A DNA stretch of 64,000 nt, taken from contig NZ_LMUT01000005.1 in the NCBI RefSeq assembly GCF_009765785.1, positions 1 to 64,000 on the forward strand, given 5' to 3'. Shown here piece after piece: positions 1-64,000 of the stretch. This stretch comes from Granulicella sp. L46. GTDB lineage: Bacteria; Acidobacteriota; Terriglobia; Terriglobales; Acidobacteriaceae. The first letter of the stretch is position 1. Every line of letters begins with the position of its first letter. The translations under genes were made by a program, and so were the position numbers. The notes below the pieces were generated by a model. It saw only the letters and a list, made by a program, of their open reading frames with translations. It searched no databases and was not told the DNA's origin.

Positions 1-99
1 CCCTATCCCACCGGCCTCACCGAACCTCCCTCCGGCCTAACAGCCCCCAGAAACTTCCACGCCAACCTCGTCACCCTCTCCATGCACTACGAGTTCTAA
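1..99 (+). CDS. C-terminal fragment of a probable outer-membrane beta-barrel protein
   Basis: Only the last 32 codons are inside the window; the reading frame is open from base 1 to the TAA at 97-99. The visible end is Pro/Gly-rich, then alternates polar and hydrophobic residues (NLVTLSMHYEF) and finishes on Phe, the usual C-terminal signal of outer-membrane beta-barrels. Downstream lie two small cytochromes c and a NapC-like multiheme cytochrome. A role as an MtrB/PioB-type porin that sheathes a multiheme cytochrome is therefore plausible, but it is an inference from context and a very short tail. Confidence 0.5.
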   Translation, partial: PYPTGLTEPPSGLTAPRNFHANLVTLSMHYEF

Positions 100-148
100 G
101 CGAAGGATCAAACCAGAAGCTAATTCATAACCAAAAAGGAGATCGGCC

Positions 149-466
149 ATGAAAACACAACTAAGACTTGCCATGGTGTTCGCAATAGCAGCATGCACGC
201 TCCCCACCTTCGCCCAGAACACCGGTGCGACCACCTACACCTCCAAGTGCCAGATGTGTCACGGCGCAGATGGAACGGGCAATACTCCTGCCGGAAAGGC
301 TATGAAGGTTCCGTCTTTCCTCTCCCCGGCCACCGTAAAGGAATCAAATGCCGATCTCATCGCGGTAACAAAGAACGGTAAAGGGAAGATGCCGGCGTAT
401 GGCAGCAAACTCACCGATGCGGAGATCAAAGACGTCATTGCTCATGTACGAACCTTGCAGAAATAG
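149..466 (+). CDS. small periplasmic cytochrome c (class I, monoheme)
   Basis: A 105-residue protein with a Sec signal peptide (hydrophobic to about residue 20, cleavage near TFA-Q), one heme-binding CQMCH motif (Cys34, Cys37, His38) and a likely sixth ligand Met81 in the KMPAY segment. This is the layout of a c6/c555-like electron carrier in the periplasm. An AGGAG-like ribosome site lies just upstream of the ATG. It is a close paralogue of the next gene (same CQMCHGADG and MPAY blocks), so a tandem duplication is likely. Between the beta-barrel end and the NapC-like cytochrome it probably shuttles electrons. The physiological partner is unknown. Confidence 0.85.
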   Translation: MKTQLRLAMVFAIAACTLPTFAQNTGATTYTSKCQMCHGADGTGNTPAGKAMKVPSFLSPATVKESNADLIAVTKNGKGKMPAYGSKLTDAEIKDVIAHVRTLQK

Positions 467-485
467 CAGGAGCATCAATACCAGG

Positions 486-519
486 CAGACCTATCTCCTC
501 GACGGAGATAGGTCTGTTT
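486..519 (+). terminator. strong stem-loop between the two cytochrome c genes
   Basis: A perfect 13-bp stem (486-498 with 504-516) and a 5-nt loop are followed by TTTGG. It lies 20 bases after the first cytochrome stop codon. The T-tract is short, so it could be a weak terminator, an attenuator that lowers expression of the second cytochrome, or an mRNA-stabilising 3' end. Confidence 0.6.
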
Positions 520-616
520 GGTACAGTACCGCGTGATTTTATTCGTTACCATGGAGCGCACGACGGGCACAGATCCTGGGTCCCGAGCGTCTCAAAAATA
601 CGAAACAGGAGCAATC

Positions 617-931
617 ATGAAAGTCCTTCTGACGATCGCAGCAGCTTCACTTCTAGCCGCATCCTTTGCCACCCCTGCCCTGGCTCAGGGAGCAGGCGCC
701 GCAACCTACAAGGCAAAGTGTCAGATGTGTCACGGTGCCGACGGCCAGCCAACCGCGGCTGGCAAGTCCATGAAAGCGCTGCCCCTCAACTCGCCTGAGC
801 TGAAGAAGGCGTCGACCGCTTCGCTAATCGCTTCGGTAACCAATGGCAAAAACAAAATGCCGGCGTACGCAGGGAAGCTCACCGACGCCCAGATCAAGGA
901 AGTCGTGGAATACACTCGCACGCTGCAGTAG
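617..931 (+). CDS. small periplasmic cytochrome c, tandem paralogue
   Basis: A 104-residue class I cytochrome c with a Sec signal peptide (cleavage near ALA-Q), heme motif CQMCH (Cys35, Cys38, His39) and probable axial Met81 in KMPAY. I chose the ATG at 617 because it directly precedes a textbook signal peptide and follows an AGGAG about 6 bases upstream; in-frame codons further upstream give no signal-like sequence. It differs from its neighbour mainly in a 3-residue shorter loop after the heme motif and in surface residues. The pair could serve different redox partners or simply raise carrier dosage. Confidence 0.87.
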   Translation: MKVLLTIAAASLLAASFATPALAQGAGAATYKAKCQMCHGADGQPTAAGKSMKALPLNSPELKKASTASLIASVTNGKNKMPAYAGKLTDAQIKEVVEYTRTLQ

Positions 932-1174
932 CCACAGTGTAGAGAGGTAGTCACGTCGGGTACCGCCCGGAGAGAAGGGCTAAGCCGCCCTCCTTCCCGC
1001 AGTAACTCTCGAGCTAGCGCCCGGATCGCTCCCCGGACTTGCGCCCACACGGCTGTGCCTCGCTCCACCTGCCACGTCGGCCAGCGCGAACGGCCCGCCG
1101 CAGTCTGAAAAGCAAACGAAAAACTGGAGCAACCACTCGCTCTGGGCAATCACAGGACTCCCAACATCAGTGCA

Positions 1175-1336
1175 GTGACCAGCCTCACAGCTTTGCTCCT
1201 CTGCACCGTGTTACTGCTAGGGACAGTGAATGCATCTCCCCGGGAATCACAAAGCTTTCCCCGGGCTCCCGGCCCCTGTTCATCCCGTGCAAATTGCCAG
1301 GAATCAGGGCCCGGAAGAACAAAAATTCAGCGATGA
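1175..1336 (+). CDS. possible small secreted peptide (doubtful)
   Basis: A 53-codon frame starts at GTG 1175 and ends at TGA 1334-1336, 10 bases before the start proposed for the multiheme cytochrome. Its first 22 residues (VTSLTALLLCTVLLLGTVNA) look like a signal peptide, followed by a Pro/Ser/Arg-rich tail with two Cys. No good ribosome site is visible and no family is recognised. It is the only coding-like feature in the 415-base gap 932-1346. It could be a real small exported protein, or a remnant of a longer N-terminus of the next gene separated by a frameshift. Confidence 0.25.
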   Translation: MTSLTALLLCTVLLLGTVNASPRESQSFPRAPGPCSSRANCQESGPGRTKIQR

Positions 1337-1346
1337 GGCGTCCTTC

Positions 1347-2783
1347 GTGTCCGTATTCAAGAACTTCAAAGAGCAGTGGCTGCAACCCTTCGTCTATCTG
1401 GGCAAGAACCGTCTCAGTCTAATCGGGGGCGCCATTACCACCGCCTGCGCCTTCGTTCTGGTTGGCTTCTGGATGGTCGACGTCCTTGGGCATGGCGGCT
1501 CATCGAATCCCTACATCGGCCTGATCCTCTTCCTGTTCCTGCCCGCCTTCTTCCTCATCGGCCTCATCCTAATCCCGATCGGAATTTTCTTCCAACGGCG
1601 GAAACTACTTGCCAAGGGTGCCCTGCCATCGATCTATCCCGAGATCAACCTCAATGAGCCCGTCTTTCGCCACGCGCTCAACTTTGTCATTATCGCCACG
1701 TTCGTCAACTTCGTGATCGCCGGCGTCGCCAGCTACCGCGGCGTCGCCTACATGGACACCCCAGGCTTTTGCGGCACAGCCTGCCACGTCCCCATGCAGC
1801 CCCAGTGGGCCGCCTACCCGCACTCGCCGCACTCCAACGTCGAATGCACGGAGTGCCACATCGGCAGCGGTGCCAAAAACTTCATCCACGCCAAGATGGC
1901 TGGCACCCGGCAGCTCTACGCCGTCGCGTTCAACACCTTCCCGCGCCCCATCGTCGCGACCCTCTCTGAGCTTAATCCCGCCAGCGAAACCTGCGAGCAG
2001 TGCCACGCTCCCGCTCGCTTCATCGGCGATCGCCTTCTCGTCAAGACCACCTTCGGTGAAGACGAAAAGAACTCGGCGACCAAGACGATGCTCTCCCTCC
2101 ACGTCGGCGGCGTCGACTCCCTCTCCCGCATCAGCGGCATCCACGGTGCTCACCTCTCCAACATCGAGTTTGTCGCCACCGACGCCACCAACCAGACCAT
2201 CATCGCCGTTGACGCCACCGGTCCCGACGGCAAGAAGGTTGAGTACCTCAGCTCCGACTGGAAAGGTCCTGTCAAGGGTATCCGTCGCACCATGGATTGC
2301 ATGGACTGCCATAACCAGGCCGCCCACGCTCACAAAACCGCGGAGGCTGCACTCGATGAATCCATGGCCACCGGCGCTCCCGATCCCTCACTGCCCTTCG
2401 TCCATAAGCAAGGCTTAGCCCTGATTCAGGGCAAGTACATCTCGCAGACCGAAGCCGCCGCTAAAATCAAAACCGGTCTCGAAGACTTCTATCGCTCGCA
2501 GTACCCTGCAATCTGGAGCAGCCAGCACGGCAAGATCGAACAGGCCGCCACAACCCTCACCGCCATTTACGCGACAAACGTCTCCCCGGAGATGAAGGTA
2601 GCCTGGGGCACCTACCCGAACAACATCGGCCATACTGACTCTCCCGGTTGCTTCCGGTGCCATGATGGAAACCACACGTCGAAGGACGCGAAGACCATCA
2701 ACAACGACTGCGCCGCCTGCCATAACCTGCTAGCCGTCGATGAAGCCAACCCCAAGCTGCTGAGCGAACTCAGCCCCCAGTAG
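1347..2783 (+). CDS. NapC/NirT-family membrane-anchored hexaheme cytochrome c
   Basis: About 478 residues from GTG 1347. An upstream frame runs back to ATG 1230, but that stretch is low-quality and Pro-rich. Three hydrophobic segments lie in the N-terminal third, followed by a periplasmic domain with six heme attachment sites: one with three spacer residues (CGTACH, bases 1770-1787) and five standard ones (CTECH, CEQCH, CMDCH, CFRCH, CAACH). NapC/NrfH-type proteins take electrons from menaquinol or ubiquinol and pass them to periplasmic partners; the small cytochromes just upstream fit that job. The gene ends at a strong terminator. The terminal acceptor is not shown in the window. Confidence 0.85.
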   Translation: MSVFKNFKEQWLQPFVYLGKNRLSLIGGAITTACAFVLVGFWMVDVLGHGGSSNPYIGLILFLFLPAFFLIGLILIPIGIFFQRRKLLAKGALPSIYPEINLNEPVFRHALNFVIIATFVNFVIAGVASYRGVAYMDTPGFCGTACHVPMQPQWAAYPHSPHSNVECTECHIGSGAKNFIHAKMAGTRQLYAVAFNTFPRPIVATLSELNPASETCEQCHAPARFIGDRLLVKTTFGEDEKNSATKTMLSLHVGGVDSLSRISGIHGAHLSNIEFVATDATNQTIIAVDATGPDGKKVEYLSSDWKGPVKGIRRTMDCMDCHNQAAHAHKTAEAALDESMATGAPDPSLPFVHKQGLALIQGKYISQTEAAAKIKTGLEDFYRSQYPAIWSSQHGKIEQAATTLTAIYATNVSPEMKVAWGTYPNNIGHTDSPGCFRCHDGNHTSKDAKTINNDCAACHNLLAVDEANPKLLSELSPQ

Positions 2784-2799
2784 CCCCATACTTCCAAAC

Positions 2800-2832
2800 A
2801 AAAGCGGCATCCTTTCTCAGGATGCCGCTTTT
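2800..2832. terminator. bidirectional intrinsic terminator
   Basis: A perfect 13-bp stem (AAAAGCGGCATCC at 2800-2812 with 2820-2832) has a 7-nt loop, with A-tract and T-tract on either side. It sits between the convergent cytochrome gene and efflux outer-membrane gene, so it can stop transcription from both directions. Confidence 0.92.
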
Positions 2833-2875
2833 GCTTGTCCGCTAAGCTTCACTCCTGCGCGCCCCAACTCCGCAT

Positions 2876-4483
2876 CTACGGAGTGCCCGCAACCTGCTTC
2901 ACGGCCGCATTGGTGTTCACCGACTTCGCCGCCGGAAGCTGCGTAGTGTCCCATCCTCCGCCCAGCGCCTGCACCAGCTGCACCGCCGCCGTCATCTCGC
3001 TCACGCGCAGCGTAATCTGAGTTTGCTGATTGCTCAGCAGCGTCGTCTGCGCGCTAATTACGTTCAGATACGGATCGAGACCCGTCTCGTAGCGAGCGTT
3101 CGCAATATCCAGATACCGCTGCGCCGACTTCACCGCCGTATCTTCCTGTTGAATCTGCTGCGAGGTCACACGCAGCGTAGCAATATAGTCTTCCGTCTGC
3201 TGGAAAGCCGTCAGCACCGTCTGCCGGTACGTCGCAACATCCGCGTTATACGTCGCGGTGTACTGAGCGACCGTCGCCTTCCGCAGGCCCGCATCGAAGA
3301 TCGTCTCCGCCGCCGAAGCGCCCACTGACCAGAACAGCGCCGGCGCCGAGAACAGCGACATAATCGTCGACGACTCCAGGCCGCCTCCGCCAGTCAGACT
3401 CAGCGTCGGATAGTATGCCGCCTTCTCCACGCCGATCAGCGCATTGGCCTCCGCCATCGTGCGTTCCGCGCCAGCAATATCCGGCCGCCGCTCCAGCAAT
3501 TGCGAGGGCACTCCCACCGGTATGGCCGGCACGGGCGTCGTCAACGACTTCACCGGCATCGAAAAGTTCGAGGCCGGTTTGCCGATCAGCGTCGCAATGG
3601 CATGCTCGTAGATTGCACGATTCGTCGCAATGCCCGTCGCGATCTCCTGCGCGCCTTGCAGCGTCACCTCTGCCTGTGCCACCGACTCATCGCTGTCGAT
3701 GCCCGTCTCGTACAGCGACCTGGTCAGCTCCAGCGATTTTTTATCGGCCTCCACCGTCTCGTCGTACAAATCCTGTAGCGCATCCTGTCCTCGCAGCTGG
3801 AAATAAAACTCCGCCAACGCTGCCTGCTCAGTCAGCCGCTCGTTCTCCAGGTCCGCCGCACTCACCTGCGAGGCATATTGAAACTCGCGCACTGTATTCC
3901 GAATCTTGCCCCACAAGTCCGGCTCCCACGACACGTCGAACGGCAGCGCTAATTCGTTCGAAGTGACGCCAGCGGCCCCAGATGCAGCGGCCCCGTGCAA
4001 GGCCGCGGGGGTTTTTGTGCGGTTATACGAAGGGTCCGTCGTCACGGTCGGATAGAACTGCGACTTCGCCTCCAGCACCTGCGCACGCGCAGCCATGAAG
4101 TTCTGGAAGAACACCGCGATGTTCTGGTTGTTGATATTGAGCTGTTCTTCAAGCGCATTCAATTCAGGCTCGTTGAAGATCTCCCACCACTTGCCCTTAA
4201 GCGCCGCATCCTGTGGCTGCGCAGGCCGCCACGTTCCGTCCGGAGTAGTTCCCTCAGGCGGATTCGTATACGCGGCTGGTGCCGACTCTTTGAATTCCGG
4301 CGCCACCGCCGTCGCGGTCGGCTTCACATACTTCGGTCCAACATTGCATCCGCTCAGCAACACCGTCGCGCATGCGGCCGCACACGCCAAGTTCTTCGCG
4401 CCAGCGAAGCGGGAAGCGCCTGCCGTCATCTCTTCCAACGTCTTCCTTCTCTTCATTCCCATTCTCATTGGGCCTGCTTTCAT
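2876..4483 (-). CDS. RND efflux outer-membrane factor lipoprotein (OprM/NodT family)
   Basis: A 535-residue TolC-like channel protein. The N-terminus has a lipoprotein signal with lipobox LLSGC (Cys46) followed by NVGPKYVKP, typical of NodT/OprM/CusC factors. Two outer-membrane-efflux repeats follow, with the usual LLERRPDIAGAER block in the middle and the coiled-coil ARYETGLDPYLNVISAQ segment near the end. The start overlaps the stop of the upstream permease as ATGA (4480-4483). An internal Met 10 codons downstream would give a more usual leader length. As the last gene of the operon it provides the outer-membrane exit duct of the tripartite pump. Confidence 0.93.
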   Translation of the reverse strand: MKAGPMRMGMKRRKTLEEMTAGASRFAGAKNLACAAACATVLLSGCNVGPKYVKPTATAVAPEFKESAPAAYTNPPEGTTPDGTWRPAQPQDAALKGKWWEIFNEPELNALEEQLNINNQNIAVFFQNFMAARAQVLEAKSQFYPTVTTDPSYNRTKTPAALHGAAASGAAGVTSNELALPFDVSWEPDLWGKIRNTVREFQYASQVSAADLENERLTEQAALAEFYFQLRGQDALQDLYDETVEADKKSLELTRSLYETGIDSDESVAQAEVTLQGAQEIATGIATNRAIYEHAIATLIGKPASNFSMPVKSLTTPVPAIPVGVPSQLLERRPDIAGAERTMAEANALIGVEKAAYYPTLSLTGGGGLESSTIMSLFSAPALFWSVGASAAETIFDAGLRKATVAQYTATYNADVATYRQTVLTAFQQTEDYIATLRVTSQQIQQEDTAVKSAQRYLDIANARYETGLDPYLNVISAQTTLLSNQQTQITLRVSEMTAAVQLVQALGGGWDTTQLPAAKSVNTNAAVKQVAGTP

Positions 4484-7400
4484 CGCGCCGTCGCCGGAGT
4501 AGCGGTAAAGAGCCTTGCCCGCTTATCTCCCTGGATCTTCAGACGCAAGTTATCCATGAACAGGTAAATCACCGGTGTCGTATACAGCGTCAGCACCTGG
4601 CTCACCAGCAATCCGCCGATGATCGTGATGCCCAGCGGCCGCCGCAGCTCCGATCCCATACCGGTTCCCAGCGCCAGCGGCACCGCGCCAAACAGCGCAG
4701 CCATGGTCGTCATCAAAATCGGACGAAACCGCAGCATGGACGCCTCAAAGATCGAGTCCCGCGTATCCTTGCCCTCAATACGCTCGGCATTCAGCGCGAA
4801 GTCGATCATCATAATCGCGTTCTTCTTCACAATCCCGATCAGCAGAATGATGCCGATGATCGACATCACATCCAGCTCCGTTCCCGTAAGCCGCAGCGCC
4901 AGCAACGCTCCCAGGCTCGCCGACGGCAGCGTCGACAGAATAGTAATAGGATGCACCAGGCTCTCATACAGAATGCCCAGCACGATATACACCGCCCCAA
5001 TCGCCGTCAGAATCAGCCACTTTTCGTTGCCCAGGGATTGCTGGAATGCCTGCAGCGTTCCTGCATACTCTCCATGCACCGATGCCGGAACGCCCAGCTT
5101 CTGTTGAATATCGGTGATCTCTTTCGTCGCCTGCCCCAGCGACACGCCCGGACTTAAATTGAAGTTCACCGTCACCGACGGAAACAGCCCCGTATGATTC
5201 ACCGACAGCGCCGACGTCGACGGAGCATAGTGCATCACGGCATTCAGCGGTATCGCTCCTCCTCCGCTCTTTTGGATCAGGTACACGTCCTTCAAACCCT
5301 GCGGAGACTGCCAGTACTTCGGCGCCACTTCCATCACCACGTAGTACTGATTCAACTCCGTATTGATCACCGACGCTTCCATCTGTCCGAACGCGGCGTA
5401 CAGCGTCGAATCGATCGTTTGCGGTGTAATGCCCAGCCGCGCCGCCGTTGGGCGATCATACGTCAACAGCGCCTGCAATCCATTGTTCTGTTGGTCGGTG
5501 TTGGCATCCTGAATCCCCGGCGCCTTGCGCAGCGCAGTCAGCAGCTGCGGGCCATACAGTTGCAGGTCCGCCGTTGTCTCTGCCTGCAGCGTGTATTGAT
5601 ACTGCGCGCTCGACTGCCTTCCACCAATCCGAATATCCTGCACCGGCTGAAGATAGGTTGCGGCGCCCGGAACCTTCGCCAGAAGCGGCCGCAGTCCGTT
5701 GATGATCTCCGCGGCACTCTGTGTTCGCTCATTCAACGGCTTCAACGCAATAAACGTAAACCCTCCGTTGGTCGCGCCTTGGCCGCCCGTAAAGGCCATC
5801 GCATTCTGGACACCCGGATAGCTCTTGATGATCTCATTCGCCGCATGCACCGCTCTATTCATCGCGTAGAACGATGTGTCTTGTGCCCCCTGCATGCCGC
5901 CGTTTAGAACGCCCGTGTCCTGCTGCGGGAAAAAGCCAAGCGGCACGGTGACTGCCAGATAACCCGTTGCCGCAACGGTCGCCACAAACACCAGCAGCAT
6001 CAGTGCCGGGCGGTCCAGCACCCACGTCAGCGACCTTCGATACCCGGCCAGCAGGCCATCGAAAAACTCTTCGCTCCACTGGAACAGTCGGCCATGTTTT
6101 ACATCCGCCTCGGAGCGCATCACCCGCGAACACATCATCGGCGTGGTGGTCAGGGAGATCACCATCGACACCAGGATTGCCGTTGACAGCGTGATGGCAA
6201 ACTCGCGGAACAGCCGACCGATAATGCCGCCCATCATCAACAGCGGAATGAACACCGCAATCAGCGAGATGCTGATCGAGAACACCGTGAACCCAATCTC
6301 CTGGGCGCCCCTCAACGACGCCTGCATCGGCGTCATCCCATCCTCAATGTGGCGCGAAATATTCTCCATCACCACGATGGCATCGTCCACCACGAATCCA
6401 CTCGCAATCGCCAGCGCCATCAGCGATAAGTTGTCCAGCGAGAACCCGCACAAATACATCACCACGCAGGTCCCGATCAGTGACACCGGAACCGCCACCG
6501 CAGGCACCAGCGTCGCAGGAATATTACGCAGGAAGAGGAAGACCACGAGGATCACCAGCACAACCGAGATGACCAAGGTCCGTTCAATATCGTGTACGGA
6601 GGCCCGGATGGTCAGCGTTCGATCGAGGATCGTGAAGATGTGCATGCCTGCTGGAATCGAGGCCTGCAGCGAAGGAAGCGCCGCCTTGATCGCGTCCACC
6701 GTCGTGATAATGTTGGCGCCCGGCTGTCGGAAGATGATCAAATCGACCGACGGTTTGCCGTTCAGATATCCTGCCTGCCGCACCGACTGTTGCGAGTCGA
6801 TCACATCGGCAACGTCCTGCAACCGCACCGCTCCGCCGTTGTGATATCCCACCACCAGCGGCCTATACAGCGCCGCCTTCGAGATCTGATCGTTGGTGAG
6901 AATGTCCGCGGTCGTATTGCCATTCGATAGCTGGCCCTTGGCAATGTCCGCGTTTTGTCCTGCGATCACCTGCTGCACCGCCGGCAGCCCAATGCCGTAG
7001 CTATTCAGCTGCTGCGGATTCAACTCCACCCGAACTGCCGGCAGGGAAGCGCCCACGGCGGATACCTGGCCCACACCTGAGATCTGCGAGATGCGCTGCT
7101 CGATCACCGTCGAGGCCTCGTCATACATCGCAGGAACATCGTAAACATCCGACTGCAGCCCGATCACCATGATCGGTGAGTCCGCAGGATTCACCTTGCG
7201 GTACGTCGGGTTCTGCGGCAGGTTCGCTGGCAGATACGTGCGCGCCGCATTGATGCCAGCCTCCACATCCCGCGCCGCTCCGTTGATGTCGCGGTTCAGA
7301 TCGAACTGCAGCGTGACGCTCGTCGTACTCAACGAACTCGACGACGTCATCTCCGTGATGCCCGCAATGTGCGCAAACTGGCGCTCCAGCGGTGTCGCTA

Positions 7401-7587
7401 CCGAAGACGCCATGATGTCCGGACTCGCCCCAGGTAATCCCGCCGCCACCGTGATGGTCGGAAAATCCACCTGCGGCAGCGGCGACACCGGCAGCACCCC
7501 AAACGCAATGATGCCCGCAATCGCCACCGCGATCGTCAGCAGCGTCGTCGCTACCGGCCGCTCAATGAAGACGCGTGAAGGGTTCAT
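4480..7587 (-). CDS. RND efflux permease, second of a pair (MdtC-like)
   Basis: A 1035-residue inner-membrane transporter of the hydrophobe/amphiphile efflux RND family. Visible features are the N-terminal FIERPVATTLL segment, the first periplasmic porter block beginning PLPQVDFPTI, the TM4 proton-relay motif FVVDDAIVVMENI, and the repeated second half with QQDTGVLNGG and the terminal LRRPLGITIIGGLLVSQVLTLYTTPVIYL block. Length is normal for the family. It overlaps the preceding permease and the following channel gene by ATGA, implying translational coupling. Two adjacent different permeases match the MdtB-MdtC heteromeric arrangement. Substrates cannot be read from sequence. Confidence 0.94.
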   Translation of the reverse strand: MNPSRVFIERPVATTLLTIAVAIAGIIAFGVLPVSPLPQVDFPTITVAAGLPGASPDIMASSVATPLERQFAHIAGITEMTSSSSLSTTSVTLQFDLNRDINGAARDVEAGINAARTYLPANLPQNPTYRKVNPADSPIMVIGLQSDVYDVPAMYDEASTVIEQRISQISGVGQVSAVGASLPAVRVELNPQQLNSYGIGLPAVQQVIAGQNADIAKGQLSNGNTTADILTNDQISKAALYRPLVVGYHNGGAVRLQDVADVIDSQQSVRQAGYLNGKPSVDLIIFRQPGANIITTVDAIKAALPSLQASIPAGMHIFTILDRTLTIRASVHDIERTLVISVVLVILVVFLFLRNIPATLVPAVAVPVSLIGTCVVMYLCGFSLDNLSLMALAIASGFVVDDAIVVMENISRHIEDGMTPMQASLRGAQEIGFTVFSISISLIAVFIPLLMMGGIIGRLFREFAITLSTAILVSMVISLTTTPMMCSRVMRSEADVKHGRLFQWSEEFFDGLLAGYRRSLTWVLDRPALMLLVFVATVAATGYLAVTVPLGFFPQQDTGVLNGGMQGAQDTSFYAMNRAVHAANEIIKSYPGVQNAMAFTGGQGATNGGFTFIALKPLNERTQSAAEIINGLRPLLAKVPGAATYLQPVQDIRIGGRQSSAQYQYTLQAETTADLQLYGPQLLTALRKAPGIQDANTDQQNNGLQALLTYDRPTAARLGITPQTIDSTLYAAFGQMEASVINTELNQYYVVMEVAPKYWQSPQGLKDVYLIQKSGGGAIPLNAVMHYAPSTSALSVNHTGLFPSVTVNFNLSPGVSLGQATKEITDIQQKLGVPASVHGEYAGTLQAFQQSLGNEKWLILTAIGAVYIVLGILYESLVHPITILSTLPSASLGALLALRLTGTELDVMSIIGIILLIGIVKKNAIMMIDFALNAERIEGKDTRDSIFEASMLRFRPILMTTMAALFGAVPLALGTGMGSELRRPLGITIIGGLLVSQVLTLYTTPVIYLFMDNLRLKIQGDKRARLFTATPATAR

Positions 7588-10500
7588 GCCTCTGCTGCCT
7601 CGTGGGTTCCATCGGTTTCAGGTCCGCCGTGCGTCGCCTTGCCGCCGCGTCGTGAGAACCAGCCACCCAGGTTGTCGAAGAAGATATAAATTACCGGCGT
7701 GGTATACAGCGTCAGCACCTGGCTGAATAGCAATCCGCCGACCATCGCCACGCCCAGCGGCTTGCGCAGCTCGGAGCCGATTCCGCTTCCGAACGCCAAC
7801 GGAATGCCGCTCAGCAGCGCGCACATCGTCGTCATCAAAATCGGACGGAAGCGCAGCAGCGATGCCTGGTAAATCGCCTCCGTAGCATCCAGCCCATGAT
7901 GCCGCTCCGCTTCGAGCGCAAAGTCCACCATCATAATGCCGTTCTTCTTAACGATGCCAATCAGCAAAATGATGCCAATGATCGCGACAATATCCAGATC
8001 AAGGTGGAACAGCTCCAGCGCCAGCAACGCGCCCACACCCGCCGACGGCAATGTCGAAAGAATCGTTACCGGATGCACGAAGCTCTCATACAGCACGCCC
8101 AGCACGATATATACCGTCACCAGCGCGGCCAGGATCAGCAGCCCTTCATTCGAAAGCGATCCCTCGAACGCCGCCGCCGTGCCCTGGTAATTCGAAACCA
8201 CGCTGGTCGGCAGCTGATCCTTCTTGATCACATTGTTGATCGCATCCAGCGCCTCTCCCAGCGAGTAGCCCGTATTCAAATTGAACGAGATCGTGACAGC
8301 AGGGAACTGGCCCATGTGATTGATCGAGAGCGCTTCGCTCGTAGGCACAAAGTGTGCAAACGCGCTCAACGGCACCGGTGTCTGGAGCGCGGAGCTGCTG
8401 CTCGAGCTGCTCGATCCGCCCCCGCCCCCGCCTCCACCGCCCGCCGAGCTCCCCGTAGAAGGCGATCGCGACGTCCCACTCGCCGACGTCGTCGCACTCG
8501 ATGACGTCGCTGTGCTTGTGCTCGTGGTCGAAAGTACCGACGAAGTCGTTCCCGTCGTCGACGACGTTGACAGTGCCGAGCTCGAGTTCACAGGCGACGC
8601 CGCCGACGTCGTCGTTGTGTTACCCGAGGCCAACGCAGACGTCGACGAGGACGCCGAGGAAACTCCACTCGACGACGCCGATGGCGTCAACAGCGACGTA
8701 GTTGCCCCGCCTCCGCCCGACCCCGCGCCCGACGACGATCCTGCCGTATTGGAGGCTTGCGCTCCCACCGTCCCCGTTGTCGTCGCCTGCACATAAATGT
8801 CGTTCAACTTGTGCGGGTCCTTCTGGAACTGGGGATCCGCCTCCAGAATCACGTGATACTGATTCACCTGCGTGTACATCGTGTTGATCTGCCGCTGTCC
8901 GAACGCGTCATACAGCGTGTTGTCGATCGTTGTTGTCGTCACGCCAAAACGCGAGGCCGTCGCGCGATCGATCTCCACTTGCTCCGCCGCCGCACCCAGT
9001 TGCTGATCCGTCACCACGTCCGCAAGCTGTGGCAGCTTCTTCAGCTTCGCCACCAATTGTGCCGCCACCTGGTTAAGCTCTTGCTGGTTTGGATCCTCCA
9101 GCGTGTACTGATATTCCGTACGGCTCACCATGTCATCGACCGTCAAATCCTGTACCGGCTGCATGTACAACTTGATCCCGGCAACCTTCTCCAGCTTCGG
9201 AGAAAGCCGGTCGATCACCTCGGTCGCCGACAGCCCACGGTCCTTCAGATCCTTCAAATTAATCTGCACGCGCCCGCTGTTGAGCGTCGTATTCGTTCCA
9301 TCCGCGCCGATGAACGACGAGATCCCCGACACCGCCGGATCCGCCAGCAGCACCTTCGCAATCTCCTGCTGCCGCTGCGCCATCTCCGTAAATGAAGTCG
9401 ACGGCGACGCCTGCGTGATGCCTTGAATAATCCCCGTATCCTGCGTCGGGAAAAATCCCTTGGGAATCTCGATGTACAGGAAGACCGTCAAAACCAGTGT
9501 CGCCACGGCGACCAGCAGCGTGATCGTCTGGTAGCCCAGCACCCAGCGCAGCGTGCGTCCGTAAAACGCGATGATATCTTCGAAGACCTTCTCGCTCTTC
9601 TTGTAAAACCATCCCTGCTGGCTCACCGGCGTATGCTTCAAAATTCTCGCCGACATCATCGGAGTCAGCGTCAGCGATACGAACGCCGAGAACACAATCG
9701 TCACGGCCAGCGTGACCGCAAACTGCCGGAACAGCCGCCCCGCCACATCCCCCATGAACAGCAGAGGAATCAGCACAGCGATCAGCGACACGGTCAACGA
9801 CAGAATCGTGAACCCGATCTGCTCTGCGCCGATCAGCGCCGCTTCCATCGGCGCCATCCCCTCTTCGATATACCGCGAGATGTTTTCGATCATCACGATG
9901 GCATCGTCCACCACGAATCCCGTGGAGATCGTCAGCGCCATCATCGTCAAATTATTCAGGCTGTAGCCCGCGAGGTACATCACCCCGAGCGTGCCGATCA
10001 GCGACAGCGGCACAGCCGCGGCCGGAATAATCGTCGCCGACAAACTGCGCAGGAACAGGAAGATCACCAGGATGACCAGGCCGATGACCAGGCACAATTC
10101 AAACTCAACGTCCGCCACCGACGCGCGAATATCCGTCGTCCGGTCCGTAACGATCTGCACCTTTACCGATGCCGGCAGCGTCGATTCCAGCTGCGGCAGT
10201 AGCTTCTCAATCGTGTCCACCACCTGGATCGTGTTCGCTCCCGGCTGGCGCTGAATATTCAAAATCACTGACGGCGTCTCATTACTCCACGCGGCCAGCT
10301 TGTTGTTCTCCACTCCATCCACAATCCGCGCCACGTCCGTCAGCATCACCGGCGCGCCATTGCGATACGCCACCACCACCGACTTGTAATCGTCGCTGCT
10401 GATCAGCTGGTCGTTCGCGTTGATCGTGTAGTCCTGCGAAGGTCCATCAAAGTTTCCCTTCGCCGCGTCCAGACTATTCGCCGTCAGCGCATTGCGAACA

Positions 10501-11108
10501 TCTTCCAGATTCACGCCATACGCCGAAAGCGCCGTTGGATTCGCCTGGATGCGCACCGCAGGCTTCTGTCCGCCCGAGATGCTCACCAGGCCTACGCCCG
10601 ACACCTGCGATATCTTCGGCGACAGCTGCGTGTCCGCCAGATCTTCCACCTTCGATAGCGGCATCGTCGAAGATTGCAGCGCCAACGTCAGCACCGGTGC
10701 ATCCGCCGGGTTCGATTTGCTATACACCGGCGGCGCCGGCAGATCAGCCGGCAGAAAGCTCTGCCCCGCGTTGATGGCCGCCTGCACTTCCTGCTCAGCA
10801 ATATCAATGTTGAGGCTGAGCTGGAACTGCATCACGATGATCGACGACCCGCCCGAGCTCGTCGACGTCATCTGGCTCAGTCCGGCAACCTGCCCAAACT
10901 GCCGCTCCAGCGGCGCCGTTACCGCCGACGCCACCACGTCCGGGCTCGCACCCGGATAGAACGTCATCACCTCGATGGTCGGGTAATCCACCTCAGGCAG
11001 CGCCGAAATCGGCAGCTGGGTCCATGCAACCAGACCCGCCAGAAAGATTGCCGCCATCAGTAGTGCCGTCGCAACCGGACGAAGAATAAATGGGCGCGAA
11101 GGACTCAT
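7584..11108 (-). CDS. RND efflux permease, first of a pair, with a long Ser/Thr/Gly insert (MdtB-like)
   Basis: A 1174-residue RND transporter, about 130 residues longer than its neighbour. The core is normal: N-terminal FILRPVATALLM, the PEVDYPTIEV porter segment, TM4 GFVVDDAIVMIENI with the paired Asp of the proton relay, and a C-terminal LRKPLGVAMVGGLLFSQVL block. The excess is a low-complexity stretch at roughly residues 774-906 (bases 8365-8790), almost entirely Ser, Thr, Gly and Ala with a nine-Gly run. It sits in the second periplasmic loop where relatives read straight from IYV to a P-L-x-A-F-A-H-F segment. The frame is intact across it. Confidence 0.93.
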   Translation of the reverse strand: MSPSRPFILRPVATALLMAAIFLAGLVAWTQLPISALPEVDYPTIEVMTFYPGASPDVVASAVTAPLERQFGQVAGLSQMTSTSSGGSSIIVMQFQLSLNIDIAEQEVQAAINAGQSFLPADLPAPPVYSKSNPADAPVLTLALQSSTMPLSKVEDLADTQLSPKISQVSGVGLVSISGGQKPAVRIQANPTALSAYGVNLEDVRNALTANSLDAAKGNFDGPSQDYTINANDQLISSDDYKSVVVAYRNGAPVMLTDVARIVDGVENNKLAAWSNETPSVILNIQRQPGANTIQVVDTIEKLLPQLESTLPASVKVQIVTDRTTDIRASVADVEFELCLVIGLVILVIFLFLRSLSATIIPAAAVPLSLIGTLGVMYLAGYSLNNLTMMALTISTGFVVDDAIVMIENISRYIEEGMAPMEAALIGAEQIGFTILSLTVSLIAVLIPLLFMGDVAGRLFRQFAVTLAVTIVFSAFVSLTLTPMMSARILKHTPVSQQGWFYKKSEKVFEDIIAFYGRTLRWVLGYQTITLLVAVATLVLTVFLYIEIPKGFFPTQDTGIIQGITQASPSTSFTEMAQRQQEIAKVLLADPAVSGISSFIGADGTNTTLNSGRVQINLKDLKDRGLSATEVIDRLSPKLEKVAGIKLYMQPVQDLTVDDMVSRTEYQYTLEDPNQQELNQVAAQLVAKLKKLPQLADVVTDQQLGAAAEQVEIDRATASRFGVTTTTIDNTLYDAFGQRQINTMYTQVNQYHVILEADPQFQKDPHKLNDIYVQATTTGTVGAQASNTAGSSSGAGSGGGGATTSLLTPSASSSGVSSASSSTSALASGNTTTTSAASPVNSSSALSTSSTTGTTSSVLSTTSTSTATSSSATTSASGTSRSPSTGSSAGGGGGGGGGSSSSSSSSALQTPVPLSAFAHFVPTSEALSINHMGQFPAVTISFNLNTGYSLGEALDAINNVIKKDQLPTSVVSNYQGTAAAFEGSLSNEGLLILAALVTVYIVLGVLYESFVHPVTILSTLPSAGVGALLALELFHLDLDIVAIIGIILLIGIVKKNGIMMVDFALEAERHHGLDATEAIYQASLLRFRPILMTTMCALLSGIPLAFGSGIGSELRKPLGVAMVGGLLFSQVLTLYTTPVIYIFFDNLGGWFSRRGGKATHGGPETDGTHEAAEA

Positions 11109-12427
11109 TGGGCTGTGCTACCACCGGTCGGGCCCATGCCCGTTGACTGTGTGTTCGTCTTCGGCTTGCTCTGCCGTACCTGCACGTGCGCGTTATTCTC
11201 CAGCCGATCGAAGCCGCTGGTCGCAACCGATGCGCCGGTGTTCACGCCCGTCACCGCCGTAACCTTTTCATTGCCGGTCAGCACCTGTACCGGATGCACG
11301 GCAACGGTATTGTTCGGATTCACGATGTACACAAATGCAGCCGTGCCGTTATATTGAACCGCCGAGGTCGGCGCCAGCGTCGCATTGGTCAGCGTCCGTT
11401 CCAGCAGCCGCGCATTCACAAACTGGTTGGGGAACAGAACGAAGTCCTTGTTCGGAAAGTTTGCCCGAAACTTCACTGTGCCCGTCGTCGTGTCAATCTG
11501 GTTGTCCAGCGACGTCAGCTTGCCCGCCTCCAGATTCTTCTCGTCCGCGCGATCGAACGCGTCTACTTCCATCGCCCGATTGCCCTTCAACTCCGTCTGT
11601 ACGCCCGGCAGATCATCCTCGGACACGTTGAAGACCACCGTGATCGGCTGCAACTGCGTGATCACCACCAGCGTCGAGCTGCTGCCGGAAAACACCGTGT
11701 TCCCCGGATCCACCAGCCGCAATCCCACCCGCCCGTTGATTGGCGCAACAATGTGGCAGTAGCCCAGCTGAACCGTGTCATAGTCCACCGTTCCCTGGTC
11801 GGCCTTCACCGTGCCCAGGTACTGAATCACGGCTTTCTCCTGGTCGTCCAGTTGCTGCTTGGCGATGGCGTTGCGTGCGTACGCTGCCTGGTAGCGCTTC
11901 AGATCCATCTCCGCCTGCGCCAGCACGCCCTGGTCGTGCTCCAGAACTCCTTCTGCCTGCGTCAGTGTCGCCTCATAAGGACGCGGATCGATGTCCACCA
12001 GCGGATCGCCCTTGCGCACAATCTGACCCTCGCGATAGTGCACGGACATCACCACGCCCGTAATCTGGCTGTAAAGAGTCACCGTAGCCACCGGCGTCAC
12101 GGTGCCCAGCGCGCTCACATAGACGTTGATATTGCCCGACGTCGTCTGCCCTACCGTGATCGCCGCCGGCCCATTTTGTCCGCGGCCCTTCGCCGCATCC
12201 GCCCCGCCGGTCTTCGGCTTGGTGAAGTAATACACCAGGAACACCGCCAGCAGGACCACCACCACCAGGAGGATCCACACCACGGTGTGCGACTTCTTGT
12301 GTACCAGCAGCTCGGGCGAAGCGTTCCGCTCTTCAAATGCCGACCCAACATTCCCGCTATGCGCTTCAAACGACTGGCCCAGATCATCAGCGTGCGGTCG
12401 CTTATCCCGGCTATCTTCCAGAGCCAT
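11105..12427 (-). CDS. RND efflux periplasmic adaptor (membrane fusion protein, MdtA-like)
   Basis: A 440-residue adaptor with a roughly 47-residue charged cytoplasmic N-terminus, one membrane anchor (about residues 49-68), a lipoyl/biotinyl-like half motif around the VVMSVHYREGQIVRKGDPL segment, an alpha-hairpin, the returning half-lipoyl block (HIVAPINGRVGLRLVDPGN), and a beta-barrel and membrane-proximal domain containing TGTVKFRANFPN. It would bridge the inner-membrane permeases to the outer-membrane channel. It is the first gene of the four-gene operon and overlaps the next by ATGA (11105-11108). The cytoplasmic tail before the anchor is longer than in E. coli MdtA. Confidence 0.93.
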   Translation of the reverse strand: MALEDSRDKRPHADDLGQSFEAHSGNVGSAFEERNASPELLVHKKSHTVVWILLVVVVLLAVFLVYYFTKPKTGGADAAKGRGQNGPAAITVGQTTSGNINVYVSALGTVTPVATVTLYSQITGVVMSVHYREGQIVRKGDPLVDIDPRPYEATLTQAEGVLEHDQGVLAQAEMDLKRYQAAYARNAIAKQQLDDQEKAVIQYLGTVKADQGTVDYDTVQLGYCHIVAPINGRVGLRLVDPGNTVFSGSSSTLVVITQLQPITVVFNVSEDDLPGVQTELKGNRAMEVDAFDRADEKNLEAGKLTSLDNQIDTTTGTVKFRANFPNKDFVLFPNQFVNARLLERTLTNATLAPTSAVQYNGTAAFVYIVNPNNTVAVHPVQVLTGNEKVTAVTGVNTGASVATSGFDRLENNAHVQVRQSKPKTNTQSTGMGPTGGSTAQ

Positions 12428-12778
12428 TCTTATCCTCTTCGATCAATTCGTCTTAAATGTCTTGTGTTGGGGGCGCCAGGCGCCAATGGATTCTCTACAT
12501 CTATGGATGGTTAAGCCTGAAAAAAAGTTTCGATTGCCCGGCAATGCCATTCTTCAGTGTTCATGACTCAAGAAACCTCCAGCAATCAATTACTCAACCC
12601 TAACAACATCGTTTTACGACTCCTCGTAATTTGGAGCCAAGCCGACTTCCTTGATTATCTGTTAGCGTTGGCAACGGTGCCAACAACTCGCCTCGTTTCT
12701 TAACCTAATCCCCTGGGATCGCACGAATCCCCAGCACCCCGCAGGCTCCTGCCGCCTCACTCCTCGAAAGCACACACC
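12428..12778. other. divergent promoter region between efflux operon and enoyl-CoA hydratase
   Basis: A 351-base non-coding, relatively AT-rich stretch separates divergent genes and must hold the promoters of both. The clearest element is the palindrome at 12667-12684, listed separately. A GGCGCC-containing hairpin lies at about 12470-12484 on the efflux side. I could not place convincing -35/-10 pairs on either strand. Confidence 0.5.
12667..12684. promoter_or_regulatory. LacI-family-type operator palindrome
   Basis: GTTGGCAACGGTGCCAAC is an 18-base palindrome with one mismatched pair (positions 8 and 11) and a central CG. Even-length palindromes with a central CG are typical of LacI/GalR regulators. 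It lies about 95 bases before the enoyl-CoA hydratase start and 240 bases before the efflux operon, so either could be controlled. No LacI-type gene is in the window. Confidence 0.5.
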
Positions 12779-13585
12779 ATGCCCGATCTAGCCACCCTCA
12801 CCACCCTCCATTGCATCCTCGAAGGCCCAGTCGCCATCCTCACCCTCGACCGCCCCGAGGTCCTCCACGCCCTCAACAGCGTCATGTTCGACGAGCTCGA
12901 GTTCGCCTTCACCACCCTCGCCGCCGACCCCGCCATCCGCGTCGTGATTCTCACCGGCTCGGGCGAACGCGCCTTCGCCGCCGGCGCCGACATCCGTGCC
13001 CTGGCCGAAACCGATGCCTCGACAGGCCTCGCCGCCTCCCAACGCGGCCAACAAGTCTTCGACCTCATCAGCTCAACCCTCGAAGCCGCAGGCAAGCCCG
13101 TCATCGCCGCCGTCAACGGAGTAGCCCTCGGCGGCGGCTGCGAGCTAGCCCTCGCCTGCACGATCCGCATCGCCAGCGACAAAGCCCGCCTCGGATTCCC
13201 CGAGGTCAAACTCGGCCTCATCCCCGGCTACGGCGGTACCCAGCGCCTCACCCGCCTCATCGGCCGCAGCGCCGCCCTCCGCCTCATGCTCTCCGCCCAG
13301 ATCGTCGACGCCCTGGAAGCTCTCGGCCTCGGCCTCGTCGACGACATCGCCCCCGCCGCCGAGCTCCTCACCCGCGCCCACGCCCTCGCCGAGACCATCG
13401 CTTCCATGGCCCCCCTCGCCATCGCCGGCGTCCTCGAAGCCGTCGCCCGCGGCGAAGACCAGCCCCTCCCCGAAGCCCTATCGGTCGAAGCCCACATCTT
13501 CGGCCGCCTCTGCGCCACCGCCGACAAGCAGGAAGGCGTCACGGCCTTCCTGGCCAAGCGCCCCGCCACCTGGCAAGGCCGTTGA
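12779..13585 (+). CDS. enoyl-CoA hydratase/isomerase (crotonase family)
   Basis: A 268-residue crotonase-fold protein, normal length. The oxyanion-hole segments are present: FAAGADIRALAE (about residues 66-77) and NGVALGGGCELAL (113-125). Both catalytic glutamates of true hydratases appear conserved, Glu122 in GGGCEL and Glu142 in GFPEVKLG, followed by the PGYGGTQRL block. It would hydrate trans-2-enoyl-CoA in beta-oxidation or a related acyl-CoA pathway. It stands alone, without other fatty-acid genes, and carries very C-rich codons. A strong ribosome site is not obvious, but the ATG fits the family N-terminus. Confidence 0.93.
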   Translation: MPDLATLTTLHCILEGPVAILTLDRPEVLHALNSVMFDELEFAFTTLAADPAIRVVILTGSGERAFAAGADIRALAETDASTGLAASQRGQQVFDLISSTLEAAGKPVIAAVNGVALGGGCELALACTIRIASDKARLGFPEVKLGLIPGYGGTQRLTRLIGRSAALRLMLSAQIVDALEALGLGLVDDIAPAAELLTRAHALAETIASMAPLAIAGVLEAVARGEDQPLPEALSVEAHIFGRLCATADKQEGVTAFLAKRPATWQGR

Positions 13586-13653
13586 CCCGCACCTCAGCCG
13601 TCCACGAATCCGGGTGCCCCGGGCCCCGCTTCTGGGACCTGGGAGCTGATGCC

Positions 13654-14718
13654 CTACGGCGTCGTCTGCGTAGTCGTCGGCTTCTTTACCCCGGTACTCA
13701 GCTTCTTCAGCAAAAACTCCTGCAGCAAATTCGTAGCCGCATCCGATGCGATCCCCAGAAACCCATTCTCAATCGTCAGCCCCGCCCCATTTCGATTGGC
13801 CGCCGGATAATACAAATTCGAGATCGCCCCCGAAGCAAAATCACCCAGCACACTTGCATACGCAGGCTGCCGCTTGCCGTTATCTCCGCGCGAAATCACC
13901 GACGTCGAAATCGCATACAGCGCCCGATGCCATACCGTTCCTTTGCCCATGTAGAAGTACCGCGGATCCTGGTGAAACAGCACCGGGAACACGGCTCCCC
14001 CCAGCATCCCACCGATAGCCCCGTCCGCCAGCAGCGCGCCATATCGCTTGCCATAGCCCTCCCATCCCGGGCCAAAGCCGCTGTACTCGTCGCTCGATTG
14101 CTCAAGCCCCGCAAACCCCGCCGCAATCACAAACGTCGCCGGATCAATAATCGACCGCGCCGCCAGCTTGAACTTCTGCTTCGGCGTCATCGGCGCCGCC
14201 TTCCAGACGTAGCTCACGTAGAAGTTCGGCACCAGCCCCACCAGCCGCTGCTTCTCCTCCTGCTTCATCTGCATCTCGGCAATCTCCACCTGCGTCAGCG
14301 ACGACACCTCCACCTCCTCGCTCGTCGCCGCCCCCAGCGCAATCGGTGGCAACTCCAACGACTCATCCGCATTCAGCGTCCCCTTCTGCGTCGTCGGCTG
14401 CATTCCCTTAGCGATAATCGTCAGCAGGTAAGGCCCCGCCGCCACGTTGCTGAAGCTGAAGTGCCCATTCCCATCCGCCACCGTACTCCGCCGCTTCGTC
14501 GACCCCGCCTCCAGCAACGTCACCGTCGCTCCTGGAACCAGCGCCCCATCCACATCCGTCACCACGCCGCTCAGCGTCCGCACCGCCGTCGCATCGCCCT
14601 GCACCTGCATCCCAGCCGGTGCGGGTGCATCCGGAATCGTGCCCGGAGTCTGTTGTGCCCCCGCTGAAGAGATTAAGCAAACAGGAAAGCAGCAAAGCAG
14701 GGTTAGAACCAATCGCAT
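13654..14718 (-). CDS. secreted protein with N-terminal carboxypeptidase regulatory-like domain
   Basis: A 354-residue protein with a Sec signal peptide (cleavage after SSAGA). Residues about 42-110 form a carboxypeptidase regulatory-like beta-sandwich (GVVTDVDGALVPGATVTLLE, then DGNGHFSFSNVAAGPYLLTI), a fold common in secreted Acidobacteria proteins. The C-terminal 200 residues contain several Gly/Ala-rich hydrophobic stretches and a conserved-looking FHQDPRYFYMG segment and could be an outer-membrane or membrane-associated domain. That second part belongs to no family I can name with confidence. It is convergent with the enoyl-CoA hydratase. Confidence 0.8.
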   Translation of the reverse strand: MRLVLTLLCCFPVCLISSAGAQQTPGTIPDAPAPAGMQVQGDATAVRTLSGVVTDVDGALVPGATVTLLEAGSTKRRSTVADGNGHFSFSNVAAGPYLLTIIAKGMQPTTQKGTLNADESLELPPIALGAATSEEVEVSSLTQVEIAEMQMKQEEKQRLVGLVPNFYVSYVWKAAPMTPKQKFKLAARSIIDPATFVIAAGFAGLEQSSDEYSGFGPGWEGYGKRYGALLADGAIGGMLGGAVFPVLFHQDPRYFYMGKGTVWHRALYAISTSVISRGDNGKRQPAYASVLGDFASGAISNLYYPAANRNGAGLTIENGFLGIASDAATNLLQEFLLKKLSTGVKKPTTTQTTP

Positions 14719-15018
14719 CCTTCGAGCATATCTGTTTCATCCGTGGTTTTCTGCTCCGACATCACAGCCTCCGCCCTCATCGGCAAACAAGGAGCAATCT
14801 CGCCTCCCACGCGGCCATCGTCAGCACCGGCGAACCCATGCCAGGCAAGCACTTGCGCGCTTGCGCAACTTGTCGAGCACAACTGTGTCTATTGCATTAG
14901 CGTGCATCGGTTGCGCATTCTGCATCCAATGCACATGACCGCTTTCCCGCGGCACGCAGAGGTGCAGTGCGCGAAACCGAAATCAGCTTCAAGTACGATT
15001 AACAAGCGAGGCATCAAA
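14719..15018. other. intergenic region, no gene seen
   Basis: This 300-base gap lies between divergent genes. It has no convincing reading frame. It should contain the promoters for the minus-strand secreted protein and the plus-strand glycine-rich protein; no clean hexamer pair was found. Confidence 0.4.
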
Positions 15019-15630
15019 ATGCGTGGATTCAAATGGATGGTTTGTGCAGGCGCACTCTTGGCTTGTCTGGCACTAGCCCCGACAACGGCTAGCGCACAGG
15101 TCTCAGTTGGCGTTGCCATCGGCGGCCCTCAGTATGGAGTCGTTGGCGGCCCTCCTCCGGGGTGCCAATGGGGCTACTACGACTACGCACCCTATGCCTG
15201 CGTACCGTACGGCTACTACGGTTCCGGCTACTTCTACAACGGCATCTTCCTCGGCGTAGGCCCCTGGGCTTATTGGGGCTACCACCACGGCTGGGGCAAC
15301 TACCGCTTTCACGGCGGTGGCGGCGGTTACTACCGTGGCGATATCTACGGCCATAACGGCGGCTGGCACGGCGGCGACGGCTACCACGGCGGCGGCTACC
15401 ATGGCGACAACGGCTATCACGGCGGCGGCTACCACGGCGACAACGGCTACCACGGTGGTGGCGGCTACCACGGCGACAATGGCTATCACGGCAACGGCGG
15501 TGGCCATCCCAACAACGGCGGCGGCGGACATCCCCAAGGTGGCGGCGGCGGCCACCCACAGGGTGGTGGCGGCGGTCATCCCAGCGGTGGTGGTGGACAC
15601 AGCGGCGGTGGTGGTGGCGGACATCACTAG
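15019..15630 (+). CDS. secreted Gly/His/Tyr-rich repeat protein, copy 1
   Basis: A 203-residue protein with a clear Sec signal (residues 1-26, cleavage ASA-Q). A Tyr/Gly/Trp-rich middle (YGYYGSGYFYNGIFLGVGPW) is shared with the next gene, and the tail is made of short repeats such as GGYHGDNGYHGG and later GGGGHPQGG. The abundant His could bind metal ions; Gly-rich tails are often disordered. The start is the ATG at 15019 because the signal peptide begins there. The N-terminal 110 residues are nearly identical to copy 2, whereas the tails differ completely in repeat unit. The function is unknown. Confidence 0.85.
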   Translation: MRGFKWMVCAGALLACLALAPTTASAQVSVGVAIGGPQYGVVGGPPPGCQWGYYDYAPYACVPYGYYGSGYFYNGIFLGVGPWAYWGYHHGWGNYRFHGGGGGYYRGDIYGHNGGWHGGDGYHGGGYHGDNGYHGGGYHGDNGYHGGGGYHGDNGYHGNGGGHPNNGGGGHPQGGGGGHPQGGGGGHPSGGGGHSGGGGGGHH

Positions 15631-15937
15631 ATAGCGACCATCGCGAAACCAGCGACGAACACAGCACTTCAGCGGCGAGGCCTACAAGCCTCGCCGCGCT
15701 GCTTTAATCCGCCTCTCGAAAGCAACGATATTGCAGGCCGCGCCGCGCAAACAGAACGAACTTCACGCCAACAACCCTGCAATTGCAATCTTTTCGATAC
15801 CCTCGGGCACACCCCGAATAGCCATTCGGCATCCAACGCGAAGCGGTTAGAATTTTCAGCATCTTCGAGGCATTCCAATCCGTGTAAACGTGCCGCTCAC
15901 TCCATCAAACAGCAGCTACTGTCAGTGAGGTCTCAAA
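15631..15937. other. intergenic region between the two paralogues
   Basis: This 307-base spacer contains the terminator at 15672-15697. The rest holds no supported gene and presumably carries the promoter of copy 2. Confidence 0.5.
15672..15705 (+). terminator. GC-rich hairpin terminator after glycine-rich copy 1
   Basis: A perfect 10-bp stem (GCGGCGAGGC at 15672-15681 with 15688-15697) and a 6-nt loop are followed by GCTGCTTTAA, 42 bases after the stop codon. The T-run is short, so efficiency is uncertain. Confidence 0.7.
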
Positions 15938-16723
15938 ATGCGTGGATTCAAATGGATGTTAGCTGCAGGCGCGTTGCTTACCTGCTTGGCCCTCGCTCCA
16001 ACCACGGCGAGTGCGCAGGTCAGCATTGGGATTAACGTCGGAGGCGGACCTCCGAGTTGCCCGTATGGCTACTACGACTACTCCCCCTACAGCTGCGCAC
16101 CCTATGGGTACTACGGCTCCGGGTACTTCTACAACGGCATCTTCCTCGGCGTCGGACCCTGGGCGTACTGGGGCTATAACCACGGCTGGGGCAGTTACCG
16201 GTATCACGGCCCCGGCGGCGGGTATTACCACGGCAATATCTATGGCCGTGGTGGCGGCTATCACGGCGGCGACCACTATCGCTACAACGGTCGTCCTCCC
16301 AGCCATCCACCGGGATATCGTCCGCCCAACAATGGCGGTCACCCGCCCAACTATCGTCCGCCCAACAATGGCGGCAAGCCCCCGAATAACGGTCGCCCTC
16401 CTAACAACGGCGGCAAGCCTCCGAACAACGGACGCCCGCCCAACAATGGCGGCAAGCCTCCTAATAACGGTCGCCCGCCTAGCGGTGGCGGCGGTAAGCC
16501 CCCCAGTGGCGGCGGTGGTCGTCCCCCCAGCGGCGGCGGCGGTAAGCCTCCCAGCGGTGGTGGAGGCCGTCCCCCCAGCGGCGGCGGCGGCGGCAAGCCC
16601 CCCAGTGGCGGTGGAGGTCGTCCCCCCAGCGGTGGCGGTGGTAAGCCTCCCAGCGGCGGTGGCGGACGTCCTCCCAGTGGCGGAGGTAGCGGCAAGCCCA
16701 GCGGCGGCGGCAAGCCCCACTAG
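15938..16723 (+). CDS. secreted Pro/Gly/Asn-rich repeat protein, copy 2
   Basis: A 261-residue paralogue of the preceding gene: same signal peptide (MRGFKWM start, cleavage ASA-Q) and same Tyr/Gly/Trp-rich middle. Its C-terminal half consists of PPNNGGK/PPNNGR units that change into PPSGGGGK/PPSGGGGR units, ending SGGGKPH. The tail is proline-rich and regularly basic rather than His-rich. Such a tail is probably extended and may interact with cell-wall or exopolysaccharide polymers, but this is a guess. The repeats are DNA-level short tandem repeats, so length variation between strains is likely. It is followed by a clear terminator. Confidence 0.85.
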   Translation: MRGFKWMLAAGALLTCLALAPTTASAQVSIGINVGGGPPSCPYGYYDYSPYSCAPYGYYGSGYFYNGIFLGVGPWAYWGYNHGWGSYRYHGPGGGYYHGNIYGRGGGYHGGDHYRYNGRPPSHPPGYRPPNNGGHPPNYRPPNNGGKPPNNGRPPNNGGKPPNNGRPPNNGGKPPNNGRPPSGGGGKPPSGGGGRPPSGGGGKPPSGGGGRPPSGGGGGKPPSGGGGRPPSGGGGKPPSGGGGRPPSGGGSGKPSGGGKPH

Positions 16724-16747
16724 TCGTCAGCCATCCATCATCCTTCA

Positions 16748-16781
16748 GTGACGGAGCCCACCAGCTCCGTCGCTGTCTTTT
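16748..16781 (+). terminator. intrinsic terminator after glycine-rich copy 2
   Basis: An 11-bp stem (16748-16757 extended, pairing with 16764-16774; core GACGGAGC/GCTCCGTC) has a CCACCA loop and is followed by GTCTTTTCG. It is located 25 bases after the stop codon. Confidence 0.85.
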
Positions 16782-16816
16782 CGCCAGGGCTCTCCGCTGC
16801 TTGATATCCTGTTCGA

Positions 16817-17368
16817 GTGTTGAACCCACGCAGCCTCCGCAGGCCCCTCCTGATCCCCGCTCTTCTACTCGTCCTCTCGGGCTGTCACACCCAGCCCTCT
16901 GCAGTCTCCCCGCAGCAGGCCCGAGCCCAGTTGCAGCAGGACCGTGCCCAGCTTGAGACCCAGCGTGAACAGCTCGACCTCATCCCGCCGCCCACCAAAA
17001 GCACCTTCATGACCGTCCACACCTACGACAGTTGGCAGAATCCCGTACTCACCATTCAGCCCAGCATGCTCGAGCTCCACGTCCTGCTCGCCGACGCCAA
17101 CACCACGCCCATCGGCGTCGGTGGCATGTTCCGCCCCGTCAACGCCCGCCGCCAGGAGCTCAACATCAGCATGTCCACGCTCGGCGACGCCATCAGCTCG
17201 ATCCCCCACTCCTCCTGGCCCTACGGCCGCGTCGTCGCCATCGAAGAAGCCAACAAGACGCCACCCTCAGCCGAACCAGCTGTTCGCCGCAACATGGAAG
17301 TCACCATCAGCAAGCTCAACGACCTCGGCATCGTCGTCTACGACCTCTCCAGCGGCAAAATCCAATAG
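16817..17368 (+). CDS. small hypothetical lipoprotein
   Basis: 183 residues from a GTG start. The N-terminus is a lipoprotein signal with lipobox LVLSGC (Cys23). A short Gln-rich coiled-coil segment (about residues 31-55, QQARAQLQQDRAQLETQREQ) follows, then a compact domain of about 110 residues with no recognisable family motif. It ends with VVYDLSSGKIQ. No Shine-Dalgarno is visible before the GTG, and a TATCCT sequence lies only 7 bases upstream of it, so the mRNA could be leaderless. The function is unknown. Confidence 0.75.
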   Translation: MLNPRSLRRPLLIPALLLVLSGCHTQPSAVSPQQARAQLQQDRAQLETQREQLDLIPPPTKSTFMTVHTYDSWQNPVLTIQPSMLELHVLLADANTTPIGVGGMFRPVNARRQELNISMSTLGDAISSIPHSSWPYGRVVAIEEANKTPPSAEPAVRRNMEVTISKLNDLGIVVYDLSSGKIQ

Positions 17369-17378
17369 CCGGGAGGAA

Positions 17379-17449
17379 GTTCTCAGTTGTTAGTTCTCAG
17401 TTCTTAGTTGAAGGCAAACTGAGAACTGACAACTGAGAACTAAGAACTC
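17379..17449. repeat. inverted pair of heptad-repeat arrays (site 1 of 5)
   Basis: The left arm (17379-17410) is tandem 7-mers of the form TYAGTTS (TCAGTTG, TTAGTTC, TCAGTTC, TTAGTTG). After a short spacer the right arm (17417-17449) carries the reverse-complement units (AACTGAG, AACTGAC, AACTAAG). The arms can fold into a long hairpin. The same unit recurs at 29156, 29770, 35626 and 40035. Confidence 0.85.
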
Positions 17450-17575
17450 AAAATGGAGAACCAAGGCACCCGAACGTCCACTAATCGGCCAACACACTCG
17501 CCCAGAGGCATCCCCACGCCGATTCTATACATCGAGTCAAGGAGTCAATAACAAACTGTCCCCTGGTGACCCGCA

Positions 17576-18373
17576 ATGCGAGATAAGCAAGACGCCACGA
17601 AGCCATCTGCTCCGATACCTCCTCCTCTCGACGAAGTAGTCCTTCTTCCCGAAGAGAAAGATCTGCCCGCCCTCCCGCAGGATCACTCCAACGTCCAGGT
17701 AGGCAGCGACGCTGTTGAATCTCTCATCGCCGAGAAGCGCATCGGTCTCCGCATCCGCGCCCTCCGCCAGAAATCCTCCCTCGGGCTCGCAGAGCTTGGC
17801 CGCCATACCGGCCTCTCCTCCAGCTTCCTCTCTCAACTCGAAACCGGCCGCGTCGTTCCTACCCTGCGTAACCTCGCCCGCATCGCCATGGTCTTCAGCA
17901 AGGACCTCAACTACTTCTTCAGCCCCATCCCTCTCTCCCTCTTCCGTGTCCACCGCGCCGCCGATCGCGTGCGCCTCCCGCAGTCCGGCGTAGAGCACCC
18001 CCGCTATTACTTCGAGAGCCTCGGCTACCTCGTCCCCGACCGCCAGCTCGATCCCTACCTCGCCGAGTTCCAGCCCGGCAAATTCCCCGACGACAACTTC
18101 CACCAGCACGCCGGCTTCGAGTTCCTCTACGTCATGGCCGGCACCCTCAGCGTCCAGCACGGCGAAGTCGTCCACGAGCTCCGTACCGGCGACTCCGTCT
18201 ACTTCGACTCCTCCACCATCCACAGCTACGCCTGCGTGGGAGACGAACCCGCCACCGCCCTCATCGTCACCCTCCTCCAACCCATCAACCTCGCGTCAAC
18301 CCGCCTCGGCGGAACCCGTCCCTCCGGCAGCCTTCGCGCCGAGACCGTCGCCACCCGGAAGAAGCTCCAGTAG
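17576..18373 (+). CDS. XRE-family transcriptional regulator with C-terminal cupin sensor domain
   Basis: A 265-residue regulator. A Pro/acid-rich N-terminal 45 residues precede a helix-turn-helix (about 57-110; IRALRQKSSLGLAELGRHTG, then SSFLSQLETGRVVPTL), the signature of XRE/Cro domains. The C-terminal half is a cupin barrel with FHQHAGFEFLYVMAGTLSVQHG and GDSVYFDSSTIHSY, the ligand-binding module of HipB/PuuR/SutR-like regulators. It binds DNA in the cytoplasm and probably senses a small metabolite. No operon partner is apparent: heptad repeats lie upstream and ribH downstream. The effector and target genes are unknown. Confidence 0.92.
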   Translation: MRDKQDATKPSAPIPPPLDEVVLLPEEKDLPALPQDHSNVQVGSDAVESLIAEKRIGLRIRALRQKSSLGLAELGRHTGLSSSFLSQLETGRVVPTLRNLARIAMVFSKDLNYFFSPIPLSLFRVHRAADRVRLPQSGVEHPRYYFESLGYLVPDRQLDPYLAEFQPGKFPDDNFHQHAGFEFLYVMAGTLSVQHGEVVHELRTGDSVYFDSSTIHSYACVGDEPATALIVTLLQPINLASTRLGGTRPSGSLRAETVATRKKLQ

Positions 18374-18506
18374 CTCCTTCAAGTCCACTTGACTTCGGTC
18401 ACTGAAAACTCGGCGTGCGCTACCCGAAACGAGGCTAAAGCAGTCGATTTGTAGCCCGAAACCGGGCTAAGTCTGCCGCAATCGCGCGGGTTTTTCAGGC
18501 TGGCGA

Positions 18507-18512
18507 TACAAT
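18507..18512 (+). promoter_or_regulatory. -10-like hexamer implying a leaderless ribH mRNA
   Basis: TACAAT ends 7 bases before the ribH ATG at 18520, and no Shine-Dalgarno sequence precedes that ATG. Transcription from this box would begin at or next to the A of the start codon. A matching -35 box is poor. Confidence 0.4.
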
Positions 18513-18519
18513 CAAACTC

Positions 18520-19401
18520 ATGATTAAGGGATTGACCACCGTGGCGCGCGTTGCGTCGGAAGAAGCCTTCACCCAGCTCTCTGAACTATTCCAGACACTA
18601 GGATTCGAACCCGGCAAAGGCTGGGATGATAGCACCGGAAAGGGCGCAGCCTTCCTGGCTCCGCTCGGAAACCTGGAGCTTGCCATCGGCTATCCGCCGA
18701 CGCAACCCACTCTAATGGTTGAAGTTACGCAGTTGGACGAAGTTCACGCCGCGGTCAAGACCTGGATTTCGGCCCACCAGGGCACCGCTACCAAACTCTC
18801 TGAGCCCACCCTCACCGACTGGAACTCCCGCCTGTTCACGGTAGAGCCAACCAAGGATCTGACCGTTGGCTTCTGGCAGTCAGAGAACCCCGTACACAAC
18901 CGACCCATCGCCGTCGAAGGCGACCTATCTGCTGCAGGCAAAAGGTTTGCGATCGTGGTAGCGCGCTGGAATGCAGTCATCACCGACCGACTCCTCCAAG
19001 GCTCTCTCGACGCCCTCACCCGCAGCGGCTGCGCCATGAAAGACATCCAGATCGTCCGTGTCCCCGGTGCCTGGGAGATCCCCTCGGCCGCCCGCACCCT
19101 CGCGGAAACCAAAGATTACGCAGGAGTTATCGCGCTCGGCGTGCTTCTCCGCGGCGAGACCGCTCACTACGAAGCCATCTACAACGAGGTAGCAAGAGCC
19201 ATCGGCCAATCGCAGCAGGAGACCGGCATCCCCCACGCCTTCGGCGTCCTCACCTGCGAGACATTAGAACAGGCGCTCGACCGAGCCGGCCTAAAGGCTG
19301 GAAACAAAGGGTTTGAGGCTGCCATCGCGGCCATCGAGATGGCCTCCATTCAGGAAAAACTGGGCGCCCAGACAGCCGAACTTGCCGGAAGGAAGCCATA
19401 A
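18520..19401 (+). CDS. ribH: 6,7-dimethyl-8-ribityllumazine synthase with N-terminal VOC-like domain
   Basis: A 293-residue fusion. Residues about 133-285 are a complete lumazine synthase, the penultimate step of riboflavin synthesis: FAIVVARWNAVITDRLLQG, the VPGAWEIP loop, GVLLRGETAHYEAI with catalytic His216, and FGVLTCETLEQALDRAG plus GNKG. Residues 1-130 resemble a glyoxalase/VOC half-module (FQTLGFEPGKGWDD, AAFLAPLGNLELAIG, LMVEVTQLDEVHAAVKTW). This is foreign to normal RibH, which is about 155 residues. The frame is continuous and the only visible start is ATG 18520. The stop overlaps the nusB start by one base. RibH forms pentamers or 60-mers, so the extra domain may be displayed on the shell or modulate assembly. 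Confidence 0.92.
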   Translation: MIKGLTTVARVASEEAFTQLSELFQTLGFEPGKGWDDSTGKGAAFLAPLGNLELAIGYPPTQPTLMVEVTQLDEVHAAVKTWISAHQGTATKLSEPTLTDWNSRLFTVEPTKDLTVGFWQSENPVHNRPIAVEGDLSAAGKRFAIVVARWNAVITDRLLQGSLDALTRSGCAMKDIQIVRVPGAWEIPSAARTLAETKDYAGVIALGVLLRGETAHYEAIYNEVARAIGQSQQETGIPHAFGVLTCETLEQALDRAGLKAGNKGFEAAIAAIEMASIQEKLGAQTAELAGRKP

Positions 19402-19826
19402 TGGGCACCCGCCGGAAATCACGCGAATTAGCCATGCAAATGCTCTTCCAAGGCGACCTGGGCAAGCAAAAACCGGAAGAAGTTGAGCGCCTCTTCTGGG
19501 ACGCTCGCGAAGACGTAGATGAAGAAACCAAAGGGTTTGCAGACGATCTTCACCGCGTCGCCACGCAGCGGGAAGACGAAGTGGACGCCCTCATCCAGAA
19601 GCACGCTCAGAACTGGCGCCTGGAACGCATGCCGGTCGTCGATCGCAACCTTTTGCGCGCAGCTATAGCGGAAATGCTGGGATATCCAAAGACGCCTGGG
19701 GCAGTCATCATCAACGAAACATTGGAGATAGCTCGCCGTTATGCCGCGCCCGAAAGCATCCACTTTCTCAACGGCGTCCTCGACGCCGTAGGGCGCGAAC
19801 TTCTGGAAGCACGCCTGAAACCGTAG
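19401..19826 (+). CDS. nusB: transcription antitermination factor NusB
   Basis: 141 residues, normal length. N-terminal TRRKSRELAMQMLFQGDLG and the C-terminal MLGYPKTPGAVIINETLEIARRYAAPESIHFLNGVLDAVGR block are diagnostic of NusB. It binds boxA RNA with S10 (NusE) and suppresses termination in rRNA operons; both rpsJ (33361) and an rRNA operon with a boxA (55941) are in this window. Its ATG shares a base with the ribH stop codon, so the two are translationally coupled, a common bacterial pairing. Confidence 0.97.
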   Translation: MGTRRKSRELAMQMLFQGDLGKQKPEEVERLFWDAREDVDEETKGFADDLHRVATQREDEVDALIQKHAQNWRLERMPVVDRNLLRAAIAEMLGYPKTPGAVIINETLEIARRYAAPESIHFLNGVLDAVGRELLEARLKP

Positions 19827-19842
19827 CCAATCAGCAAGTTTC

Positions 19843-19880
19843 AACACAAAGGCCCTCGAGAAATCGAGGGCCTTTGTGTT
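19843..19880. terminator. bidirectional terminator with GAAA tetraloop
   Basis: A perfect 17-bp stem (19843-19859 with 19864-19880) is closed by a GAAA tetraloop, with A- and T-rich flanks. It lies between the convergent nusB and large lipoprotein genes. Confidence 0.93.
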
Positions 19881-19898
19881 CCTAAACTGCTCAAAACA

Positions 19899-22814
19899 CT
19901 AGGTAGTCGTCTTCTTCGGATGCTGTGCGATCAAATTGACCGGCGCAAAGCCCGTCCCCGTCGACAACGGCAGCTGAGGAGTGATTTCGCTCCCCGTAGC
20001 TTCGGTCGCTGTCGGCTGTCCACTTGTGGGGTAAGTCATTGTAATCAAATGGACATCGTTGTTGGCTGAGGTTCCGTCAGCGGCGCCCGTACCGACGTAA
20101 AAAGTGAAGTTATCCGTGCTGAAGATTCCAGCAACCGGCGCGGCCGCCACGGTAGCGCCGTTGCCCAACGTAACCACTTGAACTGTTCCGCTACCGCTGG
20201 CAGGGGGGAAGTAAAGCGGAATCGATCCGCCGCCAGTCGTCGCACCTACAGGCAAAGTGTAGGTAACAAAGGCGGCTGCCGAGTTGCTGGCCGGTTGAAC
20301 GCCGGTGATGGAAGCAGCATTAATACCCGGTAGCGGCTGCACTGTGAACGTGCTCGTAAAGTATCCAGTCGTCGGCTGTGCCGCTGGAGGAATCGGACAA
20401 CCTGAATTGGTAGGAAGCACGACAACGAGATCGCTCAACGTCGATGTTCCACCCAAGATCGCATGCGCTCCAAGGATGTGCTTGCCGTCCGTAGTCGCCG
20501 CGACCTGGTCAGTCATGGCGGCCTTTTCGTCAACCAGCGGAATAAATTGATTGCTGACGTTCGGTGGTTCCCCGATGGCAGTTACGGTGCTCGCCGGGCA
20601 ATAGCTGCGACCATCGGTGAATTTGGGTCCAGCGAAGTACGCTCCTACGCTGGGCACAGTCACCGTGACGCCCGTATAGATCTCATCGGCCGTTGACGTC
20701 TGCCAGTCGGTAAACGTGGAGTGGGTCAAAACCGTGTCGGTGGTGGTCGTGATGTAGACAGCCTGGTCATCCGGAGACCACGAAGCGCTGGTGCCAACGC
20801 CACCATAGCTTGTCGACACCGCGTTGCTCGCGGTGGCCACCAGGGAGATCGTTTGCCGGATTGGGTCTGTAACTACAAGGGTGCTCCCGTCTGGCGAGAT
20901 GGACAAAACGACGCCCGGGATCAGCTGATTTGCCGCCGAAACCGTGTTGCTGGCTGTGGCGACCGTCATCAGGCCCTGGGGGCTTCCCAGATAGATCTCT
21001 GTCCCAGCCTGATTCATCACCATGGAGTTTGGAACGAAGGGGAGCTTGATCAGGGTACTGGTCTGGTTGGTGGTGAAGTCCCGGAAGGCTAGATAGTCCG
21101 AAGACGTGCTTCCCATGTAGAGCACAGTGCTGCTGGTTCCCGGAGTATTGATCGTGATGGGATTCGAGGTGATCGCCTTGCCGTTTCCGTACAGGCCAAT
21201 CTGATTGAAGGGCGACGGATTGCACGTAGCCGGCTGGCAGACGGCGGTAATATCCGCAGAGCCCGGAAAGAGGGGCGTTACCGAACCCACGGCCGCAGGA
21301 ATAGTTTGCGGGGTGGTCGAGTTGTACTCGAGCGTAAGGCCCGTGATGACGTTTCCATTCGTGTCCCGAACGGTAGCGGTCAGTGGTTGAAGCGTGTTCA
21401 CCGCGACGTTGATGGGGTTCGATGAAGAACTTGGGTCCGCGAGCACGATAGAAGCTGGCGGGCAGGTGGAGAAGTATCCCGCATTGGTTGCTGTTGAGGA
21501 TTGAGAGATTGTCGCAGTAATCGTGGTGGAACCGGGTTGTTGCGCAGTGGCGGCGCCGTTCTGGTCAATGGACACGATGCCCGCGGTCTGGGCGCCGAAG
21601 GTCAAGTGGCCGACCTGGCAGGTGATGTTCTGGGCAGCATCACCCGTAGTGCCACCACTCTGATAGGCGCGCGCTACGAGCTGGCCGACCTGGTTCTGTG
21701 ACAGGCAGGAAGTGCCGCTATAAGGCGGTGCGATGACAGGCGTCCCGACAGTATTATTGGGGCAGCAGTCTGTACCAGGATCGATGGTACAGTTTGCCGT
21801 GGCGTGGCCAAGGATGACGCCGGTGGCGACAGGGTGAACAAAGATGGGAATCGCATTGCTGGTGGCGCCATTGGCTGAAGCGGTGACGAAGGCGGCGACG
21901 CCGTTGGAGGTGAAAATGGCAGTCGGTGCTCCGGTGTAGAACGCGGCGACGATATCACCCGCCTGCACAGGAAAGATGCCAGATGGCGACGGCTGCAGTG
22001 TCATCGCGCCACTGGTTGCCACGTAGGTGTAGATCGCAGAGACGGTTCCTCCCAGTATCTGGAGCGCCCCTGGAGCAGTCGCCGTGTAGGCATAAGCCGG
22101 CGTGAACGTCAGGGTCGGCAGCTGGGCCGCGGGCGTGTAGGTGACAGTAACGGTTTCCGACGGGACAACGAAGAACGGGACGCCGGTCGAAACTGTGTTG
22201 GTCGCTCCGTTGAGGGTTGTGGTGATGGAGGAGATTCCCTGACCCTGGACGGTGATCAGGCCTGCGGCCGACACTGCGTAAGCATAAGGAGACGCCCCGG
22301 CGTCAGTGGTGGTGGGAGGCGGGAGCGTCGCGGGAACGCTAAGGACGACTGGCTTCGGCGCAGGCGGTGCCGTCGAGGGCGGGGTGCAGGTGGTGAAATC
22401 CGCAATGCCGCCGCCGGTGTTACGGTTCCAAGTGCCACCGCAGACCTGTCCAGTCGCTGGGTTGATATCTGCGAGGACGGGGCCGCCGTTGGTGTTTGCT
22501 CCGAAGCTGCTGGTGCTGGCGTAGGTGAACGACTTGACGGAGACCGCATTGCCCTTGCAGTCGATGGCCGAGGCCGAGAGCGCCTGGCCCATCTGCCCGT
22601 AGTTGAGGCTTTCGCCCGTCGTTGCAAGGCTTGACGACAGCGTGATCGTGGCTACCTGGCCGACCACCGGACCGGAGTCACCGGCGAAGCAAAACACGAC
22701 AGGGGCCGCGTGATGTCCGCAACCGGTCACCGACAGACCCAAAGGAAGCGCGAAGAACAGAAGAACAACCAGACCAACGAACCGACGCGCCTTATTCAAA
22801 AAAACCAACCGCAC
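19899..22814 (-). CDS. large secreted lipoprotein with Ig-like and beta-propeller-like regions
   Basis: 971 residues. The signal peptide ends in the lipobox LSVTGC (Cys32). Long Thr/Ser/Ala/Pro-rich beta-strand segments resemble bacterial Ig-like (Big) modules, e.g. the ITATISQSS and PLTATVRDTNGNVITGL regions. From about residue 590 a seven-bladed-propeller-like part contains repeated ISPDGSTLVVTD and SWSPDDQAVYITT blades. Such proteins are usually surface-exposed adhesins or sensors. It stands as a single gene behind a strong terminator. No enzymatic motif is visible. Confidence 0.8.
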   Translation of the reverse strand: MRLVFLNKARRFVGLVVLLFFALPLGLSVTGCGHHAAPVVFCFAGDSGPVVGQVATITLSSSLATTGESLNYGQMGQALSASAIDCKGNAVSVKSFTYASTSSFGANTNGGPVLADINPATGQVCGGTWNRNTGGGIADFTTCTPPSTAPPAPKPVVLSVPATLPPPTTTDAGASPYAYAVSAAGLITVQGQGISSITTTLNGATNTVSTGVPFFVVPSETVTVTYTPAAQLPTLTFTPAYAYTATAPGALQILGGTVSAIYTYVATSGAMTLQPSPSGIFPVQAGDIVAAFYTGAPTAIFTSNGVAAFVTASANGATSNAIPIFVHPVATGVILGHATANCTIDPGTDCCPNNTVGTPVIAPPYSGTSCLSQNQVGQLVARAYQSGGTTGDAAQNITCQVGHLTFGAQTAGIVSIDQNGAATAQQPGSTTITATISQSSTATNAGYFSTCPPASIVLADPSSSSNPINVAVNTLQPLTATVRDTNGNVITGLTLEYNSTTPQTIPAAVGSVTPLFPGSADITAVCQPATCNPSPFNQIGLYGNGKAITSNPITINTPGTSSTVLYMGSTSSDYLAFRDFTTNQTSTLIKLPFVPNSMVMNQAGTEIYLGSPQGLMTVATASNTVSAANQLIPGVVLSISPDGSTLVVTDPIRQTISLVATASNAVSTSYGGVGTSASWSPDDQAVYITTTTDTVLTHSTFTDWQTSTADEIYTGVTVTVPSVGAYFAGPKFTDGRSYCPASTVTAIGEPPNVSNQFIPLVDEKAAMTDQVAATTDGKHILGAHAILGGTSTLSDLVVVLPTNSGCPIPPAAQPTTGYFTSTFTVQPLPGINAASITGVQPASNSAAAFVTYTLPVGATTGGGSIPLYFPPASGSGTVQVVTLGNGATVAAAPVAGIFSTDNFTFYVGTGAADGTSANNDVHLITMTYPTSGQPTATEATGSEITPQLPLSTGTGFAPVNLIAQHPKKTTT

Positions 22815-23026
22815 TAAGAACCTCCCCGTTCAACTAGAACGAAAGCTGAACGGTAATACCGTCAACTGCGAAAACTTTCGAGTCTCCAGTTTAGGGGTTG
22901 GACGGTCCGCGAGCAAATAGGGAGTACAGGAATCGTCAAAGGGGGAGCGGGAAAACTGGAAAAGCAAAGCGGCCAGCCTCCAGAATGGGAGAGCTGGCCG
23001 CACTTCGTTGGAGCTGTAAGGTGACG

Positions 23027-25075
23027 TTATTGGCTGGGCGGCATATTTTCCGCAAACCAGCGCACCTCGCGTTCCGTCCGGTCGTGGATGTGTTCGGGGT
23101 TGGTAAATCCATGGCCTTCGTTGGGGTAGACGACGAGCTGGGTCTTGACGCCGAGGTCGCGGAGAGCGTGCCAGAACTCAAAGGATTGCGGTGCAGGGCA
23201 CTCGCCGTCGCGGTCGCCGACGATGACCAGCGTGGGAGTTTTGACGTTCTTGATGAAGGTCATGGCGGAGGACTTGGCGTAGACGGCCGGATCGTCATAG
23301 ACGCTGGCGCCGAAGAACGGGGTCATCCACTGGTCGATGGAGTTTTCGCCGTAGTAGGAGAGCCAGTCGGATAGACCGGCGCCGGCGACCGCGGCACGGA
23401 AGCGATGAGTTTGCGTAACGGCGAACATGGTCATGAAGCCGCCATAGCTCCAGCCGGTGAGGCCTTCGCGGCTCTTGTCGATGGAGACTTTGGCCTCGAC
23501 GGCGTCCATGCCCTTGAGGATGTCCCGGAGATCGCCGTAGCCGAAGTCCTTACGGTTGGCGGCGGTGAACGCCTCACCCTGGCCGAAGGAGCCGCGAGGG
23601 TTGGGATCGAATACGAAGTAACCGAGTTCCGACCACTGCGCGCTACCACGCGGGCCGGCGGAGGCTGATGGGCCGCCGTGAACTTCCACGATCATGGGGT
23701 ACTTCTTGCTGGGATCGTAGTCTTTCGGGTACGTCAACCATCCCTGCACGTGAAACCCTTCGTTCTGCCATTCGATGGATTCGAACTTGTAGGAAGGAGC
23801 GGGGCGGCCGGCATTCACGTGGGTGAGTTGGCGCAGGTTGTTGTGACTGTCCAGCGTCCAGACTTCGGGCTGAGCGCTGAAGCCTGATTTTACGAAGGCA
23901 ATCGTGCCGCCATTGGCAGGGGTATACGCGACGGCGTTCTTGATGGCGCCGCCTGTGACCGACACCTCGCCGAGATCGACTTCGCCACCGGGCAGGAGGG
24001 AATGTTTATCGGCGTCCCAATCGACGGCGAGCGAATGCCCGCGGCGATCTTCGATGAAGCCGAGCGTGTGGTTGCCGGTCCAGATGGCGTAGGTGGGCGT
24101 GCCGTCTATTCCTGGTGTGGCGTCGACGAGATGCTTGCCGTCGGCGTCGATGATCCAGATGTCGCCGCCGGTGGAGCCTTGGTCGGACATCAGGCCGCCG
24201 ATGACGGAGAGGCGCTTGCCGTCGGGAGACCAGCGGGGGACAGCGATCTGGAGACCATGGAGAGCGCCGGCAACGGTGACTGGATCCAGGATGACGCGAG
24301 GATTGCCTCCTGAGACTGGCACTGCGTAGAGCTTGGCAACCCACCAGTTGTTTTCGCCAGGAGGATTGGCTGCGATAAATGCAATCTCACTCGAGTTCGG
24401 AGCCCAGCTGAATTCGTATACATGCAAGCGGTCAGGAGTGAGCCAATGGCCTGTGCCATCAGCCGCGTTGACCGCATAGACGCGTTGAATCTCGACGCCG
24501 TCTTCGCCGATGACGCCGGACCAGGGCTTCATGGCGTCGAGTGCGCCGGCAGAGCGAGTGGCGTTTTCTACGAAGAGGAAGGCGATCGATTTGCCGTCAG
24601 GAGACCATGCGGGCTCCTGCATGTCTCCGGTGAGATGGGTGAGCTGCTTGACGTCTCCCGAAGCTTTGGACCAGAGAAAGATTTGATCCTGGTCGGGCTT
24701 GGATTTGTCGCCTGTGCAGGTGGAGCGAAACGCGAGGGTCTCTCCGTTGGGAGCCCAGGTGGGATTGTTGACCGAGCAGTCGGTTGCGCCTTCGAGCTTG
24801 ATCAGCTTGTTGTTGGCGGGGTTGGCGACCTCGGTCAGGTGAATGGCGGCGCCGGCGTGGCCGCGGAGCGTCCAGGCAACGGTGGAGCCGTCGGGCGAGA
24901 TGGCAACGCCACCGGGCTGGGGGGCGCGGGTGAACTGCTGATTGGGATTGGCCGTGTCGGGGGCTGCGGTTAGCGTCGGCTTGGCGGGCGTTTGAGCGGT
25001 GAGGACGGAGACGAATAGGAGGGAAGAGGCTGCGGCGAATAGCTCCAGGCGGGAGCGTCGAACACGAAATGTCAT
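23027..25075 (-). CDS. secreted S9-family prolyl oligopeptidase (DPP-IV/acylaminoacyl-peptidase type)
   Basis: 682 residues from the ATG at 25075, chosen because it begins a signal peptide (hydrophobic LFAAASSLLFVSVLTA). In-frame codons further upstream are non-coding in character. An N-terminal WD/PD40-type propeller (PDGSTVAWTLRG, WSPDGKSIAFLF, WSPDGKRLSVIG) precedes an alpha/beta-hydrolase domain with the nucleophile Ser543 in GWSYGGFM, the Asp in the VGDRDGECP loop and His in PNEGHGF. All triad residues are present. It would cleave dipeptides or N-blocked residues from peptides in the periplasm. It appears monocistronic. Confidence 0.93.
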   Translation of the reverse strand: MTFRVRRSRLELFAAASSLLFVSVLTAQTPAKPTLTAAPDTANPNQQFTRAPQPGGVAISPDGSTVAWTLRGHAGAAIHLTEVANPANNKLIKLEGATDCSVNNPTWAPNGETLAFRSTCTGDKSKPDQDQIFLWSKASGDVKQLTHLTGDMQEPAWSPDGKSIAFLFVENATRSAGALDAMKPWSGVIGEDGVEIQRVYAVNAADGTGHWLTPDRLHVYEFSWAPNSSEIAFIAANPPGENNWWVAKLYAVPVSGGNPRVILDPVTVAGALHGLQIAVPRWSPDGKRLSVIGGLMSDQGSTGGDIWIIDADGKHLVDATPGIDGTPTYAIWTGNHTLGFIEDRRGHSLAVDWDADKHSLLPGGEVDLGEVSVTGGAIKNAVAYTPANGGTIAFVKSGFSAQPEVWTLDSHNNLRQLTHVNAGRPAPSYKFESIEWQNEGFHVQGWLTYPKDYDPSKKYPMIVEVHGGPSASAGPRGSAQWSELGYFVFDPNPRGSFGQGEAFTAANRKDFGYGDLRDILKGMDAVEAKVSIDKSREGLTGWSYGGFMTMFAVTQTHRFRAAVAGAGLSDWLSYYGENSIDQWMTPFFGASVYDDPAVYAKSSAMTFIKNVKTPTLVIVGDRDGECPAPQSFEFWHALRDLGVKTQLVVYPNEGHGFTNPEHIHDRTEREVRWFAENMPPSQ

Positions 25076-25127
25076 GTTGAAAAGCGTAACATCGGTGTCC
25101 TGCGCGGACGGCGAGCGATGGGGGAGG

Positions 25128-25262
25128 AGTACCCCCCTCCCCCTAAGGGGGTACTTTTGGCCTAAAGTAGTCTCGCGAAACGAGTTATAGGGGAAAGTAT
25201 GACTTGGGTGCGACAGTCTCTGGCTGCAAAGTAGTCCATTCAAACGGTTTACGGGGCAAAGT
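25128..25262. repeat. hairpin plus pair of imperfect 35-base repeats
   Basis: A 9-bp stem, AGTACCCCC (25128-25136) with GGGGGTACT (25147-25155), is followed by TTTT. Two related 35-base units follow at 25164-25198 and 25228-25262. Both begin AAAGTAGTC, share a central AAACG and end GGGG(C)AAAGT. The region 25076-25524 contains no gene; the rest is G-rich spacer. The arrangement looks like a dispersed intergenic element, but only one copy is in the window. Confidence 0.45.
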
Positions 25263-25524
25263 GTCCCCTGTTTCTGATGGGCGCGCTGGGTGGGGCCACG
25301 TTTTATTTTGGGGGTTATTTCTATTGTAGTGGGTTGGCGGGGGTAAGTATGCCAACATTGGCGGAGAGAAATCACCAGTGTTCATGGGGGTTTTGCGGAG
25401 TTTGGGGATGACTAGGGGGTTGACACGTGGAATTTGGGCTGTTTTTGAGGGTGTTTGGAGGAGATTTCTTTTTGGGATGCTCCGCAAGCGGGAGTCAGAT
25501 CGATGCTCGTGAGTGGTGTGGATG

Positions 25525-26229
25525 CTAGGCCGGGCGCTTGAGACGGTGGAGGTGAACTTCGCGGAGGGTCTCGAAGCCGAGGCGATGGTAGATGCTGATG
25601 GCGGCGTGGTTGGTGGAGACTACGTGCAGGACGGAGCGGGCGCGGAGGCTGCGCTGGTGGTGCAGGACGTGGGCGGTGAGGGCGGCGGCGTAGCCCTGGC
25701 CGCGGTGGTCGGGGTGGGTGCAGATGCCGCTGACCTCGCGCGTGGGATCGAGGATGAGGCGCTCGCCGGCCATGGCGATGAGTTGGCCGGGGTCAGTAGG
25801 GTTCCAGATGCCGAAGTAGCTGCCCATGACGCAGGTGCGGAGGCGGAAGAAGCCGGGGAAGGCGACGTCGGTGAGAGCGACCATGGCGGGTGCGTCGGCG
25901 CAGGTTAGCGTTTCGATGGGGAGGTCCGAGCTGATCGTGGGAAGGTATGCGTCTTCGGGGATGGCCATCTGGAGGCAGGGGGTTGCGCCGCGGTAGAGGA
26001 GGGCTTCGCTGGGTGGTGGTGCGTCGCCGAGGATGTAGGTGGTTTCGCCGGGAGCCATGAGGGTGTGGAGGTCGCTGAGGGCGGTTGGGGTGTTTTCCGC
26101 GAGGCAGGCGAAAGGGGCTATATCGGCTGGGTATTTGAGGGCGAGGTTGTGAGACAGGGCGAGGTGCTGGTGGGTGGTGTGGAGGGCGTTCCAAATGGCG
26201 TTGGCGAAGGGGTCGTCGGGGGAGGCCAT
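25525..26229 (-). CDS. GNAT-family N-acetyltransferase
   Basis: 234 residues. The C-terminal half holds the acetyl-CoA site: motif A is EVSGICTHPDHRGQGYAAAL (about residues 165-184) and motif B is the YHRLGFETLREVHLH segment. The N-terminal half is less conserved and probably forms the substrate pocket, as in FR47-like two-part GNAT enzymes. The acceptor molecule is unknown. It is the second of two minus-strand genes after the MetE-like protein, separated by a repeat-bearing spacer of about 300 bases, so co-transcription is doubtful. Confidence 0.88.
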   Translation of the reverse strand: MASPDDPFANAIWNALHTTHQHLALSHNLALKYPADIAPFACLAENTPTALSDLHTLMAPGETTYILGDAPPPSEALLYRGATPCLQMAIPEDAYLPTISSDLPIETLTCADAPAMVALTDVAFPGFFRLRTCVMGSYFGIWNPTDPGQLIAMAGERLILDPTREVSGICTHPDHRGQGYAAALTAHVLHHQRSLRARSVLHVVSTNHAAISIYHRLGFETLREVHLHRLKRPA

Positions 26230-26400
26230 GTTGAAAGGGTATCGCGGTGTGGTGGGGGGAACGAAAGAGATGAGCCTTGTTCAGGCCGGAGTTGTTGCTC
26301 TCCCACGTCCGAAAATCCGGACATGGGGTACCCGTTTTTGGGGTGGGGTTGGGCAGCAGATTTTCTGGGGTGAGAGAAAGGAAGGCAAGAACGGGAGAAA

Positions 26401-26500
26401 AGCAGGTTCCTCGTTTAGCTCGGAATGACAATTTCTTTCAGAAATTGTCTAAGAAAGGCAAAGGCAAATACAGGGGTCCGCTTCGCGAAGGATGACAACT
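26401..26500. repeat. possible REP-like intergenic element
   Basis: Two related short units, one around 26405-26430 (GGTTCCTCG then TCGGAATGACAA) and one around 26473-26499 (GGGTCCGC then GAAGGATGACAAC), flank a perfect 8-bp stem ACAATTTC/GAAATTGT (26428-26435 with 26441-26448). The spacer 26230-26526 contains no gene. The units look like paired palindromic remnants, but their copy number in the genome is unknown. Confidence 0.4.
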
Positions 26501-26526
26501 CGTAAGCGTATCGGACGTCGAGGTGG

Positions 26527-27588
26527 TCAGACGCCTAGTTCATGGGAGGCCAGGTCGTTGCCTTCGACGCGGGCGCGAATCTTGCTGAAGGCGATATCGC
26601 GGGCGGTTGAGATGTCGTCTGCAAAGGGTGCGAAGCCGCAGTCGTCGGTGGTGCCGAGTTGGGCGACGGGGAGTATGGCGGCTGCTTCGAGGATGCGGGT
26701 CTTCACTTCGGTTGGGGTTTCGATTGCGGGGTTGATGGGGTCGATGACACCGATGAAGACGAGGTGTTGCGGCTGGAGGGCCTGTTTGATGATGCCGAGG
26801 ACGCGCTTGCGGTCGGGCTCGCTGGCCATCTGCAGATAGAAGCGGCCTGCGTTTAGTTGGAACAGTTCGGGGATGAGGGAGGCGTAGTCGATGTCCGCGC
26901 TGTGGGTGGAGTCGCGATCGCCGCCGGGGCAGACGTGGATGCCGATGCGCTCGCGTTGTTCGGGGGTGAAGGCTTCGAGGACCTGGTTGTTGAGGGCTAC
27001 AAAGCTGCGGAGGAGGTTGCCGGAGGGATCGAGTTTGAGGGAGAGGCGGGCTTCGGTGAAATCGATTTGGACGTTGGCGGCGCCGGCGTCGAGGGCTCCG
27101 CGGATGTCTTCTGTGGCTTCAGCGATGAGGTCGGAGAGAAAGGCTTCGCGAGTGTAGCCGGGGATGCCTTGCGCAGGGTAGAGGAGACTGAGGGCAGAGG
27201 CCGAGATGACGGCTTGCTTGATGGGCCGTTGGGTGTGGGCGCGGGCAGCCTTGAGGTAGCTGGCTGCATGCACGCCGTATCTGAAGGGCGCGGTGAGGCG
27301 CGGCAGTTGGCGGGTGTGGCCGTCGGCGAAGGGAATCACTACGCCGTCGGGCGCGAGGTTGGTGAGGCCGGCGAGAGGGTAGGTGGCGAAGCTGGACTTG
27401 GTCTGCTCGCCGTCGGAGATGACGGGGGAACCGGTCTGTTCCAGACGTGCGATGGTTTCCTTGAGGGCTGCGGCGTACTCGTCTTCGAGAGCTTCGGAGC
27501 TGAGTTTATTGGCCTGGAAGGCAGCGACGGCTTGGATGAGCGAGGGTGGGCGGGGAATGCTGCCAATGGGTTCGGTCGGGAGAGCCAT
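26527..27588 (-). CDS. MetE-like (cobalamin-independent methionine synthase C-terminal fold) methyltransferase
   Basis: 353 residues, the size of the C-terminal catalytic barrel of MetE rather than full MetE (about 750). The zinc ligands are visible: His-x-Cys in GIHVCPGGD and a later Cys in TTDDCGFAPF. The N-terminus PTEPIGSIPRP also matches the family. Stand-alone members include core MetE-type synthases and alkyl-CoM-type transferases; this one probably moves a methyl or alkyl group to a thiol. The substrate is unassigned. No methionine genes are adjacent. Confidence 0.85.
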   Translation of the reverse strand: MALPTEPIGSIPRPPSLIQAVAAFQANKLSSEALEDEYAAALKETIARLEQTGSPVISDGEQTKSSFATYPLAGLTNLAPDGVVIPFADGHTRQLPRLTAPFRYGVHAASYLKAARAHTQRPIKQAVISASALSLLYPAQGIPGYTREAFLSDLIAEATEDIRGALDAGAANVQIDFTEARLSLKLDPSGNLLRSFVALNNQVLEAFTPEQRERIGIHVCPGGDRDSTHSADIDYASLIPELFQLNAGRFYLQMASEPDRKRVLGIIKQALQPQHLVFIGVIDPINPAIETPTEVKTRILEAAAILPVAQLGTTDDCGFAPFADDISTARDIAFSKIRARVEGNDLASHELGV

Positions 27589-27754
27589 GGAGCGCAGTCT
27601 AGCGTTCGGAGTGACTCGTGCACATCCATCAATGGGTTGAGGTCAAGCGGTGCGGCCGGGAGGGGAGGGAGGGTGCGGAATCATCAGAAATTCATGAAGG
27701 CCCGGGAAAACGAACGCTAGTATGTCGTCTATCGAGCAAAAAGGGAGATTGTTG

Positions 27755-28093
27755 ATGGCCACTGCTTCGGATGCCTCGTTCTACTTTGACGTGCAGGAAA
27801 CGCGGGACGATCAAGACTGGCGCGTGTTTACGGTTACGTGCCATGGGAGGCTGACCAGCGCAACGGGCGAGAGCCTGCATACCGAGATCAAAGGGTTGAT
27901 CGAGCAGGGCGGACACATCCTGATTGACTGCGCGGACGTGCCGTTTGTGGATAGCTCGGGGCTGGGAGTGCTGGTGGGGCTGAAGGTGTCGGCGGTGAGC
28001 AAGGGGTATTGCACGCTGGAGCTGGTGAATCTGTCGCCGCGTATCAGCGATCTGCTGAATTTGACCAAGTTGACGTCGATCTTTTCGCGGTAA
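27755..28093 (+). CDS. STAS-domain anti-sigma factor antagonist (SpoIIAA-like)
   Basis: 112 residues from ATG 27755, preceded at 8 bases by AAGGGAG; an in-frame ATG at 27722 would add 11 residues but lacks such a site. The STAS core is clear: TVTCHGRLTSATGESLHTEI, then ILIDCADVPFVDSSGLGVLVGL with the phosphorylatable Ser in the DSSGLG loop, and a C-terminal amphipathic helix. In partner-switching systems the unphosphorylated form frees a sigma factor by binding its anti-sigma kinase. No kinase or sigma factor gene is adjacent. Confidence 0.92.
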   Translation: MATASDASFYFDVQETRDDQDWRVFTVTCHGRLTSATGESLHTEIKGLIEQGGHILIDCADVPFVDSSGLGVLVGLKVSAVSKGYCTLELVNLSPRISDLLNLTKLTSIFSR

Positions 28094-28763
28094 GCCGGGA
28101 GGGATGCCGAGTTGCCTGATCGGCTGATATCGGGGCGAGAGAAATGTTGACGCTAATGCGCCGACTTGATACAGTTAGAAGGTTCCGCGAGTATCCGGAA
28201 CGTGCCGTCACGAAGAGGCTCGGCGGGCTTTGGCCTGCGATACACTGGATACAAGAGATTCACCGCAGGATTCGCCAGGAAAGTTGAGGGTGGATCAGTA
28301 AGTCTGCGGTTGGCGAAATGCCTATCTAATCGCGCCTGCGACACCCTCCTCCCCACTGTGCCACGGTGGGACCCCATGGGGATGGGCTATGTGGGCCGGA
28401 ACAGCGAAACGGAGTTGAGTCGTTGGGCGGCTTGAAAGAGCTGGTCTGATGCACCTCGGCCACCGTCGACTGTTATTTCGTTTGATTTGAGTGGTTTGCA
28501 GTTGTTGTTGGTAGTGCGCGCAGTCAGTCGTACGGCCGTGTGCAGGATTCAGAACTTCGCCGAAGCGTGTTTTTCTTCTTGAATGGAGAAAATGCATGCT
28601 TCGCCTTCCGTGCGTCCGGGTTGGATTTCTGGCGTGTGGGAAGAAGAGCGAGAGGCGCTGCCCTGCACCGAGCCCGAACAAATGGTTTCGGGTAGTTACT
28701 GCCTTAGGGTGGTGATTGCTAACAGGAAGTCGCTGGACTTCTGAAGTTCTAAGGAGCAGTAAA
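28094..28763 (+). other. 670-base leader and intergenic region upstream of rpsL
   Basis: No convincing gene lies here. It contains the strong promoter candidate at 28147-28175. A 53-codon frame (28583-28744) with non-committal composition ends just before the rpsL ribosome site. If the promoter at 28147 drives rpsL, the mRNA has a leader of nearly 600 bases, long enough for regulatory structure or a small RNA. Confidence 0.5.
28147..28175 (+). promoter_or_regulatory. sigma-70-type promoter upstream of the str/S10/spc cluster
   Basis: TTGACG (28147-28152) and TACAGT (28170-28175) are separated by exactly 17 bases. It is the best promoter match found between the STAS gene and rpsL, and presumably drives the ribosomal cluster. 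Confidence 0.65.
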
Positions 28764-29147
28764 GTGCCTACGTTTCATCAGCTCGTCAAGCAGGGCCGGA
28801 CGCCGACCCGCTACAAGACCGCATCGCCTGCACTGCAGGGCTCGCCGCAGCGTCGCGGTGTTTGCACTCGCGTGTACACGCAGACCCCCAAGAAGCCGAA
28901 CTCGGCGTTGCGCAAGGTTGCGCGCGTGCGTTTGACCAACGGCATTGAAGTTACGACCTACATTCCGGGCATTGGCCACAACCTGCAGGAGCACTCGATT
29001 GTGCTGATCCGCGGCGGCCGTGTGAAGGATTTGCCGGGTGTTCGTTACCACGTGGTTCGCGGAACGCTGGATTCGGTTGGTGTTGCTAATCGCAAGCAGA
29101 GCCGCTCGAAGTACGGCGCAAAGAGGCCGAAGGCTAGCAGCAAGTAG
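28764..29147 (+). CDS. rpsL: 30S ribosomal protein S12
   Basis: 127 residues from GTG 28764, 7 bases after AAGGAG. A small-subunit protein at the decoding centre. The [10 protein letters not shown] loop and the [13 protein letters not shown] loop are both present; they carry the lysines (E. coli 42/43 and 87/88) whose mutation gives streptomycin resistance, and both are wild type. The C-terminus is a few residues longer than E. coli (KRPKASSK). First gene of the str cluster, 143 bases before rpsG with heptad repeats between them. Confidence 0.98.
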
Positions 29148-29155
29148 AGATTTGG

Positions 29156-29228
29156 GTTCTCAGTTCTTAGTTGTCAGTTCTCAGTTAGAGCTGGCGTAAC
29201 TAACAACTGAGAACTAACAACTGAGAAC
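29156..29228. repeat. inverted heptad-repeat arrays in the rpsL-rpsG spacer (site 2)
   Basis: The left arm 29156-29186 has TYAGTTS units (TCTTAGTTGTCAGTTC). The right arm 29197-29228 has the reverse complements (AACTAACAACTGAGAAC). The arms pair almost fully and leave a loop of about 10 bases. It fills most of the spacer inside a highly expressed operon. Confidence 0.85.
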
Positions 29229-29290
29229 GTTTCAACAGGCCCAGCTCGTGAGAGGTTCACCGCGCTGGGGGAAGAAGAGAAAGAAGAGAG

Positions 29291-29761
29291 ATGCCGAGAA
29301 AAGGTTACATTGCCAAGCGTGAAGTTCCAGCTGACCCGATCTATGGGTCGACGCTGGTAACGAAGTTCGTCAACAGCATGATGTGGGGCGGCAAGAAGTC
29401 GACTGCCCAGGGCATCTTCTATGAGGCCATGACCAACCTTGAGGCAAAGGGTGGGGATGAGGCGCTGAAGCTGTTCAAGAAGGCTGTTGAGAACGTGAAG
29501 CCGATGCTGGAAGTGAAGAGCCGCCGCGTTGGCGGTGCGAACTACCAGGTGCCGATCGAAGTGCTGCCGGAGCGGCGCACGTCGCTGGCGATTCGCTGGC
29601 TGGTAACTTACGGTCGCGCTCGTGGCGAAAAGGGAATGGTTGAGAAGCTCACCGCTGAGCTGCTCGACGCAGCCAATGGCCGCGGCGCCGCGATGAAGAA
29701 GAAGGAAGACGTTCATCGTATGGCCGAGGCGAATAAGGCGTTCGCGCACTATCGCTGGTAA
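29291..29761 (+). CDS. rpsG: 30S ribosomal protein S7
   Basis: 156 residues, normal length. Starts [20 protein letters not shown], with the conserved [16 protein letters not shown] and [11 protein letters not shown] segments and the C-terminal [14 protein letters not shown]7 nucleates assembly of the 30S head and contacts E-site tRNA. In E. coli it is the translational repressor of the str operon; whether that holds here cannot be seen. Preceded by GAAGAGAG and flanked on both sides by heptad-repeat spacers. Confidence 0.98.
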
Positions 29762-29769
29762 AGAGAGTT

Positions 29770-29839
29770 ATTAGATGTCAGATGTCGGTTGTTAGTTAGA
29801 ACGGCTTTACTAACAACTGACAACTAAGAACTAAGAACC
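29770..29839. repeat. degenerate inverted heptad arrays in the rpsG-fusA spacer (site 3)
   Basis: The left arm is decayed (about 29770-29798, ending GGTTGTTAGTTA). The right arm 29809-29839 keeps clear units (TAACAACTGACAACTAAGAACTAAG). Same 7-base unit as the sites at 17379, 29156, 35626 and 40035. Confidence 0.8.
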
Positions 29840-29877
29840 TGCAAGCTTCGGCTTGCGCACAAAGAAAAGGAATCACC

Positions 29878-31971
29878 GTGGCTCGCACAGTACCTCTACA
29901 AAAATGCCGCAACATTGGCATCATGGCTCACATCGACGCCGGCAAGACGACGACGACCGAGCGCATTCTCTTCTATACGGGTGTCAACCACCGTATCGGC
30001 GAAGTGCACGAGGGGACCGCGACGATGGACTGGATGGAGCAGGAGCAGGAGCGTGGCATCACGATCACCTCTGCTGCGACAACCTGTACGTGGGACGGCA
30101 TTCGCATCAACATCATTGATACCCCGGGCCACGTGGATTTCACGGCCGAGGTTGAGCGTTCGCTGCGCGTGCTCGATGGCGCGGTGGCTTGCTTTGATTC
30201 GGTGCAGGGTGTACAGCCGCAGTCTGAGACTGTCTGGCGCCAGGCGAACAAGTACAAGGTTCCGCGCATTTGCTTCATCAACAAGATGGACAAGGCTGGC
30301 GCGAACTTTGAGTACGCGACGTCGACCTTGGTAGCGCGTCTTGGTGCGAAGGCGATTCCGATTCAGATCCCGATTGGCGAAGAGGCCAAGTTTCTTGGGG
30401 TCGTTGACCTGGTCGAGATGAAGGCGATTCTGTGGCACGACGAGACCATGGGCGCGAAGTATGACGTCGCCGAAGTTCCTGCGGCGCTGAGGGAGAACGC
30501 TGAGAAGCTGCGCACGGAGTTGATCGAGGCCGTTGCCGACTCCGATGAAGACGTGATGCACAAGTACCTCGAGGGCGAGGAGATCACGATTCCGGAGCTG
30601 AAGAAGGCAATTCGCAAAGCTACGATCGCGATGCACGTGTTCCCGGTGCTATGTGGTTCGTCCTTCAAGAACAAGGGTGTGCAGACGCTGTTGGACGCGG
30701 TTGTCAATTACCTGCCGAGTCCGCTGGATGTTCCTCCGATTGAGGGCACCGAGCCAGGCGAGCCGGAAGTGAAGCTCGTTCGTCATGCTGACGATACGGA
30801 GCCGCTCGCTGCGTTGGGTTTCAAGATCATGACTGACCCGTTTGTTGGTCAGCTGATCTTCATCCGGATCTACTCGGGAATTTTGAAGACGGGTGATTCG
30901 GTGTTGAATCCTCGCACCGGCAAGACGGAGCGCATTGGGCGTTTGCTGAAGATGCATGCGAACAAGCGCGAAGAGATTACAGAGATCATGGCAGGTGATA
31001 TCTGCGCCGCCGTGGGTCTGAAGAATCTGAACACGGGCGACACGATCTGCAGCGACAAGGCACCGATTCTGTTGGAGTCGATTGACTTCCCGGCGCCGGT
31101 TATTGAAGTTGCGGTTGAGCCGAAGACGAAGGTTGACCAGGAAAAGATGGGCATGGCTCTGGCGAAGCTCGCACAGGAAGATCCTACGTTCAAGGTTCGC
31201 ACCGATATCACGAATGGTCAGACGATCATCTCGGGTATGGGCGAGCTGCATCTCGAGATCATTGTTGACCGCATGATGCGCGAGTACAAGGTCGAGGCGA
31301 ACGTCGGCAAGCCGCAGGTGAACTACCGCGAGACGATCCGCGCGAACGCTGAGGCGGAAGGCAAGTACATTCGGCAGACGGGTGGCTCGGGTAACTATGG
31401 CCACGCGAAGATTCGCATCTCGCCGAATGAGCCGGGCAAGGGCTACGAGTTCTCGAATGACACCAAGGGCGGCACGATTCCCAAGGAGTACATCAAGCCG
31501 ATCGACCAGGGCATTCAGGAAGCGTTGCTGGGCGGAATCCTGGCCGGCTACGAGATGGTCGACGTCAAGGTGAGCTTGTACGACGGCAGCTATCACGATG
31601 TTGACTCGAACGAAATGGCGTTCAAGATTGCCGGATCGATGGCGTTCAAGGAAGCTGCGCGCAAGGCCAAGCCGGTATTGCTCGAGCCGGTGATGGCAGT
31701 GGAAGTCACGGTTCCCGAGGAGTACATGGGTACGATCATTGGCGACTTGAACAGCCGCCGTGGCCGGATCGAAGGCATGGAGATGGTTGGCGGCGTGCAG
31801 GCAATCAAGGCAACCGTGCCGCTGTCGACGATGTTTGGTTATGCGACCGCGATGCGCGGATCGACGCAGGGCAGGGCCAACTTCTCGATGGAGTTCAAGC
31901 AGTACGAGGAAGCACCCCGCTCGGTCTCAGAAGAGATTATCGCGAAGGTGCAGGGCAAGGACAGCAAGTAA
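29878..31971 (+). CDS. fusA: elongation factor G
   Basis: 697 residues from GTG 29878, preceded by AAAAGGAA. A translocation GTPase. G-domain motifs are all present: [15 protein letters not shown] (P-loop), RGITITSA (switch I), DTPGHVDF (G3) and NKMD (G4), followed by domains II to V with the usual [12 protein letters not shown] segment in domain V. Length and motifs fit a canonical EF-G1 rather than EF-G2. It lies in the standard str order between rpsG and tuf. Confidence 0.98.
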
Positions 31972-32072
31972 CTACCAGCCGCGCGCTGGAGCCAGCGAGT
32001 TTAGCTGGCGCGCGCAAAACGGAATCAGGCGCTACGTAACGGCCTTTGAATTTTGGTACTACGGAGAGAGTC

Positions 32073-33260
32073 ATGGCGAAGGAAAAATTTGATCGCAGCA
32101 AGCCGCACGTAAACATTGGAACGATCGGACACATCGATCATGGCAAAACGACGCTGACGGCGGCGATTACGAAGGTGCTGTCGAAGCATAATCCGAAGAA
32201 CAGCTTCCGCTCGTTCGACACGATCGACAACGCTCCCGAAGAGCGTGAGCGCGGCATCACGATCTCGACTTCGCACGTGGAGTATGAGACGCCGAACCGC
32301 CACTATGCGCACGTCGATTGCCCGGGCCACGCGGATTACATCAAGAACATGATCACCGGCGCAGCGCAGATGGATGGCGCGATTCTTGTGGTCGCCGCTA
32401 CCGACGGCCCGATGCCCCAGACCAAGGAGCATGTGCTGCTTGCTCGTCAGGTTGGCGTTCCGTTCATCGTCGTGTTCCTGAACAAGTGCGATGCGGTTGA
32501 AGACGAAGAGCTGATTGAGCTGGTGGAGATGGAAGTCCGCGAGCTGCTGTCGAAGTACGATTACCCGGGCGACGATACACCGATCATCCGCGGTTCTGCA
32601 CTTGGTGCGCTCAATGGCGAAGCCCAGTGGGAAGCGAAGATCGACGAGCTGATGGCGGCGGTGGACAAGTTCATTCCGCAGCCGGAGCGCGCGGTGGATC
32701 TGCCCTTCCTGATGCCGATCGAGGATATCTTCTCGATCTCTGGCCGTGGAACGGTGGTTACCGGCCGTATCGAGCGCGGCAAGATCAAGGTTGGCGAGGC
32801 TGCATCGATCGTCGGCTTCCGCGACACGCAGGCGACTGTCGTTACCGGCGTTGAGATGTTCAAGAAGCAGCTGGATGAAGGTCTGGCGGGCGATAACGCT
32901 GGTCTTCTTCTGCGCGGTATCGCGAAGGAAGATGTTGAGCGCGGGATGGTGTTGGCGAAGCCCGGTTCGATTACGCCGCACACCGTGTTCAAGGGCGAGG
33001 TTTACGTTCTGAGCAAGGAAGAGGGCGGGCGTCACACTCCGTTCTTCAACGGCTATCGTCCTCAGTTCTATTTCCGGACCACGGACGTGACCGGATCGGC
33101 GAAGCTGCCGGAAGGTACCGAGATGGTGATGCCGGGCGATAACATCTCGCTTGAGATCACGCTGCACACGCCGGTTGCCATGGAGAAGGGTCTGCGCTTC
33201 GCGATTCGTGAAGGCGGCCGGACTGTGGGCGCGGGTACGATCTCCGAGATCATCAAGTAA
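32073..33260 (+). CDS. tuf: elongation factor Tu
   Basis: 395 residues from ATG 32073 ([20 protein letters not shown]), preceded by GGAGAG; an earlier in-frame codon at 32046 is not conserved. Delivers aminoacyl-tRNA to the ribosome. Motifs: [27 protein letters not shown]. The hinge and domain II/III sequences are complete. The fusA-tuf spacer has a hairpin (GCCAGC/GCTGGC at 31991-31996 and 32004-32009) inside GCGCGC repeats. Only one tuf copy is in the window. Confidence 0.98.
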
Positions 33261-33360
33261 GCGATCTCGAAACGACTAACGAGGGCTGCCGGTTCGCCGA
33301 GAGGTATGACGGCCGGCAGTCACTCCAAACGATCTTTGAGTACCAAGAAAGAGATTTGAC

Positions 33361-33678
33361 ATGGCACAGCAACGCATTCGTATCCGCCTGAAGGCTTATG
33401 ACTACCGCGTTCTCGACGTCTCCACGAGCGAGATTGTTGAGACCGCAAAGCGCACGGGCGCACAGGTTGCGGGACCGATTCCCCTACCGACGATGAAGAA
33501 CAAGTATTGCGTTCTGCGTTCGCCACACGTCGATAAGAAGTCGCGCGAGGCTTTCGAGATTCGCACGCACAAGCGTTTGATCGACATTCTCGAGCCGACG
33601 CAGCAAACGGTCGATGCGCTGATGAAGCTTGATCTGCCGGCTGGTGTGGACGTCGAGATTAAGACCGTTACCAAGTAA
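33361..33678 (+). CDS. rpsJ: 30S ribosomal protein S10 (NusE)
   Basis: 105 residues, normal length. [19 protein letters not shown] at the N-terminus and [31 protein letters not shown] are diagnostic. Besides its ribosomal role S10 is the antitermination factor NusE and partners NusB, encoded at 19401. Opens the S10 part of the cluster 100 bases after tuf; that spacer holds a CTGCCGG/CCGGCAG stem (33286-33292 with 33313-33319). Confidence 0.98.
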
Positions 33679-33766
33679 CTGGTCGTGAGTTTGAAGTAGC
33701 AAGTTGGAAATTGCAGTACCTACAGTGCAGGCGCTCAACGCCACGCATGATGAGGAAGAGGAAATT

Positions 33767-34504
33767 ATGAGCGTTACAGGAATTCTGGGTAAGAAGATTG
33801 GCATGACGCAGCTGTTCGACGACCGCGGCGACATTCATCCCGTCACGGTGTTGAAGGTTGGCCCGTGCGTGATCACGCAGCTGAAGACGGTTGCCAAGGA
33901 CGGCTATGATGCCGCACAGATTGGTCTCGTTGAGTTCGTCAAGGCGTCGAAGGTGAACAAGGCGATGACTGGCCACTTTGCCAAGTCGAATGTGCCGCCG
34001 GTTCGCGAGATCCGTGAGGTTCAGTTGGAGTCAGTTACTGGCGGCGAAGATGATCAGACAGCCAAGGCTGGCGATCGCATTACTGTCGAGATCTTCAACG
34101 AGACGAAGTTTGTGGACGTGATTGGCAACTCCAAGGGCCGCGGGTTTGCGGGCGTTGTTCGCCGTCACGGATTCGGCGGCGGTCCCAAGTCGCACGGACA
34201 TATGTTCCAGGTGCAGGGTTCGATTGGCGCCTCGTCGTTTCCTTCGCGCGTGTTTCCTGGGCAGCGTATGCCGGGTCACATGGGCACTAACCAGGTGACG
34301 GTTCGCAACCTGCGCATTCGCGGCATCGATGTGGAAGACAATCTTCTGCTGGTTGAGGGTGCGGTTCCGGGAGCTCGGGACGGTTACGTCCTGGTTTCCA
34401 AGTCGAAGGCGCCACCGAGAGAACGTCGTGGATTTGCAGGTGCTGAGACGCGCGATGCGTTGAAGGCTTCCAAGAAGGCAGCAGCCGGCGGCAAGAAGAA
34501 GTAA
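33767..34504 (+). CDS. rplC: 50S ribosomal protein L3
   Basis: 245 residues from ATG 33767, after a GAGGAAGAGGAAA ribosome site; an upstream frame to 33704 is not family-like. Contains [36 protein letters not shown] and [16 protein letters not shown]. It is about 35 residues longer than E. coli L3, mostly a charged C-terminal tail ending AAAGGKKK. L3 is an early assembly protein near the peptidyl-transferase centre. Confidence 0.97.
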
Positions 34505-34656
34505 GATCCTGCGCGGATGGCGAGAGGCGCCTTTGGCGCATAAGCCAGAAGCGAGTGAAGTATAGAAACAACCTCTGCGCGGGGAACAGACCGAGAACGC
34601 AGACGAACAAGAGATAGGCCCGCGGCAACGATCGCGGGCAAGAAGAGAGAATAGCG

Positions 34657-35325
34657 ATGGCAAGCATCAAGGTAGTGAATCTCGGCGGGAAGGAAGTCGG
34701 GACATTTGAGCTCGACGAGATCTTCGCGGGCGAGGTAAATGAGGCATTGCTCTGGGAGTCGGTGAAGCACTATCGTGCGAGCCTGCGCCAGGGAACAGCT
34801 GCGACCAAGAACCGTAAGGCGGTTTCGGGTGCTGGCAAGAAGCTTTGGAAGCAAAAGGGAACCGGCCGCGCTCGCGTGGGTTCGATTCGTACTCCTCTCT
34901 GGCGTGGCGGCGGTACGGTCCACGGACCTCAGCCGCGCAGCTACGAATACCAGTTTCCGCGCAAGAAGCTGATGGGCGCGCTGCGTTCGGCGATTGCTTC
35001 GAAGATCAACGACGGCAAGCTGACGATCGTTGAGAACTTCGATGTTGTCGAGGCGAAGACCAAGGTCTACCGCGAAGCGTTGAACACGTTGGATGCGAAG
35101 AAGACGGCGCTGCTGGTCGAGACCTCGCAACAGTTGAACGAGAAGCTGTATCTCGGATCGCGGAACCTGCAGGGTGTTGAGCTGGTGCTCTCCTCTGAGG
35201 TTCATCCGTATGACTTGTTGAAGTATGAGAACGCTATTTTCTCGAAGGCTGCGTTCGAGACCCTGACGGAGACGCTGAAGAAGAGTGTTTCCAAGCGGCA
35301 GCACGCCGAGAAGGAGGCTGCATAA
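34657..35325 (+). CDS. rplD: 50S ribosomal protein L4
   Basis: 222 residues. Contains the RNA-binding loop KKLWKQKGTGRARVGSIRTP and WRGGGTVHGPQPRSY, diagnostic of L4, which lines the exit tunnel. In Proteobacteria L4 also represses the S10 operon through its leader. The 152-base spacer before it has no repeats, but the gene directly abuts rplW with no gap. Confidence 0.97.
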   Translation: MASIKVVNLGGKEVGTFELDEIFAGEVNEALLWESVKHYRASLRQGTAATKNRKAVSGAGKKLWKQKGTGRARVGSIRTPLWRGGGTVHGPQPRSYEYQFPRKKLMGALRSAIASKINDGKLTIVENFDVVEAKTKVYREALNTLDAKKTALLVETSQQLNEKLYLGSRNLQGVELVLSSEVHPYDLLKYENAIFSKAAFETLTETLKKSVSKRQHAEKEAA

Positions 35326-35619
35326 ATGCCTACCCTATATAACGTAATTCGCCGCCCGTTGATTACCGAGAAGGCCCTGACCACGCGTGAAGTGGAAGGC
35401 TCGTTGGTATTCGAAGTGGCTGCCAATGCAACGAAGACCGAAGTCAAGCAAGCGGTTGAAACGCTGTTCAATGTGAAGGTGGCGAGCATTCGCACCGCTA
35501 GCGTTGTCGGCAAAGAGCGCAAGCGCGGACGCTATGCAGGTTTCCTGCCCGACTGGAAGAAGGCGTATGTACGCCTGAAGGCCGGCGAGAAAGTTCCTGA
35601 TTTCGCAGCAGAGATCTAG
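35326..35619 (+). CDS. rplW: 50S ribosomal protein L23
   Basis: 97 residues, normal length. YNVIRRPLITEKALTTREVEG and the KVASIRTASVVGKERKRGRYAG loop identify L23, the docking site of trigger factor and SRP at the tunnel exit. The ATG follows the rplD stop immediately, so translation is coupled; the AGAAGGAGG inside the end of rplD serves as ribosome site. Confidence 0.97.
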   Translation: MPTLYNVIRRPLITEKALTTREVEGSLVFEVAANATKTEVKQAVETLFNVKVASIRTASVVGKERKRGRYAGFLPDWKKAYVRLKAGEKVPDFAAEI

Positions 35620-35625
35620 TACTAC

Positions 35626-35695
35626 GTTGTCAGTTCTCAGTTGTTAGTTCTCAGCAGAAGCATTTACTGATAACTGAGAACTGACAACTAAGAAC
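35626..35695. repeat. inverted heptad-repeat arrays in the rplW-rplB spacer (site 4)
   Basis: The left arm 35626-35654 (GTTGTCAGTTCTCAGTTG type) and right arm 35668-35695 (ATAACTGAGAACTGACAAC type) are reverse complements, separated by 13 bases. The arrangement is the same as sites 1 and 2. Confidence 0.85.
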
Positions 35696-35758
35696 CCAAA
35701 GCACCATGTATCGCGCTCACCAAGAAGTCAGCACTTAGCGCGGCAAAGGAATAGCAAC

Positions 35759-36589
35759 ATGCCGATTAAATCATTTCGTCCGATCACGCCGACCCTTCGC
35801 TTTCAGACGAAGCTGGTCAACGATGACATTACGACCGACAAGCCGCATAAGCCGCTGCTGTCGGTAAAGCCACGCACTGGCGGCCGCAACAATATGGGCA
35901 AGCTGGTTGTTCGCCACCAGGGCGGCGGGCACAAGCAGAAGTTGCGCCTCATCGACTTCAAGCGCGACAAGTTCGGTGTTCCGGGCACGGTCGCTACGAT
36001 CGAGTACGATCCCAACCGTAGCTCGCGCATTGCGCTCGTCCATTACGCCGATGGTGAGAAGCGCTACATCATTCAGCCGATCGGGCTGAAGGTGGGGCAG
36101 AAGATCATGAGCGGCCCTGAGGCCGATATCCTGGTCGGCAACGCTCTGCCGCTCAAGAACATTCCGACGGGTACGATCGTGCACAACATCGAGCTGCGTC
36201 CTGGTAAGGGCGCGCAGATGGCGCGTTCGGCTGGTGCCCAGGTTAATTTGATTGCCAAGGAAGGCGACTACGCACTTCTGAAGCTGCCCTCTGGCGAGAC
36301 CCGCAAGGTGCTCGTGGAGTGCATGGCGACCATTGGCCAGGTTGGCAATACGGATCACGAGAACGTCACGATCGGTAAGGCTGGACGCAACCGGTGGAAG
36401 GGCATTCGCCCAGCCAACCGTGGCGTTTCGATGAACCCGGTCGATCACCCGCACGGTGGTGGTGAAGGTAAGACCTCGGGCGGACGCCATCCAGTGACGC
36501 CGTGGGGTCAGCCGACTCGTGGCTATAAGACTCGTAATAACAAGCGGACCGATGTGTTTATCGTGACGCGCCGGAATAAGGGCAAGTAA
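35759..36589 (+). CDS. rplB: 50S ribosomal protein L2
   Basis: 276 residues, normal length. Contains [27 protein letters not shown] and the highly conserved [14 protein letters not shown] segment near the peptidyl-transferase centre with its essential His. Starts at ATG 35759 with an AAAGGAA site. Required for subunit association and peptide-bond formation. Follows a 139-base spacer containing heptad repeats. Confidence 0.98.
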
Positions 36590-36675
36590 GCATTTGCAGT
36601 TAGGGAAGTAAAAGCTACACCAAGTCTCGTACCTGAGAGATTCGTCGTATTCAGCACCGCAGTATGGAGTGAGTT

Positions 36676-36960
36676 ATGTCACGTTCAACGAAGAAGGGCC
36701 CGTTCATCGACGCCCACCTGATGATCAAGATCGAGGCGATGAACACCGCCAACGAGAAGAAGGTCATCCGCACCTGGTCGCGCCGCTCGACGATCCACCC
36801 GGATATGGTGGGTCACACGATTGCTGTGCACAACGGCCGCAAGTTCATCCCGGTCTATTGCACGGAGAACATGGTGGGCCACAAGCTGGGAGAGTTCTCG
36901 GCGACGCGCACGTTCAAGGGCCACTCGGCGAAGGCTGGCGACACGGCGAAGGGCAAGTAA
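36676..36960 (+). CDS. rpsS: 30S ribosomal protein S19
   Basis: 94 residues, normal length. Starts [15 protein letters not shown], with [26 protein letters not shown] and the end [14 protein letters not shown]19 sits in the 30S head next to S13 and contacts A-site tRNA through its tail. Standard position between rplB and rplV, with a TGGAGTGAG ribosome site. Confidence 0.98.
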
Positions 36961-37016
36961 GCCGTCGCAGGCAGTGATTAGGATTCGACAGATTTGTACG
37001 TTTGAAGGACATCGCA

Positions 37017-37541
37017 ATGCATAAAGCAATTGAAACAAAGAATACCGAGTTTCGTGCTGAGGCCCGCTTCCAGCGCTGCAGCCCGCAGAAGGCCAAGCTG
37101 GTGCTTGACCTGATCAAAGGTCTGCGCGTGGAGAAGGCAATCAACACCGTGGCCTTCACCAACAAGCGCATCGCGCCGGTGGTGGAGAAGGTGCTGCGCT
37201 CGGCGGTCCAGAATGCTCAGCATTTGTCGGATGAGCGTGGACTCGACATCGACATCGACAACCTGTACGTCAAGACCGCGGTCGCGAACGAGGGACCGCG
37301 GATGAAGCGCATCCGCCCTGCTCCAATGGGCCGTGCGTTCCGTTACCAGCGCCGCATCGCGCACATCATCATCACGGTGGCAGAGAAGAAGGCTGCCGGT
37401 GCTGAGGTTGAGGCGACGACGGCGCCGGTGAAGGCGACCGCAGGCAAGCCCGCAGCGAAGAAGGCGGCGGCGAAGAAGTCTCCAGCAAAGAAGGCCGCGG
37501 CGAAGAAGGCTCCGGCAAAGAAGAAGGCTGTCGCCAAGTAG
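37017..37541 (+). CDS. rplV: 50S ribosomal protein L22 with a Lys/Ala-rich C-terminal tail
   Basis: 174 residues from ATG 37017 (GAAGGA 6 bases upstream). The first ~122 residues are a normal L22: ARFQRCSPQKAKLVLDLIKG, the tunnel beta-hairpin AQHLSDERGLDID, and RIRPAPMGRAFRYQRRIAHI. Residues 123-174 form an extra tail of Ala, Lys and Pro in near-repeats (AAKK, SPAKK, APAKK), like histone H1 or Hc1 tails. E. coli L22 has 110 residues. The tail probably adds rRNA contacts on the subunit surface. Confidence 0.96.
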   Translation: MHKAIETKNTEFRAEARFQRCSPQKAKLVLDLIKGLRVEKAINTVAFTNKRIAPVVEKVLRSAVQNAQHLSDERGLDIDIDNLYVKTAVANEGPRMKRIRPAPMGRAFRYQRRIAHIIITVAEKKAAGAEVEATTAPVKATAGKPAAKKAAAKKSPAKKAAAKKAPAKKKAVAK

Positions 37542-37631
37542 TTGGGCGGGAGTTACAACGATTTTGCAGTAAGTGGATCTTAACAATCACCGCGCCGGCT
37601 CAACCGGCTATGGTTCAGGAATAGGGAAGCT

Positions 37632-38303
37632 ATGGGACAGAAAGTCCATCCGTACGGATTCCGCCTCGGCGTCAACAAGCCCTGGAAGTCACGCTGGTTT
37701 ATCGAGCGCGGCTACGACAAGCTGCTGGTCGAGGACGTGAAGTTGAAGGCAGAGCTTCGCGAGAAGCTCAAGGCTGCCGGCGTGAGCTCGGTAGAAGTTG
37801 AGCGGCCGGGCAACAAGTTGCGGCTGATCATCCGCACCGCACGTCCGGGCATCATCATCGGGCGCAAGGGCGCGGAGATCGACAAGCTCAAGGCCGATAT
37901 CCAGAAGCGCACCAGCCGCGAGGTGTTTATTGACATCCTCGAGGTCAACAAGCCGGAGCTCGACGCTCAGCTGGTGAGCGAGAATATCGCCCTGCAGCTG
38001 GAGAAGCGCGTCAGCTTCCGCCGCGCCATGCGTAAGAGCGTGGATTCGGCGCTGCGGTTTGGTTGCAAGGGCATCAAGGTCCGCGTTTCGGGCCGCCTGA
38101 ATGGCAACGAGATCGCTCGGTCGGAGTGGTATCTGCAGGGACGTCTGCCGCTGCATACGCTGCGCGCTGATATTGACTACGGGTTCTCCGAGGCGCACAC
38201 CACCTATGGAATCATTGGTGTGAAGACCTGGGTTTATCGCGGCGATATCTACGAGCAGAAGAAGCGTCGCGAGCCGGCAGTCATTACCACCGGCGCGTTC
38301 TAA
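37632..38303 (+). CDS. rpsC: 30S ribosomal protein S3
   Basis: 223 residues, normal length. [20 protein letters not shown] start, the KH domain with [15 protein letters not shown] (GxxG loop), and the C-terminal [23 protein letters not shown] block. S3 lies at the mRNA entry tunnel and contributes to helicase activity. A GGGAAG site precedes the start. The following spacer of 185 bases carries a hairpin. Confidence 0.98.
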
Positions 38304-38322
38304 CTTTTCTTTGTGTTTCGGG

Positions 38323-38361
38323 AATCCGTGGCGAGCTTTTTCCACGGATTTCCGGTATACT
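38323..38361 (+). promoter_or_regulatory. hairpin and -10-like box in the rpsC-rplP spacer
   Basis: A 9-bp stem AATCCGTGG/CCACGGATT (38323-38331 with 38342-38350), with a loop ending in TTTTT, is followed at once by TATACT (38356-38361), a good -10 hexamer lacking a clear -35. It could be an internal promoter or a partial attenuator within the largest internal spacer of the S10 cluster (185 bases). Confidence 0.4.
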
Positions 38362-38488
38362 TAACAGGTTTGGCCCCGAGTCTGCCCGTATCGAAGGCGT
38401 AAAGCTGGAGATGTTGTGGCAGAGACCCCGGTCAGCACCTAAGCCGTTCCCCTGAGAAGTTGACAGGTTTGTTCAAAGGAAATTCCTC

Positions 38489-38923
38489 ATGCTTTTACCC
38501 AAGAAGGTTAAGTATCGCAAGCAGCAGCGCGGTCGCATGTGCGGCAAGGCGTGGCGTGGCTCCGACATCTCGTTCGGCGACTACGGTTTGAAGGTTCTGG
38601 AGTGCGGTTACATTACCGACCGCCAGATCGAAGCCAGCCGTATTGCCATGACGCGGTTCATCAAGCGTGGCGGCAAGGTTTGGCTGCGTTTGTTCCCGGA
38701 CAAGCCAATCACGAAGAAGCCAGCCGAAACCCGTATGGGTAAAGGTAAGGGCGCTCCGGATCACTGGGTCGCTGTCGTTCGTCCGGGCAAGATTTTGTTC
38801 GAGATGGAAGGCGTTCCCGTTGAGTTGGCCAAAGAGGCGATGCGTCTCGCGGCTCACAAGCTTCCGCTCAAGACCACGTTCGTTGTACGCCCCGGCCTCA
38901 AGGTCGAAGTGGCTGCTAAGTAA
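38489..38923 (+). CDS. rplP: 50S ribosomal protein L16
   Basis: 144 residues. [24 protein letters not shown] start, then [25 protein letters not shown] and a normal end. A late-assembly protein that positions A-site tRNA. An AAAGGAAATT ribosome site lies upstream. The conserved Arg of the RMGKGKG loop (hydroxylated in E. coli) is present. Confidence 0.98.
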
Positions 38924-38952
38924 TAGCCGTTCAGGCGAGAAAGAAGTTATTT

Positions 38953-39186
38953 ATGGAAATCGACAAGATCCGCAACATGAGCGATGACGAGTTGAAGAGT
39001 GAAGAGGCGAAGGCCGCTGAGCAGCTCTTCCGCATTCGCTTCGCGAAGAGCCTCGGAAAGCAGGAGGGGATTGGCAAGATCAAGTCCCTCAAGCTGGATA
39101 TCGCAAAGTTTAAAACAATCAGCAAAGAGCGTTCGCTCGCGGCGGTTGGAACGAAGACAACAGCTGCCAAGGCAGGGAAGGAATAA
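38953..39186 (+). CDS. rpmC: 50S ribosomal protein L29
   Basis: 77 residues, within the family range (60-75 plus a short basic tail). Contains the helix [26 protein letters not shown], the diagnostic LFxLRF-like element. Located 29 bases after rplP and 2 bases before rpsQ, the tightest packing in the cluster. L29 lies at the tunnel exit with L23. Confidence 0.96.
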
Positions 39187-39188
39187 TC

Positions 39189-39521
39189 ATGGCTGAGACC
39201 ACTGTCACTACCCCCGTCGCCGAGCAGGCTGCACCGCGTCGTACCGAGAAGGTTGGCCTGGTTGTTTCGACCAAGATGGAGAAGACCATCGTTGTCGAGA
39301 TCGAGATGCGCAAGGCTCACCCGAAGTACAAGCGGGTGCTGAAGTCCAACAAAAAGTTTTATGCGCATGACGAGCAGAACTCGGCGCGCGTTGGCGACAT
39401 GGTTCGCATCCGCGAGACGCGTCCGCTATCGAAGCTGAAGCGCTGGTCGTTGGAAGAGATCATTCGCCGGTCGTCGTTGTCGGCGCTGCCGGATGAGAAG
39501 CCGGTTGTCGTAGCAAAGTAG
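39189..39521 (+). CDS. rpsQ: 30S ribosomal protein S17 with N-terminal extension
   Basis: 110 residues, about 25 more than E. coli. The core starts near residue 20: [30 protein letters not shown], then [24 protein letters not shown], diagnostic of S17. The extra N-terminus is Thr/Ala-rich and probably disordered. The start at 39189 is supported by GGAAGGAA and by 2-base spacing after rpmC; there is no other in-frame start before the core. Confidence 0.96.
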
Positions 39522-39659
39522 TTGAGCGGTTTTAAGGTTTTGCGGCTGAGGTTTTGGCCGCGCAGCACGAGATAGCAACGGCTTCCCGCCGCCAAGCTCT
39601 CGAGCAAGTTTCACCTCTCGAACCAGTATTCGGCGAGAGCTTGAACCAGGAGAATCATC

Positions 39660-40031
39660 ATGGCAGTTCAAATGCGCACTATCCTTGCCGTCGCCGATAA
39701 TTCGGGCGCCCGCAAGCTCCAGGTCATCCTGCCGCTCGGCGGCGGTCTCGGCAAGAAGGCCGGCCTTGGCGATGTGGTTACGGCAGCGGTGAAAGAAGCG
39801 TCGCCGGATGGCACGGTCAAGAAGGGCAAGGTCGTCAAGGCGGTCATCGTCCGGACGCACAAGGAGTATCGCCGCCGGGATGGAACGTACATCCGCTTCG
39901 ACGAGAATGCCGCGGTCGTCATCAATGACGCGATGGAGCCCGTTGGCACGCGCGTATTTGGACCGGTTGCACGCGAGTTGCGCGATAAGAAGTTCCTGAA
40001 GATCGTTTCGCTCGCGCCTGAAGTTATCTAG
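39660..40031 (+). CDS. rplN: 50S ribosomal protein L14
   Basis: 123 residues, normal length. [23 protein letters not shown] at the start and [35 protein letters not shown] identify it. L14 forms the inter-subunit bridge region. AGGAGAATC ribosome site. A 138-base spacer precedes it and a one-armed heptad array follows. Confidence 0.98.
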
Positions 40032-40034
40032 AGG

Positions 40035-40065
40035 CAGTTGTCAGTTGTTAGTTTTCAGTTGTTAG
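40035..40065 (+). repeat. single-arm heptad array in the rplN-rplX spacer (site 5)
   Basis: CAGTTG, TCAGTTG, TTAGTTT, TCAGTTG and TTAGT occur in tandem; the opposite arm seen at the other sites is missing. It shows the unit can exist without the inverted partner, or that one arm was lost. Confidence 0.8.
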
Positions 40066-40123
40066 TGAATCGGATTCCGACTCCGTAGGGTCGAGCCCGC
40101 TAGAGCGGGGAAAGGTAATAAAG

Positions 40124-40495
40124 ATGCCGAACAAGTTCAAGCCGACCGCAGGCAGCAAGTCGAAGATCCGGATCAAGCGCAACGATATGGTTGTGGTGAT
40201 TGCGGGTAAGGATAAGGGACCGAAGGCTCACCGCGTACTGCGGGTGATCGTCGACAAGCAGCGCGTGCTGGTCGAGGGCGTTGGGATGATCAAGAAGCAC
40301 ATGAAGCCGAATCCGCAGAAGAACGTGGCGGGCGGCATCCTGGAGCAGGAGGCGCCGATCCACATCTCGAACGTGATGCTGGTCGACTCCGAAGGCAAGG
40401 GAACGCGCGTTGGGTACCAGGTTGAAGGCGATAAGAAGACACGCATTGCCCGTACGACCGGCGGCGTGATTGCCGAGAAGAAGTTCAAAAAGTAG
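40124..40495 (+). CDS. rplX: 50S ribosomal protein L24
   Basis: 123 residues. KIRIKRNDMVVVIAGKDKGPKAHRVL is the KOW motif. Then KHMKPNPQKNVAGGILEQEAPIHISNVML is typical of L24. The N-terminus is about 10-15 residues longer than E. coli (MPNKFKPTAGSKS). L24 initiates 50S assembly. AAAGGTAATAAAG ribosome region. Confidence 0.97.
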   Translation: MPNKFKPTAGSKSKIRIKRNDMVVVIAGKDKGPKAHRVLRVIVDKQRVLVEGVGMIKKHMKPNPQKNVAGGILEQEAPIHISNVMLVDSEGKGTRVGYQVEGDKKTRIARTTGGVIAEKKFKK

Positions 40496-40611
40496 TTGGG
40501 TAAGTTGGATCAGACGCAGGCTCTAAGTTGAGTCGAAAGTAAATTGAGTACCCCACGAAACGGTATACAGCGCAAGCTACTCCGGAACCGTGGAGAAAGA
40601 GAAGAGAGATC

Positions 40612-41160
40612 ATGGCAGCACGTTTGAAAGAGAAGTATCACGGCGAGATCAAGCAGTCGCTTCAGAAGGAACTCGGCCTCGAGAACGCGATGGCGGTTCC
40701 GAAGCTCGAGAAGATCGTGATCAACATGGGCCTGGGCGAGGCTACCCAGAATGTGAAGATCATGGATCCCCTGCTTGCTGACCTGGGATCGATTGCCGGA
40801 CAGAAGCCGGTTATTACCAAGGCGAAGAAGTCCATCGCGGCGTTCAAGCTGCGCGAGGGCATGCCGATTGGCGCGATGGTTACGCTGCGCGGCGACAAGA
40901 TGTACGAGTTCCTGGATCGCCTGATTTCGGTGGCGCTGCCTCGTGTGCGCGACTTCCGCGGCGTTAGTTCGAAGAGTTTTGATGGGCGCGGCAACTACAC
41001 GCTCGGCCTGCGCGACCAGCTGATCTTTCCGGAGATCGACTACGCGAAGGTAGACAAGATCAAGGGTATGAACGTGACGATCGTGACCACGGCGAAGGAC
41101 GATAACGGTGCGCGCGAGCTGCTCAAGAGCTTCGGCATGCCGTTCCGCGTGGGCGCGTAA
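40612..41160 (+). CDS. rplE: 50S ribosomal protein L5
   Basis: 182 residues, normal length. Contains [44 protein letters not shown] and the end FGMPF. It binds 5S rRNA and P-site tRNA. AGAGAAGAGAG ribosome site 5 bases before the ATG. Standard spc order. Confidence 0.98.
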
Positions 41161-41229
41161 GACAACACTTTTGGCGGGTATTCATACCGTCAGGGTTTCA
41201 ACGCAGTTAGATTGAGAGAATAAAGAGAT

Positions 41230-41415
41230 ATGGCAACCACAGCAAAACGCGTTAAAGACGCACGCAAGCCGAAGTTCAAATCTCGTCAGCACAACCGCTG
41301 CCAGCTCTGCGGCCGTCCGCGCGCTTTTCTGCGCAAGTTCGGTATCTGCCGCCTGTGCTTCCGCAGTCTTGCGCTGAAGGGCGAGATTCCGGGCGTCGTC
41401 AAGTCCAGCTGGTAG
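41230..41415 (+). CDS. rpsN: 30S ribosomal protein S14, zinc-binding type Z
   Basis: 61 residues, the short form. Zinc-ribbon cysteines at 24, 27, 40 and 43 (CQLCGRP then GICRLCF) are all present, so this is the Zn-requiring paralogue rather than the long zinc-free form. Bacteria sometimes keep a second zinc-free copy for zinc starvation; none is in this window. Located 69 bases after rplE. Confidence 0.97.
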
Positions 41416-41569
41416 TCGTTCGCGGCTGCTTCACCAAACGCTGCAGGCCGCTCGCTAGCGGTACTCGCGCGTAGTCAAGATCGGCGCTTCGGCGCCACAA
41501 CCATTCCCGCAGGTTCTCCAGGCTGGCTGAAATAGTCGGCAGGAGCGAACGGGGGATGAAAGGAAAACG

Positions 41570-41968
41570 ATGAACCTCACCGATCCGGTAGCAGATTTTC
41601 TTACACGTATTCGCAACGCGCACCGTTCCCGCCACCAGAAGCTCGACGCTCCGGCTTCGAAGCTGAAGACCGAGATTGCTCGCATCCTGAAGGAAGAGGG
41701 CTACATTGCCAACTACAAGGCCGCTGAAGAAGATGGCCAGAAGGTGTTGCGCGTGTACCTGAAGTACGGCCCGAACAACGAGGCTGTGATCCGCGACCTG
41801 AAGCGCGTCTCGCGTCCTGGCTGCCGTGTGTATATCGGCAAGGACGAGATCAAGCGCGTGCAGGGCGGCTTGGGCATCTCGATCATGACTACGCCGAAGG
41901 GTGTGATGACGGGTCGTCAGGCGCGCCGCGAGGGCGTTGGCGGCGAGATTCTCTGCGAAGTCTGGTAA
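41570..41968 (+). CDS. rpsH: 30S ribosomal protein S8
   Basis: 132 residues, normal length. MNLTDPVADFLTRIRNAHRSRHQKL start and the end GVMTGRQARREGVGGEILCEVW are diagnostic. Binds central-domain 16S rRNA; in E. coli it represses the spc operon at the rplE start. AGGAAAACG site. A 154-base spacer precedes it. Confidence 0.98.
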   Translation: MNLTDPVADFLTRIRNAHRSRHQKLDAPASKLKTEIARILKEEGYIANYKAAEEDGQKVLRVYLKYGPNNEAVIRDLKRVSRPGCRVYIGKDEIKRVQGGLGISIMTTPKGVMTGRQARREGVGGEILCEVW

Positions 41969-42071
41969 GAGAAGCGCACGTAGATTTTGGGATTAGAACA
42001 AGCGGGTAACCGCCGGCTGCAGTGGAACTCACACGATGTGAGGGACTCGCAAGCCATCAAGGATTGAAGTT

Positions 42072-42611
42072 ATGTCACGTATCGGCAAGAAGCCCATCAC
42101 GCTGCCCAAGGGTGTGAAGTACACCGTGCAGAGCAACGTCGTCGTCGTCGAAGGCCCCAAGGGCAAGGTGAACGCCTTGATTCCCGCGGGCATCACCTTC
42201 TCGGAGAAGGACGGCGTTCTGACTGTCGAGCGTCCCGATAACGCTCATGCGGCAGTGCATGGACTGGCGCGCGCTCTCGTGTTCAACGCTGTTGAAGGCG
42301 TGACGAATGGCTGGAAGAAGGAGCTCGACGTGGTCGGTATCGGATACCGCGTGGAGATGAAGGGTAAGAATACGGTCGTGTTCACGCTCGGCTACTCTCA
42401 CCCCATCGAGTTCCAGCTGCCGACGGGTATTGAAGTTGCGATTGATCCGAAGCAGACGCATGTGACGGTCTCGGGTATTGACCGGCAGAAGGTTGGCCAG
42501 GTTGCGGCGGATATGCGGTCACTGCGCAAGCCGGATCCATACAAGAACAAGGGTGTTCGTTACTCCGACGAGAAGCTCAAGAAGAAGGTCGGAAAGACGG
42601 GCGCTAAGTAA
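42072..42611 (+). CDS. rplF: 50S ribosomal protein L6
   Basis: 179 residues, normal length. [19 protein letters not shown] start, [15 protein letters not shown] and the C-terminal [11 protein letters not shown] block are typical. L6 lies near the factor-binding stalk base. The last bases of the gene are repeated 54 bases downstream in the following spacer. AAGGATTGAAG upstream. Confidence 0.98.
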
Positions 42612-42673
42612 AGTTTGAGCGTACCGGTTCGACGGGCGGTAGCCGTCAAGACGGGCGCTAAATAAACTGAGCG
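42594..42673 (+). repeat. partial duplication of the rplF 3' end
   Basis: The rplF terminus AAGACGGGCGCTAAGTAAA...TGAGCG (42594-42621) recurs, slightly changed, at 42648-42673 (AAGACGGGCGCTAAATAAA then CTGAGCG). The second copy lies in non-coding spacer and retains a stop codon in the equivalent place. Confidence 0.75.
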
Positions 42674-42701
42674 GCGGGCGGCATTTGAATGCCGTCCGCC
42701 G
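42672..42701 (+). promoter_or_regulatory. long GC-rich stem-loop in the rplF-rplR spacer
   Basis: About 13-14 pairs (CGGCGGGCGGCAT with its complement at 42689-42701, one G-T pair) close on a tiny loop. No T-run follows, so it is not a typical terminator. It may be an mRNA processing or stability element in the 156-base spacer before rplR. Confidence 0.55.
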
Positions 42702-42767
42702 ACTCCCACAAAGATTACCCCGAACGTCGTCAAGCTATGGCGACGCCTTTAGGAAGGAAGAACTACG

Positions 42768-43133
42768 ATGATCAATCTTCGCCAACGCAACAACATTCGC
42801 CAGACGGTGCACTCGCGTATCCGCGCCAAGATGTCGGGCACTGCCGAGCGTCCGCGCCTCAATGTGTATCGTTCGCTCAACCACATCTATACGCAGCTGA
42901 TCGACGACGCGAATGGTGTCACCATCGCTTCCGCTTCGACCATGACCCCCAAGAGCACAGAGCGTAAGGCCGGCGGCAACGTGGAAGCGGCGAAGGCTGT
43001 GGGCAAGTTGATTGCCGAGCGCGCTAAGGAAAAGGGCATCAAGAAGGTGGTCTTCGATCGCGGCGGCTACCTGTATCACGGCCGCATCAAGGCACTGGCC
43101 GACGCTGCTCGTGAAGCTGGTTTGGATTTCTAG
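42768..43133 (+). CDS. rplR: 50S ribosomal protein L18
   Basis: 121 residues, normal length. Contains [31 protein letters not shown] and the C-terminal [27 protein letters not shown], the L18 signature. Binds 5S rRNA with L5. AGGAAGGAAG ribosome site. Confidence 0.98.
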
Positions 43134-43228
43134 TAAGGATCAATAGAACGCGTTAGACGTTCAAAAAACGCAGCGCTGACTGCAACCTCCGGACCGGTGT
43201 GCCGGGGAGAAAAATAGAGGAAATAACG

Positions 43229-43738
43229 ATGGCAATACAGAAGAAGAGACTCGACGGAAACCGGATGAACCTGAAGGATGAGGTTGTGTCCATCAATCGC
43301 GTAACCAAGGTCGTCAAGGGCGGCAAGAACATGTCGTTTGCGGCGCTGGTAATCGTGGGCGATCCTGCTGAGGGCGTGGTTGGCTACGGCTCAGGTAAGG
43401 CGAAAGAAGTTCCGCAGGCGATCCGCAAGGGCATCGAAGCGGCGAAGAAGAATTTGATCAAGGTGAACTTGACCGGCTACACCATTCCGCACGTGGCGCT
43501 GGGTCACTACGGTGCTGGTGAAGTTCTGCTGAAGCCGGCTCCTGAAGGTACTGGCATCATCGCGGGCAAGACTGTTCGCGCCGTGATGACCGCCGCGGGT
43601 GTGCAGAATGTGCTGACCAAGAGCCTCGGCTCCGCCAATCCGCACAACGTGATCAAGGCTACGTTCGACGCACTCACGCAGCTGCGCGATAAGGCAGAAG
43701 TTGCTGCGCTGCGTGGCAAGTCTGTGGACGAGCTGTAA
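43229..43738 (+). CDS. rpsE: 30S ribosomal protein S5
   Basis: 169 residues from ATG 43229 (AGAGGAAATAACG upstream); an in-frame codon at 43199 is not supported. [31 protein letters not shown] (dsRBD-like domain), [17 protein letters not shown] and the C-terminal [17 protein letters not shown] block are typical. S5 is important for decoding fidelity. Confidence 0.98.
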
Positions 43739-43788
43739 ACCAGTTTCGCCGAGTGCAAGAGATTCGTAAGTTTATTTAGGAGTTCGTT

Positions 43789-43974
43789 ATGGCTGATATT
43801 GCCAAGATCAAGATCCAGTACTTCCGTTCGCAGATCTGCACGCCTGTGAAGCACAAGCTCGTTGTAAAGGGCCTGGGCTTTACGCGCCTCAATCAGATTG
43901 TCGAGCGCGAGGACACAGCGTCGATCCGCGGCATGGTGAAGAAGATTCCTCACCTTGTTCGTATTCTCGACTAG
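43789..43974 (+). CDS. rpmD: 50S ribosomal protein L30
   Basis: 61 residues, normal length. KIQYFRSQICTPVKHKLVVKGLGFTRLNQIVEREDTAS is the L30 pattern and the end GMVKKIPHLVRIL matches. Standard position between rpsE and rplO. TTAGGAGTT ribosome site. Confidence 0.96.
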   Translation: MADIAKIKIQYFRSQICTPVKHKLVVKGLGFTRLNQIVEREDTASIRGMVKKIPHLVRILD

Positions 43975-44043
43975 TTTATTTCGCCTCCATTTCGAGGCCA
44001 CCACATGCGAGTCAGGCGGCAGCCTGGCGTTAGCGAGGAAATC

Positions 44044-44511
44044 ATGGCACTGAATCTCAGCAATCTGAAGGCGCCCAAGAAGGCGAATGAAAACAAGAAG
44101 CGCGTTGGCCGCGGTATGGGCTCGGGTATGGGTAAGACCTCGACGCGTGGCCACAAGGGCCAGGGTTCGCGGTCGGGTTCAAGCCTGATGCGCGGGTTCG
44201 AAGGCGGCCAGATGCCGCTGCACCGCCGCCTGCCGAAGCGTGGCTTTACGAACATCTTCCGCGTGGAATATGCGGTTCTTGGACTCGATACCATTGCCGA
44301 GCTCAACGAGAGCGAGTTGACGCTCGAGAAGCTGACCGAGCACGGCATCTTGAAGAAGCGCAACGGCTTAGTGAAGGTCCTGGCGAACGGCGAGTTGAAG
44401 TCGGCCGTTACAGTGCATGCGCACAAGTTCTCGAAGGCGGCCCAGAAGGCCATCGAGGCAGCCGGCGGCAAGGCCATCGTCATCGGCGGCGAAGCTGCTC
44501 CGGCAGCGTAA
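44044..44511 (+). CDS. rplO: 50S ribosomal protein L15
   Basis: 155 residues from ATG 44044 (GCGAGGAAATC upstream); an in-frame upstream codon at 44005 is not family-like. NLSNLKAPKKANENKKRVGRGMGSGMGKTSTRGHKGQGSRSG start and FEGGQMPLHRRLPKRGF are diagnostic. Late 50S assembly protein. Confidence 0.97.
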   Translation: MALNLSNLKAPKKANENKKRVGRGMGSGMGKTSTRGHKGQGSRSGSSLMRGFEGGQMPLHRRLPKRGFTNIFRVEYAVLGLDTIAELNESELTLEKLTEHGILKKRNGLVKVLANGELKSAVTVHAHKFSKAAQKAIEAAGGKAIVIGGEAAPAA

Positions 44512-44676
44512 AGAATCGGGCCGGGGACAAGCGCCCCGGCCAATTTTGCTTCTGCGCTGTTCGCGAAATATTGCGCGTAGAATATTGTTCAAGCACTCCA
44601 GCAGAGTGGTCGCATCAGGCAAATAACGCCGGCGGCTCTCCGCTCCCAAATCTTCGGTTCAAGGCCTCAAACTTCG

Positions 44677-46089
44677 ATGCTCGAGAAATTCCTCAACATC
44701 TTCCGCATTCCGGATCTACGCAAGCGCATCGGCTTCACGCTCTTTCTGCTTGCGGTCTACCGTCTGGGCGCACATATTCCCACGCCTGGCATCGACGCCG
44801 CCAAGCTCTCGCAGTTCTTTAATCAGAACGCCGGCGGAGCTCTCGGCCTGCTAGACCTTTTTAACGGCGGCAACCTGCGGAAGCTGACGGTGTTTGCCCT
44901 GGGCATCATGCCGTACATCACCGCATCCATCATCTTCCAGCTGCTCACGGTCATCTATGAGCCGTTGGCGAAGCTGCAGAAGGAAGGTGAGCTTGGCCGT
45001 CGCAAGATCACCCAGTGGACCCGTTATGTCACGGTTCTGCTTGCGGTTGTGCAGAGCTTCTTTATCGGCCTGACGCTGACCAGCACCGCAACCGGCGAGA
45101 CGATGGTGACTCTCAGCAAGGGCGAGTTCCTGCCGCTCTGCGTGATCACGCTGACCGCCGGAACAGCCTTCATCATGTGGCTGGGTGAGCAGATCACTGA
45201 ACGCGGCATTGGCAACGGCATGTCGCTGCTGATCTTTACTGGCATTGTAGTTGGTCTGCCACGCGGCATCGCCGATCTCTATCAGAAAGCTGCGACCCAG
45301 GCATGGGGCGGCTTCACGCCGATTGCCATCGTACTGTTGATCGTCATCATGGTCGCGGTGGTCGCGTTCATCGTCTTCGTGGAGCGCTCTGAGCGTCGAA
45401 TTCCAATTCAATCTGCGAAGCGCATGGTGGGCCGGCGCATGACGCAGGCTTCCAATAGCTTCCTGCCGCTCAAGGTGAACTCGGGCGGCGTGATGCCGGT
45501 CATCTTTGCGGCTTCGATTCTGTCGGCGCCGTTGTTGCTGCAGAACGTTAGCCTGTTTGGTTCTGGCCCTCTGCGTGACACCAGCTTCCTTGGCCCGATC
45601 TTCCGTGCTCTCGGGCCAGCCGAGCCCTGGTATGTCGTGCTCTACATGCTGGCGATCATCTTCTTTGCTTACTTCTATATTTCCATCATTTTCCGTCCCG
45701 ACGACATCGCGGACAACATGCGGAAGTATGGCAGCTTCATTCCAGGCATCCGACCGGGCAAGCGGACCTCCGACTTCATCAACGACGTGCTGACTCGCAT
45801 CACGCTCGTTGGTGCTCTCTATCTCGTCGCCATCTCGATTATCCCGATGTTCCTGATGTCGGGTATTCACTTCAACCATCTCTGGTTGATCGGCGGCATC
45901 TTTGACCGCATGCCGACTTGGGTGACCAATGGACTTGGGCTTAACTTCTACTTCGGCGGCACGTCGTTGCTGATCGTCGTGGGTGTCGCGATGGATACGG
46001 TGCAGCAGGTAGAGGCGCAGCTGATCATGCGCCACTATGACGGCTTCAGTCCGAAGTCGGGTCGCATTCGCGGTCGCCGCAGCTGGTAG
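44677..46089 (+). CDS. secY: preprotein translocase subunit SecY
   Basis: 470 residues. MLEKFLNIFRIPDLRKRIGFTLFLLAVYRLGAHIPTPGI start, ten predicted membrane segments, the GIGNGMSLLIF segment, and FVERSERRIPIQSAKRMVGRRM in a cytosolic loop that contacts SecA or ribosome. The core of the protein-export channel. Starts 165 bases after rplO without another gene between. A strong terminator follows, so it may be the last gene of the main spc transcript. Confidence 0.98.
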   Translation: MLEKFLNIFRIPDLRKRIGFTLFLLAVYRLGAHIPTPGIDAAKLSQFFNQNAGGALGLLDLFNGGNLRKLTVFALGIMPYITASIIFQLLTVIYEPLAKLQKEGELGRRKITQWTRYVTVLLAVVQSFFIGLTLTSTATGETMVTLSKGEFLPLCVITLTAGTAFIMWLGEQITERGIGNGMSLLIFTGIVVGLPRGIADLYQKAATQAWGGFTPIAIVLLIVIMVAVVAFIVFVERSERRIPIQSAKRMVGRRMTQASNSFLPLKVNSGGVMPVIFAASILSAPLLLQNVSLFGSGPLRDTSFLGPIFRALGPAEPWYVVLYMLAIIFFAYFYISIIFRPDDIADNMRKYGSFIPGIRPGKRTSDFINDVLTRITLVGALYLVAISIIPMFLMSGIHFNHLWLIGGIFDRMPTWVTNGLGLNFYFGGTSLLIVVGVAMDTVQQVEAQLIMRHYDGFSPKSGRIRGRRSW

Positions 46090-46118
46090 TCGCTCTCAGC
46101 CTCTTGTAGTACGCAAGT

Positions 46119-46150
46119 ACCCAGGTCTGGAGTCTCGGACCTGGGTTTTT
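46119..46150 (+). terminator. intrinsic terminator between secY and adk
   Basis: A 9-bp stem ACCCAGGTC/GACCTGGGT (46119-46127 with 46138-46146) has a 10-base loop and is followed by TTTTAC. It suggests that adk-map are at least partly transcribed separately from the ribosomal genes, or that readthrough sets their level. Confidence 0.85.
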
Positions 46151-46201
46151 ACTGAGGGTTGGATAATAGATTTTTGCTGAGAGCTTCAGTAGGACGTTGC
46201 A

Positions 46202-46927
46202 ATGGAAGCATCGATGATTCGCATGACCGACCCTGTGACCAACTCGACCGCGTTTTTGCCTGGACCTGTGCTTTTGCTTGGCGCGCCGGGTGTTGGAAAG
46301 GGAACGCAGGCCAAGCGGCTGATGGATGAGTTTGGCATTCCGCAGATTTCAACCGGCGATCTGCTTCGCGAGCATCGCAGGAACCATACACCGCTGGGCA
46401 TGATGGCTGATGAGTTGATGGCCACGGGGCAGCTGGTTCCGGACGACCTGGTGAACCAGATGGTCGCGACGCGACTGACGGAGCCGGACACAGGGCGCGG
46501 CTACATCCTCGACGGATTTCCGCGCACGCTCAACCAGGCAGAGTGGCTGGACGGACAGCTTGCGAATTCGACCTTGCCGGTGGTTGCCGTGAGCATCGTG
46601 GTGCCGGAGCGCATTCTGCTGGAGCGCATTACGGGACGCCTGACTTGCCCGGTCTGCGGGACCATCTACAATCGATACTCTGAACCACCGCTTGCGGCGG
46701 GTATTTGCGATCGCGAGGGCGCAGAGCTTGTGCAGCGAGCGGATGATACTGAGCCGGTGTTCTACGAACGGATGAAGGCGTTCGAGGCGAAGACCTCAGA
46801 CGTAATCGAGTACTATCGGGCCCAAGACAGCCGTTTTGCCGAGGTTGATGGGAATCTTCCTGTCGATGAGGTAATGCAGTCTATCCGCGCAACGCTGTTC
46901 CGGTTGCGCCACTATACGGAGTCGTAG
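46202..46927 (+). CDS. adk: adenylate kinase
   Basis: 241 residues. P-loop GAPGVGKGTQAKRL, the GDLLREHRRNHTPLG AMP-binding segment, GYILDGFPRTLNQAEWL, and a LID domain with CPVCG and a downstream Cys-Asp-Arg-Glu in place of the usual fourth Cys pair. This is a long (LID-containing) form; the last zinc ligand is replaced by Glu, so zinc binding may be partial. Interconverts ATP+AMP and 2 ADP. The N-terminal 20 residues before the P-loop are longer than usual; starts at 46202 or 46217 are both possible. AGGACG site upstream. Confidence 0.95.
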   Translation: MEASMIRMTDPVTNSTAFLPGPVLLLGAPGVGKGTQAKRLMDEFGIPQISTGDLLREHRRNHTPLGMMADELMATGQLVPDDLVNQMVATRLTEPDTGRGYILDGFPRTLNQAEWLDGQLANSTLPVVAVSIVVPERILLERITGRLTCPVCGTIYNRYSEPPLAAGICDREGAELVQRADDTEPVFYERMKAFEAKTSDVIEYYRAQDSRFAEVDGNLPVDEVMQSIRATLFRLRHYTES

Positions 46928-46964
46928 AGAGACTTCGGTCATCGAATGGTTTGGCTTTTGAGTT

Positions 46965-47714
46965 ATGGCAATCCTGATCAAATCCGAGGCTGAGATTGAG
47001 AAGATGCGCATCTCAGGCGTCGCGCTGCGTAAGGTGCACGACGCGGTGAAGAGTGTTGTGCGCGTTGGTGCGACGACGATGGATCTCGAGCGCGCCGCGG
47101 TAGCCAAGGTGAAAGAGCTGGGCGTGAAGCCAGCGTTTCTGGACTATCACGGATATCCGGCGGTGCTCTGCACATCCGTGAACAACGAGGTTATCCACGG
47201 AATTCCCAACGACAAGCGCGTGCTGCACGAGGGAGATGTGGTCTCGGTCGACTGTGGCGTGATCGTTGATGGCTACTACTCCGATGCTGCTGTAACGCAT
47301 CCGGTTGGGAAGATCTCAGCGTCGGCTGAGAAGCTGTTGCGCGTTACCGAGGCATCCCTCTATGCCGCGATTGATAAGGCTTTGGTTGGGGGGCGGCTCT
47401 TCGATATCTCGCACGCAGTTCAGGCGATTTGCGAGGCTGAAGGCTATGGTGTGGTGCGCGAATTCGTCGGTCATGGGATTGGCAAGAGCATGCATGAAGA
47501 TCCGCAGGTGCCGAACTATGGCGACGCTGGCAAAGGGCCGCGGCTGAAGGCGGGAATGGTGCTGGCTATTGAGCCGATGATCAACATCGGGTCTGCCGAA
47601 GTGAAGGTGCTCGAGGACGGTTGGACTGCGATCACGGTGGATGGCAGCATCAGCGCGCATTTCGAGCACACGGTCGCTATCACCAAAGACGGCCCTGTCA
47701 TCCTCACCCGTTAG
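46965..47714 (+). CDS. map: type I methionine aminopeptidase
   Basis: 249 residues, normal length. Metal ligands are all visible: Asp in VSVDCGV, Asp in YYSDAAVTH, His in FVGHGIGKSMHED, Glu in LAIEPMINIG and Glu in HFEHTVAIT. Removes the initiator Met from nascent proteins. Located 37 bases after adk, the usual adk-map pair. The expected next genes (infA and others) do not follow. Confidence 0.97.
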   Translation: MAILIKSEAEIEKMRISGVALRKVHDAVKSVVRVGATTMDLERAAVAKVKELGVKPAFLDYHGYPAVLCTSVNNEVIHGIPNDKRVLHEGDVVSVDCGVIVDGYYSDAAVTHPVGKISASAEKLLRVTEASLYAAIDKALVGGRLFDISHAVQAICEAEGYGVVREFVGHGIGKSMHEDPQVPNYGDAGKGPRLKAGMVLAIEPMINIGSAEVKVLEDGWTAITVDGSISAHFEHTVAITKDGPVILTR

Positions 47715-47790
47715 AAAAGTTCGTTGGATGGATGATGTTGATTTGGAATCAGCAGCAAATTTCTCCTGGCTTAACCATTGTGAGAGCTAC

Positions 47791-48312
47791 ATGGAAATAA
47801 CAGATGCGGTCGAGTCAGACATTCCTGCAATCACCGAAATTTACAACGACGTGATTCGGACCTCAACGGCGATCTTCAATGATGCTCCTGTGTCTGTAGA
47901 GGATAGGGTCGCCTGGTGGAAGGCACGCGCTGCGCAGGGCTATCCAGTGCTGGTAGCAAACGATGAGAACGGGATTGCGGGATTCGCAACCTTTGGGGAT
48001 TTCCGGCCGTGGCCTGGATATCGATTTACAGTCGAGGGAACTATTCACATTGATTCTTCGGCACGCCGCAAAGGCGTCGGCGCCGCGCTGCTAGAGGTGC
48101 TGATTGCGCGCGCGCGAATTGCCGGGAAGCATGTAATGGTGGCTGGAGTTGACTCGGCGAACATCGCATCTCTGCGTTTCCTTGAGCAGTCAGGATTTGA
48201 ACGCGTCGGCCATCTACGCGAGGTTGGGAACAAGTTTGGACGATTCCTGGACCTGGTATTTCTCCAATACATGCTCGACCCAGCATCCGCGCCGCCAAGC
48301 AAACTTAGTTAA
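47791..48312 (+). CDS. GNAT acetyltransferase, phosphinothricin-acetyltransferase type
   Basis: 173 residues from ATG 47791, which begins at the family N-terminus (MEITDAVESDIPAITEIYNDVI); an ATG at 47728 would add 21 non-conserved residues. Acetyl-CoA motif: HIDSSARRKGVGAALLEVLI, then SANIASLRFLEQSGFERVGHLREVGNKFGRFLDLVFLQY, the C-terminal block of PAT/Bar-like enzymes. The family acetylates herbicide- or amino-acid-like amines, often methionine sulfoximine. The TAA overlaps the convergent aldo/keto reductase stop. Confidence 0.88.
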   Translation: MEITDAVESDIPAITEIYNDVIRTSTAIFNDAPVSVEDRVAWWKARAAQGYPVLVANDENGIAGFATFGDFRPWPGYRFTVEGTIHIDSSARRKGVGAALLEVLIARARIAGKHVMVAGVDSANIASLRFLEQSGFERVGHLREVGNKFGRFLDLVFLQYMLDPASAPPSKLS

Positions 48313-49301
48313 ACGTGCTCTGCGAGAAAGTCACCGATCTCCCGGAACTCGTCTTCGGACAGCCGAAACGTTGCCGCCGGAAGCACGCCGTCTACCTGCT
48401 CGCCACTGCGTCCGCCAACAATGGCCGCGGTGATCGCTGGGTTATGAAGCGTCCAGGCAATTGCTACAACGCCGGGGTCCACTTTGTGGCGTTTGCCTAT
48501 GCTGCGCAACAGCTCTACGAGCTCCAGATTGCGCGAAATGAGTGGCTCTTGAAACTGCTTCGAGTTGCGGCGAAAGTCGTCCTGCGGCATTTTCGCGATG
48601 CGTTCCTTTGTCATGGCGCCCGTGAGTAGACCTGACTGCATCGGCGAATAGTTGATCACGCCGATGTTGTGTTTCTGGCAGAAGGGCAGGATCTCCGCTT
48701 CGATCGAACGGTTGATCATCGAATAAGGCGGTTGCAGAGACGTAATTGGCGCTATCTTCAAGGCGCGTTCCATCTGTGCCACACTGAAGTTTGACACGCC
48801 GATGTAGCGCACCTTCCCCTCCCGCTGCAGGTCAGCCATCGTCGTCCAGCCCTCTTCGATCTCCTCATCCGGGACGGGCCAGTGGATCTGGTAGAGGTCA
48901 ATTACGTCGACCTTCAGGCGCCGCAGGCTTCCCTCAACTTCTTCGCGAATCTTCTTTAGCGTTTGAACGATCTTGCGGTCGGCGCCCCAGGTCATGGCGC
49001 ACTTGGTAAAAATCAACGGCTTGGCGCCGGTGGACTTTAGCGCGGTGCCTACAACTTCTTCCGAGTGTCCCAGGCCATAAACTGCGGCTGTATCAATCCA
49101 GTTGATCCCCGCGTCAAGCGCACGATGGATCGCTTCGATCGACTTTCTATCCTCCTGCGGTCCCCAGGCGTACTGCCAATCGCCGCCGCCAATGGCCCAG
49201 GCTCCAAAGCCGATGGCCGTCAGTTGCAGATCGGAGTTTCCGAGTTGTCGGGTGCTTCCCAGGACGTGAGCGCGAGATTCTGTTGCAGATGATGAACTCA
49301 T
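48309..49301 (-). CDS. aldo/keto reductase
   Basis: 330 residues. NADPH-dependent TIM barrel with catalytic residues visible: Asp and Tyr in WIDTAAVYGLGHSEE, Lys in LIFTKCAM, His in YQIHWP. IGVSNFSVAQ and the C-terminal AIVGGRSGEQVDG nucleotide-binding part are typical. Reduces an unknown carbonyl compound. Its stop codon shares TTAA (48309-48312) with the convergent acetyltransferase. Divergent from the NADH dehydrogenase gene. Confidence 0.93.
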   Translation of the reverse strand: MSSSSATESRAHVLGSTRQLGNSDLQLTAIGFGAWAIGGGDWQYAWGPQEDRKSIEAIHRALDAGINWIDTAAVYGLGHSEEVVGTALKSTGAKPLIFTKCAMTWGADRKIVQTLKKIREEVEGSLRRLKVDVIDLYQIHWPVPDEEIEEGWTTMADLQREGKVRYIGVSNFSVAQMERALKIAPITSLQPPYSMINRSIEAEILPFCQKHNIGVINYSPMQSGLLTGAMTKERIAKMPQDDFRRNSKQFQEPLISRNLELVELLRSIGKRHKVDPGVVAIAWTLHNPAITAAIVGGRSGEQVDGVLPAATFRLSEDEFREIGDFLAEHV

Positions 49302-49444
49302 ACCTATTTTGGATGCACAGGAGCGGGCCGGGGCTTCATGAGATCAATGCCCGTATGATTGAAAAAGCGATATCCATCCGCGCGATCAAGCATCAAAATA
49401 CTGAAAGACTTTCCGAACGATAGAGTTACGGAGGCTAGACCGAG

Positions 49445-50779
49445 ATGCCTGCTGCAAATCCAAACCGCGAACGATCGCGAGTCGTGATTATCGGTGCGGG
49501 ATTTGCCGGAATCAAGGCAGCGCAGAAGCTCGGAAAACTTCCGGTCGATGTGACGATCATTGATCGAAAAAACCATCATACGTTTCAACCTCTTTTGTAC
49601 CAGGTGGCACTTGCGGTGCTTTCGCCTGGCGACATCGCCCAGCCAATCCGTGCGATTCTGCACAAAAATCGCAATACTGAAGTGGTCATGGACGAGGTGC
49701 TTGCGATCGACACAACAGCGAGGCAGGTCTCGGTGGCCAGCGGCGCGATCATGGCATACGACTATCTAATCGTCGCCACTGGGTCGACGCATAGCTACTT
49801 CGGTCACGAGGAATGGGCGAAGATAGCGCCAGGCCTGAAGACAATTGAAGATGCTACCGACATTCGCCGCCGTGTGTTGCTCGCGTTCGAGTATGCCGAG
49901 CGACAGATGCTCGAGACTGGTGCGCATCCACCGCTGCGGTTCGTTGTCGTCGGAGGAGGGCCGACGGGAGTGGAACTGGCGGGCGCAATCTCCGACATCT
50001 CGAAGCTGTATATGACGAAAGATTTCCGGCACATCGACACCAAGACTGCCGAGGTACTGATCGTCGAAGGCGGGCCGCAGATTCTGGGGATGTATCCGGA
50101 AGATCTGCAGAAGAAGGCGCTTGAGCAGCTACACGGGCTCGGAGTGGAAGTTCGCTGTGGCGCTCGCGTTACCGACATTCAACCCGGCTTCGTGATGGTG
50201 GGCGAGGAGCGCATTGAGAGCGTTTGCACGTTATGGGCAGCGGGTGTGGCGCCTTCGCCCCTGGGGAAGATGCTCGGGGTGGAGCTCGACAAAAAGGGGT
50301 GCGTGCTGGTGAATGAACGCCTCAACCCTAAGAATCGGCCCGAGATTTTTGTCTGCGGCGATCTGGCGCACTTCGAGCAGGATGGGAAACAGGTTCCCGG
50401 AGTGGCGCAGCCCGCCATGCAGATGGGCGACTATGCGGCCAAGCGGATTGGGTTGCTTGCGGCACGGTCAGACAAAGCGGCTTATCAGAAGCCATTTCGT
50501 TATTTCGATAAGGGCGACATGGCGACCATCGGCCGCAAGGCAGCGGTCGCCCGCATCGTTTGGCCGTTCCATGCGAACTGGAGCGGCTTCATTGCGTGGA
50601 TGACCTGGATGTTTGTTCACATCTTTTTCCTTATCGGCTTCCGTAATCGCTACTCCGTCTTTCTAAGCTGGGCATTTACCTATATCACTGAGCAAGATGG
50701 AGTTCGGCTCATTGTGGGATCGCAGAACCTGCCCGGCTGGGAGCTGCTGGCAGCGACGGACAATAGCGACAAGAACTAA
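49445..50779 (+). CDS. ndh: type II NADH dehydrogenase (NDH-2)
   Basis: 444 residues. Two nucleotide-binding folds: FAD site VVIIGAGFAGIKAAQKL at the N-terminus and NAD site FVVVGGGPTGVELAGAI in the middle; a GDLAHF motif precedes the second FAD contact. The C-terminus (about 385-425) is strongly hydrophobic/amphipathic (WMTWMFVHIFFLIGF) and anchors it to the inner membrane. Transfers electrons from NADH to quinone without pumping protons. The hexaheme cytochrome at 1347 uses the same quinone pool. Start chosen at ATG 49445. Confidence 0.94.
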   Translation: MPAANPNRERSRVVIIGAGFAGIKAAQKLGKLPVDVTIIDRKNHHTFQPLLYQVALAVLSPGDIAQPIRAILHKNRNTEVVMDEVLAIDTTARQVSVASGAIMAYDYLIVATGSTHSYFGHEEWAKIAPGLKTIEDATDIRRRVLLAFEYAERQMLETGAHPPLRFVVVGGGPTGVELAGAISDISKLYMTKDFRHIDTKTAEVLIVEGGPQILGMYPEDLQKKALEQLHGLGVEVRCGARVTDIQPGFVMVGEERIESVCTLWAAGVAPSPLGKMLGVELDKKGCVLVNERLNPKNRPEIFVCGDLAHFEQDGKQVPGVAQPAMQMGDYAAKRIGLLAARSDKAAYQKPFRYFDKGDMATIGRKAAVARIVWPFHANWSGFIAWMTWMFVHIFFLIGFRNRYSVFLSWAFTYITEQDGVRLIVGSQNLPGWELLAATDNSDKN

Positions 50780-50859
50780 GCAGGGGGATCGGTCAATGGA
50801 AGATTCCAGCGACTCGCGCTGTGGCAAGGTCGTCCAAGAATTAGTTAGGAGTTCACCCA

Positions 50860-52113
50860 ATGTCCAAGTCGAATAACTCGGCCGCGGTTACCCGGCGGCA
50901 TTTTCTGTCCGTAAGCGGAGCTGCCCTGGCGGCGGCTTCGGCTGTTCCGCTGGCCGCGCAACAGGCTAATCAGCAGATTCGATCGAGCGATCATCACCTG
51001 CCAAACGAGCAACAGCCAGGGCCGAATAACACGGTCAACGATTCGCTCAATCCTGATTCGGTGTGGCCGTCCGAAACAGACAACGGTACGATGTTGCCGT
51101 TCAAGTATTCTTTCGATCTCTCGCACAAAGAGATCGACTCGGGCGGTTGGACACGCCAGGTGACGGTGCGGGATCTCGCCATCTCGAAGACAATGGCCGG
51201 CGTGGAGATGCGACTGACGGCGGGAGGCATCCGCGAACTTCATTGGCACGTATCGGGTGAGTGGGCCTACATGATCTACGGATCAGCCCGCATCACGGCT
51301 GTGGATTCGGATGGGAAGAGTTTCGTGAACGATGTGAAGGCTGGCGACTTGTGGCTGTTTCCGGGCGGAGTTCCGCACTCCATCCAAGGCCTTGGGCCTA
51401 ACGGCTGCAAGTTTTTGCTGGTATTCAACCAGGGAGATTTCGATGAGTTCAGCACATTCCTTTTGAGTGATTGGTTCAAGCACACTCCAAAGGAAGTTCT
51501 GGCGAAGAACTTCGGTGTGCCAGCCTCTACCTTCGACAACATTCCCAAAGAGAAGCTGTACATCTTTCAAAGCGATCTGCCACGACCGCTCGCGGAGGAG
51601 CAACAGCAGGCCGGTATGGGAACAGGAACGATCGACGAAAAGTTTATCTTCCGCCCCGGTGACATGAAGCCCAGCAAGGTGACTGCGGGTGGTGAAGTCA
51701 AGATCATCGACAACAAGAATTTCCCGGTGACCGATATTGCTGCAGCAATTGTGCGGCTCAAGCCGGGCGGGCTGCGCGAGTTGCACTGGCATCCGATGTC
51801 GGATGAGTGGCAGTACTATGTGTCAGGCAAAGGCCGGATGACCGTCTTTGACTCCGGCAGCAAGGCGAGGACGATGGACTTTCAAGCGGGAGACGTCGGG
51901 TACATCCAGGTTTCGCGGCCACACTACATCGAAAACACTGGCGACGAAGATCTTCTGTTCCTTGAAGTGTTTCCGATTGGAACGTACCAGGACATCTCGG
52001 CTGCCGAATGGCTTGCGCATACGCCGACGCGACTGGTGGATGAACACCTTCGCACCGGCGATGACTTTTTAAAGAAAATCCCGAAGAACGAAACTGTGGT
52101 GATGCCGCTGTAA
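50860..52113 (+). CDS. Tat-exported bicupin oxalate decarboxylase
   Basis: 417 residues. The twin-arginine signal TRRHFLSVSG (Arg12-Arg13) sends a folded protein to the periplasm. Two cupin domains bind Mn: first His128, His130, Glu134, His173; second His309, His311, Glu316, His355. The lid after the first cupin is DEFST (195-199), with Glu196 matching the Glu162 of B. subtilis OxdC that determines decarboxylase rather than oxidase activity. Expected reaction: oxalate to formate and CO2. Starts after a TTAGGAGTT site, 80 bases after ndh, so the two may share a transcript. Confidence 0.93.
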   Translation: MSKSNNSAAVTRRHFLSVSGAALAAASAVPLAAQQANQQIRSSDHHLPNEQQPGPNNTVNDSLNPDSVWPSETDNGTMLPFKYSFDLSHKEIDSGGWTRQVTVRDLAISKTMAGVEMRLTAGGIRELHWHVSGEWAYMIYGSARITAVDSDGKSFVNDVKAGDLWLFPGGVPHSIQGLGPNGCKFLLVFNQGDFDEFSTFLLSDWFKHTPKEVLAKNFGVPASTFDNIPKEKLYIFQSDLPRPLAEEQQQAGMGTGTIDEKFIFRPGDMKPSKVTAGGEVKIIDNKNFPVTDIAAAIVRLKPGGLRELHWHPMSDEWQYYVSGKGRMTVFDSGSKARTMDFQAGDVGYIQVSRPHYIENTGDEDLLFLEVFPIGTYQDISAAEWLAHTPTRLVDEHLRTGDDFLKKIPKNETVVMPL

Positions 52114-52163
52114 CGACAGTACCGCCAAAAATCATCCAGTGGGTAAGACCTGAGCGCTCATTC

Positions 52164-52748
52164 TTATTTGAAACGGAAGACGAAGCCCGTGCTGAACGTA
52201 AGGATGCGAGCTGCCGGAATGGGGGTTGGGCCGCCGAAGGTATGACTGCTGATGGTATCGACGGAACCGTAGCTAACTTCAATGATGCGCCAGTCCACAT
52301 GCTTGGCGAGCGCTTTGTCGGCGCCAACGAAGATGCCATACTGCAGTCTTTCGATAGTTGCGTTGCTTTTAGGCGCCTTCGTGCGACCAGCCCCAACCGA
52401 GAACTGCGCATATGGCTTCAGACCACCGAAGGACATCGGCTTTGCGGCGAGGCGCAGTCCCACCAGAAAGCTGTTCAGGGAAGCGTTGTTGCCGTGCTCA
52501 AACGCATCGCGCAGATCCACGCCCACATCGGCTTTTGAGAAGTGTGCAAGATCGTAGTAGGCGCCGAAGTCGACGCCGCCAAATGTCTGCGCGGTCTCGC
52601 CGCTGCCCAGAAAGGCAAATGGGCCGGTATCGGCGACACTGTTGCTGATGCGGCTGACGACCGGGTTAACGTAGATGCCTACCTGAGCATGAGCAGCGAT
52701 GGTCGTAAGTGCCAAAGCAAGTGCTGGAACAAGAAACCGCAATTTCAT
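52164..52748 (-). CDS. small outer-membrane beta-barrel-like protein
   Basis: 194 residues with a Sec signal (cleavage AHA-Q). The rest is predicted beta: alternating hydrophobic strands (GVDFGAYYDLAHF, PYAQFSVGAG, ILTFSTGFVFRF), Gly/Ser turns and a terminal aromatic residue pattern. OmpA-like small barrels have this size. The final residue is Lys rather than Phe, which weakens the outer-membrane call. The function is unknown. Confidence 0.78.
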   Translation of the reverse strand: MKLRFLVPALALALTTIAAHAQVGIYVNPVVSRISNSVADTGPFAFLGSGETAQTFGGVDFGAYYDLAHFSKADVGVDLRDAFEHGNNASLNSFLVGLRLAAKPMSFGGLKPYAQFSVGAGRTKAPKSNATIERLQYGIFVGADKALAKHVDWRIIEVSYGSVDTISSHTFGGPTPIPAARILTFSTGFVFRFK

Positions 52749-52900
52749 CGAGTAACAATCCTCAAAAGATAAACCTGGAGCCTTGTTCGCAAGCGAGCAA
52801 GCACAGCTACCAGTCTAGTTGCATAAGCCGGGTACATCCTAATCCTGGCTGGGAGAGCGGCAGTCGCAAACTGCCGCATGGGTATGACCCGGCAAAGGGA

Positions 52901-53836
52901 CTAAACGGTAGCTGTCTCGCGAACGGTGACCGGGGTAAGCCAGTTGTAGCGGTCTTCGGCCAGTCCATTCACGATGTTGAAGAACGCATCATGCAGCGCC
53001 GTGGTCACAGGACCCATGGTTCCGTCGCCAATCATGATGCGGTCGACGGAGCGCAGATGCGTAACCTCGGCGGCCGTCCCAGTGAAGAACGCCTCGTCGC
53101 AAATGTAGAGCAGTTCGCGTGGAAGCGCCTGCTCGACGACCGGAATCCCCAACTGGCGCGCAAGCACGAGGATAGAGTCGCGCGTGATTCCGTTCAGCAC
53201 CGAGTTAGCGAGGGGCGCGGTATAAATTGTTCCGCCGCGAATGACGAACAAGTTCTCGCCCGAACCTTCGGAGAGATAACCGTTGGTGTCGAGGGCGATG
53301 CCTTCTACGTAGCCATTGACTTCGGCTTCCATGCGGATCAACTGCGAGTTCATATAGTTCGCACCAGCCTTGGCGAGCGAAGGCATCGTGTTCGGCGCGA
53401 GGCGATTCCAGCTGGAAATGCATACATCCGCGCCGTCGTTGCCGGCAACATACTTGCCCCAAGGGAAGTTCGCAATGTATACATCCACCGGCGAACGAAG
53501 CGGATTGACGCCGATCTCTCCGTAGCCACGAAAGGCGATTGGACGGACATAACAAGGTGCGACTCCGTTGGCTTCCACCACGTCGATCACGGCCTCATTG
53601 AGCTGCTCGACGGAATAGGCCAACGGCATACGGTAGATCTTTGCCGAGTGAATGAGCCGCTGCATGTGCTCGGTGAGCCGGAAGATTCCTGCGCCGCCGG
53701 GCTGCGTATAACAGCGAATGCCCTCAAACACCGAAGACCCATAGTGAATGACGTGACTCATCACATGGATATTGGCCTTCTCCCAGGGGATCAACTGGCC
53801 ATTGTGCCAGATATTCTTGGTTGCTTCGATCGGCAT
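52901..53836 (-). CDS. ilvE: branched-chain amino acid aminotransferase
   Basis: 311 residues, normal for class IV PLP transaminases. PLP Lys156 lies in PSLAKAGANYMNS, with the family GYLSEGSGENLFVI block and GTAAEVTHLRSVD near the end. Catalyses the last step of Val/Leu/Ile synthesis or the first of their breakdown. Starts at ATG 53836. It is not near other ilv/leu genes. Confidence 0.96.
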   Translation of the reverse strand: MPIEATKNIWHNGQLIPWEKANIHVMSHVIHYGSSVFEGIRCYTQPGGAGIFRLTEHMQRLIHSAKIYRMPLAYSVEQLNEAVIDVVEANGVAPCYVRPIAFRGYGEIGVNPLRSPVDVYIANFPWGKYVAGNDGADVCISSWNRLAPNTMPSLAKAGANYMNSQLIRMEAEVNGYVEGIALDTNGYLSEGSGENLFVIRGGTIYTAPLANSVLNGITRDSILVLARQLGIPVVEQALPRELLYICDEAFFTGTAAEVTHLRSVDRIMIGDGTMGPVTTALHDAFFNIVNGLAEDRYNWLTPVTVRETATV

Positions 53837-53967
53837 ACGTTTCCTCGCTTTCCAAAATTATACGTTGCCGTCGCAGCCGATGAGCAGCGGATATGCGCGT
53901 GATTTGCGGATTCTGCGCGTATTTACGGCGCTTCGCTGCATCCCGCTCTGCGTGAAAGAATCAAATC

Positions 53968-54666
53968 ATGATGTTTGGTCCCAGCACCACAGCTCTCACG
54001 CATCTGGAGGGGTCGGTCTACGTTCGATTCTCGTTGCTTGCACTTAGCTCGATCTTCTTTCTCGTTGACCCCTTTGCTGCTCTCCCCACGTTCCTCGCCG
54101 TAACCGAAGGCCAGGACAACGCCAGGCGTGTTCGTACCGCCCGCAAGGCCTCCCTGACGGCCTTTGTGATTCTTAGCGCCTTCGCACTTGCCGGTACCTA
54201 TATCTTCCGTTTGTTCGGAATCACCCTTCCGGCTTTCGAGATCGCAGGCGGTATCATTTTGCTGCTGATCGGTCTGGATATGCTCGCCGCGAAACGTTCC
54301 CCTACGCAGGAATCCAGCGGGGAAACCGCCGCCGCTGCCACCAAAGACGACGTCGGTATCGTACCCATGGGCATTCCCATGCTCGCGGGTCCCGGCGCGA
54401 TCACGTCCGTGATGGTGCTGGTCGGACAAGCGCATCAGTCCGAAGGCTACTGGCAGATGGCCGCGATCTTCGGGGCGATTGCAGTGACCGCCGCCATCTG
54501 CTTCCTGGTCCTTGCTAGTGCGTCGCGCGTTGCCACTGCTCTCGGAGAGACCGGCATTCGCATCCTGATCCGCGTCATGGGGCTTCTGCTGGTCGCGCTG
54601 GCCGTGCAGTATTTCGTCAACGGCTTTGTCGATCTCGGCGTGCTGAGCCGGCCAAGTGTCGGCTGA
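53968..54666 (+). CDS. MarC-family membrane protein
   Basis: 232 residues with six predicted membrane segments. Contains SLLALSSIFFLVDPFAALPTFLAVT, RKASLTAFVILSAFALAGTYIFRLFGI, and PMGIPMLAGPGAITSVMVLV, the typical MarC sequence. MarC proteins are inner-membrane proteins of undefined transport role. Located divergently from ilvE. Confidence 0.92.
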   Translation: MMFGPSTTALTHLEGSVYVRFSLLALSSIFFLVDPFAALPTFLAVTEGQDNARRVRTARKASLTAFVILSAFALAGTYIFRLFGITLPAFEIAGGIILLLIGLDMLAAKRSPTQESSGETAAAATKDDVGIVPMGIPMLAGPGAITSVMVLVGQAHQSEGYWQMAAIFGAIAVTAAICFLVLASASRVATALGETGIRILIRVMGLLLVALAVQYFVNGFVDLGVLSRPSVG

Positions 54667-54728
54667 TTTCGCAGGCGCGAGCTCCTGCTGCATCGAGCGC
54701 TCGCAATAGGATCGTGTTGACAGCGCGA

Positions 54729-55271
54729 CTAATGCATCAGTAACGCGGTTGCTCCCTCGATAACGCCTAGGAGTCCAAGGCACAATCCGAAGAAGAAGAA
54801 GCGCCTCTGCCGCGTCAACAACGTGATCGACGATAGAACGACAGAAATCTCCAGCAATGCCTCGCCGAGGTCGTAGCGGTTCGCGCGGCGTTCGGCGCCA
54901 GCTACCTCACGCTCAAGATCGTGAGCTGCCTCTTGTTCCTCGTTGATCTCGCCGTCCCACTTCTGCAGGTGTGATCGATATTCCGCGAGCTTCTTCTGGA
55001 CAGCCTCGTCATTTGAGCTGGGTTGCAACGAGAGAAGATCCGCTGTCGTGCTGACTTGTTCCTGGCGGATTTTCTTTGCCTGGTACTGATTCCATTGGTC
55101 AGCTGCACGCGTTTGCATGAGGATGGCTTCGGTATGCGAGCGATGCCCAAGCACAGTCACCATGGCTACGAGTACCGCAAGTACGCTGATCGCGAGAGAA
55201 ACGTGGCGCATTCCTTTTTCGCCAGCCTCTTTCATCTCTTCCGAAAACTCGTGTATTTCAGTAGGTTCCAT
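54729..55271 (-). CDS. DUF4337-family membrane protein
   Basis: 180 residues: an N-terminal membrane helix (about 24-44), an extended charged coiled-coil (QYQAKKIRQEQ through EEQEAAHDLEREVAGAERRANRYDL) and two C-terminal membrane segments (about 133-178). The arrangement MEPTEIHE... HRSHTEAILMQTRAADQWNQYQAKK is typical of DUF4337, whose function is unknown. Convergent with marC. Confidence 0.9.
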   Translation of the reverse strand: MEPTEIHEFSEEMKEAGEKGMRHVSLAISVLAVLVAMVTVLGHRSHTEAILMQTRAADQWNQYQAKKIRQEQVSTTADLLSLQPSSNDEAVQKKLAEYRSHLQKWDGEINEEQEAAHDLEREVAGAERRANRYDLGEALLEISVVLSSITLLTRQRRFFFFGLCLGLLGVIEGATALLMH

Positions 55272-55421
55272 CGTGAAGGGATTCTACGCGAGGGGAGAAT
55301 TTCTTGGAAATTCTCTCCTTTTCCACCGCCAGTCCACAGGGGACGGGTTGCGCTTCCGGCATTAGGTTGTTAGTCTCAGGAAGTCGCAACTGCAGTACGG
55401 GATGCGATAACCACCCTGAGC

Positions 55422-55450
55422 TTGCACAATCGATTCGATTGGGTTACTCT
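55422..55450 (+). promoter_or_regulatory. candidate promoter upstream of the rRNA operon
   Basis: TTGCAC (55422-55427) and TACTCT (55445-55450) are spaced 17 bases apart. It would drive a transcript across about 280 bases before the main rRNA promoter: either a second rRNA promoter or an unannotated small RNA. Confidence 0.4.
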
Positions 55451-55730
55451 AGGTGAGTTGCACAAAGCTTCGCGCCGGAGCCGGCTTGGAAAGTTCAAGC
55501 AGGGTGATGATGGCAAGCCGGAGCGCAGTCCAAGCGTTTGAACGCGGTGTAAGAGCTTCTAAAGCCGACCGTAACCAAGCCCAAGCCACTGCATCAAATC
55601 CCGAGGCGTAAGTCTCAGGGAATCAGAAGCTTAGAGCTTCGCGATTCGATTTCGAGTCGTACCGATGTTTTGACATTTTGCGCTGTTGCAGCCCGAAACG
55701 AGGTCTCCGAAAGAAATTGGAGAATTTCTG

Positions 55731-55759
55731 TTGACAGGCGATGCGAACTCCGATAGACT
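55731..55759 (+). promoter_or_regulatory. main rRNA promoter
   Basis: TTGACA (55731-55736), perfect -35, is 17 bases from TAGACT (55754-55759). An A/T-rich AAAGAAATTGGAGAATTT lies just upstream like an UP element. Transcription would start near 55766, about 330 bases before 16S. Confidence 0.85.
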
Positions 55760-55940
55760 TGGTAAGTTCGCGCAAAATACTGCAGCGAGGCCGGCGAGTA
55801 GGACTTGTGATGATGACAAGCGATCCCCGGACACTCCCCCAGTTCAAACAGCGCAATCAAGTTCGAGGACACAAATACTGTGGCTTTGCCCAGTGTTGGT
55901 CCTTGATCCAAAACTGTCCGCTTAGGCGAGAACAGTCAGG

Positions 55941-55952
55941 ATCTTTGACAAC
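55941..55952 (+). promoter_or_regulatory. boxA-like antitermination site
   Basis: ATCTTTGACAAC resembles the boxA consensus (TGCTCTTTGACAA) bound by NusB-S10. It lies in the leader between promoter and 16S. A related TTTTTGACAACTG occurs before 23S at 58281-58293. Confidence 0.6.
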
Positions 55953-56092
55953 ATAGTTGAACGTGCCAGTCGTGAGATGACGTGAAGTTTGGTTGTGTCA
56001 TTCTCACTAGTATTAAACCTCCGCTGCTTTTCGAGCTGGCGGAGGCGGTTGACTCTTGGGACCCCTGTCCTACAAGAGCAACCAAACCAAGA

Positions 56093-57592
<1,500 letters not shown>

Positions 57593-57929
57593 CTAAAAGA
57601 GAACGTTCTGGCAATCTATCCCGCCTCGCGATTGCGAGCAGCTTAGGACATCGTCCAACGCTGAGGGTGCGATGTGCCAGACAACTCCTGATTGCGCTGA
57701 ACCGATCTTGGTCGGGGAGGCAAGAGATGGAGAATCTGAACACAACCTTCTTTTCTTTACGATCCATCAACAACGATGGTCAGATTCGGCGTAGCCGTTT
57801 CGCACGTTCAACTGTGTCCTCGAAAACCTTCGAGAGAGCTCACAAGCCTGTGGCCCCTGTTCTTCGGAACTGGCGGCGCGGGCGACAGAGCAAGCAAGCC
57901 AGAGCGGCTAATGCCGGTCGGGCGATGCC
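57593..57929 (+). other. 16S-tRNA spacer
   Basis: 337 bases of internal transcribed spacer with no gene. Translations through it are chance. It contains only processing sequence between 16S and tRNA-Ile. Confidence 0.7.
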
Positions 57930-58006
57930 GGGCCTGTAGCTCAGTTGGCTAGAGCGCACCCCTGATAAGGGTGAGGTCGATAGTTCGAATCTATCCAGGC
58001 CCACCA
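57930..58006 (+). tRNA. tRNA-Ile (GAU), CCA encoded
   Basis: A 77-nt cloverleaf: acceptor GGGCCTG/CAGGCCC, D-arm GCTC/GAGC, anticodon stem CACCC/GGGTG with loop CTGATAA (anticodon GAT), T-arm GATAG/CTATC around TTCGAAT, CCA end. Normal spacer tRNA. Confidence 0.98.
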
Positions 58007-58036
58007 CTTTATCTGTATCGGTTATACTGATCAGAC

Positions 58037-58112
58037 GGGGCTGTAGCTCAGTTGGGAGAGCGCCTGCTTTGCAAGCAGGATGTCATCGGTTCGATCCCGG
58101 TCAGCTCCACCA
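58037..58112 (+). tRNA. tRNA-Ala (UGC), CCA encoded
   Basis: A 76-nt cloverleaf: acceptor GGGGCTG/CAGCTCC (one G-U), anticodon stem CCTGC/GCAGG with loop TTTGCAA (anticodon TGC), T-arm ATCGG/CCGGT with TTCGATC, CCA end. Located 30 bases after tRNA-Ile. Confidence 0.98.
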
Positions 58113-58510
58113 TTTTCTCTGAAGGTCATCGAAGCAAACCAGCTCGAGGTTGAGTCTCTGCACTGTGAAGTCAACGGTTCAGACACTGATCCTTGAGCTT
58201 GTGGTCCGCCTTGGTGGTGGACCGCTCGTCTCCAGCGCGCCCTAGTGGCGCGTAGCAGCAACTAAGGTTGCCGCAGACGATTTTTGACAACTGAATAGAT
58301 TGGGTAAATATAACTACAAGGCTGAGCAGCTTTGAACTTATAGGTAGTTTCTATGAGGGATAGCTGATTATCAGTATTGAGTGTCTTTAGAATATTCTCG
58401 TAACCCCTCACCCTAATCCAGTGAGGACATGTTACAGAAGGCGGACGAAAACAACGTAGATGTCTCTACGGTCAGAGGTAGTTTCTCTGATGCGTGCGAG
58501 TAAATTCTAT
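58113..58510 (+). other. tRNA-23S spacer with processing stem
   Basis: 398 bases with no gene. A boxA-like TTTTTGACAACTG (58281-58293) and the left arms of two nested helices lie here: 58287-58302 pairs perfectly with 61594-61609, and about 58310-58325 pairs with about 61512-61526. They bring the ends of pre-23S together, as for RNase III processing. Confidence 0.7.
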
Positions 58511-61458
<2,948 letters not shown>

Positions 61459-61643
61459 AGAATTTACTCTGCGCAATGTATTTCGTTCATTGTTCTAGAG
61501 TCATTCAATACAAGCTTTGTAGTTATAAAATGATCGCCATTCGTGGCTTTCAGACAATAACTAATACGCAAGAAATTTGGTATATAGTCTGCTCAATCTA
61601 TTCAGTTGTGAACGATCGCGCTGCGGCGCATCTTTCTAAAGTT

Positions 61644-61761
<118 letters not shown>

Positions 61762-61769
61762 TAATTCAA

Positions 61770-61799
61770 GAAAAGCCCACCCTTGCGGTGGGCTTTTCG
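61770..61799 (+). terminator. rRNA operon terminator
   Basis: Stem GAAAAGCCCACC/GGTGGGCTTTTC (61770-61781 with 61787-61798) with loop CTTGC and T-rich 3' arm. Immediately follows 5S. Confidence 0.93.
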
Positions 61800-61880
61800 T
61801 TTAAGATTGTGGCCCGTTTCCTCTAGGATTCGTTCACTAGAATCTGCTTTTGCCTTCTCTTTCGATCGTTCGCGGAGCCC

Positions 61881-61886
61881 TATAAT
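61881..61886 (+). promoter_or_regulatory. consensus -10 box of the epimerase gene
   Basis: TATAAT ends 17 bases before the ATG at 61904; the -35 is poor. The mRNA would begin around 61893, leaving about 11 bases that still contain GAGGAA. Confidence 0.55.
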
Positions 61887-61903
61887 CATTGGGCGAGGAA
61901 ATC

Positions 61904-62854
61904 ATGGCACGGTATCTTATTACTGGAATTGCGGGGTTCATCGGTTCTTCTTTAGCGCACGAGCTCGTCAATCAAGGACACGACGTCAGCGGCTTCGATA
62001 ACTTGTCTACAGGAAATCTCGAGAACCTGACTGACATTCGCTCCTCCGTCAATTTCCAGGAGATGGATCTTCAGGATAAAGATGGAGTCAGGGAGGCCTG
62101 CAAAGGCATCGACTACATTCTTCACCAGGGCGCATTAGCTTCGGTGCCCCGGTCTGTGAAAGATCCCCTCACCTCGCACGAGTCCAATATCAATGGCACC
62201 TTGAACCTGCTGTTGGCGGCGAAAGATGCAGGGGTGCGGCGAATCGTTTATGCGGCCTCGTCCTCTGCTTACGGAGATCAGCCTATCCAGCCCAAACGCG
62301 AAGACATGTTGCCGATGCCCTTGTCTCCCTATGCCGTACAAAAGCTGACCTGCGAGTATTACATTCAGACCTTCAATCGTGTCTACGGTCTACAGGGTGT
62401 CTGCACTCGCTACTTCAACATTTTCGGCCCGCGGCAGGCTGCAGACTCTCCGTATTCAGGAGTCATTGCGCAGTTCATTCACAAGATGATGGCCGGCGAA
62501 ACTCCCACAATCTTTGGCGATGGAAGTACTAGCAGGGACTTCACCTACGTCGATAATGCGGTGAATGCGAACCTGCTGGCTTGCGTGGCTCCTGATGAAG
62601 TGGCGACGGGCCGGGTGTTCAATATCGGAACTGGTAAGAGCCAGACGCTCAATGACGTGTATGCGGGCATCGCAAAGATTTTAGGATTCTCAGGAAAGCC
62701 AATTTATGGGCCGCCCCGCCAAGGCGATATCCAGCATTCGCTGGCGAGCATTGATCGCGCTCGCAACGAACTAGGGTACAAACCAAAGGACGACTTCTAC
62801 GAAGGCCTCGAAAAGACCGTAGCCTGGTATATCTCGCAGGCGCCGGCTCGATAG
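61904..62854 (+). CDS. NAD-dependent epimerase/dehydratase, UDP-GlcNAc 4-epimerase-like
   Basis: 316 residues from ATG 61904 (GAGGAA 5 bases upstream). Extended SDR fold: GIAGFIGS (NAD site, 8-15), catalytic Ser in AASSSAYGD and Tyr143-x3-Lys147 in SPYAVQK, with YFNIFGPRQ further on. Similar to WbpP/Gne-type UDP-hexose(NAc) 4-epimerases rather than GalE, judged from the YFNIFGPRQAADSPYSGVIAQF block. Probably supplies sugars for surface polysaccharide. Confidence 0.88.
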   Translation: MARYLITGIAGFIGSSLAHELVNQGHDVSGFDNLSTGNLENLTDIRSSVNFQEMDLQDKDGVREACKGIDYILHQGALASVPRSVKDPLTSHESNINGTLNLLLAAKDAGVRRIVYAASSSAYGDQPIQPKREDMLPMPLSPYAVQKLTCEYYIQTFNRVYGLQGVCTRYFNIFGPRQAADSPYSGVIAQFIHKMMAGETPTIFGDGSTSRDFTYVDNAVNANLLACVAPDEVATGRVFNIGTGKSQTLNDVYAGIAKILGFSGKPIYGPPRQGDIQHSLASIDRARNELGYKPKDDFYEGLEKTVAWYISQAPAR

Positions 62855-62894
62855 ACGCCAGTGTCCGAGCCCGCAAAGAAATAGTTCTTATGAT

Positions 62895-63464
62895 CTATGT
62901 CTTGTCGAAAAGTCTCGTTTGCCGCTCGTGTCTGTCCTTGGGGCTTGTCCAATCTCGAACAATTTCTCTCATAGTCTTTCCTGTGCTGACACTGTTCGGC
63001 CGTTCTTCCAACACGCACTTGTCCGCGCGGCTTTTGGCAAACGAATCGGCTTGCTTGCAAAGGGTCCAAATAGGCCGGGGGGCATTTCCAGTGCTGTTGA
63101 TCCTGGTGAGCGTCCAGCCACCTTTCAGCTTTTCTCCACGCAACGTAAATCGCAGGACGCCCCTGCTCAGAGCACTCCGGATATCGTCGGATTCCAGCTG
63201 TGGCTCCCACGTTCCGCGATCCCAGAGCATGATGGGACCTGTTTCATGCACGCCCTCGAACAGTAGGTTTGCCCTGCTGTGATCCTCCATCTCGATGGCT
63301 TTACGAATCGTTCCGGCACAGCAACTGGGCCCTTCCGGAAGGGCCCAGCTCAGCAGCACTCCGTTCCACTCCAGTCTGAGGTCGTAATGGAGGCGCGTTG
63401 CGTGATGCTTTTTCATCGCATAGGCGTGCTCGCAAAGAACACGACGCTTGGCTTCTGGTTCCAT
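62895..63464 (-). CDS. stand-alone LigD-type 3'-phosphoesterase domain protein
   Basis: 189 residues. Matches the PE domain of bacterial DNA ligase D: KKHHATRLHYDLRLEWNG with His20, His26, Asp28 and Arg30 (equivalent to His42, His48, Asp50, Arg52 of P. aeruginosa LigD), His62 in MEDHSR (like His84), and WDRGTWEP. It lacks the ligase and polymerase modules, and the usual IPxGxYGxG loop before WDRG is reduced to a short VHETG. PE trims 3' ends in NHEJ repair, so it could act on damaged 3' termini. No ku or ligase gene is adjacent. Confidence 0.85.
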   Translation of the reverse strand: MEPEAKRRVLCEHAYAMKKHHATRLHYDLRLEWNGVLLSWALPEGPSCCAGTIRKAIEMEDHSRANLLFEGVHETGPIMLWDRGTWEPQLESDDIRSALSRGVLRFTLRGEKLKGGWTLTRINSTGNAPRPIWTLCKQADSFAKSRADKCVLEERPNSVSTGKTMREIVRDWTSPKDRHERQTRLFDKT

Positions 63465-63625
63465 CTCGGAGCGTCTTCCTCCTTCCTATCGGCCTGCTTC
63501 TAGCAGGTGGGAAGGATACCAGAGCGAAGATCCTCATAGAATGCGGCACATGCCCGTGCGGTATTTATCTCGCGGCTTGGCTGAGATGCCAGAGGGAAAG
63601 ACCACACGCTTATAGTGATTCGGGA

Positions 63626-64000
63626 TTAGGAGGCGCTCTTGGCGCGGTGCAGGCTCTTGACTCTAGGGCGCAAGCCAAGGATCTCAAACCCCGTGAGCTT
63701 GCTCTTCGACACATAGATCAGCCAATTGTTCCCGATGGGATCCGCCGGCGCCATAAAAAAGCCTGGACCGACGATATAGTCCAGCGCGTTGTGAATGATT
63801 CCTTCAACCGTCTCGCCGTCGTCAAAGCGGATGCGAATCCATAGGCACTCCATCGGTGGCAGCCGATCATGGAAGAGAAGATCCACGTGACTGGTCTGGC
63901 CCGAGAAGTCCTTCACAAAAAAGACGGCCTTAACATTGTCGAGCGAAACATCTTCCACCACGCCCGATTGAAAGTGTTTCAGGCGAATCGAACTCAAACC
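63626..64000 (-). CDS. DUF6982-like protein, start beyond the window
   Basis: The reading frame is open to the right edge, so the start is missing; a TTG at 63997 exists but the family N-terminus is probably further upstream. Visible residues: VKAVFFVKDFSGQ, WIRIRFDDGETVEGII, GPGFFMAPADPIGNNWLIYV, a pattern I associate with small DUF6982-type acidobacterial proteins. The family name is from memory and uncertain. The function is unknown. Confidence 0.6.
   Translation of the reverse strand, partial: GLSSIRLKHFQSGVVEDVSLDNVKAVFFVKDFSGQTSHVDLLFHDRLPPMECLWIRIRFDDGETVEGIIHNALDYIVGPGFFMAPADPIGNNWLIYVSKSKLTGFEILGLRPRVKSLHRAKSAS

Follow-up and report, generated by a model that had tools for sequence, protein, structure and literature searches.

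Heptad arrays in a ribosomal-protein operon

The window, by which we mean the whole 64,000-nucleotide stretch of Granulicella sp. L46 DNA that was analysed, contains a ribosomal-protein operon in which four arrays of tandem seven-base units follow the stop codons of rpsL, rpsG, rplW and rplN (Table 1). Likeness to named loci would place this DNA in Acidobacteriota, its IF-1 being 86% alike to that of Acidobacteriaceae bacterium bog_399. Pfam supports the array neighbours S12, S7, EF-G, L23, L2, L14 and L24. Genes were called with our own codon-usage script, which wrongly set the fusA start at 29923 (correct, 29878); the names given to rpsB, rpmC and mpl are presumptive and represent our own reading, Pfam giving Mur ligase for mpl. 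The three-unit pattern AGTTNTNAGTTNTNAGTT matched the window 15 times and 100 dinucleotide-preserving shuffles not at all, which bears out the preliminary description, where four arrays of one and the same unit had been placed in this operon. Its statement that three of them are inverted pairs likewise held, for arrays 1-3, and 40035-40066 is a single arm. All five window arrays have a period of 7, and in their units the fifth position of AGTTNTN is C, G or T; an A variant at this position was seen at a few sites outside the window. The z values in Table 1 are from RNA folding of arrays 1-5.

Table 1. Heptad arrays of the window and the genes upstream of them
Feature	Position	Strand	Remarks
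Array 5, 5' arm, outside operon	17378..17409	+	9 nt past stop codon; the ORF has no Pfam match
Array 5, 3' arm	17417..17448	-	pair fold z -7.8
rpsL (S12), upstream of array 1	28764..29147	+	Pfam PF00164
Array 1, 5' arm, AGTTSTY type	29156..29186	+	starts 8 nt past rpsL stop codon
Array 1, 3' arm, opposed to 5' arm	29198..29228	-	pair fold z -4.9
rpsG (S7), upstream of array 2	29291..29761	+	Pfam PF00177
Array 2, 5' arm, degenerate, rpsG-fusA spacer	about 29771..29797	+	read from sequence; missed by strict pattern
Array 2, 3' arm	29809..29838	-	pair fold z -4.3
rplW (L23), upstream of array 3	35326..35619	+	Pfam PF00276
Array 3, 5' arm	35626..35654	+	starts 6 nt past rplW stop codon
Array 3, 3' arm	35666..35695	-	pair fold z -9.3
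rplN (L14), upstream of array 4	39660..40031	+	Pfam PF00238
Array 4, single 5' arm	40035..40066	+	3 nt past rplN stop codon; z -0.7

Genome-wide distribution and hosts

The whole genome contained 164 matches to the three-unit pattern and none to the pattern read backwards. These matches clustered into 57 sites, a count limited to arrays with three or more intact units. Because the matches are dispersed over the genome, we rejected the idea that the arrays are peculiar to the ribosomal operon; described at first as a feature of that operon, they are not special to it, and the fifth array (17378-17448) lies outside it within the window itself. Among co-directional sites, 30/36 started no more than 30 nt past a stop codon, and 10/36 were no farther than 30 nt from the following start codon, the median position being 13 nt after stops and 73 nt before the next start. 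None of the 57 sites lay wholly within a called gene. A degenerate array was detected, by alignment alone, within a TPP-enzyme (acetolactate-synthase-like) gene of the same genome.

The genes upstream of the sites were diverse, and 42 of the 49 assigned were not translation genes. Ribosomal genes made up the other seven (P 2e-6, assuming 60 such genes among 5000). In a database scan the heptad class occurred in many phyla, and among the 118 named stretches listed, which are a sample with some members from one same genome, at least five, from five phyla, were ribosomal-protein operons; five ribosomal stretches among the 118 listed corresponds to P 1e-4 to 7e-3 if the ribosomal share of a genome is assumed to be 0.4-1%. 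Ribosomal-protein spacers are over-represented as hosts, both here and in other phyla, an enrichment that rests on 7/49 genes and 5/118 listed stretches.

The same spacers in related genomes often carry other units

Comparing spacer content across sister species, as the preliminary description had suggested, we found that period-7 hairpins recur and that their units differ: in same-genus genomes the orthologous spacers often carried period-7 hairpins of other units. In 45 post-stop parts from relatives without AGTT arrays, a class set by the strict pattern and including the rpsG-fusA spacer of G015 with its plainly diverged AGTT units, the lag-7 match was 0.390, compared with 0.300 in conserved spacer parts, and the signal was individually significant (p<0.01) in 20/45. 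The S9 spacer, for example, held an AGTT pair in G000 and an AGGG pair in G001, and one codon position of the Mur-ligase gene showed four unit variants across 5/24 genomes. Between G000 and G013 the change consisted of a heptad step and a loop inversion. Relatives also carried copies within genes. The unit AGGGANY had 90 matches in G006, and reversed-pattern controls for some relatives' units were non-zero (AGGGANY up to 32 in G019), since a pattern of this kind, when reversed, may hit the very same arrays out of frame; in the other searches with such a control they were zero. One clade of relatives had no match to any of the four units tested.

In the rpsL-rpsG spacer the sequence was replaced and a strong hairpin was nevertheless present in 18/20 genomes, as against 10/44 control spacers, the genomes being related to one another and the controls all coming from one genome; the G004 spacer was excluded by a length filter. 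Even among rpsL-rpsG spacers without heptad periodicity, 8/9 had a strong hairpin. The rpsG-fusA spacer shows no consistent hairpin: strong folds were found in 11/21 spacers, and in 4/10 of those without heptad periodicity.

Polarity and pairing of the arms

All 22 inverted pairs in the genome had a single polarity (AGTT.. then ..AACT), and among the 118 named stretches listed this polarity prevailed 20 to 1. One-armed arrays occurred at some of the 57 sites, and single arrays lay in both orientations relative to the gene (8 and 14). Comparison of own with swapped arms gave a letter match of 0.72 versus 0.756, with 1733/2000 permutations at least as good, and for pairing energy 3674/5000 permutations were at least as good. 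Site-specific arm pairing was thus not supported in either test, neither letters nor energy being better than with swapped arms. This result counts against selection for exact pairing and equally against the arms copying each other, and it speaks against a fine-tuned function.

We also rejected intrinsic terminators (a G+C-rich stem followed by a T run): between 28700 and 40600 there were 7 terminator-like sites versus 11.4 in shuffles, and none lay at the arrays. A search of positions 26000-48000 against Rfam returned 4 matches (E 0.2-0.89), all below the gathering score and none at the arrays.

Relation to known heptamer repeats

The arrays belong to the heptamer repeats of bacteria (STRRs), a class that is known, widespread and poorly understood: they have a 7-bp tandem unit, are dispersed in multiple copies mainly between genes, and share a unit with described members. 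STRRs were reportedly described in 1990. In the open-access literature searched, we found no report of such repeats in Acidobacteria.

The STRR heptamer csR1 (ttgtcagttgtcagttgtca) has 44 copies in the genome of Nostoc sp. PCC 7120, where it is found in the spacer between hupS and asr0689 (PMC2408588, PMC2670836). Its TTGTCAG unit is present in the window arrays, and both repeats are made of tandem 7-bp units placed between the genes of operons; however, csR1 comes from a different phylum, the hosts here are ribosomal-protein operons, and csR1 is listed as having no hairpin (PMC2408588, PMC2670836), whereas the ribosomal arrays here are mostly opposed pairs. The same papers report proposals that STRR hairpins serve transcript stability or translation coupling (PMC2408588, PMC2670836). 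TAACTGA direct repeats of Beggiatoaceae, cyanobacteria and Bacteroidetes belong to the same heptad family (reverse complement TCAGTTA) and occur in overlapping phyla; their hosts include fusA, L3, S4 and S1, with translation genes over-represented, as here, and in both cases some copies lie within genes or overlap stop codons (PMC4679880). In contrast to the arrays here, with their variable units behind stops and mostly in opposed pairs, TAACTGA repeats are described as one exact unit lying mostly right before start codons, with 1 inverted case in 170 (PMC4679880); the window arrays lack the exact unit, and the arrays of the genome are not typically placed ahead of start codons.

In the P6b stem of the Nostoc tRNA-Leu intron, both sides of the stem are built from 7-nt repeats (PMC4476775). 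The likeness to our arrays is that one repeat class supplants another there (Class II by Class I) and the stem persists, and that change proceeds by 7- or 14-nt steps; unlike the arrays, which are dispersed in spacers, these heptads occupy one site in a group I intron (PMC4476775). REP/REPIN sequences with RAYT (Y1) transposases are likewise dispersed extragenic hairpins in many copies, but REPs are described as 20-40 bp palindromes (PMC3116915, PMC3733652), whereas the arms here are tandem heptads, and Y1 counts did not track heptad arrays over 28 genomes.

In cyanobacteria and Beggiatoaceae, where heptamer repeats have been described, neither their function nor their origin is settled. Here, within a single genus, about 20 genomes have orthologous spacers that allow unit, copy number and hairpin to be set side by side; across these spacers period and polarity stay constant and the letters change, and ribosomal-protein spacers recur as hosts in at least five phyla. 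What this adds to the known class is the occurrence of other-unit hairpins in the same spacers, the fixed polarity, the kept rpsL-rpsG hairpin and the ribosomal hosts in five phyla. Two questions become testable: whether the stop-proximal rpsL-rpsG hairpin is needed, and which process makes units of exactly seven.

Possible origin and role of the arrays

On balance we lean towards reading the arrays as a self-homogenising heptad repeat that is tolerated after stop codons and that some ribosomal spacers retain in hairpin form. Slippage and template switching would add units to an array, remove them and make them alike, so that the letters drift and the period of seven persists. Arrays may arise at many sites, the post-stop stretch ahead of the next gene's conserved leader presumably being the most tolerant. 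In the transcript, a pair would form a hairpin beginning roughly where the terminating ribosome ends. At rpsL-rpsG, and perhaps at further ribosomal-protein spacers, this hairpin is seemingly kept by selection, and a heptad array would be one exchangeable way of building it. Its likely job would be to protect the mRNA upstream of it against 3' decay or to keep the translation of neighbouring genes apart. The earlier suggestion of structures acting on the mRNA is sustained in part, by the rpsL-rpsG hairpin in 18/20 genomes and the over-representation of ribosomal spacers; rpsG-fusA (11/21), the unmatched arms and the lack of terminators at the arrays go against it. Array 4, which is single-armed and does not fold strongly (z -0.7), runs counter to our reading.

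It is possible, if rather doubtful, that repeat spread is entirely neutral, slippage-prone heptads gathering where they are harmless and the ribosomal location and hairpins being by-products. The mostly unrelated upstream genes (42/49), the lack of matching between arms, the one-armed sites and the clade without any of the four units tested are all consistent with this; the hairpin in 8/9 relatives whose rpsL-rpsG spacer lacks heptad periodicity, and the excess of ribosomal hosts (7/49 here and 5 of the 118 stretches listed), argue otherwise. The earlier suggestion of a mobile repeat tolerated in spacers agrees with what the whole genome shows: the dispersal over 57 sites, the diversity of upstream genes, the other units and the in-gene copies in relatives. 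That a transposase or reverse transcriptase would move the opposed arms as terminal repeats appears very improbable, even though pair polarity is fixed and, among 14 G001 arrays listed, some of them within genes, 3 share an identical 32-base order and 3 more are one base off. Array interiors and flanks vary from site to site, and G000, the genome with the most AGTT arrays, gave 1 Y1-transposase match (33.7 bits, above the cut-off) and no reverse transcriptase, which is also absent from G006 with its many AGGGANY matches. Over 28 genomes the Spearman correlation was 0.37 for Y1 (p 0.054) and -0.04 for reverse transcriptase (p 0.84). Both Y1/RAYT transposases, with 1 match in G000 and no significant trend, and reverse transcriptase, found in neither genome, were rejected as makers of the arrays.

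A network acting at the level of translation or RNA, in which the heptads would bind a protein such as S1, Csp or CsrA, has been proposed for the TAACTGA repeats of Beggiatoaceae (PMC4679880). Conserved polarity and the ribosomal-protein and translation-factor hosts common to both repeats would suit such a network, which we nonetheless regard as improbable here: the arrays follow stop codons instead of preceding start codons; single arrays are found both with and against the direction of the gene; and one and the same spacer has different units in different species, a variation that a protein recognising a specific sequence would not allow. We give equally little credence as to transposition to the arrays being scars of DNA end repair, in which some activity would extend exposed 3' ends by seven-base units, much as at telomeres, before rejoining. 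Such scars would have fixed polarity, one-armed arrays, arbitrary interiors, lineage-specific units, and two arms sharing the genome's unit without copying each other. The end-joining gene Ku fits this account loosely. Among 19 near-complete genomes, all 16 Ku-positive ones had at least one match to the four units tested (four had only 1 to 4) and all 3 Ku-negative ones had none. The association with Ku was rejected as a main account, because it follows mainly one clade, which on the tree comprises the five genomes free of both heptads and Ku. Among less complete genomes, the Ku-negative G012 and G013 carry heptads and the Ku-positive G008 and G011 do not.

A heptad repeat of a known kind in the ribosomal-protein operon

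Four heptad arrays had been noted in the preliminary description within one ribosomal-protein operon, and all four were confirmed, starting at positions 29156, 29770, 35626 and 40035 in a gene string with Pfam matches to S12, S7, EF-G, EF-Tu, S10, L23, L2, L14, L24 and L5. Their unit is AGTT(C/G)T(C/T), plus a few variants, and the window held 15 three-unit runs compared to none in 100 shuffles. As described, all but the last form inverted pairs (an AGTT arm followed by an opposed AACT arm), and the last has just one arm. Relative to shuffled sequences, the predicted RNA folds of the three pairs reached z of -4.9, -4.3 and -9.3, while the single arm did not stand out in this way (z -0.7). A fifth array, absent from that description, is listed in the table.

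Published work describes csR1, a short tandemly repeated repetitive (STRR) heptamer of Nostoc PCC 7120 with the same unit (PMC2408588), roles proposed for STRR hairpins in transcript stability or translation coupling (PMC2670836), TAACTGA repeats with ribosomal-protein hosts and an over-representation of translation genes (PMC4679880), and a Nostoc tRNA-Leu intron in which one heptad class was replaced by another in a conserved stem (PMC4476775). Thus, the window arrays belong to a known kind of repeat, and the new part is their behavior at orthologous ribosomal spacers.

Arrays are spread across the genome, mostly behind stop codons

In the 5.48-Mb draft genome, three-unit runs of the AGTTSTY-type heptad matched 164 times, compared to 0 for the pattern read backwards. 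We took 47 stretches around sites outside the window, called genes with a codon-usage script, and obtained 57 array sites genome-wide, so that the initial framing of the arrays as specific to one operon was not borne out. None of the 57 lay wholly within a called gene; some overlapped a gene end, and at several the array itself provides the stop codon. Flanking genes were co-directional at 36 sites, convergent at 14 and divergent at 7. Co-directional arrays began a median of 13 nt past the stop codon (within 30 nt in 30/36), and the next start codon lay within 30 nt of the array end in 10/36. Convergent gaps were favored over divergent ones (14:7 with arrays vs 29:44 array-free in the same stretches, p 0.046). 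Upstream genes were assigned at 49 sites; the seven divergent sites were set aside, as was one whose nearest stop codon was 583 nt away, whereas one 314 nt from its stop was retained. Seven were translation genes (S12, S7, L23, L14, S9, L33 and IF-1), compared to 0.6 expected from an assumed 60 of 5000 genes (P 2e-6); the other 42 were diverse or had no Pfam match.

Arrays of four units occurred in at least 118 named stretches from Cyanobacteria, Bacteroidota, Planctomycetota, Acidobacteriota, Nitrospirota, Thiocystis and others. Among those listed, 11 matched the window's ribosomal or translation proteins and five carried an array within a ribosomal-protein operon, together 8 of 124 listed array clusters when the second Nitrospirae array, which has fewer than four intact units, is excluded. 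The chance of at least five in 118 listed stretches is 1e-4 at an assumed genome share of 0.4% and 0.007 at 1%. The rplW-rplB array of the Nitrospirae MAG occupies the same spacer as the window array behind rplW.

Features located in the window and in other genomes (G001, G015 and G027, same-genus relatives; L-numbers, loci)
Feature	Genome	Location
Fifth array	Window	17378-17448
Conserved downstream-side spacer parts	Window	29229-29290, 29839-29877, 35696-35758, 40067-40123, 40496-40611
Ribosomal arrays	Nitrospirae MAG	rplW-rplB, rplB-rpsS
Ribosomal arrays	Phycisphaerales MAG	rplB-rpsS, rplP-rpmC
Ribosomal arrays	Dolichospermum circinale	rplR-rpsE, rplX-rplE
Ribosomal arrays	Acidobacteriaceae MAG	rpsK-rpsD, rpmJ-rpsM
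Ribosomal array	Levyibacteriota MAG	rpmJ-rpsM
Terminator-like hairpins beside AGGGANY arms	G001	L251, L245
Terminator-like hairpin beside AGGGANY arms	G015	L256
Terminator-like hairpin beside AGGGANY arms	G027	L255
EF-Tu gene copies, same contig	Window and L118	32069-33259 (window), 3921-5111 (L118)
Long G+C-rich tandem repeats	Window	15357-16711

Heptad units differ between relatives at the same positions

The rpsG gene was present in 23 of 28 same-genus genomes, including the window's own (G000), and the operon stretch was drawn from 20 of the 22 others, G019 and G022 being omitted; downstream spacers were sampled in fewer genomes because contigs frequently stop just past fusA or tuf. Ribosomal spacers were bipartite, with a variable part on the stop side and a conserved part ahead of the next gene. 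The variable part often had a period of 7 even without strict AGTT arrays: over 45 such parts, the match was 0.390 at lag 7 and 0.385 at lag 14, compared to 0.22-0.28 at most other lags and to 0.300 at lag 7 in conserved parts, and the lag-7 periodicity was singly significant (p<0.01) in 20/45. Units in relatives' spacers included GGTTSTY (G012), CGTTSTA (G027) and AGGGANY (G006, G025); other spacers held heptad-free hairpins or no hairpin. Genome-wide, AGGGANY matched in 18/28 genomes (maximum 90 in G006, 1 in G000), GGTTSTY in 6/28 (maximum 19 in G012) and CGTTSTA in 1/28; AGTTSTY matched in 23 of 61 related genomes, with a maximum of 151 in G000. The conserved parts contain hairpin-like stretches shared across same-genus genomes and gave no Rfam match above chance; they are possible ribosomal-protein leader elements.

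Runs within 150 bp of each other in the window's genome were ordered AGTT then AACT in 22/22 cases; among the 118 named stretches listed, neighboring runs showed this order 20 times, the reverse once and the same direction 13 times. The variable letters within a pair matched no better than between pairs, in letters or in binding energy. The same place behind rpsI carried an AGTT pair in G000 and an AGGG pair in G001, and behind rpmG, G000 and G013 differed by one heptad and an inverted loop. Three arrays were compared between G001 and G022, which are about 93% alike: two, within open genes, were identical, with C instead of T exactly where an in-frame TAG would arise, and the third, intergenic, had an identical left arm and a differing right arm. 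At one codon position of a Mur-ligase gene, 5/24 genomes had an in-frame array, in four unit variants, 17/24 had no insertion and 2/24 had two or four extra heptad-free residues. Four of the five carriers form one clade, so an in-place change of unit is probable there.

In relatives, AGGGANY arms flanked or adjoined terminator-like hairpins with a T-rich tail; L251 contained two such interiors with mutually inverted loops.

A hairpin appears to be retained at rpsL-rpsG

The variable rpsL-rpsG part had a predicted fold with z below -2 in 18/20 genomes (the window's and 19 relatives, G004 having been removed by a length filter), including 8/9 parts without heptad periodicity, compared to 10/44 controls, which were co-directional spacers without arrays from the window's genome. 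Pooled ribosomal spacers without periodicity also out-folded the controls (p 8e-4). The picture was less clear elsewhere, with z below -2 in 11/21 at rpsG-fusA (4/10 among those without periodicity), 6/9 at rplW-rplB, 2/5 at rplN-rplX and 2/3 at rplX-rplE. Thus, structure seems to be wanted at one place, within the limits set by the relatedness of the genomes and by controls from a single genome.

The arrays had been read either as structures acting on ribosomal mRNA or as a mobile repeat tolerated in spacers, and each reading held in part: the repeat spreads, and at rpsL-rpsG at least it seems to act as an exchangeable hairpin.

Candidate machinery and other features of the window

Counts of Y1 transposases and reverse transcriptases in same-genus genomes failed to account for the arrays. 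Ku was present in 19/28 genomes, two of which (G008, G011) had no heptad matches. Six of the nine Ku-negative genomes lacked any match to the four units, and the others had 1 (G020), 19 (G013) and 24 (G012). Five genomes free of both heptads and Ku formed one clade on a tree without G010 and G020, and the Ku-heptad association is a lead, no more.

The two EF-Tu gene copies share 96% DNA identity, and relatives' contigs often end near an EF-Tu gene. The G+C-rich tandem repeats, with periods of 18, 24, 33, 39, 48 and 99, probably encode a repetitive protein. GC skew switches from negative (16-20 kb) to positive (20-24 kb) around window position 20000.
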